In this document: positions 1-64,000 of the stretch, piece by piece
Layout of the letters: each line of letters begins with the position of its first letter
Position numbering within the stretch: the stretch's first letter is position 1
From: Hemileia vastatrix
Lineage: Eukaryota; Basidiomycota; Pucciniomycetes; Pucciniales; Zaghouaniaceae
Reading direction: 5' to 3'
Assembly (NCBI GenBank): GCA_030280995.1
Contig: JASXTE010000016.1
Coordinates: forward strand, 12,229,001 to 12,293,000
Length of the DNA: 64,000 bases
The notes under the pieces: generated by a model
Database searches by the model: none
Told to the model about the DNA's origin: nothing
What the model saw: only the letters and a program-made list of their open reading frames with translations
Translations under genes and position numbers: made by a program

Positions 1-640
1 TTTTATCCAAAGAATTGACAACTTGAAATTCTCATTTAAGTTATAAGATGAAGAAATAACATCAAAATTAATTTCTTAATTTAAGGATGTTGCTTTACTA
101 TGGGTTGAAGCTGTTTTGAATGAGGGTAAAGATTAATCTTGGGCTGAATGGAAACAACTAATTGAAAAACAATTTGGAGGTTCTAAATTCAGACTTACTC
201 AGCAGAGATTATATGAGAAAACTAGGTATAATCTGTTGAATGGTGACAAAACTATGGTATTTTTAATGAATTTAAATAAAATATTAAAAGCCATTGAGCC
301 TAACATGGATTTTAACTTATGGAAAGATAAGATAACATATAAATTACCTATATCTGTCAGAGACATTGTTGTAGCTAGAACAATTAATGTTACTGAATAT
401 TTTGACTTTATTAATATTTGTAATGAAATATTGTTAAACCATAAGTATGAAGCAAGGTATTCCACTTATAAACAAAATATTGAACCTTTTAAAAATCAGA
501 ATTCAAAAACACTTCAATAGAAGCAGAAAAAACCTACTGCACCTGTAGTACCAAAAAAGTAAGAGACAAATACTTGTTATAAGTGTAATAAACCTTGTAT
601 TAAATGTCAAAAATGTGAGAATAATATAAATATTGTTGAA
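1..640 (+). pseudogene. El-A gag remnant (capsid and zinc knuckle)
   Basis: Decayed Ty3/Gypsy gag, cut by the left window edge. The best open part is 236-520, a capsid C-terminal segment with LWKDKITYKLPISVRDIVVA, matching the intact-frame capsids of El-E (about 46630-46800) and El-F (about 55021-55260). It is followed by a damaged zinc knuckle near 574-618 (CYKCNKP, then CQKC), where the histidine spacing is lost. The first 230 bases hold several in-frame stops. Gag would package the element RNA; this copy cannot encode it. Near identity to 54780-55400 makes El-A and El-F sister copies. Confidence 0.85.
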
Positions 641-1330
641 AATCAGCATGAATCTGAAATTGAAACAGAGAAAAGTAAATATTCAAGTGATTATGACAGT
701 AATATCTCATATAGTGATGAAAATGAAGTCTGTATGTTGGAAGATGATTTTTCCATCTTTGAAAATCCAATATTGAATATGGACTCAAATGAATCTTTAA
801 TGAATTTTGAGGATGCTGAAATCATTAAATATATACAAGCTGATAACTATAGAATGACACCTATCATGGTTCCAGCTATCATTTCTGGTGAAAATGTTAA
901 TATAGTATTGGACACAGGAGCTGCTGGTTTTGTTGTTTCTACTAATACATTACAGAAAATTGATAATGAATATAAGTTTAAGCTTGAACCCCTTCAAAGT
1001 AAAAATTAGAGAGTTTTTGGATCAGTACTACATCCCATTGGTAGATGCAAAGCTGCTATTTTATTTAAACATCAACATGGTTATGTAAGAGTAACTTGTG
1101 ACTTTGTAGTAATGGATAATACTAATTGTAGTAACTGTTTTATCATTGGAAATGATATTCTGACTAAGTTTGGTGTGAAATTAGACCCTTCTAATAACAA
1201 TTTTACAATTGGCATGAATGGTAAAAGGAAATTCAAAATAAATTCTTTTAACACAGTCTTACACATTGAGTCAGTAACAAATATTCCGTGCAAAGGATGA
1301 GATTCCAATGAGATGGAACTTCTGGAAACA
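641..1330 (+). pseudogene. El-A retropepsin region
   Basis: Aspartic protease segment of Gypsy pol. 734-1009 reads an acidic spacer and then the catalytic motif VLDTGAAGFVVS near 905-940, with the Asp intact, unlike the Glu in El-F. 1112-1300 continues with the conserved IIGNDILTKFGVKLDPSN core in the same frame, beyond a TAG near 1007. Stops at about 1007 and 1298 break it. It would release Gag and Pol subunits. Confidence 0.85.
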
Positions 1331-2800
1331 GAAATTTCAAAAGCATCATTTGGCACTCAGATAAGTAAAGCTGAAAAAAATAATATTTTGGACTGAATTA
1401 AAGCATTTCCAATGGCTTTTTCACACGGTACAAATGAACTTGGCCTTGTAAAAGATCATGAGATGAAAATAAGTTTAACCTGTGATATGGATAATATTCC
1501 TGCTAGTCTAAAAAAGAAACCATACCCTGCTTCACCAATGAAGAGGAAAGACATAGAGGATAATATTAAAATGTTATTAAAAATGAACATTCTTGAAAAG
1601 GTTGAAACTACACCAAAATATTGTGTAATATCACCAGTGCTAATTTCTTATGAACAAGATAAAGCAAGACTGTGTGGTGATTATAGAGCATAAAATACAT
1701 TTACAGTAGATGATATTTATCCTTTGCCAAGGATTGCCTCTATACATGCTACCCTTAAAGGTGCTAAGTATATAAGTTTCTTAGACGGAAATAAAGGGTA
1801 CAATCAAATTCCTGTTGAAAAGAATTCACAGAACTTTTTGTTGATAACAACACACATGGGAATTTATAAATATGTCAGGATGCCATTTGGACCAAAAAAT
1901 TCTCCATCAGTATTTCAGAAGTTAATGGATATAACATTCCATAATGAAATGATTGAGGGATGGTTAATGGTATACATTGATGACATCATAGTGTTCTCTA
2001 AGACATATGATGAACACTTACTCCATTTAAAGAAGGTATTTCAGAAAATGGATGAAATAAAAATGACCCTTGCATTGAAAAAAATTTAAATTTGGATTTG
2101 AGTCTTTAAAAGTGCTTGGTCATATTGTATCTGGCTTACAAATATGTGCATACCAAAATAAGGTGGCTACAAAGAAGAATATTGGAATTCCACAAAATGT
2201 AAAACATGTAAAATATTTTCTTGGTATGTGTGTCTATTATAGACAATATATGAAAAACTACAAATTAATAGCTGCACCATTGACCACACTGATAAAGAAA
2301 TAAGAAGGTTTCATTTGGAATAATGAAAGACAACAGGCTTTTGATAAGTTGAAAGAATGTCTGATTAAAGCTCCTATCTTGGGATTACCAGATTTCCAAT
2401 TGCCTTTTAGATTATATACAGATGCAAGTTTTATTGGTCTGGGTGCTGCTTTGCATCAAAAACAACTTATTTAAGAAAAAATGTCAGAAAAAGTAATTTG
2501 CTATATTTCATGTACTCTAAGAAGTAGTGAATTGAAATATGGTGCTACTCAACTTGAATGTTTGGAAGTAGTATGGGCTCTTGAGAAGCTACATTATTAC
2601 CTTGAAGACCAATAATTAGAGTTAGTAACTGACTGTAGTGCATTTAAGTCACTCTTCAACAGAAAACTCCTAATAGACTCATGTTTAGATGGCAATTAGC
2701 TGTACAAGAATACAGAGGACAGATGACTATTACACATAGAGCAGGAGCCTTACACTCTAATGTAGATTTTTTATCTAGAGTACCTCTGCCTAATAATGAT
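1331..2800 (+). pseudogene. El-A reverse transcriptase and RNase H remnant
   Basis: The RT fingers and palm run 1412-2089 with MPFGPKNSPSVFQ (about 1880) and the catalytic YIDD (about 1975-1986) intact. The thumb continues at 2112-2303 after a frameshift in a run of A near 2084. The RNase H start (TDASFIGLGAALHQ near 2417) and the KYGATQLECL helix are recognisable up to about 2700, but stops near 2474 and 2615 and another frameshift near 2655 disrupt them. The order RT, then RNase H, then integrase defines the Ty3/Gypsy type. Not functional. Confidence 0.88.
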
Positions 2801-4395
2801 GATAATCTTGCTTATGTTCCTGATACAGTGATTATTAACATTTATGGAATTAATATTGTAGATCATGAGGATGAATTTATGCAATCAATTCTTGACATGC
2901 ATGCTTCAGATCCTGACTTGAGTAAACTCACTACAATATTAAATTATCCGTCTAATGATTCAATGAATGTTTTAATAAAAAAATTACCAAATAAGTGTAA
3001 AGAGGCATTAGAAAAAGGAAAATTTTCCATTGATTATGGTTTTATATATTACAGGAAAAAATTGAGTAGAGTAATTTTAATTTCACCTTCAATGAAGGTG
3101 TAAATGTTAAGTATATGTCATGATGATATATTAGCAGTTCATTTTTACTACAATAAAGCATTAACCAGAGTAAAAAACACAGCTAGGTGTATTAACATGT
3201 CTGAGGATGTTCAAAAATATGTTGACAGGTGTGATTCTTGTCTAAAATCTAAAAGATTAACAGGCAAAAGGGCTGGTTTATTACAACAAATTGAGCAACC
3301 AAAAGCTCCATGGGAAATTATTAACATGGACTTTATAACAGGTTTGCCAATAGTAGGGCATAAGATTTATAACTCATGCTGGGTAATTGTAGATAGATTC
3401 ACAAAGATGTGTAAATTTATTCCTACCCACAAAGAGGTTTCTTCAAAGGACATAGCTTTTTTATGGTGGACACAAATGTTAAATATAGCAGGTTTCCCCA
3501 AAGCAATAGTTTCTGAAAGAGATCCTAAATTTACTTCTGAGTTCTGGACATCACTTACGGATGTTTCAGGGTGTCAATTAAACCTTTCTACAGAAAAACA
3601 TTCACAAACTGATGGGCTAGAAGAAAGGATGATACAAACTTTAGAAGATATGATAAGAAGATATTGTGTTTCTGGTCTTAACTTTAAAGACAATGACAAA
3701 TTCATGCATGATTGGGTAACCCTTATCCCAGGTTTAGAATTTGCATACATAGTACAGTATATTCTGTAACTGGTAAAAAGCCATTTGAGTTATGGTTGGG
3801 TTATGTACCTAATACCCCTGCTAAAACTCTTAATAAATTACCTAGATTGGATATCCATCCAGATACTAAGTATTTTCCTCAGATGCAAGAATTATGCAGA
3901 AAACATGCTGAAGAATGTATAAATAAGGCTCTTGAGTATGAGAAGAAAAGATGGGATAAAGCCCATAAAGAACAAATGATCAAAGAGGATGATGAAGTCC
4001 TTACTTCTACTTTACATTTCAATTTAAATGTTAATGTTAAATTGAAGGATCCATTCATTGGACCATTTGAAGTTAAAAAGATGGTTGGTAACAATGCTTT
4101 TGAGGTTATTCTATATGCACCATATGATAGAAAAATCCAGTATTTCCTATTTCTCTTATAAAACCATGATACTGCTCTAATTCAAAAAATATTAGTAAGG
4201 CATTAACAGCAACCTGAAGAAATAGTTGAAAATGCAGAAATTTAAAAGATACTTAAAAAGAGACACCTTACTAAAGAAAAGGGAGTTGAGTATCTATTAA
4301 GATTTAAAAATAAATCAAGTGAATATGACCAGTGGATTCCAGAAAATGAAATATCTGATCTCAAATATCTCTTGAAAAAATTTAAAATTAAAATA
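2681..4395 (+). pseudogene. El-A integrase and chromodomain remnant
   Basis: Integrase follows RNase H. The HHCC zinc finger lies at about 3115-3250 (HDDILAVHF, then CDSCLKSK). The DDE core lies at about 3325-3650: Asp in NMDFITGLP, Asp in SERDPKFTSEFW and Glu in QTDGLEERMIQ. A frameshift near 3745 moves the C-terminal GPF module (KDPFIGPFEVKKMVG, about 4045-4090) into another frame. A chromodomain-like tail (EYLLRFKNKSSEYDQWIP, about 4287-4340) marks it as a chromovirus, a group whose tail targets integration to particular chromatin. Several stops follow 4158. Confidence 0.88.
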
Positions 4396-4513
4396 ATACT
4401 TTTTATTCAGTTTATGTATTATAGAAAATTTAAAACAATTATTTTTCTATTCACTCCTTACTTTTAATTAAAATGTCTTAACATTTTTTTATTGTTTTTT
4501 TAGGGTGAAAGAG

Positions 4514-5686
4514 TCTCAGCCTAGGTATCTCCAGGACTGATTAATTATTATGTTTAAAATAAGATAACCTTAAATACATTAAGCTTATATCTTAAAAATA
4601 AGGCCAAAACACTTATATATATGTTTATAATACAAATATATATAATTAATACACTATTATATAGCTAATAGCAGTTTAAATAGCTTATCCATAGCCTAAT
4701 AATACTTATTAAGGTGTTAATGGAGTCATAATATATTTATCTTAAGGGATATTAAGTAATTATTGACATACATAAGCGTATATGTATACATAAATATCAT
4801 ACTCAGTGAAATATGCAGTATATTATGTATATTTAGGTATATAAGTGGGTTTTAGCCCCTTAATAGCCTATAACCTTTGTTTTTCTACTTATTTTAGGTC
4901 ATATGGACGTATCCAGTGGACTCACAACGCCTACAGAAGCATAAACATCTATTTCAGGCGCATACACTCAGTTTGGACAACTTAATCTGTTTCCTAGGAT
5001 TGATATTCATGAATTTATGGGTTGGGAGGTCATTGCTGGGTTAATATGGATGCTTGGGGATGTTATTGGAGGCTTGGAAATTATTTTTTTCCTTTATATG
5101 CTTTGGGTTTCATTTTATTCCTTTTGGATCAGTTATTTTACCTGTTTCTTTATGGTATCTCCTTTTATCTGGATTTTCTATTTATGGTATGGGTCTGTGT
5201 TATCATTAATTTTGATGGAGGGTCCTTACTGGAGGTCTGGGTTATGAATCTGCTTGAAGCGGGCACCATGGGGAGGTGATAGGCCTCACAGTGCTGTAAT
5301 TGCTGTGGATAGCAGTGGCATCATTTGGATTGAAGGTCTGTGCACTCCGGTGCATTTTGGTATAAGTAAGGGAGGATTTCAATGGTTATTATACATCACT
5401 TACTTACTAAAATTCAATTAAACATTTAAACACAATTATTATCATTTAGAAATATATTATAAAGCCTTTATAAATTGATATTATCTTTATATAAGCTATA
5501 AATATATTCTATTTATCTATTTTCCACCACTAGCACACATTTAAATCCAAGTATTGTGAGTTTTATTTGAGTCTAACTATTTTATTAGTATTCCCCTTAG
5601 ATTTAATCACTAAATCATTTTTAAATAAGTAATAGGAACATTATTAAATTCTATTAAATTATACTTATATACTAGATACACTGACA
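4514..5686 (+). repeat. El-A 3' LTR
   Basis: The LTR begins at a decayed TGTCAG (TCTCAGCC at 4514) after a T-rich stretch and purine-rich GGGTGAAAGAG, and ends ...ACTGACA at 5686. Length 1173 bp; it aligns along its length with the El-F 5' LTR (51651-52826, 1176 bp). A TATA box (TATATAAG) lies at about 4839-4846. It abuts RT/RNase H sequence of El-B directly at 5687, so El-A is inserted within El-B. The open frames at 5017-5279 inside it are not conserved in frame in the El-F copy and I do not call them genes. Confidence 0.85.
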
Positions 5687-7551
5687 CTATGAAATATTGT
5701 TTGATGTCAGCACCAATCCTTTCTTTGCCTGAATTTAATAAACCATTTTTTTTTTACACTGAAGCCAGTTTTATTGGTCTTGGTGCTGCTCTCCATCAGA
5801 AACAAGTTATAAATGATAAAGTATCATAGGTAGTGACTTGTTATATGTCAAGAACCTTGAATATTAGTGAATTGAAATATGGTGCCACCAAACTGGAGTG
5901 TTTAGCAGTATTGTGGGCTCTAGAAAAACTACATCATTATCTGGATGACCATAAATATGTACTCGTCACTGACTGCAGTGCAGTTAAATTCATATTAAAC
6001 TTGAAAACACCCAACAGACATATGTTCAGATGGCAGATATCTGTTCAAGAATACAGATGGAGAATGAAAATAATTCATAGGGCTGGTATTGTTCACTCAA
6101 ATGTGGATATTTTAACAAGGTTAACTTTGCCAAATTATTACTTTAATACTGCATATAATCCTGAGGATGAAATAGCTCACACTCATGGGATATATGTGGT
6201 TGATATGGAGGAAGAGCTATTACAGCTTGTTCTGGTTTCATATGATAAAGACACTGACTTAAAGAAGTTATGTACTATATTAAATGATTCAAAGAATGCT
6301 TCAATACAAGCATTAATTAAAACTCTCCCACCAAAGTACCAGACTGCTTTCGAAACAAGTAAATTTTAAATTGATGAAGGCTACCTCTATTATAGAAGAA
6401 AGTTGAGTAATGTTATTGTTATTCCTCCTTCTATGAAAGAGATCATCTTGAAGATTTGTCATGATGACATGTTGGCTGGACATTTTGATCTTGAAAAAGC
6501 AATGATCAGAATTAAGAGCACTGCTTTGTGGGTTAATATGTCTGAAGACACCAAACTATATGTTGAATCCTGTGATGCTTTCCAGAAATCAAAAAGATTA
6601 ACTGGAAAAAGAGCTGGATTAATGCGACATATTGAAGCTCCTGATGCACCATGGCAAAAAAATAAACATGGACTTTATAACAAAATTTCTCATTTCTGTG
6701 AAAGACAGTTTTAACTCTTGCTGGGTTATTGTGGACAGATTTACAAAAATGTGTAAATTTATCCCTACTCACAAGGATGTTTCCACTAAAGAATTAGCTT
6801 TCTTGTGCTTGACTCATATGTTAAATACTTCTGGGTTTCAAAAAGCCATAATCTCTGACAGAGACCCTAAATTTACTTCTGAATTTTGGATGTCTCTGAT
6901 GAATGTTTGTGGTTGTGATCTGAAGCTATCCACTGACCATCACCCCCAGACTGATGGATTAGCTGAAAGAATGATTCAGACCTAAGAGGACATGATAAGA
7001 AGGTATTGTTCCTTTGGTCTTGAGAAAAAAGACAATGACAGATTCACCTATGATTAGGTCACCTTAAATCCTGGTTTGGAATTTGTTTATAACAGCACTG
7101 TTCATTCTGTTACTCAGAGAAAGCTTTTGAGCTTTGGCTTGGATATGTTCCGAATACTCCTGTCCAAATTCTCAATAATAAAATAACTAAATTGGACTTA
7201 CATCCTAGTGTAAAATATTTTCTCCAAATGCAAAAACTTTGCAGAATTCATGCTCAAAAATGTATTGAAAAATCTTTTTAATATGAGAAGAAGAGGTGGG
7301 ACAAATCCCATAAATAATACACTTTTAAAAGAGGAGATGAAGTACTTATGTCCACAGTCCACTTCAATTTAAAATGAATAACAAATTAAAAGACCCATTT
7401 TTAGGTCCATTTGTTTCCAGTAGAATGGTTGTTTATAATGCAGTTCAAGTTATCCTGTAATCTCCATTTGACAGAAAACATCCTGTGTTTCCAATATCTC
7501 TTCTGAAACCTTACACATCCAATAGTGATTTATTTCCCAAAAGAAGGGGAA
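5687..7551 (+). pseudogene. El-B RNase H and integrase remnant
   Basis: Truncated 3' half of a chromoviral pol. 5697 onward matches El-E from about 48679. RNase H covers about 5700-6130 (EASFIGLGAALHQ near 5763; the El-E copy has DASF, so the first catalytic Asp is Glu here). The integrase zinc finger lies at about 6460-6590 with the last Cys replaced by Phe (CDAF at 6571-6582). The DDE core includes SDRDPKFTSEFW (about 6857) and QTDGLAERMIQT (about 6950), followed by a stop. Frameshifts near 6660 and 7115 and many stops after 6980 disable it. The 5' part lies left of El-A, outside the window. Confidence 0.87.
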
Positions 7552-8346
7552 TGTCAATGTGTCTCTTGGTCTAGAAGATTTATCTGAAGGTCCTATGAGG
7601 ATTTTAAGTGGATTATAGTGCTTTCAAAGGCAAGATATGTATTTCTTTATCTTTTTGATTATTTTACTCAAATTATAAGAGGTGGTTTCAAATATTATTA
7701 TGAATTATATCTTTAGATTTATGGTAATGTAAGTAATAATATTATAAAGTATAGCAATAAAGGGTTTATTTAATTGATGTATTATAAAATTGGTAAGAAA
7801 GTAAGGAATGAATCAAAAACAACCAGAAAGGAAGGCCTTATATAGGCAAAGGAGAGACAAGGCACGGTGATAAAGTCCTAAATACAGTAGTCTGAGAGAA
7901 GAAACAAATATTCCAGAAAAATATTTCCAATTTAATAAGGTTTTTCCAAAAAGAGGGTTTCAGAAAAGAGTATTTACTGTATATGACAGAAATAAATTAA
8001 TGTATTTAAAATTTACTGTAAATGTCAATTTTAAATAAGTAATTTGACATTTTTGTAGGTAGTTAATTTTATTTGAATATTAAATTTTTAATTTAATTTA
8101 TTTTAATATTAAATTCTATTTCTTTTAACCTGTCATTGAGCAGGGTGTTAGAAAATAGAAATATAAGGAAAAATTAATATTAATTTTAATTATTCACTAA
8201 CTTTACCATTTTGTAATTAGTTAATTTGTTATAGGTAAATTTAATGTAAATAAATTATAATTAATAAACTTAAAATAATATGGTGCGGCTTCATCCCAGG
8301 AAATAATTAATTATTATACTGGGTAGGTCTAGCAGCCTGCCTGACA
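7552..8346 (-). repeat. Solo LTR (El-E family) inside El-B
   Basis: A 795-bp sequence reading, on the minus strand, from TGTCAGGCAGGC to ...TTGACA. It is the reverse complement of the El-E LTR type: the block around TTGGTCTAGAAG at the left and the GATGAAGCCGCACC-like block at the right both match 8586-9389. It is flanked by the 5-bp duplication GGGAA (7547-7551 and 8347-8351). No internal region remains, as expected after LTR-LTR recombination. It splits the El-B coding region between the integrase tail and the chromodomain. Confidence 0.93.
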
Positions 8347-8585
8347 GGGAAGACCAAAGAAGATCCCTATTGACATCACTTAAACAGCAGAAATTGATAA
8401 GATTCTCAATGAACAAATAATTACTGCTGAAAAAGGTACTGAATACTTGTTGAGATTCAAGAATAAATCTTCTGAATATGATTCTTGTATACCTGGGAGA
8501 GAGATATCTAATCCTCCTGCTTTACTAAAGAAATATAAAAAGAATAAAGGTAGCATTTTTTTATTGTTTTTTTTTAGTGTGAGGG
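8347..8585 (+). pseudogene. El-B chromodomain end and polypurine tract
   Basis: Downstream of the solo LTR the El-B reading resumes with the chromodomain tail (EYLLRFKNKSSEYDSCIPG, about 8440-8500), matching El-E 50620-50700. One Trp is replaced by Cys. The coding tail ends near 8550 and is followed by a T-rich run and the purine tract GTGTGAGGG. GAGGG (8581-8585) is the left copy of the El-E target duplication; the last bases of this tract reappear at 51589-51590 after El-E. Confidence 0.85.
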
Positions 8586-9389
8586 TGTCATCCAGGCTAC
8601 TAGACTTCCCAGTGAAATAATTAATTATTTACTGGATGAAGCCGCACCTTATCATTTCAATTATTATTTAATTATAAATTAGTTACATTAAAATTACTTA
8701 TAATAAATTAACTAATTACAGAATGATAAAATTAAATGAATAATTAAAATTAAAATATAAAATTGTCCCTTATATTTTTCTCTAACACCGTGCTCATTTG
8801 ACAGGTTGGAAAAAATAAAAATTTATATTAAAAAATAGATTTTAAGTTAAAATAAGACTTTAATATTCAAATAATATTAAATATATACAGAAAATTCAAA
8901 TTTCTTATTTAGAATTGACTTCTACAGTAAATATTGAATAAATTGATGTATTTCTTAAATACTCTATAAATACATCTTTTTGACGCCTTCTTTTTAGAAC
9001 AACTTTATTACTTGAAATTACTCCTTCTGGAATATTCTTTTATCTCTCTCATACTACTGTTTTTAGAATTTGATTGCCGTGCTTTTATTCTCCTTTGCCT
9101 ATATAAGGCCTCTCTTTTGGTTGTTTTTTAATCATTCCTTTACTACATCATTTTATTACAACAATAACCAATCAAAACCTATTCTTATATTCTATATCAT
9201 TAGTATTTACAATAGCGTGATTCTAATCTATAAATTATATTAATATTTTAATCCTACCTCTTTTAATTGAGTAAAATAATCATCTTTGAATTAAGAAATA
9301 TGTACAAATTTGTTGAGAGTCCATTTAAACCTTTAAAATCCTCGTAAAACTTCATACCAAAACTTCTAGACCAAAAGTGTACCTTGACA
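8586..9389 (+). repeat. El-E 5' LTR
   Basis: The 804-bp LTR begins TGTCATCCAGG and ends ACCTTGACA. It pairs with the 805-bp LTR at 50779-51583; most lines are the same with scattered substitutions. A TATA box (TATATAAG) sits at about 9101-9108. The left flank GAGGG equals the right flank of the 3' LTR (51584-51588), so this LTR belongs to El-E rather than to El-B, although it directly follows the El-B chromodomain. Confidence 0.9.
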
Positions 9390-9511
9390 ATTGGGAAACT
9401 TTCCGAAATATTGTCGGTGCAACGTTAATTGAGGCGTATTCAAAGGGACCATCGGTGTGCAAAGTACCTGTAAAGGACGAAGGAGGCGAGAAAACGACGA
9501 ACGTCATACGT
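9390..9511 (+). other. El-E primer-binding region and leader, part 1
   Basis: Directly after the LTR comes A then TTGGGAAACTTTCCG, at the position of the primer-binding site and similar to TTGGGGGTCTTTCCG after the El-C 5' LTR. The leader continues to 9511 and is then broken by El-D. It resumes at 43651. No open frame of note. I see no clean 5-bp target duplication for El-D: the left flank is TACGT and the right flank ACGCC. Confidence 0.7.
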
Positions 9512-10604
9512 TGTAGAAAATCCTATAGTACTAGCTATAGGCGTTGACCAAGGGAGTTGGAGAAAAACCAGAGAGAGAATCCCCTGTCCCTTTAGAAAAA
9601 TAGAGTGAGATTTACTTGCTAAAGTAAGTTGGTTCCTGTTTTGCTAAAGCCCCTTTTTAAAACACTTGACTGCTTGATGAGCCAAGAAAGTAGTCCCCAG
9701 ATAGACTACCAGACCAAAGAACTGAAATGTAGAACAAAGTCCACACCAGAGACAGCAAAGATACTTGATGTAGGCTGCAAATCCACACCAGAGACAGCAA
9801 TAATACTTGCTATAGCTTGCAAGACTATAACAGAGAAAACAGTTGCCAAAGTTAAGTTAAATGAAGAACTCACTTGCAACAAACACAGCCAATTGTGACC
9901 AGAAAACAGTGAAAACTGAGTGAGGAACAATGAGATCACCTCCGAATGGTTGTATGATGATTAAGGTTGCCCCAAACTGTCTTATTCACTATGTACACAC
10001 AGACCACTAACCAAGAGCCCATGCACACCCACCAATCTGGCGCCTGTACCCACCAAATTGCATAAAAAACCCTCCTGGAGCGCTCCCCAACCTCCTAAAA
10101 CAGAGGTGGGCAGGCCGCCCGACGTCCAAGATGCTGCCTAAAGCGGCCCAGCCTCCCTGAAGCCAGAAAACCAATAAAAACCACTAATCTACTTAGAAAA
10201 ATTAGCTACAACTACTAAAACCTTTAAAACACGGAATTTCACTATAACAACATTGAGACATGAAATATAGAGAAAATTTAGCTCTATCCAATGGTACTAA
10301 GCACTTAACCCTAAGACTTAAGGTTAGCCCATAAAACACAAAAAACAAAATTAAACAGAAATCTTTTATAAATGAAAAATGAGGAAATGACCCCTTAAAA
10401 CTCAGAATATGAAAAATGTCTACAAGACATAAAATATAGAGAAAAACCAGGGCTATCCAATGATAGTACCCACCTACCCGCAGACCCAATATCCACAGGA
10501 TAAAACCAGAAAAATACCAAATTTCTTAACAGATGTCAATTAAGACATGCACAAACAGCGCCAAATCACACAACAAAGGCCCCTGCCAATGTTGGAAGAC
10601 CACA
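9512..10604 (-). repeat. El-D 3' LTR
   Basis: A 1093-bp LTR reading on the minus strand TGTGGTCTTCC...TTCTACA. Its partner is the split 5' LTR at 29376-29973 plus 43152-43650. It contains a near-palindrome CCTATAG-TACTAG-CTATAGG (9522-9541) and a 42-bp tandem duplication (9741-9824, units starting CCACACCAGAGACAGCA). Apparent open frames such as 9629-9898 are repeated in the partner LTR, but nothing marks them as coding. Confidence 0.9.
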
Positions 10605-10617
10605 TCCTCCCTCCAAT
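10605..10617 (-). other. El-D polypurine tract
   Basis: On the minus strand this reads ATTGGAGGGAGGA, immediately before the LTR start TGTGGTC. The same tract precedes the El-G 3' LTR (31075-31087) and, with one change, the El-H 3' LTR (61942-61954). Purine tracts at this position prime plus-strand DNA synthesis, and it fixes El-D orientation as minus. Confidence 0.85.
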
Positions 10618-11006
10618 TGAGAATGTCCGCATTCTTTCTTCATCCAACCACCATGTTTTACCTCCTTCCCAAATCTGCCTCTGAAATGGGCCCCTGCCAA
10701 TACTGCATCCACAATAATTAAATCTGCACCATGACACCACCTGTCCATCCATACAGAACGTCCTGCGATGTCTTCCACTCCAGAAAGAAGACCTGCCAAA
10801 GACCTGGTCCACTTTCTTCCACAACACTCCTTTTAGAGATCCACAGGACATTGAGAACAGAAGACACCTCATTCACCAGTTCAAGGCTAATTCTGAACAC
10901 TTCATTTCATCTCTTGATTCCCTCTGTAATTCCACTAGTACTTGAGTTTGATTCAGAAAAGAAAAATTGACCACACCCTCTATAGGATGTAACCACAAAC
11001 AACCCT
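10618..11006. other. El-D region with no supported gene
   Basis: Between the polypurine tract and the hairpin array. Open frames exist on both strands (for example 10540-10872 on the minus strand), but several overlap one another, one crosses the LTR boundary, and none has a counterpart in El-G or El-H. I see no domain. C- and A-rich on the plus strand. Confidence 0.5.
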
Positions 11007-11508
11007 CAGTTTTAAGTCTTGGGGGACCATCCTCATTTTATAGTCTTGGGGGACTCAAAAACCCTCAGTTTAAAGTCTTGGGGGACTCAAAAAACCTAAA
11101 TCATAAACCCAGAACCAGAGATCAACCACATTAAGACACAGAGAAAAAACTAACATTCTGGGGTAATTGTGAATAGAGCAGCCAGCCCATCAATTACCCC
11201 CAAACTTGCCTTTGCTAAACTCGGAGGCCCCCCCTGTGGATACCCTCCACCAATCTTTCAAAAACAACTCCAACAACAAAAACTTTTTCCTCAGTTTATA
11301 GTCTTGGGGGACTTACAACCCTCAGTTTAAAGTCTTGGGGGACTAACAACAGTATTCAGTTTAAAGTCTTGATGGACTAGCCTTGATAAAATCTTGAAAC
11401 CAGCCAGTTTAAAGTCTTGGAGGACTAACAGAAACCAGATTTCAGTTTAAAGTCTTGATGGACTGACTTGATACCATAGCTTTTTCAGTTTAGAGTCTTG
11501 ATGGACTA
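11007..11508 (+). repeat. CAGTTTA hairpin array, El-D
   Basis: About nine copies of a motif of roughly 22 bp, consensus CAGTTTAAAGTCTTGGKGGACT, at about 11007, 11034, 11063, 11294, 11323, 11357, 11405, 11444 and 11486. Each carries a short inverted repeat (AGTC, six bases, GACT). Two clusters flank the larger hairpin at 11160-11200. The array lies just upstream of the antisense gene at 11659, in its sense orientation. Further copies lie at 13974, 14232 and 14486. Confidence 0.85.
11160..11200 (+). repeat. Hairpin family 2, copy 1
   Basis: Perfect 10-bp inverted repeat GGGGTAATTG / CAATTACCCC around a 21-base loop containing ATAGAGCAGCCAGCCCAT. Other copies at 14067-14108, 14328-14368 and 34806-34846 keep the loop sequence and show paired stem changes. 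Confidence 0.8.
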
Positions 11509-11658
11509 ACGAAATTTTGCATAAAATGGACGCAGCCAATTTCATGCAGCACACCTCTACAGCCAACCTGCTGAACTTCCACCTTCACTTCATCATCTAC
11601 CCATCACTGACAAAAAACTCCTCCTATCCCTTTTCATCATCTTTTCTCACCACAGATC

Positions 11659-13210
11659 ATGGCTGGATCTCCTGATGTTAACCCTTCTACTCTCCCTTGC
11701 TTCACTGCTCCCAAGGACTACGCCTGCAAACAGTGCATCCACATGTGCAGACCTGGCACATTCACTCTTCCAAATCCTGAATCCAAATTCTACAACAGGG
11801 CTTGTGACTCTTGTTATTCCAAAAAGAAAAGATGTGACAGAGACACCAACTACCCTATTCCTGCGCCTTCTCCTTCTCACAAATACATCTCCAGATCCCC
11901 TACCAGATCCCCAGAGCTTGGTCCTTCCTCTTCCTCTCTATCTTCTGCTCCTTCCAGAAGATCCAGAAGCTCAGCTTCCCGCACTCTTCCCAAAAGACCA
12001 GCCTTAGCCTCACTAGAAACTGATTTTATCTCCGCCAAAAAAGCTCCAAAAGCTTCAAAATCAACTCCCAGGCTTCTAGACTGTGTCCAGGCGGCCCGCC
12101 CGCCTCACCAAACAGTGAAAATCAGGGCCAAAACCTCCAAAAACGGCCAGAAAATAGCCAAATTCATCCAGACAACAACAACAACTCAACCCAACTACCT
12201 CCTACTGCTTCCAGAGCAATGCAATCCACCCTTCCAAAGTCCAAAAGCACCAAAATTTACCAGATTTCTAAGAGAACTTCCAGAGAACCCCAAGAAGAAA
12301 CCAGAACACCACACACTGCTCCACAACAACAACTTCGTCCCCAACTAAGACAAAGAAAATACACCTCTCCTCTGTCAGCCAACTACTCTTCTGACAGTTC
12401 CATCTCTTCAAATTCTCCATCCAGAAGAGAGCAGTCTGCTTCCAAATCCCCCTCTCCTGCTCCATCCTTTAACAACCCTGGTACTCTATCACCAGCACCT
12501 CCTCCAGCTGAATCCAACAAAAATAACAACCACAACAACAACCACAATCTCGCTGCTCCAACTAGACCCCAGGAGCCTCAGCATCCCAGTTCACCTTCTC
12601 AGGATCCTTCAGAGGAAGACCATGAGAATCCATATCTTTCCCTAGTTGATCCACCCACTATGACCATTACAAAATTGTCAGAGATCCAAATCCCAGCTGC
12701 TTACAGATTTGATGAGCTTCCAATCTGTAAGTACCAAATTAATTATTACATTTCTTCAACAAAAATAATTACTGATCCAATTCTTCTTTTCTAGTTGGCA
12801 CCCCTCCTCCTGAATCTATTATTGGAGTTGGCCAAACTCTTGAAACTTCTTTGACCCTGGATTATGGAGACATGAAGAAACACCTAAGCACCATGTGTTC
12901 CAACATGCTAAAAGCCTTTGCCCTCCATGGACCCTTGAATGACTTTAAAAAATCCCTGAGAAAGCGCCTACTGGATGACCACTGGAAAATGTCTAGGATC
13001 ATTAAACACACCCTCCAGCACTCCATTCCTGCCTCTTCTTCCTCCTCCTCTGAACTTCCCTCTAATCCAATCCCTGACCATTACAATCCCTATAATCTCT
13101 CCAGCAGGATGCACTTCAAAGAAAACAGTGCTTCCCACAATCCCAACAAAAAACAAAAACGTCATCACAATCCGGACCAGCCTCCAGAAGCTTCATCATC
13201 CAGACAATGA
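11659..13210 (+). pseudogene. Antisense accessory gene of El-D: six-Cys cluster protein, spliced, one frame break
   Basis: The gene lies on the strand opposite El-D gag-pol, between integrase and 3' LTR. From ATG 11659 the N-terminus has six cysteines (residues 23, 26, 30, 49, 52, 59); the second half, RACDSCYSKKKRCDR, resembles the first half of a fungal GAL4-type Zn2Cys6 finger. A long Ser/Pro/Asn-rich stretch follows. The frame that leads into the C-terminus is open only from 12024, so the reading must shift one frame at about 12030-12110, which may be an indel or an unrecognised intron. An intron at 12727-12794 joins in phase to exon 2 (12795-13210), which starts FGTPPPESII and holds a helical segment (about 12870-13020) and a basic KKQKRHH tail. 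Two related genes are in El-G. A nuclear or nucleic-acid-binding role is inference only. I cannot name a family. Confidence 0.7.
12727..12794 (+). other. Spliceosomal intron in El-D antisense gene
   Basis: A 68-base intron: donor GTAAGT, branch-like TTACTGATCC near 12768 and pyrimidine-rich acceptor TTCTTTTCTAG. Removing it restores one continuous frame across phase 1. Introns at the equivalent place occur in both El-G genes (31571-31654 and 33645-33739). Its strand confirms that the gene is read antisense to the retroelement RNA. Confidence 0.85.
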
Positions 13211-13324
13211 GCTCCTGAAAAAAAGATTAGAAACATAATAATAATATAAAACAATTACTAAAAAATAATTTCAGAATTTTTTTTTTTTGCTTTGTATCTA
13301 CTAATATACTAAAATTAAAAATTA

Positions 13325-13420
13325 ATAACTAAAATGAAATGAAATTAAATAAATGAAATAAAATAAATGAAATAAAATAAATGAAATAAAATAAATGAAA
13401 TAAAATAAAATATAAAAAAT
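13325..13420. repeat. Short tandem repeat, AATAAATGAAATAA type
   Basis: A run of about six imperfect 14-base units built from AAATGAAATAAAAT, directly 3' of the antisense gene. Low complexity with no coding value. Confidence 0.85.
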
Positions 13421-13473
13421 AATACAAATGGTATCCCCCAGCCAATTGATGAACTGATCCCCTGATACCTTAC

Positions 13474-13499
13474 CCACATCCAAGTGCACCTTGATGTGG
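13474..13499 (+). repeat. Hairpin family 3, copy 1
   Basis: CCACATC, a bulged C, AAG, a short loop, then CTTGATGTGG: a 10-bp stem. Related copies are at 13669-13693, 34432-34457 and 63766-63791. The preceding 40 bases (GCCAATTGATGAACTGA...) are also shared among copies. Confidence 0.75.
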
Positions 13500-13668
13500 A
13501 TACACAATTAAATCTTTCAAATGATTAACAGAAAACAAAATTCAAAAAATTTAGAAATTCAGAAGATAATAAAAATAATGAAACACAGAAACACATGAAA
13601 TAAATAATAAACAAAAATAAAATAGCATTGTCCGGCCAATTGATGAGCCTTTCCCCACCAATGCTTGC

Positions 13669-13693
13669 CCACATCCAGGTGACCCTGATGTGG
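13669..13693 (+). repeat. Hairpin family 3, copy 2
   Basis: The same fold as 13474-13499, but the inner stem reads AGG / CCT instead of AAG / CTT, a compensatory change. Confidence 0.75.
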
Positions 13694-13871
13694 TAACACC
13701 CTATATTTTTTGATTTTATAATTTTAAACAACCCCCATAAAAAATTAAAAGAAAAAAAGAGAAAAAAGAAAATAATCTAAAACTGCTATCTAGCAAAAAC
13801 ATAACTGCAAAAATCAAAGAAAGACCAGCTCCATAAATTGTCCAATAAGGGAAAGTCCGGTCCATAGAAAT

Positions 13872-13927
13872 GATCACTGGGTGGGCTCCCTCCAATAAGT
13901 AAAAATGACGGGAGACCACCAGTGATC
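13872..13927 (+). repeat. Hairpin family 4, copy 1
   Basis: GATCACTGGGTGGGCTCCC pairs imperfectly with GGGAGACCACCAGTGATC across a loop of about 19 bases. Copies are at 34530-34588 (El-G) and 63864-63923 (El-H), all in the same orientation and in the same order after family 3. Confidence 0.75.
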
Positions 13928-14066
13928 CACCACCAATATGAAAGAACCAAAGATAAAGAAGCCAGTCCCAAACCAGTTTAAAGTCATAGCGGACTTGAAA
14001 CCTGAATAATAAACAACAGAACTAGAATTAAACTAGGAAAAACAAAAGACTTGAGACAGACATTCT

Positions 14067-14108
14067 GGGGTAACTGTTCTACAGAGCAGCCAGCTCATCA
14101 GTTACCCC
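14067..14108 (+). repeat. Hairpin family 2, copy 2
   Basis: Stem GGGGTAACTG / CAGTTACCCC. Relative to copy 1 the T:A pair is now C:G, so pairing is kept by two substitutions. Confidence 0.8.
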
Positions 14109-14327
14109 CACACTTGCCAAAATAAAATCTAGAAGCCCCCCTGGGTACCTTCTAACAAAAACACAACGTCCAACACAAAAAAAACCAAAACCAATAAGAG
14201 TGAAGAGACCAGCACATGAAAACCAGAGGAAATTCCAGTTTAAAGTCATAGAGGACTAAAACCTGTGAAAAGTAACCAATACTAGGGTTCAACCAAATTA
14301 AGAGAAAGGGTTGGAAACAGACAATCT

Positions 14328-14368
14328 GGGGTAACTGTTGATAGAGCAGCCAGCCCATCAGTCACCCC
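14328..14368 (+). repeat. Hairpin family 2, copy 3
   Basis: Stem GGGGTAACTG / CAGTCACCCC with one mismatch; the loop keeps GATAGAGCAGCCAGCCCAT. It lies 220 bases from copy 2 within a duplicated stretch (13975-14175 and 14233-14430) that also repeats the CAGTTTA motif. Confidence 0.8.
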
Positions 14369-14506
14369 TACACTTGCCAAGATCAAATCTAGAAGCCCCA
14401 CCCATGGGTACCTTCTAACAAAAGTTTCCAACACAAAAGTTGCTCTGCAACACCACAGAATTCCAAAAAAAAAAAGAACGTTCCATAGTTTATCCTCATT
14501 GCGGAG

Positions 14507-15438
14507 TTAATCTTCTTCATGCCTAGTGCCCCTGGGATAAAACCTCTTCACTTGGTCTGCAGCCACCCTCTTTTTCAAGACTGCACCATCCAACTCTTCC
14601 AAAACAGAAGAACCTCCAGACGCCTGAGATCTGACTCTGTAAGGTCCATTCCATCTGTCAGCAAACATTTTGCCACACTGACTCTCCAAACTTCTATTAT
14701 ACACCAAAACCAAACAACCAGGTTTCAAGGGATTCCTGAGTCTATGAGCCAACTTCTTGTCCCAATATCTGACTGATTGATTCCTAATCTTCATCATTCT
14801 AGAGTATGCCTTCTCTTGAAATTCCTCTCTACATTCCAACTGTTGCATCCTGACACAGAGCAAATCTTCTGTTGAGTGCACGTCATCCCAATCAGTTCCA
14901 AGATAAGAGACAGCTTCCAAGTCCACTGGTAGAACGGCTTTTTGACCAAACATTAACTCATATAGAGAATAGCCAGTTGTCCTATTCACAGTGACCCTAT
15001 CAGCAAATAAAACCAAGGGTAAATAATGCCTCCACTTTTTGGAACTATCTCCGCACATCTTCACCAAAGCATTCTTGATAACTTGATGGCATCTTTCAAC
15101 CATGCCTTCAGCTTCAGGATAATACTGTGTAGCCACTATAACCCTAGAACCAACACTAGCCACAGCTTTTTTAAATTTGGCACCAAACTCTGGCCCATCA
15201 TCAACAGTGACCAACTTCATCAACCCATACCTATAAATCCACTCCTTCTTCAAAAACTCTGCCACATTCTTGGCAGTCAAATTAACCAGAGGCACTGCCT
15301 AAACCCAACCAGACAAATCATCCCTAGCAACAATCAAGTATTTATACCTGCCCTCTTTAATATGGAAAGTATCCAGACTGACCCTTCCAAAAACAGTTGA
15401 TTCACCAGTAGCACAGACCACCTCTTTAGGTTTCAAGT
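14507..15438 (-). pseudogene. El-D integrase, core and C-terminus (split by El-C)
   Basis: Minus-strand 3' end of pol. It resumes at the integrase core (GRVSLDTFHIKEGRYKYLIV) with the first Asp, then VTVDDGPEFG with the second and YPEAEGMVERCHQ with the Glu, so all three DDE residues are present. One stop near 15299-15301 interrupts it. The C-terminus ends QVKRFYPRGTRHEED without a chromodomain, unlike El-A, B, C and E. The first part of the domain is at 23612-24079, across the 8.2-kb El-C insertion. Confidence 0.9.
15434..15438. other. Target-site duplication of El-C, left copy
   Basis: CAAGT, identical to 23612-23616. A 5-bp duplication is typical of Ty3/Gypsy integration. Confidence 0.95.
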
Positions 15439-16497
15439 TGTCAGATGCAGGGATGAAACATCTGACAAACAAGAGATAAAGGGAAGAGTATGTATCAGAT
15501 GCAGGGAGGAAACATCTAACAAACAAGAGATAAAGGGAAGAGCATGGATATAAACAAACAGACAGTTAATAATAGAAAAGGATAGAAAAGAGAACAAAGG
15601 GAGAAAGAATGATATACATAAAAACACAGCAGATAATAGAATAGAGATAAGAAAGAAGAAAAGGATAGCTGTGTAAATACAAACAAGAAGAACAAACATA
15701 CAAAGAAACAAGAGCTATAACAATAATAAAAAGGAGATAAGGGACATATAGAGCAAGATAAAGGGAAAGATAGTACATATAGGGTTATGGGCAAATTAGA
15801 ATAAGGAAGAGAAAGTACAAAGGGAGAGAATATGTAAATAAAGATAAATAGAATACATGAAATAAAATATAAAGAGGTGATTTCCTCTGGAAATCACCAT
15901 CTATCTTACACACCACAATTTATATAAACCCTAGTTGAGTTACTACTATTGTAGTCCTTGAATAAATAACAGTCCACAATAATTATTATAGTTTCCCTGC
16001 TATATTGAGTGATATACTGCATAGCATATACTGTTTAATTATTATTCCCCTTATCAAATAATATTACAGACTATATTATCTGATATTGTATCCTAAATTA
16101 GTGAGCTCTATTACTTATAACAATCTTATTATATTCTATTCCTGATACCTCTTAAGAGTAGCTTAGAGAGTATTGCAGAAGCATAAGATAAAAGTAAAGT
16201 ATTGCATATTTAATAACTTACTGGTCCTAGTCATTTACTGGAGATAGTAGTATTGGTACCTGGTCTATATATCATATAGATACTGTGGGAATTACTATAA
16301 ATATATCTCCTCATTTCTATAAAGCTTAACTTGATCAAATTATAGTACTACATAACTAGTACCTGATCTATAGCATATAATCAAAGCTATAGATAAGTGG
16401 GAATTGATTAAATATTCTACTTACTTAACTAATCATCAGACCTCAGTGCTGCTGATAAGATTGAATTAACCTCTCTTACAGTGACTTAGGCCTGACA
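15439..16497 (+). repeat. El-C 5' LTR
   Basis: 1059 bp, TGTCAGATGC...GGCCTGACA, with inverted ends TGTCAG/CTGACA. The 3' LTR (22553-23611) has exactly the same length and I found no difference in the stretches compared by eye, implying a recent insertion. It contains TATA box TATATAAA at 15921-15928 and, just upstream, a 10-bp hairpin at 15876-15898. The minus-strand open frames within it are shared with the 3' copy and are not called genes. Confidence 0.97.
15876..15898. promoter_or_regulatory. LTR hairpin upstream of TATA box
   Basis: GGTGATTTCC, TCT, GGAAATCACC: a perfect 10-bp inverted repeat with a 3-base loop, 22 bases upstream of TATATAAA. Repeated at 22990-23012. It could be a dyad protein-binding site or part of transcript structure; the sequence does not decide. 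Confidence 0.65.
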
Positions 16498-16787
16498 GTT
16501 GGGGGTCTTTCCGTAAGTACTCAGGTACTCTCACTCACAAAAGAAAGAAGATATAAATAAAAAAAAAAATAATTAAATCGAAAAATAAACTAGAAAAATA
16601 AAAAATAATAAATATAAGAAACGAAAGAAATAATAGAAAGAAACAAACAACAAACGATAAACAATAAAATAAGAAGAAAGATATACGTAAAGACTACAGA
16701 CATATAAACAAAAACGCACGCACAGAATACAAACGAAGAAATAAGAAATATAAAGGAAGACAAATAATAGAATAAAAGGAAGTCAAT
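16498..16787 (+). other. El-C primer-binding site and leader
   Basis: One base after the LTR comes TTGGGGGTCTTTCCG (16499-16513), the expected primer-binding position with a TGG at 16500. El-F has TTGGGGGTCTTTTC at the same place, so the two share a primer. I cannot assign the tRNA. The remaining 270 bases are A-rich and hold no gene; ATG 16788 follows AAGTCAAT. Confidence 0.7.
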
Positions 16788-19700
16788 ATGGAAAAAGAAT
16801 ATAGAAAATCTAGAAGAATAAGAAACTTACCACCGGATAATCAAGAACCAATTCCATCAACGTCAAAACGACTAATAACAGAATATGGAGAATCAAAACC
16901 AACAACTAATGACGACCAATCATCAAAACAATCCAGTGAGTTTTTTGATAACGCTAACAAAATAATAGAGTCTTACAGTAGTAAAAATAAAGGGAAATCA
17001 ACAAGACTTACAAGAAGTGATCAACCGTATTCGCCAAAACATGAGAATATTAATACAAAGAGAAACCTACGAGATAGTAGACCAGAAGATGAGGACCGAG
17101 ATTCAACCGATGAAAGAGACGATAGAATATTTAGAAGACAATATCGAGGAAGTGGAAATAAATCATTGTCGCCTAGATATGAAAGTAGACCATATGGAGG
17201 ATCAGTTCATCATGATGAAAGAATCAATAAAATTACTCAACGAATTACTCCAACAATACAGGAACGATTTATGGAAACTGCAAGAAGAAAACGAAATAAA
17301 GAAGAGACAAATAGAACAACTTACGAGAGGCGAGGAATCGTGGATAATGAACATCCTACAATGGTCAGAAAAGAGAATTCAGTAAGTAATAATCCCTGGC
17401 AAGAAGAATACGAAGAAAAAAACTTACCTAATATAAAAACAGAAACAATATGGACAACAACGAGGGAACCAGTAGAAACCGAAGAGGAAACGGAGATGAA
17501 GGACTGGATGGATAGGGTGTATGATAACGTAGAAAGATTATTTTCAAGAGATATAAACATGGTAACAGATAAAATACACGAAAATAATGCGAATATTGCT
17601 ACTATTATGAGAGATGTATTACTACCAATAAACGAAACATGTAATAATATAAAAAATATAAGTGAAGAAAATAAAAAAGTAAACGAGAGTAATAATAAAG
17701 AAATAGAAAATAATACATTACTTCTTTTTGACAAAACAACGGAATTATTAGACGAATTAATAATAAATAATGAAAACACTCTAGACTCAATAAAAAAAAT
17801 GAAAAAAGATGAAAATACAGAAATAGTTAAAGATATTAAAAAGGAAATAGAAGAATGGCACAAAAACAAAATAAAACCAGAACTAGTAAAAATAGAGAAA
17901 ACAACACATGATATACACAATAGATTAAACAACATAGAAAATATAATTTCGAAAAAGGTAAATAAGGAAGATAAAGAAGAGATAAGAAGTCAAAAGGAAG
18001 AAGAAATTAAAGAAGAAGTAAAAAAAGAAGATATTAAAGAACAAGATATGAGTGATTCAGAAAAAATAAATCCAAAAGACTACCCAAAAATAGAAAATTT
18101 TCCAGTATTCTACGGAGAAGGCATATATAATCATATGGAGTTTATTAATAATATTGATGTATTAAAGAAAGACTTTAGTATGCCAGACATATATATAACA
18201 TCAAAATTAGGGACAATATTAAAAGGAGAAGCAAGAGACTGGTACTTGAAAACAAGACTTACGACTAAAGCAAGATCATGGGAAGAATGGAAACAAAAAC
18301 TAATTGAAAAATTTTCGACAAGAACATGGATAGTTAAAATGAGAAATCACATAAATAATAATAAATTAAATGTAGAAAAAGCCAAAAATCCAGGAAGATG
18401 GTTTATGAATCTAGCATATAAATTAAAAGCAATAGAAACAACATGGGATGAAGATGATATAATAGAGTATCTAACATTGAAATTACCTGGAAAAATACAG
18501 AATGATATGCAAGCAAGGTGGAGAAGAGGACAATCATTAGACACATTTTGTCACCAACTAGATGAATTATTCCAGAATGACAAATTATACAAATCACACC
18601 TTTTTTATGAACCATTATATAAGAATATTATTCAAAAGGAAGAAGAAAAGAAGAATGAGAATAAGAAAACACAAATCAATAATAACATACAATGCTATAT
18701 ATGTAACAAGAAAGGACACTATAGTAACCTATGTCCTAATAAGAAAATTCAAAACATACAAATAGAAGATATAGAATCAAGTGAAGAATCTGAAAACAAA
18801 AGCAATAGTGAAAAAGATGATGAATCAGAAAATGATAAAGAAGAATATACATTAGATATAGTAAGAGAAGAAGTAGAAATCAATTCAATAGAGAATATAG
18901 AAGAAGAAATAAATATAGAGCTATCAGAACATAAAATCATAGCAAGAAAATTAAATGAAGAAGTGAATTATCAAGATAGTATACCAGCAATAACACTTGG
19001 ATATATAAATGGATACTTAATGAAAATATGCATTGATTCTGGAGCAGCATGCTCCATAATAAGCAAGAAACTATTTGAAAAAATAAAACTAGAAGAAAAT
19101 GCAATAGAAGAAATAAAAAACAATTTGACACTAATGGGATTAGGGGGAAAATTATTAACAATAGGAGTAGGCAATATAAGAATAACATTTCCTCATCAAA
19201 AAAGTAACACCATTCTAGAAATAAAAATAATAATAGTAGAAGAAATGAGGAGTGAAAACACAATAATACTAGGCAGTGAAATTCTACACCAATATGGATT
19301 CAATATTAACTATATAGATAAGGAATTCACAATTGGAAAAGACATAAAGAAGAAATTTGAACTAATAAAAAGGAAACCAACTTTAAGAGTATATAACAAC
19401 AGAACAGAACAGGATGAATTTGAAAAAGAACTTTCAAATATTCAAATAAACCAAGAACTGGAATTAAAAGAAAAAAATGAAATATTAAAAACAATTAAGA
19501 AAAATAAAGAAGCATTTTCATATGGAAAGAAGAGAATAGGACAAATTAAAGGACATGAACTAAAAATAACATTAACCTGTGAAGAACCATACCCAGCAAC
19601 ACTACAGAGAAAAGCATATAATACAAGTCCAAGAAATAAAGAAGAAATTGAAAAACACATTAAAGAACTAGAAGAACTAGAGGTTATTAAAGAAGTAACA

Positions 19701-22517
19701 CAAGTAGGAAAGAAATGTATTACAGCACCAGTAATAATTACATACCATAATGGAAAATCAAGAATGTGTGGAGACTTCAGAGCATTAAATACATACACAG
19801 TATCAGATTCATACCCTATGCCAAGAATAGATCAAACAATTGCAACAATTAAAGGAGCTAAATATATCAGTACAATGGATATTTTCAAGGGATATCATCA
19901 AGTAAGGGTAGAAGAAGAAACAAAGGAATTACTGAGAATTGTATGCCATATAGGAGTATATGAATATTTATTAATGCCATTTGGCATTAAGAATGGACCA
20001 GCAGTTTTTCAAAGAATAATGGATCAAACATATTTTAAAGAATTAAGAGAAGGATGGTTAAAGATATACATTGATGACCTAATAATACTATCAAAGACAA
20101 TTGAAGAACATATACAACATTTAAATATTATACTGGAAAAAAGTATAAAATTGGGAATTAGAATAAGCATACAAAAATGCAAGTTTGGATATAAAGAATT
20201 AACAGCTTTAGGACACAAAATATCAGGAATTTATATATCAGCAGAAGAAGCAAAGATAGCACCAATATTATATAAAGAGTTACCACAAACAATCAAACAA
20301 CTACAAAGTTTTTTAGGATTTTGCAGTTATTATAGACAATATATTAAGAACTTTGCACAAATAAGCAGACCTTTATATAAACTATTAGAGAAAAATACAA
20401 TTTTTGAAATGACAGAAGAAAGAATACAAGCATTTGAAGAACTGAAGAAGAAATTAACATCAACACAAGTATTAATACTACCAGACTGGAATGAACCTTT
20501 TATAGTATATGTAGATGCAAGTTTTACAGGACTAGGAGCAGCACTACATCAAAGACAAATAATTGAAGATGAACCAAAAGAATTACCAATATGTTTTATA
20601 TCAAGACAGCTAAGAAATGGAGAATTTAAATATGGAGCAACACAACTAGAATGCTTATGTGTAGTATGGGCATTAGAGAAACTGTATTATTATCTGGATG
20701 GATCAAAATTCGAAATAATAACAGATTGTATGGCAATAAAAAGCTTATTGAACATGCAGAAACCTAATAGACATATGTTAAGATGGCAACTAGCAATTCA
20801 AGAGTTTAGAGGAAATATGACAATAATTCATAGAGAAGGAAAGAAACATCAAAATGCAGATGCATTAAGCAGAGATCCATTACCAAACAACAAAACTAAT
20901 CCAGCAGCTCAAGAAGAAGAAACAAATATAATGGGAATAACAACAATAGAATTAAGTGATGAATTTTGGGAAAAAATAAAAGAGAACTATCAAAAAGACA
21001 AAAATTTAAATATAATTCAACATATTCTACAAAATCCAGAGAAAGTAGAAATGAAAGAAAAACTAGACAAGGAATATAAAGAACTACTCCAAGAAAACAG
21101 ATTCATAATGATTGATGACTTAATATATTACAGAGAGAATCATCAAACAAGAATAGTAATAACAAATGAAGAAATTATTCATGAAATACTTAAGATGTGT
21201 CATGACGAGATAATTGCAGGACATTTTTCAATAGAAGAAACTATAAGAAGGGTAGAACAAACAGCATGGTGGATGGATTATAAGAAGGAGACAAAAGAAT
21301 ATGTAAAAACATGTGAAATATGTCAAAAAGCTAATAAATATACAGGAAAAAAATATGGACTACTACAAGAAATTGAAACACCAACAAAACCATGGGAAAT
21401 AATTAATATGGATTTTGTAACAGCACTACCACCTGCAGGACCAATGGACTATAATTCAATACTAGTAATAGTGGACAGATTAAGTAAAAGAGCAAAATTC
21501 ATACCAACACATAAAGAAATAGATACACAACAACTAGCAATATCATTTTGGATGAAAATAATATCAGATGTGGGATTACCAAGGATTATAATCAGTGACA
21601 GAGATCCAAAATTTACATCTGAATTATGGAGAAGCTTAATGACGTTAATAGGATGTTCATTGTCATTTTCAACAGCATACCATCCACAAACAGATGGATT
21701 AGCAGAAAGAATGATACAAACATTAGAAGATATGTTAAGAAGATATATTGCTTTTGGGATGAAATATAAAGATAAAGATGGATTTGTACATGATTGGTAC
21801 ACACTACTTCCAGCATTAGAATATGCATACAATTCAAGAAAACACAGTAGCACAGGTAAAACTCCATTTGAATTAGAAAGAGGATATATTCCAAGAAATC
21901 CATTATTCTACTTAAAAGATAAGATAATAAATATGAAAATACACCCAAACTCAATAATATTATCAGACATGTTAGAGAAAGCAAGAATACATGCACAACA
22001 AGCTGTAATGAAATCACATGAATATTCAAAACAGAGATGGGATCAACATCACCAAGAACCAGACATTGAAATAGGAGATTGGGTATTAATATCAACAAAA
22101 AATTTCTTCAATATGCCAGGACCAAAGAAATTACAAGATCATTATATTGGACCTTTCCTAGTAATAGAGAAACATGGTGAAAATGCAGTAGAAGTACAAT
22201 TAACTACAGAATACCAAAATAAACACCCAACATTTCCAGTATCATTATTGAAGAAATACCACAAGAATAATGAAGAAAAATTTAAAAATAGAAAAAAAAG
22301 AGAAACACCAAAGGAAATTGAAGAAAAAGAGCAAATAATTGAAAAGATTATAGATGAAAAAATAGTAAAAAATGGAAATAAAGAGAAAAGATTATATTTA
22401 GTAAGATATAAGAAACAATCTGCAGAGAAAGATAAATGGATCACAATGGAAGAAATAGAAAATAAAGATAAATTATTAAGAGATTATAGATATAAGAAAA
22501 AAACATATAAGAATTAG
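16788..22517 (+). CDS. gag-pol: El-C Gag-Pol polyprotein, intact chromovirus
   Basis: One uninterrupted 1909-residue frame with Gag and Pol fused and no frameshift, as in Tf1-type fungal elements. By residue: disordered basic N-terminus 1-230; helical region to about 400; capsid about 430-610 (YPKIENFPVFYGEG start); zinc knuckle CYICNKKGHYSNLC near 635; retropepsin ICIDSGAACSIIS near 747; reverse transcriptase about 920-1190 with YIDD near 1094; RNase H from about 1237 (VYVDASFTGLGAALHQ); integrase zinc finger from about 1470 (HDEIIAGHF, CEICQ); DDE core with NMDFVTALP, ISDRDPKFTSELW and QTDGLAERMIQ; GPF module IGPFLVIEKHGENAVEV near 1786; chromodomain about 1850-1905. The sense strand is strikingly A-rich. 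No missing key residue was seen, so the element could be active. Confidence 0.96.
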   Translation: MEKEYRKSRRIRNLPPDNQEPIPSTSKRLITEYGESKPTTNDDQSSKQSSEFFDNANKIIESYSSKNKGKSTRLTRSDQPYSPKHENINTKRNLRDSRPEDEDRDSTDERDDRIFRRQYRGSGNKSLSPRYESRPYGGSVHHDERINKITQRITPTIQERFMETARRKRNKEETNRTTYERRGIVDNEHPTMVRKENSVSNNPWQEEYEEKNLPNIKTETIWTTTREPVETEEETEMKDWMDRVYDNVERLFSRDINMVTDKIHENNANIATIMRDVLLPINETCNNIKNISEENKKVNESNNKEIENNTLLLFDKTTELLDELIINNENTLDSIKKMKKDENTEIVKDIKKEIEEWHKNKIKPELVKIEKTTHDIHNRLNNIENIISKKVNKEDKEEIRSQKEEEIKEEVKKEDIKEQDMSDSEKINPKDYPKIENFPVFYGEGIYNHMEFINNIDVLKKDFSMPDIYITSKLGTILKGEARDWYLKTRLTTKARSWEEWKQKLIEKFSTRTWIVKMRNHINNNKLNVEKAKNPGRWFMNLAYKLKAIETTWDEDDIIEYLTLKLPGKIQNDMQARWRRGQSLDTFCHQLDELFQNDKLYKSHLFYEPLYKNIIQKEEEKKNENKKTQINNNIQCYICNKKGHYSNLCPNKKIQNIQIEDIESSEESENKSNSEKDDESENDKEEYTLDIVREEVEINSIENIEEEINIELSEHKIIARKLNEEVNYQDSIPAITLGYINGYLMKICIDSGAACSIISKKLFEKIKLEENAIEEIKNNLTLMGLGGKLLTIGVGNIRITFPHQKSNTILEIKIIIVEEMRSENTIILGSEILHQYGFNINYIDKEFTIGKDIKKKFELIKRKPTLRVYNNRTEQDEFEKELSNIQINQELELKEKNEILKTIKKNKEAFSYGKKRIGQIKGHELKITLTCEEPYPATLQRKAYNTSPRNKEEIEKHIKELEELEVIKEVTQVGKKCITAPVIITYHNGKSRMCGDFRALNTYTVSDSYPMPRIDQTIATIKGAKYISTMDIFKGYHQVRVEEETKELLRIVCHIGVYEYLLMPFGIKNGPAVFQRIMDQTYFKELREGWLKIYIDDLIILSKTIEEHIQHLNIILEKSIKLGIRISIQKCKFGYKELTALGHKISGIYISAEEAKIAPILYKELPQTIKQLQSFLGFCSYYRQYIKNFAQISRPLYKLLEKNTIFEMTEERIQAFEELKKKLTSTQVLILPDWNEPFIVYVDASFTGLGAALHQRQIIEDEPKELPICFISRQLRNGEFKYGATQLECLCVVWALEKLYYYLDGSKFEIITDCMAIKSLLNMQKPNRHMLRWQLAIQEFRGNMTIIHREGKKHQNADALSRDPLPNNKTNPAAQEEETNIMGITTIELSDEFWEKIKENYQKDKNLNIIQHILQNPEKVEMKEKLDKEYKELLQENRFIMIDDLIYYRENHQTRIVITNEEIIHEILKMCHDEIIAGHFSIEETIRRVEQTAWWMDYKKETKEYVKTCEICQKANKYTGKKYGLLQEIETPTKPWEIINMDFVTALPPAGPMDYNSILVIVDRLSKRAKFIPTHKEIDTQQLAISFWMKIISDVGLPRIIISDRDPKFTSELWRSLMTLIGCSLSFSTAYHPQTDGLAERMIQTLEDMLRRYIAFGMKYKDKDGFVHDWYTLLPALEYAYNSRKHSSTGKTPFELERGYIPRNPLFYLKDKIINMKIHPNSIILSDMLEKARIHAQQAVMKSHEYSKQRWDQHHQEPDIEIGDWVLISTKNFFNMPGPKKLQDHYIGPFLVIEKHGENAVEVQLTTEYQNKHPTFPVSLLKKYHKNNEEKFKNRKKRETPKEIEEKEQIIEKIIDEKIVKNGNKEKRLYLVRYKKQSAEKDKWITMEEIENKDKLLRDYRYKKKTYKN
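17017..17385 (+). CDS. Overlapping +1-frame ORF in El-C gag: coiled-coil protein, putative
   Basis: A 122-residue frame, +1 relative to gag-pol and wholly inside its N-terminal disordered region. It reads as a long charged helix with heptad-like leucines (about residues 25-105) and ends near WIMNILQWSEK. El-E has a frame in the same relative register at the same place (44862-45284), as does El-F in broken form (53423-53827). Whether it is translated is unknown; A-rich sequence alone can open such frames. Confidence 0.4.
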   Translation: MINRIRQNMRILIQRETYEIVDQKMRTEIQPMKETIEYLEDNIEEVEINHCRLDMKVDHMEDQFIMMKESIKLLNELLQQYRNDLWKLQEENEIKKRQIEQLTRGEESWIMNILQWSEKRIQ

Positions 22518-22540
22518 AATTTTTTTTTTATTATTTTTTT

Positions 22541-22552
22541 AGAAATAGGAAG
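22541..22552 (+). other. El-C polypurine tract
   Basis: AGAAATAGGAAG directly before the 3' LTR TGTCAG, preceded by a T-rich run (22521-22540). The T-rich run followed by a purine tract is shared with El-A, B, E and F. Confidence 0.8.
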
Positions 22553-23611
22553 TGTCAGATGCAGGGATGAAACATCTGACAAACAAGAGATAAAGGGAAG
22601 AGTATGTATCAGATGCAGGGAGGAAACATCTAACAAACAAGAGATAAAGGGAAGAGCATGGATATAAACAAACAGACAGTTAATAATAGAAAAGGATAGA
22701 AAAGAGAACAAAGGGAGAAAGAATGATATACATAAAAACACAGCAGATAATAGAATAGAGATAAGAAAGAAGAAAAGGATAGCTGTGTAAATACAAACAA
22801 GAAGAACAAACATACAAAGAAACAAGAGCTATAACAATAATAAAAAGGAGATAAGGGACATATAGAGCAAGATAAAGGGAAAGATAGTACATATAGGGTT
22901 ATGGGCAAATTAGAATAAGGAAGAGAAAGTACAAAGGGAGAGAATATGTAAATAAAGATAAATAGAATACATGAAATAAAATATAAAGAGGTGATTTCCT
23001 CTGGAAATCACCATCTATCTTACACACCACAATTTATATAAACCCTAGTTGAGTTACTACTATTGTAGTCCTTGAATAAATAACAGTCCACAATAATTAT
23101 TATAGTTTCCCTGCTATATTGAGTGATATACTGCATAGCATATACTGTTTAATTATTATTCCCCTTATCAAATAATATTACAGACTATATTATCTGATAT
23201 TGTATCCTAAATTAGTGAGCTCTATTACTTATAACAATCTTATTATATTCTATTCCTGATACCTCTTAAGAGTAGCTTAGAGAGTATTGCAGAAGCATAA
23301 GATAAAAGTAAAGTATTGCATATTTAATAACTTACTGGTCCTAGTCATTTACTGGAGATAGTAGTATTGGTACCTGGTCTATATATCATATAGATACTGT
23401 GGGAATTACTATAAATATATCTCCTCATTTCTATAAAGCTTAACTTGATCAAATTATAGTACTACATAACTAGTACCTGATCTATAGCATATAATCAAAG
23501 CTATAGATAAGTGGGAATTGATTAAATATTCTACTTACTTAACTAATCATCAGACCTCAGTGCTGCTGATAAGATTGAATTAACCTCTCTTACAGTGACT
23601 TAGGCCTGACA
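22553..23611 (+). repeat. El-C 3' LTR
   Basis: 1059 bp, same boundaries and length as 15439-16497, at a constant offset of 7114. It is followed by CAAGT (23612-23616), completing the target duplication. Confidence 0.97.
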
Positions 23612-24079
23612 CAAGTGACTTCTTCTTTGACATTCTTCACAAGATTGAACCCAACCCTGCACAGCCAACTTCATACCCGGCCACAAAAATCTGTCTGCTA
23701 CTCTTCTATAAGTCTCCCCAAAGCCTCTATGACCAAGGTCTTCATGCAAAGACTTCAAAACCAATTCTTGACCCTTCTTCTGAGTCACTACCACTTGAGG
23801 ATTAGGATGTCTCTTTCTCATCAACCGCCTTCCTGAAACATAAAATCCAGGACTCTTCTTCTTGATTGCCAACCAAGTATCATCATCACAACTATCTGGC
23901 CTCTCCAAGGTCAACAGATATTCCACCAAGATAAAATAAAACCCAGACTGACCCCAGGTCTCATCTTCAAAATCCAACAAAACAACATCCAAGGGTACAA
24001 CTCTGTCATCAAAATCACCAGTGTGAACATGAGCCAATTGAGAAGCCCAACCAGGACACCAATCCTTAAATTTTGGCAC
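23612..24079 (-). pseudogene. El-D integrase N-terminal part (split by El-C)
   Basis: Minus strand, opening MPKFKDWCPGW, a spacer, then the integrase zinc finger: HEDLGHRGFGETYRRVADRF and SCEECQRRSHL, with HHCC intact. Coding would continue into 15438 and below; El-C cut it just after the zinc finger. It matches El-G 36060-36520 closely. Intact apart from the insertion. Confidence 0.9.
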
Positions 24080-24355
24080 GTCCTTCTCTTTCCACTGAAC
24101 CTTGTGAGAATCTAGTTCACTAACAAAAACACCCTTTCCAAATTTTGAGCTGTCCCAAACAACAACTCCATCTTAATCAACAAAAACATCCTGATCACCA
24201 GAATCAAGATCAGATCCAGCCAGTTTAGCCTCTTGGGGGAGGTCAGAACAATCTTCCAGTTTAGCCTCATGGGGGAGGAAAGAAAAATCCTCAGCACCCT
24301 TTGTGCTGGCTCTAATCACTGGAACATCTTTGTCAAACTCTTCAGAATCAGAATC
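24080..24355 (-). pseudogene. El-D RNase H to integrase spacer
   Basis: A poorly conserved acidic linker with two in-frame copies of the CAGTTTA hairpin motif (plus-strand 24219 and 24257), encoding LPQEAKLAG-like and LPHEAKL-like peptides. El-G has the same arrangement at 36761 and 36819. Stops near 24175 and 24356 break the frame. Confidence 0.7.
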
Positions 24356-25870
24356 CTAATCTGTAGGTGGCCTCCTTGATAATCCATCAGGCATAGTAAA
24401 AGTTTTACCTGGTTTGTGTACCAGGTCAAAAGAAAAATGTTGAATAAATGCCACCCACCTAGTCATTGGAGAATTTGGAAGACTAGGTGTATTGATCATC
24501 TGAACCAAAGATTTTGCATCCACCTGCAGCTCAAAATGCTGCCCCCACAAAACCGTCTGTAGCTTCTTTAAAATTTTAGCTACGCCACACAATTCCAACT
24601 TAGGTTGAGAATACCTAGATTCCACCTCATTAAACACCACAGACTCATACCTTACTGGCCTGACCCTCCCAGTCTTATCCTCCTGAGACAAAACAGCACC
24701 AGCAGCAATATAACTTGAGTCCACTGCTAGATAAATTTTTCCAGCACCAACACCATAATCCAACTTGTGAAGAATTATATCTTCACCAACAACCTTTTTC
24801 AGCTTCTGAAAAGCCTCTTCACACTCGTCATTCCATACCCAATATGCATCTTTTCTGGTCAACCTCCTTAAAGGTGAAGCCAACAAAGAAAAATCCTTAA
24901 TGAAAATCCTGACATATACACATACACCCAAAAATCCTCTGACTTCAGTAGTATTTTTAGGCCTTGGCCATGACTGAATTTTATTAATCTTCTTCTTCGC
25001 CATAATCCTTCCCTTTTTACATACCACATGACCCAGAATTTCCAAAGCAGGAACACAACAACAGAATTTTGACCCTGAAATGGTCAAACCAGCCTCTTCA
25101 ATCCTGAACAACACTCTATCTAGAGTTATTGCATATTCCCACACAAACCTCCTTATGCCAGGGTTCTCCGATAACACCTCATTACCATAATCAGTGGATG
25201 GTCTTTTAATTCCACCATCATCAATAAAAATACCAGCATGAGTAGGAACCTCATCCTGAAAAATCCAAGCCATCTGTGCTTGATAAACTTCCACTGAATT
25301 AGTTGCTCCTTGAGGCAACCTAGTGAGCTGAAATCTTCCCAAAGGAGTCTCAAAAGTTGTGAGAGGCCTTGAATCCTTATGTAGTTCCCTCTCATCATAA
25401 CCACCCATAATATCACCCAAACCATAACACACCCTTCCAGCAAAAGCTTCAACAAAATCCTCTGCACTTGGCGGCATACCAGTGTCCTTGATAGTGACTC
25501 TATTCAAGGCTCTAAGATCATGAACCACCCTCAACTTTCCATTCTGCTTCTTTACACAGAACACCGGACTTGAGTAACTGGATGTTGATTGTTCATATAA
25601 CCCAGTCCTGACTCTTTCCCTAACAATCTCTACAAAATCCTCTCGAATAGCGGCTGGAATCGGAATAGGTTTGATTTGCCAAGGTTCATGACAAACAACA
25701 GGAATCAAGTAAATTTCCCCATAAGAGTGCTTCAATACACTCCTTTCCTCCTCAAAAAATGCCACCGCTTTTTCCCTTAGCACAATAACGTGCAACAACA
25801 ACTTCTTTTCTTCCTCAGACAACCACCCATCAGGACCAAAATTAACAACTTTCAATCTTTCCACGGTCAC
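24356..25870 (-). pseudogene. El-D reverse transcriptase and RNase H
   Basis: A 504-codon open stretch of pol. RT starts near NFGPDGWLSEEEKKLL; VFCVKKQNGKLRVVHDLRAL is the fingers motif, RLPQGATNSVEVYQ the palm, and FIDDGG (about 25212-25230) the catalytic pair in place of YxDD. RNase H begins KIYLAVDSSYIAAGAVLSQ (about 24690-24750) and ends with the Gypsy landmark FTMPDGLSRRP. The GDIMGGYDERELH motif in the palm is shared with El-G. This part is undamaged, but the element is disrupted on both sides. Confidence 0.9.
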
Positions 25871-26908
25871 CCTAGCCCTCTCTACAATTCTGGAGGATTC
25901 TTCACCAAAGGAGTACAGTACGGATCTCTTGACAAAGGAGGACTTTTCAAAGGCGGATTCAAATCCACAGGCATAGGCTCATTGACAGGCCTAATCTTCT
26001 GCGCTACCTTCTTATACTTTGCCGCTCCACCTTCAACTTGAGGGATCTTCAGGAAATCTTCACCACCAGACCTGGAACAAAAACCAAGGGTTTCCCCATT
26101 GCTCACATGTGTGTCCAAGGTAATGTTTTTGAAAGGTGTAGAAGAAACCCTAGCGGTGCACAATTGGGAGGACTTACTTTTACACCCCAATCTCACCACT
26201 CCAAAACATTTCCGCAATTCCACATCTTCATCCTCACTTCCAACTTCCAAATCTTCAAATCTTGATTCATCTTCTGAATCACATCTTCTAAAATTGTGCA
26301 GTTTATCCTCATGCTGGAGGTCCAAAAATCGATCTTGATGATCTTCTCTCTTAAAAATTTTCTGCAGTTTAACCTCATGTTGGAGGCCCAACAATAGATC
26401 TTGACAATATTCACAAAAATATTTTGCATCTTCTTTCTTCATTATCTTCAGATTTTTTTCTTGATTTTCATGAATTATCTTGAAATTTTTATCTTCTTTT
26501 CTTGAGTTTTCTTCTGTCCTACAAAAATAACCAGGGGTTTCCCCAATGCTCACAGGTGTGGCCCAGGTAATGTTTTTGAAAGGTGTAGAAGAAACCCTAG
26601 CGGTGCACAATTGGGAGGACTTACTTTTAGACCCCAATCTCACCACTACAAAACCTTTCCGCATATCTTTCAATAAAGATATATAACCAATTTTCTTCTT
26701 TGAACTTGAATTAAAAATAATTAAGAATCTTGAGAGAGAACAGAGACTTGATAAAAAACTTGATGAATAATTGCAGAGAAGAGAAACATTAAAAAGAGAA
26801 AGTTGAAAATCCACTTGGTATATCTCCAAGGGAGCTGACCTACTACAACCTGGGATTTCCTCATCTCGGGGAGAGGTTGTAGCACTAGGGTGATCATCCC
26901 TCATTACT
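25871..26908 (-). pseudogene. El-D protease to RT spacer with internal duplication
   Basis: Open from 26904 to 25882, in a different frame from both neighbours. It contains two copies of a 42-residue peptide (SSQLCTARVSSTPFKNIT core) from a DNA duplication of about 125 bp (26087-26212 and 26531-26656). Two CAGTTTA hairpin copies (26301 and 26357) encode LQHEDKL and LQHEVKL. The end LVKNPPEL is shared with El-G. No known domain. Confidence 0.75.
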
Positions 26909-27580
26909 CTAAAAAAGACAGACTCTCAATAGAGCCTGAACCGCACTCCAAAAAAACAGAGGCAGCACCCACTTCCTTCCTTCTCCTGCAGCAGTCCATG
27001 CACTGGCACATTGAAGATAAACCAAGTCTAGTCTCCCACCATCCTCTCCAGGGGATGATAACCTCATGTGAAGCCTCCTTTCATCTTCACCAGTCAACTC
27101 CAAACTGATTCCCAAATCAAATTGATAACCTATTCTTGCCTGAAAATCCATCAAGAATGGCCCACCCAAAACTGCTTTTACATTACCTTTAGCAATGTAA
27201 AAATGAAGCTTCCCTGAGGCTCCTCAAACATCTAACTTCACAAACTCTGAAGTTCCAACCAATTCAGTGACATGGCCACCAATCCCTCTCGAATCCCTAC
27301 CAATACCAGTTTTGATGGGGAGGCCCATATGACTTGCCTCAAACAAAGAAATCAGGCTTATCTGAGAACCTGAATCCACCAATGCCCTTGACTCCCTGCC
27401 ATTCAGAGTGACATTTACATATCCCAGAGGAGAAGAAAAATGAGTTTCCAACCCCTCACCAAACTTTTCAGCAGAATCACAAATGTATTCTACCTCACCA
27501 GAAGAAACCCTTCTCCTGGTCAACAACTTCTTGTGCCTATCAGCAAACCCTGGACTGATAGCATACAATTCCCCATAAGA
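26909..27580 (-). pseudogene. El-D retropepsin
   Basis: Catalytic ALVDSGSQISLIS at about 27370-27410, then GLPIKTGIGRDSRGIGGHVTEL. A stop at about 27222 (Gly to TGA by comparison with El-G) interrupts it, and the same frame resumes with VLGGPFLMDFQARIGYQ. It ends in an unrelated tail at 26909, where the next frame takes over. Asp protease of the Gypsy polyprotein. Confidence 0.85.
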
Positions 27581-28744
27581 TAGGGAAACCTGACCCTGGT
27601 TCATCCTTTCCAGGACAGAGTCCATAACATTAACTTGACCAGACACTACTGGCCTCTCAAAGTGAGCTCTTTGCTTCACCACCTTGGTCCTAGAAGATTC
27701 TTGAGGACCAGCACCACCAACAGATTTACCATTAACAGGAACCAAACCAGATCCCTCACCAGAACCTCTGACTCCAACAGGCTTTGGCAATGAAGCCAAA
27801 GGGACATCCTCCTCAGAGTCAGAATCCACCTCCATTGGCATTGGCTCACCATTCAGGTCCAATGCACCAAAACTAGGGGGGCCCATGTCAGCCATACCCT
27901 TCTGCATCTTGTACAGCTCCTCTTTGCTGTACCTTTTCCTAGCTGCACGCAGCTTAGGATCACCCTTTGAAGAATTTGGCTTTGGTTGGGCCTGAGAACT
28001 GCTCTTAGGCCTACCCACCTTCCCTGCTTCCACATCATAAACACCAGCCAAGCATTCACCACTTGACTGTTCACCACAAGAATACAACTCCAAGCCACCA
28101 AAGGAAGTAGAAAAAGAGACCTTATTGACCTCTTTCCCCTTTCCCTTGACTTCCTCATCTACCTTAACAGAAGACTTCCCCTGATCAGGAATCTCCTCAA
28201 ACCTTGGCCTCCTTTGATTGAGACCACTCCTTCTCCTGACCAAATCAACAGGAGCCTGCCCCTCACTGGGCTTCACAAAAGAACCATCAGGGAACTTAAA
28301 AACCCTGCCATCAAACTCCACTTTTCCTTCAGACACACCTCTGTTCAATGCCCAACAATCATTGGACCTGTGCCCCCTCCTACTGCAATAAGAGCAAACC
28401 CAAGGATCACTCCTACCAGCCCTCCTTTCAAAATCTCTTGGCTGAGAAGGTGCCTTATTAACCTTCTTGGCCTCCTGGACAAAAATGTGCAGCTGTTTTG
28501 TCAGATCAGCCACCTGCTCCACCATTGGGTCCCTCTCCTGTTTGGGAACCTGCACCAAATTTTTTTCCTCCTTCTTCTCCCTAACTTCCTCTTCAGCCAA
28601 AGCCTCACTGACTTTGCTGACATACTTGGCACACCCCTCCTGATAGGTGTCCACAGCCAATAACTTCAAATGGGCCTCAACAGCCTCCTTCACCTTATCC
28701 AAGGCAGGCAACTTCTGATCCCCATAAGAAAGAGTTTTCATCAA
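27581..28744 (-). pseudogene. El-D gag nucleocapsid and linker
   Basis: A minus-strand frame starting near KTLSYGDQKLPALDKV, with a helical segment, then zinc knuckle CSYCSRRGHRSNDC (about 28350-28391, CX2CX4HX4C intact), then a long low-complexity linker with DSDSEEDVPLASLPKP. It is preceded by a stop at about 28755 and continues in frame into protease. Confidence 0.85.
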
Positions 28745-29284
28745 TTCCTTTCTTTACAACTCCTTCAACACATCCATCCTGACATCTCTAGCCAGGGCAG
28801 ACCAAAAAACATCTTTGGTAGCATTTTAATGTGCCAGCTCCTCCACTTCCACCAAATATTCCACCACAGGATCAAACTGTAGCAGAAACTTCCTGTAACT
28901 ATGTAAGTTACGAACACCACCATAAGATTGCCATTACCTGACAACCTTGTTCAGATCCACCATAGTGAACCTGAAACCCCATCTATCCACCATTTCCCTA
29001 CACAACAATTTCCAATCCCTTTTCTTGTAGCCAGACATGGCCACAATCTCCTTCTCCACTGACCTATCACCAATGAAGAAGATAATCTGCTTCACCATGT
29101 CCAGGTAGGAAGCACCATCCACTCCAGCAGCAGTTTCATACTTCTCTAGAAACCACTTGACATCCTCCCCATTAAACTTGGTACCATCCCAAGTTTTAAT
29201 CCTCACACACTCCCTAACCATCACAGAAGGAGGACCATCCCCCCCACTGACAGTCACCACAGGAATAGCAGAACCAGAAGCCAT
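28745..29284 (-). pseudogene. El-D gag capsid N-terminal part
   Basis: Start codon at 29284 (MASGSAIPVV). The capsid-like segment includes WDGTKFNGEDVKWFLEKYE and IIFFIGDRSVEKEIVAM, parallel to El-G 41364-41843. The open stretch ends at 28934; the remaining capsid, to 28745, carries further stops relative to El-G. Confidence 0.85.
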
Positions 29285-29354
29285 TCCTCCAGTCCAAAAC
29301 ACCAAAAAGAGCCAACCAAAGAAAACAGAGATTCTAAAGAACTAGCAAGTTCTA

Positions 29355-29371
29355 CCCCACGTTGGGTGCCA
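29355..29371 (-). other. El-D primer-binding site
   Basis: On the minus strand TGGCACCCAACGTGGGG, four bases after the LTR end. Its complement ends ...TGGGTGCCA, as a tRNA 3' end should. It is close to the 3' end of tRNA-Lys(CTT) used by Drosophila gypsy-type elements; the exact donor here is inference. Confidence 0.75.
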
Positions 29372-29375
29372 GAAA

Positions 29376-29973
29376 TGTAGACAATCCTATAGTACTAGCT
29401 ATAGGCCTTGACCAAGGGAGTTGGAGAAAAACCAGAGAGAGAATCCCCTGTCCCTTTAGAAAAATAGAGTGAGATTTACTTGCTAAAGTAAGTTGGTTCC
29501 TGTTTTGCTAAAGCCCCTTTTTAACACACTTGACTGCTTGATGAGCCAAGAAAGTAGTCCCCAGATAGACTACCAGACCAAAGAACTGAAATGTAGAACA
29601 AAGTCCACACCAGAGACAGCAAAGATACTTGATGTAGGCTGCAAATCCACACCAGAGACAGCAATAATACTTGCTATAGCTTGCAAGACTATAACAGAGA
29701 AAACAGTTGCCAAAGTTAAGTTAAATGAAGAACTAACTTGCAACAAACACAGCCAATTGTGGCCAGAAAACAGTGAAAACTGAGTGAGGAACAAGGGTAT
29801 CACCTCCGAATGGTTGTATGATGATTAAGGTTGCCCCAAACTGTCTTATTCACTATGTACACACAGACCACTAACTAAGAGTCCATGCGCACCCACCAAT
29901 CTGGCGCCTGTACCCGCCAAATTGCATAAAAAACCCTCCTGGAGCGCTCCCCAACCTCTTAAAACAGAGGCGG
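29376..29973 (-). repeat. El-D 5' LTR, inner part
   Basis: 598 bp matching 9512-10108 of the 3' LTR, cut at 29973 by El-G. The outer part is at 43152-43650. Confidence 0.92.
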
Positions 29974-31074
29974 TATGGTAAGGTAAACTCTTACAGTCGC
30001 CTTGCTGTAAGCAGAATCCGGAGGAGATATGTGGATTTAGCTGAAAACCCTGTCCTTCCAACAAAAATAACAAAATGGGAATTCTAAATCACTAAGCTAA
30101 CCCGTCTACTTGGATCTGATTGTTAAAAAATAATGAAACTCCAAAATATTTATCGCTTATTGAGATTTAAATAAAAGTGGCTGTTGAGAAAAGAAATACT
30201 GATAACAACAATTAAGGTGTACCAGTGAAAGATCTGTAAAGATTGACTTTTATGTTTTTATAATAATTTGAGTTTTTATGAGACAGCAATAATCAAGTCC
30301 CAGTGGTGAAGACCTTTCTAAAGATACCCTGTATGAAGTGTGATTTAAATTGTTGAGTAGTATTTCTAAAATGTTATATATAAAATATAAAGTTATAAGG
30401 GTATTACAATTTATTTTAATTTGTTGAGTAATAAAAAATGAGACCGTGGTGGTTAATGATTAAGCTGTATGATGTCTCCCCCCCCCTCAATTTCGAGTTT
30501 GAGAGGCGCTTAAGTATTCCTAGTCATGTGCCTAAGTTTTACCCTCCAGAGCTCTCCCAGAGTCAATCCGGAGCCCGTACGGAGTCAAAGCGGAGTCCAT
30601 CCGGACTTCCGGACTCAATTAGAACCTTTAAATCTATAATAAAAAATCTAGAAAAATTAAACATGATAGAGCCACTTCCCCTTTACATTCCAAACTAATT
30701 TTCGTAGTCTGCGCAGCTCTAATTACCCCGTGAAAATTCATCAAAGTTAAGTAATTTCTAAAAACGTAAATATTTCTATAAATCTTTAAAATTCTTTTAA
30801 AAATATAAGAAAAATAGTAAAAATTCTGGAAAAATTTCCCAAGGCTCTTGAGTGACTTGACTTGATACTTATAAACTTTTCAGACCGTAAAAATAAGTTT
30901 TCTCCGTAAAACAAATTGATTTCGTGTAGGCATTTGCTTTTAACCAAATTTCTTTATATTTAAAACTCAAATAAATTTAATAAAACCCTTTTATAAAATA
31001 ATAACGCCAATCTTGCATGCTGTAATAAATCCATTTAGGTACTTAGGTGCCATACTAAACTTTAGGCTACCACA
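29974..31074 (-). repeat. El-G 3' LTR
   Basis: 1101 bp, minus strand TGTGGTAGCC...TTACCATA. It pairs with 42020-43151 and is homologous to the El-H LTR (60795-61941). It contains a short GGAGTCCGTAC-type tandem repeat at about 30557-30616 (about four units). Its sequence is unrelated to the El-D LTR although the internal regions are sisters. Confidence 0.9.
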
Positions 31075-31087
31075 TCCTCCCTCCAAT
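31075..31087 (-). other. El-G polypurine tract
   Basis: Minus strand ATTGGAGGGAGGA, identical to that of El-D, immediately before the 3' LTR. Confidence 0.85.
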
Positions 31088-31197
31088 TGAGAATGTCCCC
31101 ATTCTTAAAACTTTGCATAAGTGGTCGAACACAATATTCATCTTTAACCTTCAACCACCATCTTCTTTAATCAAATTTAAAGTTCATCTTCATCAAT

Positions 31198-31890
31198 ATG
31201 TCTTTCAAAGAACTTGTTGCTCCATGTGAACTCTGTGCTTGATACCAGGTACCTTGTTTAATGTCCAACCCTAATCTTCCTGGCAGGACAGCTTGTGACT
31301 TATGCTGTGTGAAAAAAGTCAAATGTAACCGGCCAATAGTTCCTTCTAAAAAAAAAGTATATTTAGGACCAGCAGCTCTCCCTGATCCCTCAACTTCTAA
31401 AAAACGATCAAAAATTCCTGTCTTCTTAAAACGAATAAGATCAAAAACAGCTTCAAAAGTTCAATCTTCATCAGCGGATCCCAGCCTAATTTTGCCTTCA
31501 CAAGATCCTAATCCTATAACGCCAGTGCCCCCAACCAACTTTGCTGAGACTATGTTTCCTGGCTCTAAATGTAAGACCCTATTATCTTACAAAAAAAAAA
31601 TTTTTAATCAAAATTGACTAAACCTATGACTTAATAACATATTTGAGCTTCTAGCTGTCGAAATAACCAACACTGATGATGTTGGTAGAGTGAAGACGGA
31701 CTATATCAATCATTATCCAAATTTTCATCGCTATCTTTTTCTTGACTTTACTAATGAGTTGAAACGAAAAATGCTGGCCTATTTTCAAGAAACTCCAGCT
31801 AATAACCATGAAGACCTCATGAAAAGAAGAATTTTAATGCAAAGCTTTGATAATGATGTTGAACAATTTCAAAGAAATTATCTTTTCTAA
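31198..31890 (+). pseudogene. Antisense accessory gene 1 of El-G: six-Cys cluster protein
   Basis: ATG 31198 starts MSFKELVAPCELCA, then an in-frame TGA (31240-31242), then continues to ACDLCCVKKVKCNRP. Ignoring the stop, the cysteines follow CX2CX6C, 12 residues, CX2CX6C. An internal ATG at 31261 lies after the stop but skips the first half-cluster. A linker rich in Ser/Pro/Lys leads to an intron (31571-31654: GTAAGA...TTCTAG). The in-phase exon 2 encodes a helical segment with LAYFQETP and ends QFQRNYLF at 31890. It is homologous to the El-D gene and the second El-G gene. Only one nonsense change is seen. Confidence 0.68.
31571..31654 (+). other. Intron in El-G antisense gene 1
   Basis: 84 bases, GTAAGA donor and CTTCTAG acceptor. 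Splicing keeps the frame open from 31261 to 31890. An alternative acceptor at 31647 would break the frame. Confidence 0.75.
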
Positions 31891-32472
31891 CAGTATAACT
31901 TGATAAAATTTTGTTTTTGCTTGGTCTTCTTTAACTTTCAACATAAATGTTGTTTTCTTTCTTCTCTGGCTTAACATAAAATAATAAATAATAAATCTTG
32001 TGATGATTCCACTACTGAGAGCAAGGTTTGAATCCCTTTAGACTCCCATATACCAGTCTTCCTTCTTGTCACAGCATTGAGAGAGTGGATCTTCCTATGA
32101 GCCGAATACTCCTGATTCCAACCTCATAGGGCCCCCCACTGAGCCGAATTCTATGATTCCAATCTTGTCATAAGGTCCTCCAAGCTTCACACCAAAAATG
32201 GCCTAACACTGAGGCACTAAAAAAAAATCATTCCCTAAAATCCAACTACCATCCTAACTTCTGATTCCTTCATCACAATTTTCAAACTTTGCTATACAGC
32301 AAACCCATAAAATACTTTTTCCAGGCTTCCAATAATAATATTAACTTTAGACCATGTTAAAGCGCCACAAATTTCACCTAATTAGCCATTATGCTTCCCT
32401 TAGCATCATCACCACCTAAAATTTTAACCTCCTAAAGCTTATCAGCACCCAATTCAAGAAATAATTGAATAA
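31891..32472. other. El-G spacer between antisense gene 1 and hairpin array
   Basis: No gene seen. The stretch from about 32000 to 32470 is nearly the same as El-H 62115-62615, including GAGCCGAATTC and GAGCCGAATACTCC repeats, so it is conserved between elements despite lacking an open frame. Confidence 0.6.
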
Positions 32473-32942
32473 CTAGTTTAGAGTCTTAGTGGACAGTGAT
32501 AAATTAAAAGATTGAATTGAGTCATCCAAACAAGATTGACATTCTAGTTTAAAGTCTTGGTGGACCAAACATATAATTGATTTCCAGTTTATGGTCTTGG
32601 TGGACCAAAGATTGTTTAGGTGCATAAATAACTTGATATATTCCTAAATAAGGCCTAGGCTTGACCAAAGATTGAATAAATTTGATAATCCAGTTTAATT
32701 TCATAGTGGACCAAACATTTGATCGACAAGTAATCCAGTATAAGGTCATAGTGGACCAATGAATGTTGAATTATCCTGCAGATATTAATTTTCCAGTTTA
32801 AAGTCATAGTGGACTAAACAATGAATGAACTACCAGTTTAAAGTCATGGTGGACCAAACATTTGATCGATAAGAAATCCAGTTTAAGGTCATGGTGGACC
32901 CAACAGCTTGATAACAGTCCAGTTTAAGGTCTTGGTGGACCT
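32473..32942 (+). repeat. CAGTTTA hairpin array, El-G
   Basis: Nine copies at about 32473, 32542, 32584, 32691, 32736, 32794, 32832, 32879 and 32920. Stems vary in step: AGTC/GACT, AGGTC/GACCT and GGTC/GACC, with loops TTGGTG, ATAGTG or ATGGTG. The array ends about 90 bases before antisense gene 2. Confidence 0.87.
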
Positions 32943-33034
32943 AACAACTTCTCTATCCTTGAACCCAGATTTTGCCACCAGCTTTCTTCATCCTAGTTTC
33001 AAGTTTTCTTCTTCAAAAAAAATCTCCTAACAAG

Positions 33035-34026
33035 ATGAAACCTTCTGACTTCATTGCTTCAGCTGATCAATCTTGAAAATACTGTGCTTTCACCCATAGG
33101 GAATGTATCTTCACTTTCAACTGGAAAAAGCACACTTATAACAGGGCCTGTTTATCCTGTTATGAGAAGAAAAGAAAATGTTCTGGCTTGAATTGTGGTT
33201 CTTTCCCCATTACTGCTACTAGCTTCACCTCCTTCTGCAAACCTCCTCCTTCTTCTTCACCTTCTACTCCACCCCCTATTCAATCAACCTCTAGAGATCC
33301 CATCCCTTTTTCTCCATCAGCCTATTTAAATCTTTCATCATCACCTAATCCTCTGGGTCCTTCTCTCCAATCTAGACTTGCTGCTACTCCCCCAAGAACT
33401 CTTGCTGCTCCCAGGGCCATTCTTCAACCTTCTAACAATTCTTCTCCTACTTCCAACATCTTGAAGCACAAAAGGTCCTATAATAGCCAGCAATCTTCAT
33501 CTTCTCTTGTTTCATCCAAAAAGCCCAGAACATCTACTTCAAACACCAAATACAACACCAGTCCTCCTCATCTATCAAAAATAAAAAATCCCACTCCATT
33601 ACCAAGTAAGCCGTTTATCTATGATCATGATAGTGTTGACACAGGTTAGTTGTCTCTTTTATTTTCTTAATCTTCAGGTTTTAATTTGCTGATATTTTAA
33701 TTTGATAAGCGTCCACCAGTTCTCCAATTTCATATTCAGCTTATGAACTACCAGAACCTTATCCAAGCTTCCCTAGAGTTCCGATTCACCTAGTGTCTGA
33801 AAAGCTCTTTGCTAATTTTAATAACCTTATCGCTTATTTCCAACAAAACCCGCCCTCTGATAGATCAGAATCTTGGATGAGAGAGCAACTGTTAAGAGAC
33901 CTTTTCAAAATAGCCAACTGGCTTCAACACTATCGTGACCGTGAAATAAGATTCGAATCCCAGGAAATCGATCAAGGTCCTTCTAAATTTTCTAATTTTG
34001 ATTCTTCAAAAGATAACAACCCTTGA
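33035..34026 (+). pseudogene. Antisense accessory gene 2 of El-G: six-Cys cluster protein
   Basis: ATG 33035 (MKPSDFIASADQS), then TGA at 33074 exactly where the El-D gene has its first cluster Cys. Counting that position, the pattern is CX2CX6C, 14 residues, CX2CX6C, with YNRACLSCYEKKRKC matching YNRACDSCYSKKKRC of El-D. A Ser/Pro-rich linker (to 33644), an intron (33645-33739) and a C-terminal helical exon follow (YELPEPYPSF, then LIAYFQQNPPSDRSESWMRE and FKIANWLQHYRD), ending at 34026. It shares the YFQ..P signature with gene 1. The function is unknown; DNA binding is inference from the cluster. Confidence 0.72.
33645..33739 (+). other. Intron in El-G antisense gene 2
   Basis: 95 bases, donor GTTAGT, branch-like TTGCTGATAT near 33687, acceptor CATATTCAG. 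The exons join in frame (GAC ACA G/CT TAT GAA). Confidence 0.82.
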
Positions 34027-34063
34027 TGGTGTTCTTCCTGGTATGTAGCTTTCTTGAATAATG

Positions 34064-34280
34064 TTTGAAAAATAAAAAATATAAACATCTAAACTACCTA
34101 AAACTAAAATACCTTTTATTTTTTATTTTTATTATTTTTTATTTTATTTTTATTTTTTTATTTTATTTTTATTTTTATATTTTTATTTTTATTTTTTATT
34201 TTTTATTTTTTTATATTTTTATTTTTTTATTTTTATTTTTTTTATTATTTATTTTTTTATTATTAAAAAAAGATAGTTTT
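34064..34280. repeat. Low-complexity T/A tract
   Basis: ATTTT/TTTTA-type repeats over about 200 bp. El-H has a similar tract at 63395-63600. The apparent 78-codon Phe/Ile frame here is a product of composition. Confidence 0.9.
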
Positions 34281-34431
34281 GAAATAAAAGTTAAAATTTA
34301 ATTTTTAAAGAAAGATAAACGAATGTGAAAAGAAAGATAAATAAAGTAATAATTTTTTTTTTTTTTTTAAAAAATAAAATTTTAAAAGATGCCCCCCGGC
34401 CATTTGATGAGCTGTACCCTCGACATCATAC

Positions 34432-34588
34432 CCACATCCAAGTGCAACTTGATGTGGTTACACAATTTTGAGAAATTGAAAAGAAAATAAAATAAATGAA
34501 AGTTTTTAGAAGATAATTTTTATAATGATGATCACTGGGTGGGCTCCCTCCAATTTATAAAAATGATTAGAGACCACCAGTGAGCATC
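34432..34588 (+). repeat. Hairpin families 3 and 4, El-G copies
   Basis: Family 3 at 34432-34457 (CCACATC-C-AAG / CTTGATGTGG) and family 4 at 34530-34588 (GATCACTGGGTGG / CCACCAGTGAGCATC). Same order and orientation as in El-D (13474-13927). Confidence 0.75.
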
Positions 34589-34805
34589 ACCTTTACAATA
34601 ATTCATAATATATATTAAAGAAAAGAAATCACAATCTAACATAAAAAAATCAAAAACAAAATAAAATAAAAAGAATCTTGAATCCGGCGTTGAGAGCGGT
34701 GTCTCTTGATTCGTTCCAGTTTATAGTCTTAGTGGACTTCCTATAATTAAAAGACAAAGCCAGGATTCAACTAGAAACAGGGAAAATTTTGAAAACAAAC
34801 ATTAT

Positions 34806-34846
34806 GGGGTAATTGTGTATAGAGCAGCCACCCCATCAATTACCCC
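34806..34846 (+). repeat. Hairpin family 2, El-G copy
   Basis: Stem GGGGTAATTG / CAATTACCCC, loop TGTATAGAGCAGCCACCCCAT. Preceded at about 34716 by a CAGTTTA-family copy, as in El-D. Confidence 0.8.
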
Positions 34847-35103
34847 CACACTTGCCAATATTAAATTAAGAAGGTTCCCCTGTGAACACTTCTTCCAATA
34901 AATTTTAAAAATTTTCCAACACTATCTTCAGCCATATTTTAAGAATTTCAAGTTTTTTGAAAATTTCAAAGAAGGTCTTCTTGAATTTCGTTAAGTTTCA
35001 TCATAGTTTTGTTGCCCATATGCAGTGTAACGACAGTAAAGTATTTTGATAAAAAGAAGATAGTTTATCCTCGTTGCGGAGGTTGATAAGATTTTTATAA
35101 ACA

Positions 35104-37254
35104 TCATATTTTATCCTCATTGCGGAGATCTACTTTGGCACTCCTGGTGCCTCTAGGATAGAACCGTTTCACTTGATCGGCCGCTACCCTCTTCTTAAAT
35201 ACTACTCCATCCAACTCTTCTAACTCATATGAACCGCCGGAAACTTGCTCCTTAATTTTATACGGTCCATTCCACCTATCTGCAAAAATCTTTCCCCATT
35301 GACTCTCTAGACTTCTATTATACACCAGGACCATATCACCTGGGTTCAAAGGTTTCCTTAATCAATGTGCCAACCGCTCATCCCAATATCTGACTGATTG
35401 ATTTCGGATCTTCATCATCCGCAAATATGCCTTTTCTAAATATTCTTCTTTCTTTTCTAGCTGCATCATTCTTGCACACAATAATTCTTCAGTAGTTTTG
35501 ACCGTGTCCCAGTCAACTCCAAGATATGATTCAGCTTCTAAATCAACCGGTAAAACTGCTTTCTGTCCAAAAACAAGTTCATAAGGTGAAAATCCGGCCG
35601 TCCTTTTGGCAGTGATTTGATCAGTAAATAAAACTAAAGGTAAATAGTGCCTCCACTTTTTGGCACTTGTCCCACGCATTTTAACTAAAGCATCCTTAAT
35701 AACTTGATGCCCTCTTTCAACCATGCCTTCAGCTTCAGGATAATATGGGGTTGCTACCCTAACCTTTGATCCAACTTTCAATATGGCCTCTTTAAACTCT
35801 GTCCCAAATTCAGGACCTCCATCTACCGTTACCAACTTCATCACCCCATACCTATATACCCAATTATTCAAAAAAAATTCTGCCACATTTTTAGCAGTTA
35901 AATTAATAAGAGGCGCTCCCTCTACCCAACCAGATAAATCATCTCTGGCCACAATTAAATATTTATACCGTCCCTCTTTTATATGAATGGCATCTAAACT
36001 AACTCTCCCAAAGAGCGTATATTCACCGGTCGCGCGTCCAGGTTCTTTTGGCCTTAAATAACTTTGTCTTTGACATTCTTTGCATGACTGAACCCACTGT
36101 TTAACAGCCATCTTCATGCCCGGCCACCAGAATCGATCAGAAATTCTTCTAAACGTTTCTCCAACGCCTCTATGCCTGAGATCTTCATGCAGTGATTTCA
36201 AAACTAATTCTTGCCCCTTCTGTTGAGTTATAACTACTTGAGGATTTGGATACCTCCTCCTCATTAAACATTGACCAGATAGGTAAAACGTAGTTGACTT
36301 CCTCTTGATAGCCACCCATTCATCATCTTCACAATCTTCTGGCCTCTCTAAACTCAACAAATATTTGACTAACAAAAAATAAAAGCCAGTCTGACCCCAG
36401 ACTTCATCTTGAAAATAGATTAATATAACATCAATAGGGACTTCTCTATCACCAATATCACCTGCACATGAATGAGCCAATAATCGTTGACCCCTAAATA
36501 AATCTTTAATCGAGCTATGTCTTTGTTTTTCTTCTGAACCTTTGGATCCTTCGTAAACCGTATTTGAAAATACCTCTTTCTCTTTATCCACCCTTTTATT
36601 TAAATTCTCTAATTCTCCAACATATACACCATTCCTTAATTTACTACTATCCCACACTACCAATCCATCTTCCTCTACATACACCACATCTTCTTCTACC
36701 TCCTTTCTACCAAATTTATCTACACCTTTTCCAACACCTTTTTTAACATAAAAACTATTTTCCAGTTTATCCTCTTGGTGGAGGTCATCATCACCATAAT
36801 CTAAACACAATAGTCCTGCCAGTTTAACCTCATGGGGGAGGTATGGAAAGTCTTCAGCTCCTTTAGTTCTGGCTTTGATAATAGGTATATCTTCATCGAA
36901 CTCTTCTGAGTCTGAATCTTCTTCAGTGGGTGGTCTCCTTGATAAACCATCTGGCATAGTAAAAGTTTTGCCAGGCTTATGAACTAAATCAAACGAAAAA
37001 TGTTGAATAAAAGCTACCCATCTCGTCATGAGTGCGTTCGGTAAACTTGGGGAATTAATCATCTGGATTAACGATTTCACATCCACTTGCAACTCAAAAC
37101 GTTGCCCCCACAAAATATGCTGAAGTTTCTTCAGTATTTTTGCCACACCACATAATTCCAATTTTGGTTGAGAATATCTTGATTCGACCTCAGTAAATAC
37201 TACAGATTCATACCTAACTGGCCTGATGTAACCAGCTTTATCCATCTGAGACAA
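35104..37254 (-). pseudogene. El-G RNase H end, spacer and integrase
   Basis: A minus-strand frame of 630 codons (37254-35362), then, after one stop, 35349-35104 in the same frame. The RNase H end (FTMPDGLSRRPPTEED) leads to an acidic spacer with LPHEVKLAG and LHQEDKLENS (CAGTTTA motif copies). The integrase HHCC follows (HEDLRHRGVGETFRRISDRF, SCKECQRQSYL), with the core carrying SLDAIHIKEG, VTVDGGPEFG and YPEAEGMVERGHQ, all catalytic residues present. The tail RGTRSAKVDLRNEDKI again overlaps the hairpin motif at 35106. No chromodomain. Confidence 0.9.
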
Positions 37255-38261
37255 ACCGCCCCAGCTGCAACCTGACTTGAATCAACTGCTAAATAAATTC
37301 TACCAGCATCTTTTCCATAATCCAACTTGTGCAGGACTAAATCCTTCCCCACAACCTCCTTCAACTTCACAAACGCCTTCTCACACTCTTCATCCCACTC
37401 CCAGTCTGCATCCTTTCTCTTTAACCGTCTCAATGGAGCTGCCAATGAAGAAAAGTCCTTAATAAACATTCAAACATATACGCAAAGGCCTAAAAACCCT
37501 CTAACTTCGGTCGTATTCTTGGGTCTTGGCCAGGACTGAATTTTGTTAACTTTCTTCTTGGACATAATCCTACCCTCTCTACATACCACATGGCCTAATA
37601 TTTCTAAGGCTGGCACACAACATGAAAATTTTGAACCTGAAATAGTTAAACCAGCCTCTTCAATTCGAAACAAGATTCTTTCTAAAGTAATTGCAAACTC
37701 CCAAATCAATTTGCGTATAGGGGGATTCTCTTCCAACACCTGGTTATCATAGTTGGTTGTTGGTCCCTTAATTCCTCCATCATCTATAAAGATTCCAGCA
37801 TATTGTGGAATTTCATCTTGAAGGATCCAAGCCATCTGAGCTTGATAAACTGCAACCAAATTTGTTGCTCCTTGAGGTAATCTTGTTAACTGTAAACGTC
37901 CTAGTGGTGTATCAAATGTAGTGAGAGGCCTTGAGTCCAGATGTAACTCTCTCTCATCATATCCACCCATAATATCTCCCAAACCATAACACTCTCTCCC
38001 TGCAAATGCTTCAACAAACTCCTCAGCACTAGGTGGTATCCCAGCATCCTTTATTGTAACCCTATTTAATTCCCTAAGATCATGAACAACTCTAAGCTTT
38101 CCATTCGGTTTCTTGATACAAAATACCGGACTAGAATAACTTGACGTTGATTGCTCATACAGTCCAGTGCGTATCCGTTCTCTGACAACTTTGATATAAG
38201 CTTCTTTTAATGCAGCCAGAATAGGAATCGGTTTCTGCTGCCACGGTTCATGAAATACCAC
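37200..38261 (-). pseudogene. El-G reverse transcriptase and RNase H start
   Basis: From 38261 the RT fingers (FCIKKPNGKLRVVHDLREL), the palm (RLPQGATNLVAVYQ) and catalytic FIDDGG (about 37775-37792). An in-frame stop lies near 37469. The RNase H start RIYLAVDSSQVAAGAV is followed by a frameshift near 37250. A stop at about 38270 separates it from the spacer. Few lesions, so El-G is only moderately old. Confidence 0.9.
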
Positions 38262-38270
38262 AGGAATCTT

Positions 38271-39290
38271 TTAAGGCTCCCCATAGAAATGCTTCAACAC
38301 ACCCCTCTCCTCTTCTACAAAAGCAATGGCCTTCTCTCGCTTGACCATCACATCCAACAACAACTTCTTCTCTTCTCCAGACAACCAACCATCAGGTCCA
38401 AAATTAACAACACCCAGTCTCTCAAAAGTGATTCTTGACGTCTCAGAAAATTCAGGCGGATTCTTTACCAAGGGACTTTCATAAGGATCTCTTGATAACC
38501 TTGGTCTTCTCAAGGGTGGATTTAATTCAGCAGGTAGCGGTTCATTAATAGGTCGAACTTTATTTGCTACCTTCTTATATTTGGCTGCGTCCACATCTAA
38601 ATAAACTTGAGGTAAAACATTTATATTTGTATCACCATTACATATTTCATCAAATGAATCTTCTTCATCACCAGAATTTGAATAAGAAAAATTAGAAAAA
38701 TATTTTATTTCATTTTTAAATTTTACCCTTTTCTCCTTTCCCTCGTCTAATTTATAAATAGATTTTCCAACACCTTTGCTTCCATTATCCAAGAGTAAAT
38801 CACCCGTAAAGAAAGTTGGCAGTTTAACCTCTTGCTGGAGGACCGGAATTGAATTTTCACAAAAATTATTTTTTTGTGTTTTAATTATACCAAGATTTTT
38901 TATTGGATTTTGATGTGATTTTTGAAGTTTACCCTCTTGCTGGAGGTCCAAAATATAAGGAGATGATTTCAGTTTAACCTCTTGCTGGAGGTCATAAAAC
39001 ATACCCATCCAATTTTTATCCAACGTAATTTGCCCCATTTTGCCTTTTTCACCATTTTTAAATTTAATAGAAAAACAGGGTAAATCCAATAAACATATAG
39101 AAAAGTCCAAAACGTATTTGCACTCCAAAGTAATATTAACAGAAAATAATTGAGAATCCACTTGAATTATCTCCAAGTGAGCTGACCTATTGCAATCCGG
39201 GATCTCATCCTGAGGAGAGATTACAACATTAGAGTGATCAGCCCCTGCTACCCCAAAAAATGAGGGCATCCATCCCTTTCCAACAAACAT
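38271..39290 (-). pseudogene. El-G protease to RT spacer
   Basis: 339 codons with no known domain. Three CAGTTTA motif copies (plus-strand 38819, 38925 and 38970) appear as LQQEVKL, LQQEGKL and LQQEVKL. It ends with RLGVVNFGPDGWLSGEEKKLL leading into RT. Its start overlaps the protease frame by about 40 bases in another frame. Confidence 0.75.
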
Positions 39291-41044
39291 AATTCACCAG
39301 AAGCCGTCCGTTTAATATGCCGCTTCTTGGTGCATACACAACACTGGCACAGAGTAGTAATCCCTGGCTGTGTTTCCCAACCTTCATCTCCAGGAGGCGC
39401 TAACCGCATATGTAACCTCCGCATATCTTCACCAGTGATCTCCAAACTAATCCCCATGCCAGCTTGATACCCTATCCTGGCCTCAAAATCCATCAAAAAA
39501 GGACCACCAAGAACAGTTTTGACTGCTCCTCTGGCCACATAAAAGTGAGCCTTACCAACAGATCCACCAATGCCTAACCTGACATGCTCAGCTGTACCCA
39601 TCAGCTCGGTTGCATGCCCTCCAATGCCTCTGAGGTTTCCCCCAGTTCCACTTTTAATTGGCAAGCCTATACTCGTCGCTTGCTCCAATGAAATTAAATT
39701 AATTTGAGACCCTGAATCGACCAAGGCCTTTACTTCTTTACCATTAAGAGTTACCACCAGGTAACCCAGGGGAGCGGAAAAATGTGTATCTACATCTTCC
39801 CCAAATTTTTCAGCATTTTCACAAATATATTCCACCTCTCCAATGGAAACCCGACGCCTCGTCAAATGCTTCTTTTGCTTTTCAGCAAGCGCCGGACTAA
39901 TCGTAAATAACTCCCCCAAAGATAAGGGAATCTGCAGTTGATTCACCCTATTCAAAACTGCGTCCATCACATTAGCTTGACCAGAAACTACTGGCCGCTC
40001 ATACTGGACCTTTGATTTAACAACCTTGGCCCTGGGTACCTCTTGAGGTCCAACCGAGCCATCTTCACCTCCCATAATAACATCTTCACTTTCTATAACC
40101 CTAAATCCGTCACCAGCTTCTTGCACTAATCCTGATCCATTGCTAGTCCTTCTTACACCCTCCATTGGGATGGGACCGCTAAAACTTGGTCTGGGTAGAG
40201 ACACCAACGGTACGTCCTCCTCAGAATCCGAGTCATCCTCTGGCATAGGCTCACCATTTAAATCAAACTTGCCATAACTAGGGGGCCCCATATCAGCAAT
40301 CCCCTTCTTCATTTTATATAATTTGTCCTTACAGTAAGGGTTCAATTTGTTGGCGGCAGTTTGAGCACTAGAATTTTTGTTCTTAGAGTAAGGGTTCACT
40401 TTGTTATTCACCTTTCTAGGATTAGCCCTCAATTGGCTCTGAATTCTACTCTTCGCCTTAGTAGCAGCATTAACATCGTATTCGCCAGCCATACAGCTAC
40501 CCTCCACCTGGGCAACCGTTGCCAGCTCTAAACCACCAAAAGAAGTAGAAAATGTGGCTTTACTGACCTCTTTCTCTTTGCCTTTGTCAGCTTTTCCACC
40601 ATTACCATTACCATTTTTGCCACCCTTGGCGTTAACATCTTCATCCGTCACCTCTTCAAATCTGGCTCTCCTTTCAGCCGTTAAACTTCTTCTGACCAAA
40701 TCAGAAGGAGACTGTCCATCACTGGGCTTGATGAACGAACCATCAGGAAATTTATAAACTTTACCATCAAATAAAACTCGCCCAGCATCCATATCCTTAT
40801 CAAGAGCAAAAACATACTGTTGCTCTGTGCCCCCTCCTATTACAATAGGAGCACACCTTTGGCTCATCATAGCCACCTCTATAACTACTACCACCATTCC
40901 CACCATTTCTCCCATTGCCTGGGAAGCGGTTACCATTATTATTGCCATTATAATTTTGACGTTCATAACCTCTGGACTGATAAGAAGTCGACATCGAAGA
41001 AGAAGCGATTGGGGCCTTGTTAGCCTTCTGGGTTTCTTGAACAA
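39248..41044 (-). pseudogene. El-G gag linker and retropepsin
   Basis: A low-complexity linker (DSDSEEDVPLVSLPRP), then the retropepsin motif ALVDSGSQINLIS (about 39700-39740) and VLGGPFLMDFEARIGYQ. The zinc knuckle CSYCNRRGHRATVC (about 40815-40860) lies in the upstream frame, so a frameshift occurs near 40800-40860. El-D has this part as one frame. Confidence 0.87.
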
Positions 41045-41843
41045 ATATTTTTAACTGTTTAGTTAAATTGGCCAAATGATCGACCATCTTATTATCTACA
41101 TTGCCCTCAACTTTAGCAGCAGGTAATCCCATTTGTGCCTTCTTGGCCTCCTGGGCTTTGACCATAATATCATTGTTTTCGGCCAAAACTTCGCTAACCT
41201 TGCTAACATATTGAGTGCAGGACTCTTGATATTTGTCCAATGCTAACAACTTGAGATGTGCCTGAATGTTCTCTTTGATAACCTCCAGAGCTGGCAGTTT
41301 CTGCTCACCATTAGGCAGTTCCTTCATCAAATCTTTTCTTGAAAGATCCTTCAAGACGTCCATTCAAATATCCCTACTGCATGCTGTCCAAAACAAATCT
41401 TTTGCTTGATTCTCATGCACTAACTCATCCACCAATATGAGATATTCCACCACTTCATCAAACTGAACACAGAGCTTTTTGAAGTCAGCCATAGAAGAAA
41501 CTCCACCTTTTGCTTGCCAGTCTCCAACAATTTTATTGAGATCCATCATAGTAAACCTAACACCCCATCTATCAACCATAACTTTAGAAAGCTTAACCCA
41601 ATCCTTGTCCTTGAATGCCTGCATAGCAATAACCTCTTTTTCCACCTCCCTATCAGCAATAAAAAACCTCACTTGCTTCACCATATCCACATGAGAAGCA
41701 CCATCAACAGCAGCAGCAGCTTCATACCTGCTAATGAACCATTTAACCTCCTCCCCATCAAACTTTGGGCCATCCCATGAAACAATTCTAACTGAGGGAG
41801 TAAGAGGGTTAGAAGATCCAGAAGCAACGGCAGAAGAAGACAT
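40860..41843 (-). pseudogene. El-G gag capsid and nucleocapsid
   Basis: Start at 41843 (MSSSAVASGSS). The capsid includes WDGPKFDGEEVKWFISRYE and ADFKKLCVQFDEVVEYLIL. A TGA at about 41361-41366 (CDI to MDV) breaks it where El-D reads Arg. The frame then continues as MDVLKDLSRKDLM to the zinc knuckle. Apart from these lesions it looks complete. Confidence 0.87.
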
Positions 41844-42001
41844 CCCAATAAGTAATGAAAAGCGTTAACAATCGATAAAATAACAAGCCTCTTGCAGGCC
41901 AATAACAAAAATCCAATTAGAGTTCCAGAAAATATGCCTCTTGCAGGCTAAGAATGTTCTTGATCCAAGTAAGTCTTTAAAGAAAGCTAGAGAAATCGAA
42001 C

Positions 42002-42019
42002 CCCACGTTGGGTGAAAAC
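42002..42019 (-). other. El-G primer-binding site, degenerate
   Basis: The plus-strand CCCCACGTTGGGTG core is identical to that of El-D, but the last bases next to the LTR differ (GAAAAC instead of CCAGAAA), so the terminal TGG is lost. It lies at the 5' LTR boundary as expected. Confidence 0.65.
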
Positions 42020-43151
42020 TATGGTAAGGTAAACTCTTACAGTCTCCTTGCTGTAAGCAGAATCCGGAGGAGATATGTGGATTTAGCTGAAAACCCTGTC
42101 CTTCCAACAAAAATAACAAAATGGGAATTCTAAATCACTAAGCTAACCTGTCTACTTGGATCTGATTGATAAAAAATAATGAAACTCTAAAATATTTATT
42201 GCTTATTGAGATTTAAATAAAAGTGGCTGTTGAGAAAAGAAATACTGATAACAACAATTAAAGTGTACCAGTGAAAGATCTGTAAAGATTGACTTTTATG
42301 TTTTTATAATAATTTGAGTTTTTATGAGACAGCAATAATCAAGTCCCAGTGGTGAAGACCTTTCTAAAGATACCCTGTATGAAGTGTGATTTAAATTGTT
42401 GAGTAGTATTTCTAAAATGTTATATATAAAATATAAAGTTATAAGGGTATTACAATTTATTTTAATTTGTTGAGTAATAAAAAATGAGACCGTGGTGGTT
42501 AATGATTAAGCTGTATGATGTCTCCCCCCCTCAATTTCGAGTTTGAGAGGTGCTTAAGTATTCCTAGTCACGTGCCTAAGTTTTACCCTCCAGAGCTCTC
42601 CCAGAGTCAATCCGGAGCCTGTACGGAGTCCGTACGGAGTCGAAGTGGAGTCTGTACAGAGTCCAAACGGAGTCCGTCCGGACTTCCGGACTCAATTAGA
42701 ACCTTTAAATCTATAATAAAAAATCTAGAAAAATTACACATGATAGAGCTACTTCCCCTTTACATTCCAAATTAATTTTCGTAGTCTGCGCAGCTCTAAT
42801 TACCCCGTGAAAATTCATCAAAGTTAAGTAATTTCTATAAACGTAAATATTTCTATAGATCTTTAAAATTCTTTTAAAAATATAAGAAAAATAGTAAAAA
42901 TTCTGGAAAAGCTTCCCAAGGTTCTTGAGTGACTTGACTTGATACTTATAAACTTTTCAGACCGTAAAAATAAGTTTTCTCCGTAAAATAAATTGATTTT
43001 GTGTAGGCATTTGCTTTTAACCAAATTTCTTTATATTTAAAACTCAAATAAATTTAATAAAACCCTTTTATAAAATAATAACGCCAATCTTGCATGCCGT
43101 AATAACTCCATTTAGGTACTTAGGTGCCATACTAAACTTTAGGCTACCACA
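42020..43151 (-). repeat. El-G 5' LTR
   Basis: 1132 bp, homologous end to end to 29974-31074. The extra length lies mostly in a larger GGAGTCCGTAC-type tandem array (42602-42693, about seven units against four). Its right flank resumes the El-D LTR. Confidence 0.9.
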
Positions 43152-43650
43152 GCAGGCGGGCCGCCCGACGTCGGAGATGCCGCCTGAAGCGGCCTGGCCT
43201 CCCTGAAGCCAGAAAACCAATAAAAACCACTAATCTACTTAGAAAAATTAGCTACAACTACTAAAACCTTTAAAACACGGAATTTCACTATAACAACATT
43301 GTGACATGAAATATAGAGAAAATTTAGCTCTATCCAATGGTACTAAGCACTTAACCCTAAGACTTAAGGTTAGCCCATAAAACACAAAAAACAAAATTAA
43401 ACAGCAATCTTTTATAAATGAAAAATGAGGAAATGACCCCTTAAAACTCAGAATATGAAAAATGTCTACAAGACATAAAATATAGAGAAAAACCAGGGCT
43501 ATCCAATGATAGTACCCACCTACCCGCAGACCCAATATCCACAGGATAAAACCAGAAAAATACCAAATTTCTTAACAGATTTCAATTAAGACATGCACAA
43601 AAAGCGCCAAATCACACAACAAAGGCCCCTGCCAATGTTGGAAGACCACA
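43152..43650 (-). repeat. El-D 5' LTR, outer part
   Basis: 499 bp matching 10109-10604. With 29376-29973 it gives 1097 bp against 1093 for the 3' LTR. No clean El-G target duplication: the left flank is GGCGG and the right flank GCAGG. Confidence 0.92.
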
Positions 43651-44722
43651 ACGCCACGTGACAAAAGTTTTTGCTGCCAACGGGAATCGAACCACGCTCC
43701 AAAACTTAGGTTCATATACTGACTAAACGTCGTATATATCGTGGTAATTATTGTTATTACTATTTGTGGGTTACTCTTCACTCTTCATTTGCTACGTATT
43801 TCCTTTTACTCAGCACTCTGTAAGTGGCATTAATTTTCTCATTTTACAGGGGGAGGTGTCTGGTAATTTGGAATTTATTTTTTATTATTATATTTTTTAT
43901 TTATTTTTCCTGGTTGACCATAATAGAGCAATAAGTGTTCTTAGTCCCAGAAGTAATAAAATAATTATATTTTAATATTAATTATTTTAATTTTTCAGTT
44001 GACACTTGTCCTGATTAATTCAAATTTTAATTGTTCCAGTTGACAAATTGTCCTGACAATAATATTTTTTTTATTAATAAAATAACTATATTTTAATATT
44101 AATTATTATAATTTTTCAGTTGAAATTTTTCCTGATTAATTTAAATTTTAATTGTTCCAGTTGACAAATTGTCCTGACAATAATTTTTTTTATTAATAAA
44201 TAATTCATATTTAATTAATTCAGTTGACTTTGAGTCCTGGTAGTTCAATAAATTTTTTTAATTAATAAAACTCATATTTAATTACTGCAGTTGACATTAA
44301 GTCCTGGTAGTTAAGTGATCAGTTTAATAAAATTTTAAAATAAAACTTCATATTTAATTACTTCAGTTTACATTAAGTCCTGGTAGTTAAGTGATCAGTT
44401 AAATAAAATTTTTTTTAATAAAGATTCATATTTGATTACTTCAGTTGACAATAAGTCCTGGTAATAAATTAGTTGATTTAAATCCTGAAAATAAATAATT
44501 AAAAATTATTAATAAAAATTTTAATTTATTTCTACAGTTGATTATATTATAATCCTGGTTTTAATTTTTTTTTATTCTTAGTAAATTAATTTTATTTAAG
44601 TTGATTTTTATCCTAAAAAGATTTTTTATTATTATTTTTATTTTATTTCTGTTAAATAAAAATTAAAAATAAAAGACTAATTAATCTTATTGTCTCTTTT
44701 TTCATTTCAGTTAAATCTTAAA
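43651..44722 (+). other. El-E leader, part 2, with tandem hairpin repeats
   Basis: The 5' leader resumes after El-D. 43996-44610 holds about ten spaced copies (40-90 bp apart) of CAGTTGAC, 4-5 bases, GTCCTG, which can pair as CAG..GAC with GTC.CTG. Several copies follow a pyrimidine run and resemble 3' splice sites, as does TTTCATTTCAG at 44700-44710 just before the gag ATG. No gene seen. Confidence 0.7.
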
Positions 44723-47435
44723 ATGACTGACCAAAGTGGTTTTGCTGCACGTGAAGAAGAACTAGACTTAATTGATTATGATGAGCCTACTTCTGTAAGT
44801 TCTCCTTTAACAAGAAGAATTTCTCAAACTAATAAATACTTGCCCCAAACAGGATGTAGAGATGGAAGAAGTAGAAATCCTAGTGGACACTACTCAGGAT
44901 CAGAAGCCAATGATAAACCCACCAGAAGAGCTTCCAAAAGGCTTCAGGATAAAAAAGATGCCGTTGTCCCAGCAGGTAAAGAATCTGTCTACCCACATAA
45001 AGGAGTTAAGGACAGAAAGCTTGAGACTAAAGGTAAGGGTAGATGCCTTGGAAGAAAAGGTGAGAAGAACAGATACTTTTCTCCAAAAGAAGAAGAAACC
45101 TCTTCCTCCCAGGGATCAACAACAATTGGCTCCCCAGTCCCAAGAGAAGGTGGAAGTGTCCAAGTGGCAGTGGGACTGGCTCAACACTCAGTGGGACTAC
45201 TTGGCTCAAAACCAGCATCAGTTACCTCAGGTAGGTCCATCAAGGCCCACCCAGGTCAACCCCACCCCTCCCCACCCTTATTAAGGAGGCAAAAGAAGAA
45301 GGAAGCCCAATATTGTGATACCCAGAAAACCATGGTATGTCCCTCTATTGATTCTCAAGTGCCTTTTCTTGTGGCTGACTCTGTTCCTTCAGGTAAATCT
45401 GGAAGGGAGGATGAAACTTTGAGACTTATAGAGGCTGGGAATAGTAGACAGATATCTCATGTATCTAACCCATTACTTTTAATTGCTACCTCAATGATTA
45501 ATCCTGATATGGCTGTGATTGATGAAACTCTTGACCCTGAGTTCTATGAGATTCTGGAAAGTTACTCAGTTTCCTTATTGAGAAACACTCCAGATGTAGC
45601 AAGAATTAATGATGAGCACTTGAGAGATATTATTGCCAAGCAAAATCATATAGTGAATATTATGCAATTGACTCAGAGATATAATAGTTTGTTAACTGAT
45701 CAGGGTTATCAAGCATTAAGAAGTGAAGCACAGAGAGTCTCTGATGAATTGTCTCATTACAAAGCAACCCATGTAAAGAAAGTTGCTTTATGGAAAAATA
45801 TAAAAAATGATTTGTCTAAACTAAAAGATACTGTATCCGCCTGTTTCCAGGAGGTAGAGATAGATAAGATAAATCTGAAAAGATTGAATGACCATTTGTC
45901 ATCTTTTCAACATAAAAATCAATTATCTTTTGCAACTATCAATGAGAGTTTATCTAGTATTCCAAGAATGAAAACAAGACTAACAACCATTGAAGAAAAA
46001 TTGAACTCAATGTTAAATGACCAAAAATATTCTGACATTTCTGTGAAGGAACATATAGTGCAGGATGCTCAAATAGTACCTGTGGCTAGTTCATCTAAAG
46101 TAAAAATAGCTCCAGAAATACCTGTTGATAACACTGAGTTTCCATCAAAAACTGATGATGCACCAGGATCTGCAACAGAAGGATTAAACAATGAGATTTC
46201 AGCACAATTAGAGAAATTACAGCTGCTTCTTACTCAGAAACAGGCTAGTACTAAGGAGACTCCTTCAAATCAAAAGAAATGGCCAAAACTTGACCAGTAC
46301 CCAACATTTGATGGTGATTCTTCCTCTGATTGGCAACAATTTATATGCAGAATTGATAACTTAAAAAATTCTTACAAACTCCCAGATGATGAAATTGTGT
46401 CCAAGCTAACTTCTTTGCTCACTAATGTTGCCCTGATGTGGTATGAATCTGTTCACCTGGATGGGAATGACTACTCATGGGAGGATTGGAAGAAATTAAT
46501 TAAAGCACAATTCGGTGGCTCCAAGTTCAGAATGGCTCAACAAAGGCAGTATGAGGAAACTAGATATAGCTCTTCTACTGATAAACCTACTGAGTTTTTA
46601 ATGAAACTTTTAAAAATCTTAAGGGCAACGGACCCAAATATGGAGTTTGATTTATGGAAGGACAGGATCCTCTATAAATTAACAATGTCTCTGAGAGACT
46701 TGATAGTGGCTAGGACTGAGTTCTCCAAAGAACCCTCTTCTTTCATTAATACTTGCAATGAGATACTTCTAAACAATAAGTGTGATGCCAGAAGATTCAT
46801 TCCTAGGACCCCTTTGGAGAAACCCTCCACTTACCAACAGAAACCTCTGGAAAAGGTTGGTAAACCTTCTGCCCCTGTTGCACCAAAGAAGTATGCAACA
46901 AACACTTGCTTCAAGTGCAACAAGCCTTGGCAGAAAGGCCATGTTTGTGACAAGAAGATAAATCTTGTGGAACAAACAGAGGAGCATGCTGATGACACAG
47001 TGGCACTGGATGATACATCAAGTGATTGTGCCAGCAATATTTCATATGAATCTCAACAAGAAATCTTGATGCTGGAAGAGGATATCCATTATTTAAATAC
47101 TATTGACATTGATAATAATGATTTATCTACAGTTGGAGATATTGAGATCATAATGAACATTGAGGATAGCTCAATTATTATAGCCCCTCTTAAGGCACCA
47201 GTCTTGATCAATGGAACCAGCATTGAAGTTGTTCTGGATTCTGGAGCTGGAGGAAGTGTAGTATCTGAAAGAGCACTTGCTTCTGTAGATCAAGACAATA
47301 AATCTAAACTGATGCCTATAATTTCTGAAAATTGGAGAGGGTATGGCTCTGTTTTGTCCCCCATTGGTAAATACAAAGCCACAGTGTTTTTTAAATACAA
47401 CCATGGTTTTGTAAAAGCTATTAGTGGTTTGTTGT
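44723..47435 (+). pseudogene. El-E gag and retropepsin
   Basis: From ATG 44723 (MTDQSGFAAREEELDLIDYD), a long open frame: disordered basic N-terminus; helical region; capsid from about residue 518 (KWPKLDQYPTFDGDSSSDWQ); zinc knuckle CFKCNKPWQKGHVC (about 46908-46949); acidic spacer; retropepsin VVLDSGAGGSVVS near residue 836. A 1-base deletion near 47410-47430 relative to El-A ends the frame, after which coding continues in the next frame. Otherwise clean through gag. Confidence 0.9.
44862..45284 (+). CDS. Overlapping +1-frame ORF in El-E gag: coiled coil plus Trp motif, putative
   Basis: 140 residues, +1 relative to gag. It contains a heptad-rich helix (LSQQVKNLSTHIKELRTESL onward), a KKKKPLPP hinge and the motif VSKWQWDWLNTQW, then a Pro-rich end. 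El-F encodes VDKWKWDWFHQQW at the same place and in the same relative frame. Between the two, every Trp codon is kept and several changes fall on third positions of this frame. It may be a separate protein or the true N-terminus of Gag reached by splicing or frameshifting. Confidence 0.5.
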   Translation: MEEVEILVDTTQDQKPMINPPEELPKGFRIKKMPLSQQVKNLSTHIKELRTESLRLKVRVDALEEKVRRTDTFLQKKKKPLPPRDQQQLAPQSQEKVEVSKWQWDWLNTQWDYLAQNQHQLPQVGPSRPTQVNPTPPHPY

Positions 47436-50400
47436 CATGAAAAATGATAACTTGAGCAATTGGTTTATTGTAGGGAACAATATTTTAACCAAGTATGGCA
47501 TAAAATTGGATCCTTCAAACCAATGTTTCACAATGGGGATGAATGGGAAGAGAAAATTTAAGATTTCCTCCCCTAAAAAATTATTAAAACCAGAATTGGA
47601 CACATGTAGTTCTGTGGTTAAATATAAAGGAAGATCTACAAAATAAATTCATGCCCTTATGTCTGAAATTGACAATGCTTCTTTTGGAGAACAACTTTCT
47701 GGTGAGGATAAAGATTCCATCATTAACTTGATAAAATCTTTTCCTATGGCCTTTGCTCATGGGTCACATGAACTGGGATTAGTTAAAGAGGAAATGAAAC
47801 TTTCATTGTCTTGCCCATTAACTGATATACCACCTAGTTTAAAGAAGAAGCCTTATCCTGCTTATCCCACAAAGAGAAAAGATATTGAAGATAATATCTC
47901 TAACCTTTTAAAAATGAATATTATTGAAAAGGTAGTTGAAACACCTAAATATTGTGTTATCTCACCTGTCCTAATTTCTTATGAGAAAGATAAAGCCATG
48001 TTATGTGGTGATTATAGAGCACTAAACAATTATAATGTTGATGATATCTATCCTTTACCTAGAATCAGCTCTATACATGCTACTTTACAGGGTGCTAAAT
48101 ATATCAGCTGTTTGGATGGTAATAAGGGATATCACTAGGTACCTGTTGAGAAAAATTCTCAGAACCTTCTGATGATTGCCACTCATTTGGGTATTTATAA
48201 GTATATTAGGATGCCATTTGGCCCTAAAAATGCCCCTTCAGTTTTTCAAAAAGTTATGAATAACACATTCCATCAAGAGATAATTGAAGGATGGCTGATG
48301 GTTTATATTGATGATATCATTATATTCTCAAAAACATTTGAGGACCATCTTAAACACCTGTGTAAAGTATTCCAGAAGCTGGATGAAATAAATATGACAC
48401 TTGCTTTGAAGAAATGTAAATTTGGTTTCCATTCTTTAAAAGTTCTTGGTCATGTTGTTTCAGGCTTACAGATATGTGTTGACCAGAACAAAGTGGCAGC
48501 CATACAACACGTGAAGGCTCCTACAACAGTAAGAGAGCTCCAAAGTTTTTTGGGAATGTGTAAATACAATAGACAGTATATTAAAAATTACCAAGTCATA
48601 GCTTTACCCCTTACCCAATTAACTAGAAAGGATGTTGCTTTTGTCTGGAATAGTGAAAGACAAAGAGCCTTTGACACTATGAAACACTGTTTGATGTCAG
48701 CACCAATTCTTGCTTTACCTGACTTTAATTAACCATTTGTTTTGTACACTGATGCCAGTTTCGTTGGTCTTGGTGCTGCCCTCCACCAAAAACAAGTGAT
48801 AAATGATAAATTTTCAGAAGTAGTAATTTGTTATATTTCAAGAACCTTGAGAAATAGTGAATTGAAATATGGTGCTACTCAATTAGAGTGTTTAGCTGTA
48901 GTATGGGCTCTAGAAAAGCTTCATTATTACCTAGATGACCAGAAATTTGAACTTGTCACTGACTGCAATGCAGTTAAATCCCTTTTAAACTTGAAAACAC
49001 CTAACAGACATATGTTCAGATGGCAGCTGGCTGTTCAAGAGTACAGAGGGAGAATGACAATTATTCATAGGGCTGGTATTGTTCACTCAAATGTGGATAT
49101 GTTATCAAGGTTACCTTTACCAAATGATGACTCTAATCCTGCTTATGATCCTGAGGATGAAATTATTCATATTCATGGGATACATGTGGTTGATATGGAG
49201 GAAGAGCTATTACAGCTTATTCTGGAATCATATGATAAGGACACTGACTTGAAAAAGTTATGCACCATATTAAATGATCCAAAGAATGCTTCAATACAAG
49301 CATTAATTAAAACCCTTCCACTAAAGTACCAAAAAGCTTTGGAAAAAGGTAAATTTTCAATTGATGAAGGATATCTATATTATAGAAGAAAGTTGAGTAA
49401 TTTTATTGTTATTCCTCCTTCTATGAAAGAAATCATCTTGAAAATTTGTCATGATGACATATTAGCTGGACATTTTGATCTTGACAAAACAATGATCAGA
49501 GTTAAGAACACTGCTTGGTGGGCTAATATGTCTGAAGACACAAAATTATATGTTGAATCTTGTGATTCTTTCCAAAAATCAAAAAGATTAACTGGTAAAA
49601 GAGCAGGATTAATGCAACATATTGAACCTCCTGATGCTCCATGGCAAATAATAAGCATGGATTTTGTAACAGGATTACCTATTGCTGGTAAAGACAGTTA
49701 TAACTCTTGTTGGGTTATTGTGGACAGATTCACAAAAATGTGTAAATTTATCCCTACCCACAAGGATGTTTCCACTAAAGAATTAGCTTTCTTATGGTGG
49801 TCTCATATGTTTAATACTGCTGGTTTTCCTAAACCATAATCTCTGACAGAGACCCTAAATTTACTTCTGAATTTTGGATGTCTCTGATGTATGTTTGTGG
49901 TCGTGATCTGAAACTTTCTACTGCCCATCACCCTCAGACTGATGGTTTAGCTGAAAGAATGATTCAGACTTTAGAGGACATGATAAGAAGATATTGTGCC
50001 TTTGGCCTTGAGTATAAAGATAATGACAGATTCACTCATGATTGGGTTACCTTACTTCCTGGGTTAGAATTCGCTTATAATAGCACTGTTCATTCTGTTA
50101 CTCAAAGAAAGCCTTTTGAGCTCTGGCTTGGATATGTTCCAAACAATCCTGCCCAAATTCTCAATAACAAAATACCTAAATTGGATATAGATCCTGATGT
50201 AAAATCTTTTCTTCAAATGCAACAACTATGTAGAAATCATGCTCAAAAATGTATTGAAAAATCATTTGAATATGAGAAGAAAAGATGGGACAAATCCCAT
50301 AAAGAATACACTTTTAAAAAGGGTGATGAAGTGTTGATTTCTACAGTCCACTTCAACTTACAAGGTAATAACGAATTGAAAGAACCATTCGTTGGTCCAT

Positions 50401-50744
50401 TTGTTGTCAGAAGAATGATTGGAGATAATGCAGTTGAAGTTATTCTGTATTCTCCATATGACAGAAAACATCCTGTTTTTCCAATATCTCTTTTGAAACC
50501 TTACACATCCAATAGTGATTTATTTCCAAAAAGGAGGGATAGACCAAAGAAAACCTCAAATGAAATCACTGAAACAGCAGAAATTGAAAAAATTTTAAAT
50601 GACAGAATAGTCACTTCTGAAAAGGGTACAGAATACTTATTGAGATTCAAGAATAAATCATCTGAATATGATTCTTGGATACCTGGGAAGGAGATATCTA
50701 ATCTTCCTACTCTACTAAAAAAGTATAAAAAGAAAAAATCATAG
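47436..50744 (+). pseudogene. El-E pol: RT, RNase H, integrase, chromodomain
   Basis: Coding continues with the protease end (IVGNNILTKYGIKLDPSN), then RT with MPFGPKNAPSVFQ and YIDD (about 48304), RNase H (YTDASFVGLGAALHQ, about 48742) and the integrase zinc finger with CDSF instead of CDSC (49561-49572). The DDE core has SMDFVTGLP, then SDRDPKFTSEFW-like sequence after a 1-base deletion near 49833, then QTDGLAERMIQ. GPF module EPFVGPFVVRRMIGDNAVEV and chromodomain EYLLRFKNKSSEYDSWIPG end at 50744. Lesions: stops near 47644, 48137 (CAG to TAG) and 48730, and the frameshift. Few enough that the element was recently functional. Confidence 0.9.
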
Positions 50745-50761
50745 CATTTTTTTTTATTGTT

Positions 50762-50778
50762 TTTTTAGAGTGAGGGAG
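50762..50778 (+). other. El-E polypurine tract
   Basis: A T-rich run, then AGAGTGAGGGAG directly before the 3' LTR. Confidence 0.75.
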
Positions 50779-51583
50779 TGAAAGCCAGGCTACTAGACTT
50801 ACCCAGTGAAATAATTAATTATTTACTGGATGAAGACGCACCTTATCATTTTAATTATTATTTAATTATAAATTAGTTACATTAAAATTACTTATAATAA
50901 ATTAACTAATTACAGAATGATAAAATTAAATGAATAATTAAAATTAAAATATAAAATTGTCCCTTATATTTTTCTCTAACACCGTGCTCATTTGACAGGT
51001 TGGAAAAAATAAAAATTTATATTAAAAAATAGATTTTAAGTTAAAATAATATTTTAATATTCAAATAATATTAAATATATACAAAAAATTCAAATTTCTT
51101 ATTTAGAACTGATTTCTACAGTAAATATTAAATAAATTGATGCATTTCTGACATACTCTGTAAATACATCTTTTTGATGCCTTCTTTTTAGAACAACTTT
51201 ATTATTTAAAATTACTCCTTCTGGAATATTCTTTTATCTCTCTCATACTACTGTTTTTAGAATTTGTTTGTCGTGCTTTGTCTCTCCTTTGCCTATATAA
51301 GGCCTCTCTTTTGGTTATTTTTTAATCATTCCTTTACTACATCATTTTATTACAACAATAACCAATCAAAACTTATTCTTATACTCTATATCATTAGTAT
51401 TTACAATAGCGTGATTCTAATCTATAAATTATATTAATATTTTAATCCTACCTCTTTTAATTAAGTAAAATAATCATCTTTGAATTAAGAAATATGTACA
51501 AATTTGTTGAGAGTCCATTTAAACCTTTAAAATCCTCGTAAAACTTCATACCAAAACTTCTAGACCAAAAGCGTACCTTGACA
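50779..51583 (+). repeat. El-E 3' LTR
   Basis: 805 bp. The start is mutated (TGAAAGCC instead of TGTCATCC) and the end is ACCTTGACA. It pairs with 8586-9389. Followed by GAGGG (51584-51588), the right target-duplication copy. Confidence 0.92.
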
Positions 51584-51590
51584 GAGGGTG

Positions 51591-51650
51591 TGTCAGCCAG
51601 TCTGCTAGACTTATCCGGTAAAATAATGAATTATCTACTGGGATGAAACC
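51591..51650 (+). repeat. El-B 3' LTR fragment
   Basis: TGTCAGCCAGTCTGCTAGAC... matches the start of the El-E LTR type but is separate from it. With GAGGGTG before it, it continues the El-B polypurine tract broken at 8585. It is cut after 60 bp by the El-F LTR. Confidence 0.82.
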
Positions 51651-52826
51651 TGTCAGCATAGATATTCCTAGGACTGAATATTTCATATACTTAAAATAAG
51701 ATAACTTTAAGTACATTAAGTTATATATCTTAAAAATAAGGTTAAAAAATAATATATATGATTATATTACATATATATATAATTATTACTCTATTATATA
51801 AATTATAGTAGTTTAAATAGCTTATACATAACCTAAAAATACTTATTAAGGTGTTAATAGAGTCATAATATACTTATATTAAGTGATATTAAGTAATTAT
51901 TGACATACATAAGCTTATATGTATGCATAAATATCATATTCAGTGAAATATGCAGTATATTATGTATCTTTGAGTATATAAGTGGTTTTTAGCCTCTTAG
52001 TAGCCTATAACCTTTGTTTTTCTTCTTATTTTAGGTCATATGGGCGTATCCAGTGGACTCACAACGCCTACAGAAGCATAAACATCTATTTCAGGCGCAT
52101 ACACTCAGTCTGGACAACTTAATCTGCTTCCTTGGATGGATATTCATGGATTTATGGGTTGGGAGGTCATTTCTGGGTTAATATGGATGCTTGGGGATGT
52201 TATTGGGGGCTTTAAAATTTTATTTGTTTCCTTTATATGCTTTGGGTTTCATTATATTCACTGTGGATGAGTTATTTTACCTGTTTCTTTATGGTATACG
52301 CTTTTATCTGGATTTTCTATTTATGGTATGGGTCTGTGTTATCATTAATTGTGATGGAGGGTCCTTACTGGAGGTCTGGGTGTTGAATTTTCTTGAAGTT
52401 GACTCCATGGGGAGGTGATGGGCCCTCACAGTTCTGTAATTGCTGGGGATAGCAGTGACATCATCTGGATTGAAGGTCTGTGCACTCCAGTGGAGTTTGG
52501 TATAATTAAGGGAGGATTTTGACGGTTATTAGACATCATTCACTTACTAAAATTCAAATATACATTATAAAACAATTATAATTACTCAAATATATATTAT
52601 AAAGCCATTATAAATTGATATTATCTTTATATAAGCTATAACTATATTATATTAATCTATTTTCCACCACTAGCACACATTTAAATCCAAGTATTGTGAG
52701 TTTTATTTGAGTGTAACTATTTTATTAGACTTCCCCTGAGGTTTAATTACTAAATTATTTATTAAAAATTAGTAGGACCATTAAAAAATACTATTAAATA
52801 ATACTTAAATACTAGATACACTTACA
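51651..52826 (+). repeat. El-F 5' LTR
   Basis: 1176 bp, TGTCAGCATAGA...CACTTACA, aligned along its length with the El-A 3' LTR. A TATA box (TATATAAG) lies near 51975. It is followed by A and the primer-binding site TTGGGGGTCTTTTC at 52828. Confidence 0.88.
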
Positions 52827-53334
52827 ATTGGGGGTCTTTTCTTTGTTTTTTACTTATTATTTAGTATAAGCCTTGGGACATTATTTTTACTTAAGTATAG
52901 CTCAAAATAACCAAATATTTGGGTTTCTGCATATTAGTGGGTCATCATAACTCAGTGATTGCGTAAAAGAACCCTTATAATGATTGTACTAATTTTTTAT
53001 AATAAAAATTAGGTATTTACAGTAGTAACTGTACCCAATATAAACCCAATTTCACTTGGTATTTGGTCACCAATATAACATCCAATTAAATTTGTATTTG
53101 GTTAAAGCTTGGTAAGCTATTAATTAACCCTTATAAAGGTCTAGTTAAACTTATTATTTTATTTTTAATAGATTTTTTTGAATTTTACTTACATTTTATT
53201 TAAATAAATAAAGATTTAAATTCAGGGTAAGCTCCAGTGCATTTTATTAGTAATAACATTGCTAATACTTTTAATCTACTAGTTCCAATAGGTTTTCCTT
53301 TCTGTAGAAGTGATATATTGTTATTTTCATTAAT
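52827..53334 (+). other. El-F primer-binding site and leader
   Basis: TTGGGGGTC at 52828-52836 is the same as in El-C. The remaining 500 bases are AT-rich with no gene seen. Confidence 0.65.
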
Positions 53335-55842
53335 ATGAGTGCTCCCCAGGACAAAGTAAGTGAAAAGCCTGCTTATAATACTGGGTCTAAAGCTAACAAA
53401 AACATTGCTCCAAGACATAACCATGGAGGGTCAGTCATACCCCCAGGCAGAGCAAATGAGCATAGAGGAAAAAGAAACCCTCTTAAAAAAGACTAACATA
53501 AAAAAGACATCTCCTCCTCTTCAGGATCAACTATCCTATCTGGAAAAATAGGTATTGAAGTTGGAGGAATCAAAGTCCCTCATGCTCAAGGAGGTAGAGC
53601 AATTAAAGAACAATTTCATGGTAGGATTTCAGTAGATGAACCAATCATTGGCAGAGCTAAAGGGAGGCCAGCCAAGTCAGAAACCCCCTACCCAAGGAAG
53701 GTCACATCACTCCCAGGAGATAATTCTGGTAGACAAATGGAAGTGGGATTGGTTCCATCAACAATGGGCCAGTCACAACTGCAACAAGGATCCTCCTCCT
53801 CATCAGACTTCCTCAGTTCACCCCTAAAAGGGAAAACAAAGGCGCCAAAAATCAGGGCTCACAAAAATCCCATGGTAAGTAGATTACCCTCTCAGATTGA
53901 ATACAATACTGATAATTACAATGTAGGCAATATTATTGATGTCAAATCTGTGCAGAAAATAGAGGAGGACTTAAGAAAATTAGGTTTTAATGTAGATACA
54001 CCTGACTTGTCTTTTGTCAATAACAACAGTAGTATTTATAATACAGTTAATCCACAGTTGCCACCACTTACTAGTGAGATGAGAAGTTCACAAGAGAGTG
54101 AGAGAATTGAGAAGGAATACTTGGAGTATTTTAATAATAATCCAACTGTCCATAGAATTGTTTCAGCATTGTGGAATAGAATGACTGATTGTGAGAAACA
54201 GAAAGTTAAGCTCACAAGTGATAAAATTTCATCCTTAACATTAAATATTTCTCAACTGGAAACACTTAATAAAGAATTAGAGAATGAGTGTTTGTCTCTA
54301 ACTCTTAAATATGATTCATTGAGTAGTAAATATAATCAACTTTAAAACAAATTCTGTGAGCTGGAAAAATTGTATGAAACACATTTATTTAAAACTGAAT
54401 CAAGAACTAAGTTATCTTTTTCCCATACAAATCAAAGTATCTCTGAGCTGCTACAAAGATTCACTAAAGTTGAAATTGAAACTGCAAATCTACTAATGAA
54501 CCAGGATAATCATAAGTATACTCAGTATAATAATAATCCTCTCATTCGCAAAAGTGAATCTCATTCCTTCCCTTTACCAACACAACTAAAACCATCTGGT
54601 GGTAGTGTCAAATCTGAAAATGTAAGTCACAAATCCATACAGGAGAAAATACAAGACCATTTATCAAGAGTAAATGAGTTGTTGAGTTTACCTAAGATTA
54701 GTGAAGGAAAATCCAATCAGAAACACTGGCCTAAGATAGATCAGTACCCAAATTATGATGGTGAATCCAGCTCTTATTGGCAACATTTTATCTAAAGAAT
54801 TGACAATTTGAAATTCTCATATAAGTTACCAGATGTAGAAATAACATCAAAATTAATCTCTTTACTTAAGGATGTTGCTTTATTATGGTTTGAAGTTGTT
54901 TTGAATGAGGGTAATGATTAATCTTGGGCTGAATGAAAACAACTAATTAAAAAACAATTTGGAGGTTCTAAATTCAGACTCACTCAGCAGAGACTTAATG
55001 AGAAAACTAGGTATAATCCATTGAATGGTGACAAACCTATGGTATTTTTAATGAATTTAAATAAAATATTAAAAGCCATTGAGACTAACAAGGATTTTAA
55101 CTTATGGAAAGATAAGAAAATATATAAATTACCTATATCTTTCAGAGACATTTTTGTAGCTAGAACAATTAATGTTACTGAATATTCTGACTTTATTAAT
55201 ATTTGGAATGAAATATTACTAAACCATAAGTATGAAGCAAGATATTCCACTTATAAACAAAATGTTGAACCTTTTAAAAATCAGAATTCAAAAACACTTC
55301 AAGAGAAGCAGAAAAAACCTACTGCACCTGTAGTACCAAAAAAGTATGAGACAAATACTTGTTATAAGTGTAACAAACCTTGGGTTAAAGGTCACAAATG
55401 TTAGAAGAATATAAATATTGTTGAAAATCAACGTGAATCTGAAACTGAAACTGAAAAAAGTAAAGATTCAAGTGATTATGACAGTAATATCTCATATAGT
55501 GATGAAAATGAAGTCTGTATGTTGGAAGATGATTTGTCATCTTTGATAATCCATTGTTAAATATAGACTCAAATGAATCTTTAATGAATTTTGAGGATGC
55601 TGAAATCATTAAAGATATACAAGTTGATAACTTTAGAATGACACCTATCATGGTTCCAGCTATCATTTCTGGTGAAAATGTTAATATAGTATTGGAGACA
55701 GGAGCTGCTGGTTCTGTTGTTTCTACTAATACATTACAGAAAATTGATAGTGAATATAAGTCTAAGCTTGAACCACTTCAGAGTGAAAATCGGAGAAGTT
55801 TTGGATCAGTACTACATCCCATTGGTATTAAACAAATTACCA
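53335..55842 (+). pseudogene. El-F gag and retropepsin
   Basis: ATG 53335 (MSAPQDKVSEKPAYN) with an early stop near 53494. The frame continues at 53737-54345 and 54370-54795 with a helical region and the capsid start HWPKIDQYPNYDGESSSYWQ. The rest of the capsid is at 55021-55260, and the zinc knuckle CYKCNKPWVKGHKC is intact at about 55363-55404, followed by a stop. The retropepsin reads VLETGAAGSVVS, so the catalytic Asp is Glu. A sister of El-A. Confidence 0.87.
53423..53827 (+). pseudogene. Overlapping +1-frame ORF in El-F gag, broken
   Basis: The same relative frame and place as in El-E. It reads MEGQSYPQAEQMSIEEKETL, a coiled-coil-like helix, two TAG stops (about 53549 and 53633) and then VDKWKWDWFHQQWASHN and a Pro-rich end. 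The conserved Trp motif lies at about 53731-53775. Confidence 0.42.
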
Positions 55843-56410
55843 AGGTTAGAAATACACCCTGTTAATAAATATTTTATTCATATTAAAAACATGTGTAGAA
55901 AGTATGCAGAGGAATGCATTCAAAGAGCATCTGAATATGAAATTAAAAGGTTGGATAAATCTCATAAAGAATTTCAATTTAAAAAAAGGTGATTAAGTCC
56001 TAATTTCAACCCTACATTTTAACTTAAAAGGTTATGTCAAAGTGAAGGATCCCTTTGTAGGACCTTTTGTAGTCAACAAAATAATTGTTAATAATTCTGT
56101 GAAAGTTATATTATATGCCCAATTTGATAGAAAACATCCAGTTTACCCTATCTCATTATTAAAACTTTACCATGCAAATGGTCATGACTTAGTTCCAAAA
56201 AGAAGAGGAAGGCTTAAAAAGAAACCTGAGGAAATTGGGGGAAAATGAGAAATTGAAAAATTACTCAAGAAAAGAATCCTTACTAAAGAGAAAGGAACTA
56301 AGTATTTAATGAGATATATTAGAAAATCAAATGAATTTGATAAAAGGATACCTGAAAATGAAATTTCAAATCTATCCTCCCTTCTTAAAAATTTAAACAG
56401 AAAAAAATTA
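55843..56410 (+). pseudogene. El-F integrase C-terminus and chromodomain after internal deletion
   Basis: Protease sequence (CATCCCATTGGTA) joins directly to the integrase C-terminal part (AAATTACCAAGG, equivalent to El-A 3835). The rest of protease, RT, RNase H and most of integrase are absent. GPF module KDPFVGPFVVNKII near 56047, then a chromodomain-like tail (about 56270-56390) with stops. The tail differs clearly from those of El-A and El-E. Confidence 0.85.
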
Positions 56411-56577
56411 TGTCCAACCAGCCGAGGGGTTAAAAACCAGTACTCATAATATTTTATTATGTTTTATTTCTTTAAAAAATTAATCTTTAATGCAAAAGAA
56501 TTTTGTGAATACCTGAAAAATAAAATAAAAAAATGTATAACTTATCATTTTTTTATTATTTTTTTTGGATGGGAGAG

Positions 56578-57933
56578 TGTCAGCCTGGATATACCCATAA
56601 CTGAGTAAGAGTACTTATAAATTATGTAAAACACATTGACTATACCTTGGAAGACTAAATAAAGGTACACAAGTTGTATTCATAAGTGAAAATACAATAT
56701 ATGCCATTATAAAACCTTATATACACATATATATCCACCTTTTATAAGTCTTATTTACTTAATATTAATTTATAATATGCTAATATAATATTAAGAACCT
56801 TAAAAATAAGGCTAAATAATTTTTAAGTAGAATTAAAGCTGTTTTTTCAATGTTTTATGTGAAAAATAAGAAATGCGCTTTAAATCACTTAAAAGTTGAA
56901 TACATGCGCTTTAAATTTAATAATATAAAAAATGTGTCTTGAAAGATAAATTTGTGTTAATTAGGATTATTTATTTGGATACTCAATTGCATAAAAATAA
57001 CACTTTTCAAATTTGGTATTTTTTATGCCAGAAATGGCTTCTGTGTACTGGCCACTTACTGCCTGCATTTTCCCATGTGAATAGCTTCATTTTTAGCAAA
57101 GTTAGATTTTTCACACTATAAACACCCCACATTCTACGCCCAATGTGGGGAAACATACTAAAATAGACAACAGGCACTAATTTACGGTCCTAATTTAATT
57201 ATAGGTGCATTGACCTTATTATATGCACTGATTTCATTAATAACCTCAAGATTGACACTTTTGGTTCACTACCACACTTAAATTTGCCTTAATTAGTCAG
57301 TGATCTACCCATGAAAGCACCTTCCAAGGACTGCATGTAGTTACCCCACATCTCACCCATTTTTTTGGGTTTTTCAGTGGTGTCTCAGTCAATATTGGTT
57401 ATTTTTGATGGTGATTTCACATAGTATATTGTGATAATTATCCCCATAAATTCTACTGATTATCCCTTTTAACATTGTGTATTATTTAGTGGTATTCTTT
57501 CTTATTTAGTCTTTTATTATAAGAAATTACAAGAATATACTCTCTTTTTTGCCTATTCTTTATTTTTGATAGATCATTCCTATTACTCCAGGATTTTGGA
57601 AAGTGATATCATTCTAATTATGTTATTAGTCATTCCGTATGTTGTGTTACAGATGTATTAGATAGAATGAGACATAATTTGTTGTGTATAGGACTGGCAA
57701 TTCAAGGGGTTTGTTGAAGAATTATTGGATATAAAAGGAGGGTTTTTTTGGTCTTCTTTTCTACATTCTTTATCATTATAATCAAAATAAATAAACAATA
57801 TAATCACAATACATATCAATAATACTTATAGAATCTTTGAAAGGTATCTGAGTTATTAAATCTATTTTTCTACCAACTATAAGATTGTAACTCAATTATA
57901 ATTAGTGAGATTAAAATTACTGAGACCCTTACA
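56578..57933 (+). repeat. El-F 3' LTR, different LTR type
   Basis: It starts TGTCAGCCTGG after GGATGGGAGAG and ends near CCCTTACA. TATAAAAG at about 57730 sits about 200 bases from the end. Only the terminal bases resemble the 5' LTR (51651-52826). The right end is inferred from the TTACA terminus and is uncertain. Confidence 0.6.
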
Positions 57934-59284
57934 CAGTGTGACAAAATTTGAGGTGTACAACAAACCCACTTGGTGTGGGTGCATCTGCATTTTACTAATC
58001 TACACTCAAATTACACTTGCCAAATTTAAAAACTACTGACGTGTTTTTCACACAATATCATTGGCTATAACTCTACCTGCTTGTCTGAAAAACTACTTTC
58101 ACACAATAAAAATCCATGGTTAAAACTCAAATTTCCACACCTTTCTGTATCTATTTCATTTCTACATTAAAAATTCTACTTTCACTTGTCAAATTCAACA
58201 TGGAAAGCTCTTTATTCAACACATATATCTTTCTTATTCTTGCGATTCATTTATATATGAATCTAAACACTTCAAATTACCCTAATGTCACATTACTCAA
58301 TTCTGCCACATCACTATTGCCCTTACCCATCAGTATACAGTTCTACTTTAGATAGGGAGATGAAATAATTTTTACATTTGAAAATTCTTAATAGGACTTA
58401 GTGGCATATTCTGTGATGAGATTGCAACTGATTAGTATACATTTTATTAACTGAAAAATCAAATGTTGATAGTGACTTGTCCTAGTATTTCCAACACACC
58501 ATTGAATAATACCCAGTTTGAAACTATAACAGGTTCCGATCCATCCTAGTACTGCTTCTACATTCTCATTTTTCTACTATGAAACTTCATCAATACCTTT
58601 TTCTCTAGTTGTCATGCCAAACTCAACCAGATCTCATATAAACCTACCATCATCCATGTTCACCCAAGAACAGGTCAAGAGCATTTTAGCAAGTGCACTT
58701 CACAAAAACTTTCTCTCATTTGACACTGAATTCACCTGACTTCAAGCCATGATTGGGAGTTTGGTGCATAAAAATACTGTTACTAGTGATGCCACTAACA
58801 TACCTGCCTCCCATGAACACCTAACACTTGTAACACTTTTTATACTTGAAAATGCTGCCATAGCCACCAAAAATAATCAAATTTTGCATTCAAAATGTGT
58901 TTCCCCAAATCCAGAGGTTGATGCACCCAGATCTCTGAGCATCACAGAATACTGTAGTAAGAGTACTGATTGAATTAAAAATATCTTTTAGTTTTTTGAG
59001 TTTTTCTTTGTCTTTAGGAAAGTTTAATTCTACATTAAGCTGGTTTAATCTTTCCTGTGACCTCAGCTTCAGGAAATTTCAAACTGCTAGATGTCTATTA
59101 CTTGCCTTAATCTAAGATATACCTGACATTTCTTTCAATACTTTTGATGATTTAATTCCACAAGACATACAAACAATACTGAAACAACATTTCAACATAT
59201 GCTTGCAAGAAATTATATTCTGTCCTTTGTGCTTTTTCTTTATAAAACTCACCCATCCCCTTACTTTTCACCCATCAAAATCCA
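57934..59284. other. Region of uncertain content upstream of the Tnp2 relic
   Basis: No confident gene. Short frames (58116-58355 and 58749-58973) lack recognisable domains. It may be the 5' part of the same DNA transposon as 59285-60790. It begins CAGTGTGACAAAATTTGAGG, but I could not identify a partner terminal repeat. Confidence 0.4.
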
Positions 59285-60794
59285 ATGCAAGCTTCTATTT
59301 GTGTTTCTGAGTTATATCATAGACAGAATACTTATTTAATTGACATTGACAACAACAATCAAAAAATATTGTCAAACCTTGACAATAGTCATGACAAACA
59401 AGTTTCTATGATTCCTAATTGTGTATATGTGATTTATAAATTGTCACACTGGGTCCATTGGCTCCTTAATCTTGCTGACATTTAAAATTTAATTACTTTT
59501 TGGAAGTCTACTATCTCTTCTAACAATCCCAAAGAGATAATAGATATACAGCAGGCTTCTGCATGGAAAATGATGGAAGGGAAAAATGAGGATGAAGACC
59601 ATGTTATCACTCTTTTTCTTTCACTTTTTATAGATTGGTTTAAACCCCTGGATAATACATTTGCTCGCAAACAACAATTTGTTGGTATTGTAGTCATGAG
59701 TTGCCTCAAAATTCCTCCCAATCTGCGCAATAAAATCGAGTATAATTTTCTTAATGGCATGACATCTGGCTCAACCCTCCCTGATATGACCAGAATTATA
59801 CACCTGATGCAGTCAATAGTTACTGAGCTTAAAAGTTCTTTAGCCCCTATGACCATTTCAGCTCATGAATACCCTAATGAACGCCAGGCTGTAGCCAAGT
59901 TACTGCCCTTGATTGGTGATACAGGAGCTACTCAAAAAGTTGCTGATTTTGGGTCTCATTCTGAAAAGTATTTATGTACTTGGTGTACTATGACACAAGA
60001 CAATATAGACTATATGGTAATTGAAAAGCCTCACACAAAAATTTATTTTCTTTTAATATCTGAGGAATAGAAATCAGCAAAATCTTTAACCGAACAAGAT
60101 CAAATCTTTCATGAACATGGCTTATTCTGGTCACCTATAAATCAATTGGAATATTGGATTCCTGTAGAACACATAGCTTTAGGTATTATGCAAAACTGGA
60201 TTGAGATGTACTTTCTCATCATTTTTGAGAAAGATGGGACTATCAAACTCTTTCATAAAAAGAGACTAAATTACAGTCAGATAAATGCAGAAAAAAAACT
60301 GAACGAGAGATTTTTATTTGATGAACTTCCAATGGATGAATATAACACAGTTTCAGATGGTGATTTCAATCTTGGTCAAGGGCTATATGGCGGCCTGTTT
60401 ACAAATTATGATATGCACATTTTTCACTCTAAGTTTTCTAATGTGATATTACCAAGTAGAATAAATTGTTTACCTGTAAAGTTGGGAAAGGATAATAATG
60501 GAAAACTAAAAGCATACCAATGGTATTTACTATTTGTGTATGCTATAACTTTAATTATTCATGAAAAATTTCTTGAAAAATTTGAAAATATTGTGTCACA
60601 TCCAAATCAAAAGAATATCTTACTCAACATATCCCACATAATACATTGTACATATATAGTAACTTCCAGAAAGTTATATCATTGTTCTGGAAGTGATTTC
60701 TGTCAGAGCTACCAGATTTACAATGAAACATCAAAGTTTTTATATAAAAATTTACAAACTTTTCCACATCACCATTATGCACTGCACATCCCGG
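59285..60794 (+). pseudogene. Tnp2-type (CACTA-like) transposase relic
   Basis: One reading frame with two stops (about 59484 and 60069). Recognisable Tnp2-family blocks: IIDIQQASAW, LFIDWFKPLDNTFARKQQFV (normally a DWFNP..NK..GKQ block), LKIPPNLRNK, MTSGSTLPD, KLLPLIGDTGATQKVADFGS with a following CTWC, and near the end YNETSKFLYKN...HHHYALHIP. Family members continue well past this point; the frame stops where the El-H LTR begins at 60795. These transposases mobilise CACTA-like DNA elements. Not functional. Confidence 0.75.
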
Positions 60795-61941
60795 TATGGT
60801 AAGGTAAACTCTTACAGTCGCCTTGCTGTAAGCAGAATCCGGAGGAGATATGTGGATTTAGCTGAAAACCCCGTCCTTCCAATAAAAATAATAAAATGGG
60901 AATTCTAAATCACTAAGCTAACCAATCTACTTGAATCTGATTGATAAAAATAATGAAACTCTAAAATATTTAACGCTTATTGAGATTAAAAGAAAGTGGC
61001 TGTTGAGAAAAGAAATACTGATAACAACAATTAAGGTGTACCAGTGAAAGATCTGTAAAGATTGACTTTTATGTTTTTATAATAATTTAAATTTTTATGA
61101 GACAGCAATAATCAAGTCCCAGCGATGAAGACCTTTCTAAAGATACCCTGTATGAAGTGTTATTTAAACTGTTGAATTGTATTTCTAAGATGTTATGTAA
61201 AAAAAAATAATAATGTTATAAGGGTATTACAAGTTATTTTAATTTGTTGAGTAATAAAAAATGAGACTGTGGTGGTTAAAGATTAAGCTGTATGTTGTGT
61301 CCCCCCTTCTCAATTTCGAGTTTGAGAAGCGCTTAAGTATTCCTAGTCACGTGCCTAAGTTTTCCCCTCCAGAGCTCTTCCAGAGTCAATCCGGAGCCCG
61401 TACGGAGTCCGTACGGAGCCGGAACGGAGTCCGTACGGAGTCCGTACAGAGTCGAAACGGAGTCCGTCCGGACTTCCGGACTCAATTTAGAACCTTAAAA
61501 CCATAATAAAAAATCTAGAAAAATTACACATAATAGAGCTACTTCCCCTTTACCTACCTAACTAATTTTCGTAGTCTGCGCAGCTCTAATTACCCCGTGA
61601 AAATTCATCAAAGTTAAGTAATTTTTGAAAACGTAAATATTTCTATAAAACTTTAAAATTCATTTAAAAATTTAAGAAAAATAGTAAAAATTCTGGGAAA
61701 ATTTCCCAAGGTTCTTGAGTAACTCGACTTGATACTTATAAATTTTCAGACCGTAAAAATAAGTTTTCTCCGTAAAATAAATTGTATTTGTGTAGGCATT
61801 CGCTCGTGACCAATTTCTTCATATTTTAAACTCCAATAAATTAAATAAAACCCTTTTATAAAAAATAATAACACCAATCTTGCATGCCGTGATAACTCCA
61901 TTTACGTATTTAGGTGCCGTACTAAACTTTAGGCTACCACA
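60795..61941 (-). repeat. El-H 3' LTR
   Basis: 1147 bp, homologous to the El-G LTRs, minus orientation. It has the largest GGAGTCCGTAC-type array (61381-61485, about eight units). It is inserted in the Tnp2 relic, with the polypurine tract at 61942-61954. Confidence 0.9.
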
Positions 61942-62616
61942 TCCTCCCTCCAATCGAGAATGTCCCCATTCTTATAACTTTGCATAAGTGGTTGAGAAAT
62001 TCCAAAAGAATTATCTTGTCTAATAAAATAATTTGATAAATTTGTTTTAGCTGGTCTTCTTATAAATCTTTATAATAAAAACGTTCTTTCTTCTTCTCTG
62101 GCTTGATATAACATAAAATAAAATAATATAAATCTTGTGATGATTCCACTACTGAGAGCAAGGTTTGAATCCCTTCAGACTCCCATATACCAGTCTTCCT
62201 TCTTGTCACAGCATTGAGAGAGTGGATCTTCCTATGAGCCGAATACTCCTGATTCCAACCTCATAGGGCCCCCCACTGAGCCGAATTCTATGATTCCAAT
62301 CTCGCCATAAGGTCCTCCAAGCTTCACACCAAAAAAAAAAAATGGCCTAACTATGAGGCACTAAAAAAAATCATTCCCTAAAATCCAACTACCATCCTAA
62401 CTTCTGATTCCTTCATCACAATTTTCAAACTTTGCTTTACAGCAAACCCATAAAATACTTTTTCCAGGCTTCCAATAATAATATTAACTTTAGACCATGT
62501 TAAAGCGCCACAAATTTTACCTAATTAAACATTATGCTTTCCATAGCATCATTACCACCTAAAATTTTAGCCTCCTAAAGCTTATCAACACCCAATTCCA
62601 GAAATAATTGAATAAC

Positions 62617-63267
62617 CAGTTTAGAGTCTTAGGGGACAGTGATAAATTAAAAGATTGAATTGAGTTATCCAAACAAGATTGACATTCCAATTTAAAGTCT
62701 TGGTAGACCAAACATATAATCGATTGCCAGTTTATGGTCTTGGTGGACCAAAGATCGTTTAAGTGCATAAATATCTTGATATATTCCTAAGTAAGGCCTA
62801 GGCTTGACCAAAGATTGAATAAATTTGATAATCCAGTTTAATGTCATAGTGGACCAAACATTTGATCGACAAGTAATCCAGTATAAGGCCATAGTGGTCC
62901 AATGAATGTTGAATTATCCTGCAGATATTAATTTTCCAGTTTAAAGTCATAGTGGACTAAACAATGAATGAACTACCAGTTTAAAGTCATGGTGGACCAA
63001 ACATTTAATCGATAAGAAATCCAGTTTAAGGTCATGGGGGACCCAACAGCTTGATAACAGTCCAGTTTAAGGTCTTGGTGGACCTAAAATTTGATAACAC
63101 TCCAGTTTAAGGTCTTGGTGGACAGCTCCAAAATTCGTATAAAACCTTAAGGAAAGTCTTGAACAGTAGCCAGTTTAAAGTCTTGGAGGACTAACAGCTC
63201 CAAAATTCGTATAAAAAAAACTTAAAGAACGTCTTGAACACTAGCCAGTTTAAAGTCTTGGAGGACT
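62617..63267 (+). repeat. CAGTTTA hairpin array, El-H
   Basis: About 12 copies, mostly aligned one to one with El-G 32473-32942, plus extra copies at about 63063, 63102, 63170 and 63246. The last two lie in a tandem unit of about 75 bp containing CAGCTCCAAAATTCGTAT. Confidence 0.85.
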
Positions 63268-63389
63268 AACAGCTGTCTTGAAGTAAAATCCCATAGGTAT
63301 TGAGTTCCCCTAGACCCTGTTTCCTGTCTAAACTAAATGAATAAAACTAAAAAGAATGAAAACTAAAAAAATAAAACTGAGAAATATAA

Positions 63390-63425
63390 TAATTTTTATT
63401 TAATTAATTAATTTTTTTTATTTTA

Positions 63426-63456
<31 letters not shown>

Positions 63457-63600
63457 ATTATTATTATTTTATTTTTATTTATTTATTTTATTTTTATTTT
63501 ATTATTATTATTTTTTTTTTTATTTTATTTTATTATTTTTTTTTTTATTTTTATTTTTATTTTATTTTTATTTAATTTTAATTTTGTTTTTAATTTAAAA
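63390..63600. repeat. Low-complexity T/A tract
   Basis: Long T runs and TTTTATTTTTATTT repeats, equivalent to 34064-34280 in El-G. Confidence 0.9.
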
Positions 63601-63765
63601 TAAAAGATTTTAGAAAAGATAGTTTTTGAAATAAAAGTTAAAATTTAATTTTTAAAGAAAGATAAACAAATGTGAAAAGAAAGATAAAAAGTAAAAAAAA
63701 TTTCAAAATAAAATTTTAAAAGATGCCCCCCGGCCATTTGATGAGCCGTACCCTCGACATCATAC

Positions 63766-63923
63766 CCACATCCAAGTGCAACTTGATGTGGTTACACAAT
63801 TTTAAGAAATTGAAAAGAAAAGAAAATAAATGAAAGTTTTTAGAAGATAATTTTTATAATGATGATCACTGGGTGGGCTCCCTCAAATTTATAAAAATGA
63901 TTAGAGACCACCAGTGAGCATCA
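63766..63923 (+). repeat. Hairpin families 3 and 4, El-H copies
   Basis: Family 3 at 63766-63791 and family 4 at 63864-63923, in the same order and spacing as in El-G. Confidence 0.75.
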
Positions 63924-64000
63924 CCTTTACAATAATTCATAATATATATTAAAGAAAAGAAATCACAATCTAACATAAAAAATCAAAAACAAAATAAAAA

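What the first reader, a model, noticed from the sequence alone, without database searches (positions are those of the whole stretch)
11659..13210. Intron-containing antisense gene carried by a Ty3/Gypsy element
Seen: on the strand opposite El-D gag-pol, between integrase and 3' LTR, a start codon leads to a six-Cys cluster, a Ser/Pro-rich linker and an in-phase GTAAGT-TAG intron into a helical C-terminal exon. The intron sits in plus-strand orientation, so the gene has its own transcript rather than being part of the genomic RNA. Homologues occur in El-G. Known: antisense ORFs have been noted in some plant Gypsy elements, and GAL4-type clusters are fungal DNA-binding modules. Inference: an element-borne regulator, perhaps of its own transcription or of host genes.
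Basis: partly seen in the sequence, partly recalled or inferred. Interest (0 to 1): 0.9.

Follow-up and report, generated by a model that had tools for sequence, protein, structure and literature searches.

The report
Retrotransposon antisense regulator and its sites
Many copies of a jumping element in a large fungal genome carry, on their back strand, a spliced gene for a probable DNA-binding protein, and the same elements are studded with one repeated 20-base sequence that this protein may use to recognise its own kind.

Summary
The gene is real, although the window copy is broken. At 11659-13210 (+), antisense to gag-pol and between integrase and 3' LTR, lie a Cys cluster, a Ser/Pro linker, a phase-1 intron (12727-12794) and a helical exon. 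This copy has a frame change in the linker, and one cluster Cys is Gly (1 of 38 copies). Other copies read through: 3 of 38 D-type (494-500 aa), 8 of 10 G-type (308/315 aa). G-type variants shared between copies are mostly synonymous (20 S, 9 N, 1 stop; neutral expectation 8.6/20.1/1.3; p=2e-5); private ones are neutral. So the protein was under selection while elements were active. The cluster is Zn2Cys6-like with its halves apparently swapped.

New: a 20-bp motif, CAGTTTANNNTCNTGGNGGA, with covarying inverted arms, occurs 43 times in the window (up to 2 mismatches). All 43 are in one orientation, only in D/G/H elements, none in LTRs; nine sit in gag-pol coding sequence. The genome holds 52,458 exact matches against 6 for a reversed control. 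Gene-less H-type elements keep the arrays (2,205 junctions counted; G gene 786).

Best reading: an element-encoded factor acting in trans on these sites, VANC-like. Binding is inferred.

The parts
11659..12726 (+). Antisense gene of El-D, exon 1: Zn2Cys6-like cluster (about 11725-11835) and Ser/Pro-rich linker; frame interrupted in the linker and C33 replaced by Gly in this copy
12727..12794 (+). Phase-1 intron, GTAAGT...CTAG
   Evidence: donor GT kept in 36 of 37 other copies, length 67-69
12795..13210 (+). Exon 2: two-helix region and basic tail, ends TGA
   Evidence: AF2 helices at residues 23-43 and 49-76 of the exon-2 piece, block pLDDT 66-83 there
11007..11509 (+). Array of 9 motif sites upstream of the antisense ATG (El-D)
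   Evidence: 6-11 sites upstream of the ATG in 40 of 40 D copies with a looser pattern
13974..14509 (+). Three motif sites between antisense gene and integrase (13974, 14236, 14486)
24221..24280 (+). Two motif sites in El-D pol (LPQEAKL / LPHEAKL on the minus strand); in this copy a 60-codon open stretch, 24176-24355, closed by stops on both sides
26299..26388 (+). Two motif sites in an open gag-pol frame upstream of RT (LQHEDKL / LQHEVKL on the minus strand)
9512..10604 (-). El-D 3' LTR; the other LTR is split: 29376-29973 and 43152-43650
14507..15298 (-). El-D integrase segment, opposite strand to the gene
   Evidence: assigned by tblastn match to El-G pol; no Pfam hit of its own
33035..33644 (+). 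El-G homologue, exon 1 (stop at Cys14 in this copy)
33645..33709 (+). El-G homologue, phase-1 intron
   Evidence: GT...AG in 10 of 10 copies, 65 or 66 nt
33710..34026 (+). El-G homologue, exon 2
32474..32943 (+). Array of 9 motif sites upstream of the El-G gene
34717..35084 (+). Motif sites downstream of the El-G gene (34717, 35061)
36763..36843 (+). Two motif sites inside the open El-G pol frame
38820..38993 (+). Three motif sites in an open El-G gag-pol frame upstream of RT
62617..63269 (+). El-H: array of 11 motif sites, antisense gene absent

Best explanation
The feature is an accessory gene of a Ty3/Gypsy lineage, encoded antisense to gag-pol, with an intron that only a plus-strand transcript could splice. 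Shown by sequence: architecture, intron, selection on the protein in the G family, and position. Inferred: its product is a nuclear protein. The Zn2Cys6-like cluster contacts DNA, the two C-terminal helices perhaps dimerise, and the protein recognises the 20-bp site (CAGTTTA, then inverted 4-bp arms 6 bp apart) that is arrayed upstream of the gene and spread through the element. Binding marks the element as self. It drives or autoregulates the antisense promoter and keeps the element transcribable, that is, an anti-silencing or activating factor acting in trans. Gene-less H-type elements keep the arrays and would borrow the factor.
For: Gene real and selected. 3 of 38 D copies and 8 of 10 G copies are uninterrupted across the intron. 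G shared variants are 20 S/9 N/1 stop against 8.6/20.1/1.3 expected, p=1.8e-5; private ones 8 S/29 N against 8.4/26.9. L048 against L049 gives dN/dS 0.13.

Cluster. C-x2-C-x6-C, 14 or 15 residues, C-x2-C-x6-C, kept in D and G. The second half matches Zn_clus positions 1-16 at 18.4 and 15.1 bits. The only PDB sequence hits are the Zn2Cys6 factors AlcR and Leu3, with halves crossed.

Site. 36 matches of the 21-mer against 0.02 by chance. 43 sites on plus, 0 on minus; 0 in El-D, El-G and El-H LTRs and 0 in El-A/B, C, E and F. 52,458 exact genome matches against 6 for the reversed pattern. Arms covary: 26 double changes against 8.9 in shuffles, covariation score 0.379 against 0.093, 0 of 500 shuffles. 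In nine coding sites 53 of 54 wobble bases are the same while residues vary.

Trans logic. Gene-less H junctions 2,205, G-gene matches 786.

Parallel. VANC21 motif arrays are same-orientation, dense and element-specific (PMC5735166 section 8).
Against: No binding, transcript or methylation data exist here. The site is absent from the LTRs, so direct control of gag-pol transcription is not obvious. D and G share the site although the window clusters are only 45% identical. Zn_clus never reaches its cut-off, and PDB E-values are 0.3-4.5. D-family selection is weak (p=0.011), and 24 of 38 sampled D copies carry a broken gene yet were amplified. Success of gene-less elements can also mean that the gene is dispensable. 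Two of the five covariation measures do not exceed shuffles, and 10 of 37 distinct sites fail at the outermost pair. The AF2 model of the cluster is poor (pLDDT 53).
Confidence: 0.45

Rival explanations
1. The sites are bound by a host factor, as Su(Hw) binds the 12 repeats of the Drosophila gypsy insulator, and the antisense protein does something else (for example nuclear import, or control at other sequences).
For: Arrays of zinc-finger sites in a gypsy element bound by a host protein are known (PMC2493044 passages). Gene-less H elements keep the arrays. The sites flank the gene rather than lying in the LTR.
Against: A host site might be expected in unrelated elements too, and none lies in the 34.8 kb of other elements in the window. 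Of the genome matches that one search lists (about 100 of 52,458) most fall in clusters spaced like D/G/H elements, judged by eye only.
Confidence: 0.25
2. The motif works in RNA: a small hairpin in the gag-pol genomic RNA (packaging, dimerisation or translation), and the Cys-rich protein is an RNA-binding accessory.
For: All 43 window sites have one orientation, arms covary and coding copies are fixed at wobble positions.
Against: Six folds (three sites, both strands) are no better than shuffles (z -1.15 to 0.60), and the D site tested does not fold into the hairpin as its minimum. The cluster looks like a DNA-binding type.
Confidence: 0.12
3. Only the antisense RNA matters (dsRNA or small RNA against gag-pol); the reading frame is incidental.
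For: Discussed as possible for plant antisense ORFs (PMC7264820 passages). Many D copies have broken frames.
Against: Codon-level selection in G, exon-1 lengths differing by 21 nt only while the intron varies by 1 nt, conserved Cys.
Confidence: 0.06
4. A captured host regulator that the element uses to alter host gene expression.
For: Zn2Cys6-type proteins are fungal regulators (recalled).
Against: No host-gene relative was found: protein searches found nothing, though whether that database holds such fungal proteins was not tested. Host genes near sites were not searched for.
Confidence: 0.07

Closest known systems
Antisense additional ORFs between pol and 3' LTR: Grande gene23, RIRE2, Retand TRP28 (PMC7264820 passages; PMC11963269 abstract, part 1 of 2 of section 11, section 12)
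   Same: Same place and orientation, present in most copies, proposed DNA-related regulator, tandem repeats often in the same pol-3'LTR region
   Different: Plant; TRP28 or other domains. No TRP28 here, but a Zn2Cys6-like cluster, a conserved phase-1 intron and a dispersed dyad site that also occupies gag-pol codons
brtn of Boty-like Gypsy elements in Botrytis (Zhao 2011, not read; seen only as cited in passages of PMC7264820, PMC8365987 and PMC4227169)
   Same: Fungal Ty3/Gypsy element with an additional antisense gene
   Different: Its sequence could not be compared here; ascomycete host; no site array is mentioned in the passages seen
VANC21/VANDAL21 anti-silencing system (PMC5735166 abstract, sections 8 and 9; PMC10398659 passages)
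   Same: Element-encoded protein; dense same-orientation motif arrays in the element, arranged as tandem repeats; related elements with variant motifs
   Different: DNA transposon of a plant; VANC has DUF1985/DUF287; sites mainly non-coding. Here a retrotransposon, another protein type, and sites in coding sequence too
GAL4-type Zn2Cys6 regulators (AlcR, Leu3)
   Same: Two C-x2-C-x6-C halves, one of them the basic ACxxCxxKKxxC type; the inverted arms with a 6-bp gap recall CGG-N6-CCG sites (recalled, from no call)
   Different: Halves in swapped order, below the Pfam cut-off, arms are not CGG/CCG, and an extra conserved CAGTTTA on one side
HTLV-1 HBZ (recalled; HTLV antisense genes are mentioned in PMC11963269, and the HTLV antisense promoter inside the 3' LTR in PMC7264820)
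   Same: Antisense gene near the 3' LTR coding for a regulator that acts on DNA (recalled)
   Different: Unrelated protein; in HTLV the antisense promoter lies in the LTR, here the arrays lie outside it

Membership tests
GAL4-type Zn2Cys6 cluster (PF00172) | Six Cys in two C-x2-C-x6-C halves | tested here: met
   C26, C33, C49, C52, C59 in 37-38 of 38 D copies, C23 in 35 of 38; the six G positions in 8-10 of 10. The window copy itself lacks C33
GAL4-type Zn2Cys6 cluster (PF00172) | Pfam gathering score of 21 bits | tested here: not met
   10.8, 8.3 and 8.0 bits for longer pieces; 18.4 and 15.1 for the second half alone; first halves alone no match
GAL4-type Zn2Cys6 cluster (PF00172) | Basic ACxxC...KxxC half comes first | tested here: not met
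   It comes second; crossed alignments to AlcR (E 0.32) and Leu3 (E 0.87), so weak
Antisense additional ORF between pol and 3' LTR | Antisense, between pol and 3' LTR | tested here: met
   LTR side 39 of 39, integrase side 36 of 39 other D copies; El-G in the window likewise
Antisense additional ORF between pol and 3' LTR | Present in many copies rather than a single capture | tested here: met
   1,089 D-type and 786 G-type matches to a cluster stretch at up to 3 mismatches
Retand TRP28 proteins | TRP28 domain (PF04195) | tested here: not met
   No match in Pfam at E up to 10 for the spliced L014 and L048 products
VANC-type anti-silencing | Element-confined, same-orientation motif arrays | tested here: met
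   for the window; genome-wide confinement was judged by eye on about 100 of 52,458 matches only
VANC-type anti-silencing | VANC domains (DUF1985/DUF287) | tested here: not met
   No match in Pfam at E up to 10
VANC-type anti-silencing | Protein binds the motif and removes silent marks | not testable with these tools
   Needs binding and methylation data

The most novel reading that the evidence does not exclude
A fungal LTR retrotransposon lineage evolved its own sequence-specific self-recognition system, equivalent to VANC/VANDAL but independent of it. An antisense-encoded, spliced protein with an order-swapped Zn2Cys6 cluster reads a 20-bp dyad written into non-coding DNA and into gag-pol codons at some 50,000 places. 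Gene-less elements exploit it in trans, and it may have helped to inflate the genome.
Probability: 0.33. Interest if true: 0.88.

Novelty: new variant of a known kind. Interest (0 to 1): 0.72.

Why it matters
Antisense genes near the 3' LTR have been known for years with no agreed function. Here one comes with a likely DNA-binding cluster, a selection signal and a candidate target site that is dense, oriented and covarying, so the function becomes directly testable. If the pairing holds, a retrotransposon carries a trans factor and cis code like those known from plant DNA transposons, and the numerous gene-less relatives show how one factor could serve many elements. [quoted passage not shown] another counter-silencing route would fill that gap.

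Tried and rejected
Protein homologues: three searches found nothing; whether that database holds this kind of fungal protein was not tested, so absence means little. Structure: the cluster model was too poor to use and the C-terminal exon model was middling (mean pLDDT 57.8, pTM 0.27), so no fold search was made. RNA hairpin: folds no better than shuffles. A peptide repeat in gag-pol as the cause of the motif: rejected, because residues vary while wobble bases stay. D-family selection alone would not carry the claim. D-G dN/dS for the cluster is 0.14, but synonymous sites are saturated, so I do not lean on it. A third gene-bearing family was not looked for beyond the closest-copy searches. Host species not identified: 747.6 Mb, 34% GC in the window, contigs of up to 71 Mb and Gypsy bursts would fit a rust fungus (PMC12210899, abstract and section 5, for rust genome sizes and Gypsy content), but this is inference only.

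Print searches: titles and starts of abstracts seen. No listing described this gene or motif. The library lacks most subscription papers.

Full report
WHERE IT LIES. The window is part of a 747.6 Mb genome. Blast of the window against itself gives El-D with LTRs at 9512-10604 and 29376-29973 + 43152-43650. The latter is split by El-G (LTRs 29974-31074 and 42020-43151, 95% identical). El-C (15439-23611, LTRs 100% identical over 1,059 bp) is nested in El-D. El-H begins at about 60792 and runs out of the window. El-D and El-G are read on the minus strand; the antisense genes are on plus, between integrase and 3' LTR.

THE GENE. Exon 1 11659-12726, intron 12727-12794, exon 2 12795-13210. All 40 scored genome matches to its first 442 bases are 97-100% identical, out of 2,970 first-look candidates, of which only 40 were scored. 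I fetched the other 39 and aligned 37 (L030 and L036, truncated, were dropped). They are the copies closest to the window's, not a random sample. The donor GT is intact in 36 of 37. The frame in the window copy breaks in the linker. This break is shared by 24 of 38 copies, the window's included, and absent from 14 of 38. Three of the 38 copies are uninterrupted for 494-500 aa. C33 is Gly only in the window copy (1 of 38).

THE SECOND FAMILY. El-G carries a gene at the same place with the same plan: cluster, Ser/Pro linker, phase-1 intron, helical exon 2. A protein search listed 150 scored copies of 4,992 first-look candidates; I fetched 9 of these 150, chosen by hand, and with the window copy have 10. 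Eight of 10 are uninterrupted (308 or 315 aa); two, the window's included, have a stop at Cys14. Exon 1 is 610 or 631 nt, while the intron is 65 or 66 nt. D and G proteins align at E = 1e-13 in a two-protein comparison without low-complexity filtering; the linker is low-complexity, so the cluster and the shared plan carry the case, exon 2 being only 23% identical.

SELECTION. In 10 G copies, variants seen in one copy only are 8 synonymous and 29 replacement (neutral expectation from the same base changes 8.4 and 26.9, with 1.7 stops). Variants shared by two or more copies are 20 synonymous, 9 replacement, 1 stop (expected 8.6, 20.1, 1.3; p = 1.8e-5). Old variants were filtered and new ones not, as expected for a protein needed while elements were active. 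The expectation allows for base-change type, not for neighbouring bases. In D, with duplicate L040 dropped, private variants are neutral (78 S, 224 N, 18 stops against 78.0, 228.4, 13.6) and shared ones show a weak synonymous excess (31 S, 55 N, 5 stops against 21.0, 65.8, 4.2; p = 0.011; leaving out CpG changes p = 0.009). L048 against L049 has 17.0 synonymous and 8.0 replacement differences, dN/dS 0.13.

THE CLUSTER. Both families share C-x2-C-x6-C, then 14 or 15 residues, then C-x2-C-x6-C. The second half is the basic one and matches the FIRST half of Pfam Zn_clus (18.4 and 15.1 bits as pieces, cut-off 21). The first halves alone match nothing in Pfam. The only PDB sequence hits are AlcR (D query, E 0.32) and Leu3 (G query, E 0.87 and 4.5), each aligning with halves crossed. 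These scores are weak one by one, but two queries point the same way. I therefore call it Zn2Cys6-like with swapped halves, not a member of PF00172. Exon 2 is predicted as two helices, residues 23-43 and 49-76, block pLDDT 66-83, overall pTM 0.27.

THE SITE. Tandem repeats upstream of both genes led to CAGTTTANNNTCNTGGNGGA. The 21-mer form has 36 matches at up to 3 mismatches against 0.02 in shuffles. With up to 2 mismatches there are 43 sites, all on plus: 9 upstream of the D gene, 3 between gene and integrase, 4 in D pol-gag; 9, 2 and 5 in G; 11 in H. There are none on minus, none in the LTRs, and none in the 34.8 kb of El-A/B, C, E and F. All 40 D copies have 6-11 sites between -740 and -170 of the ATG with a looser pattern. 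The genome holds 52,458 exact matches; the pattern read backwards has 6. Columns 9-12 and 19-22 form inverted arms around 6 bases: AGTC/GACT, GGTC/GACC, CCTC/GAGG. On 37 distinct sequences 92.6% of cells pair (73.6% in shuffles), 26 cells change on both sides (8.9), covariation score 0.379 (0.093), 0 of 500 shuffles reaching these three. Against this, the number of pairs with double changes (2) and of pair types (3) does not exceed shuffles, 10 of 37 fail at the outermost pair, and two of four pairs never vary, so independent events are few. RNA folds of three sites on each strand are no better than shuffles. I favour a DNA dyad.

SITES IN CODONS. Nine sites read NNC CTC CNN CAW GAG GNT AAA CTG on the minus strand. 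Seven lie in open gag-pol stretches of 340-639 codons; the two in El-D pol lie in a 60-codon stretch closed by stops in this copy, homologous to the open El-G pol. The bases at wobble positions of codons 1, 2, 5, 6, 7 and 8 are the same in 53 of 54 cases, while residues at codons 1, 3, 4 and 6 vary (D/F/G/Y/V, P/Q/H, Q/H, A/D/V/G). That is conservation of a nucleic-acid site inside coding sequence. The nine sites were picked by a motif, which favours sameness at the specified bases; the third base of codon 1 lies outside the 20-mer and is C in 9 of 9.

GENE-LESS RELATIVES. El-H and two other copies (L057, L058, about 1 kb each) lack the gene: 3 of 3 give no match to the G protein, with El-G as positive control. 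El-H has 11 sites in its array against 9 in El-G. Pattern counts at up to 3 mismatches: H junction 2,205, G gene 786, D gene 1,089; reversed controls 0 in each. The three patterns differ in length and drift, so the ratio is rough. Because D and G both have the gene, H most simply lost it.

MECHANISM. Shown: a conserved spliced-type antisense gene, selection in G, oriented sites that within the window lie only in these elements, gene-less relatives with sites. Inferred: the protein binds the sites. The arrays lie directly upstream of the gene, so autoregulation or activation of the antisense promoter is the simplest action; their spread through the element and presence in gene-less elements suggest a wider self-marking role. 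VANC21 binds same-orientation dense motifs in VANDAL21 (PMC5735166 sections 8 and 9) and VANC targets form tandem repeats (PMC10398659 passages). This is a likeness in workings, not kinship: VANC domains were not found. The rivals are a host binder, as for the 12 Su(Hw) repeats in gypsy (PMC2493044 passages), and an RNA role.

KNOWN KIND. [quoted passage not shown] New here are the protein type, the kept intron, the selection result and the dyad site with its coding copies. My print searches listed nothing that describes them.

Noticed in passing
62560-64000 (El-H), L057, L058: Gene-less relatives of El-G that keep the site array; the junction is found 2,205 times genome-wide at up to 3 mismatches.
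   Followed up: partly
15439-23611: El-C is nested in El-D, with LTRs 100% identical over 1,059 bp and a 1,913-codon open gag-pol frame, so a very recent insertion; it has no motif site.
   Followed up: no
D copies L009-L047: Private substitutions are rich in C>A and G>T (88) beside C>T and G>A (110) among 320, an unusual spectrum.
   Followed up: no
L039 and L040 (contig C2, about 59 kb apart): Two D copies share the same indels and stop pattern, suggesting a segmental duplication rather than two insertions.
   Followed up: no
D family, linker: A frame-breaking indel is shared by 24 of 38 sampled copies, so elements with a broken antisense gene were amplified, as expected if the product works in trans or has become dispensable in that subfamily.
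   Followed up: partly
L048, about positions 2150-2400: Further repeats resembling the coding-type site (AGTTTATCCTC...GGAG) in the stretch on the integrase side of a G copy, seen by eye.
   Followed up: no
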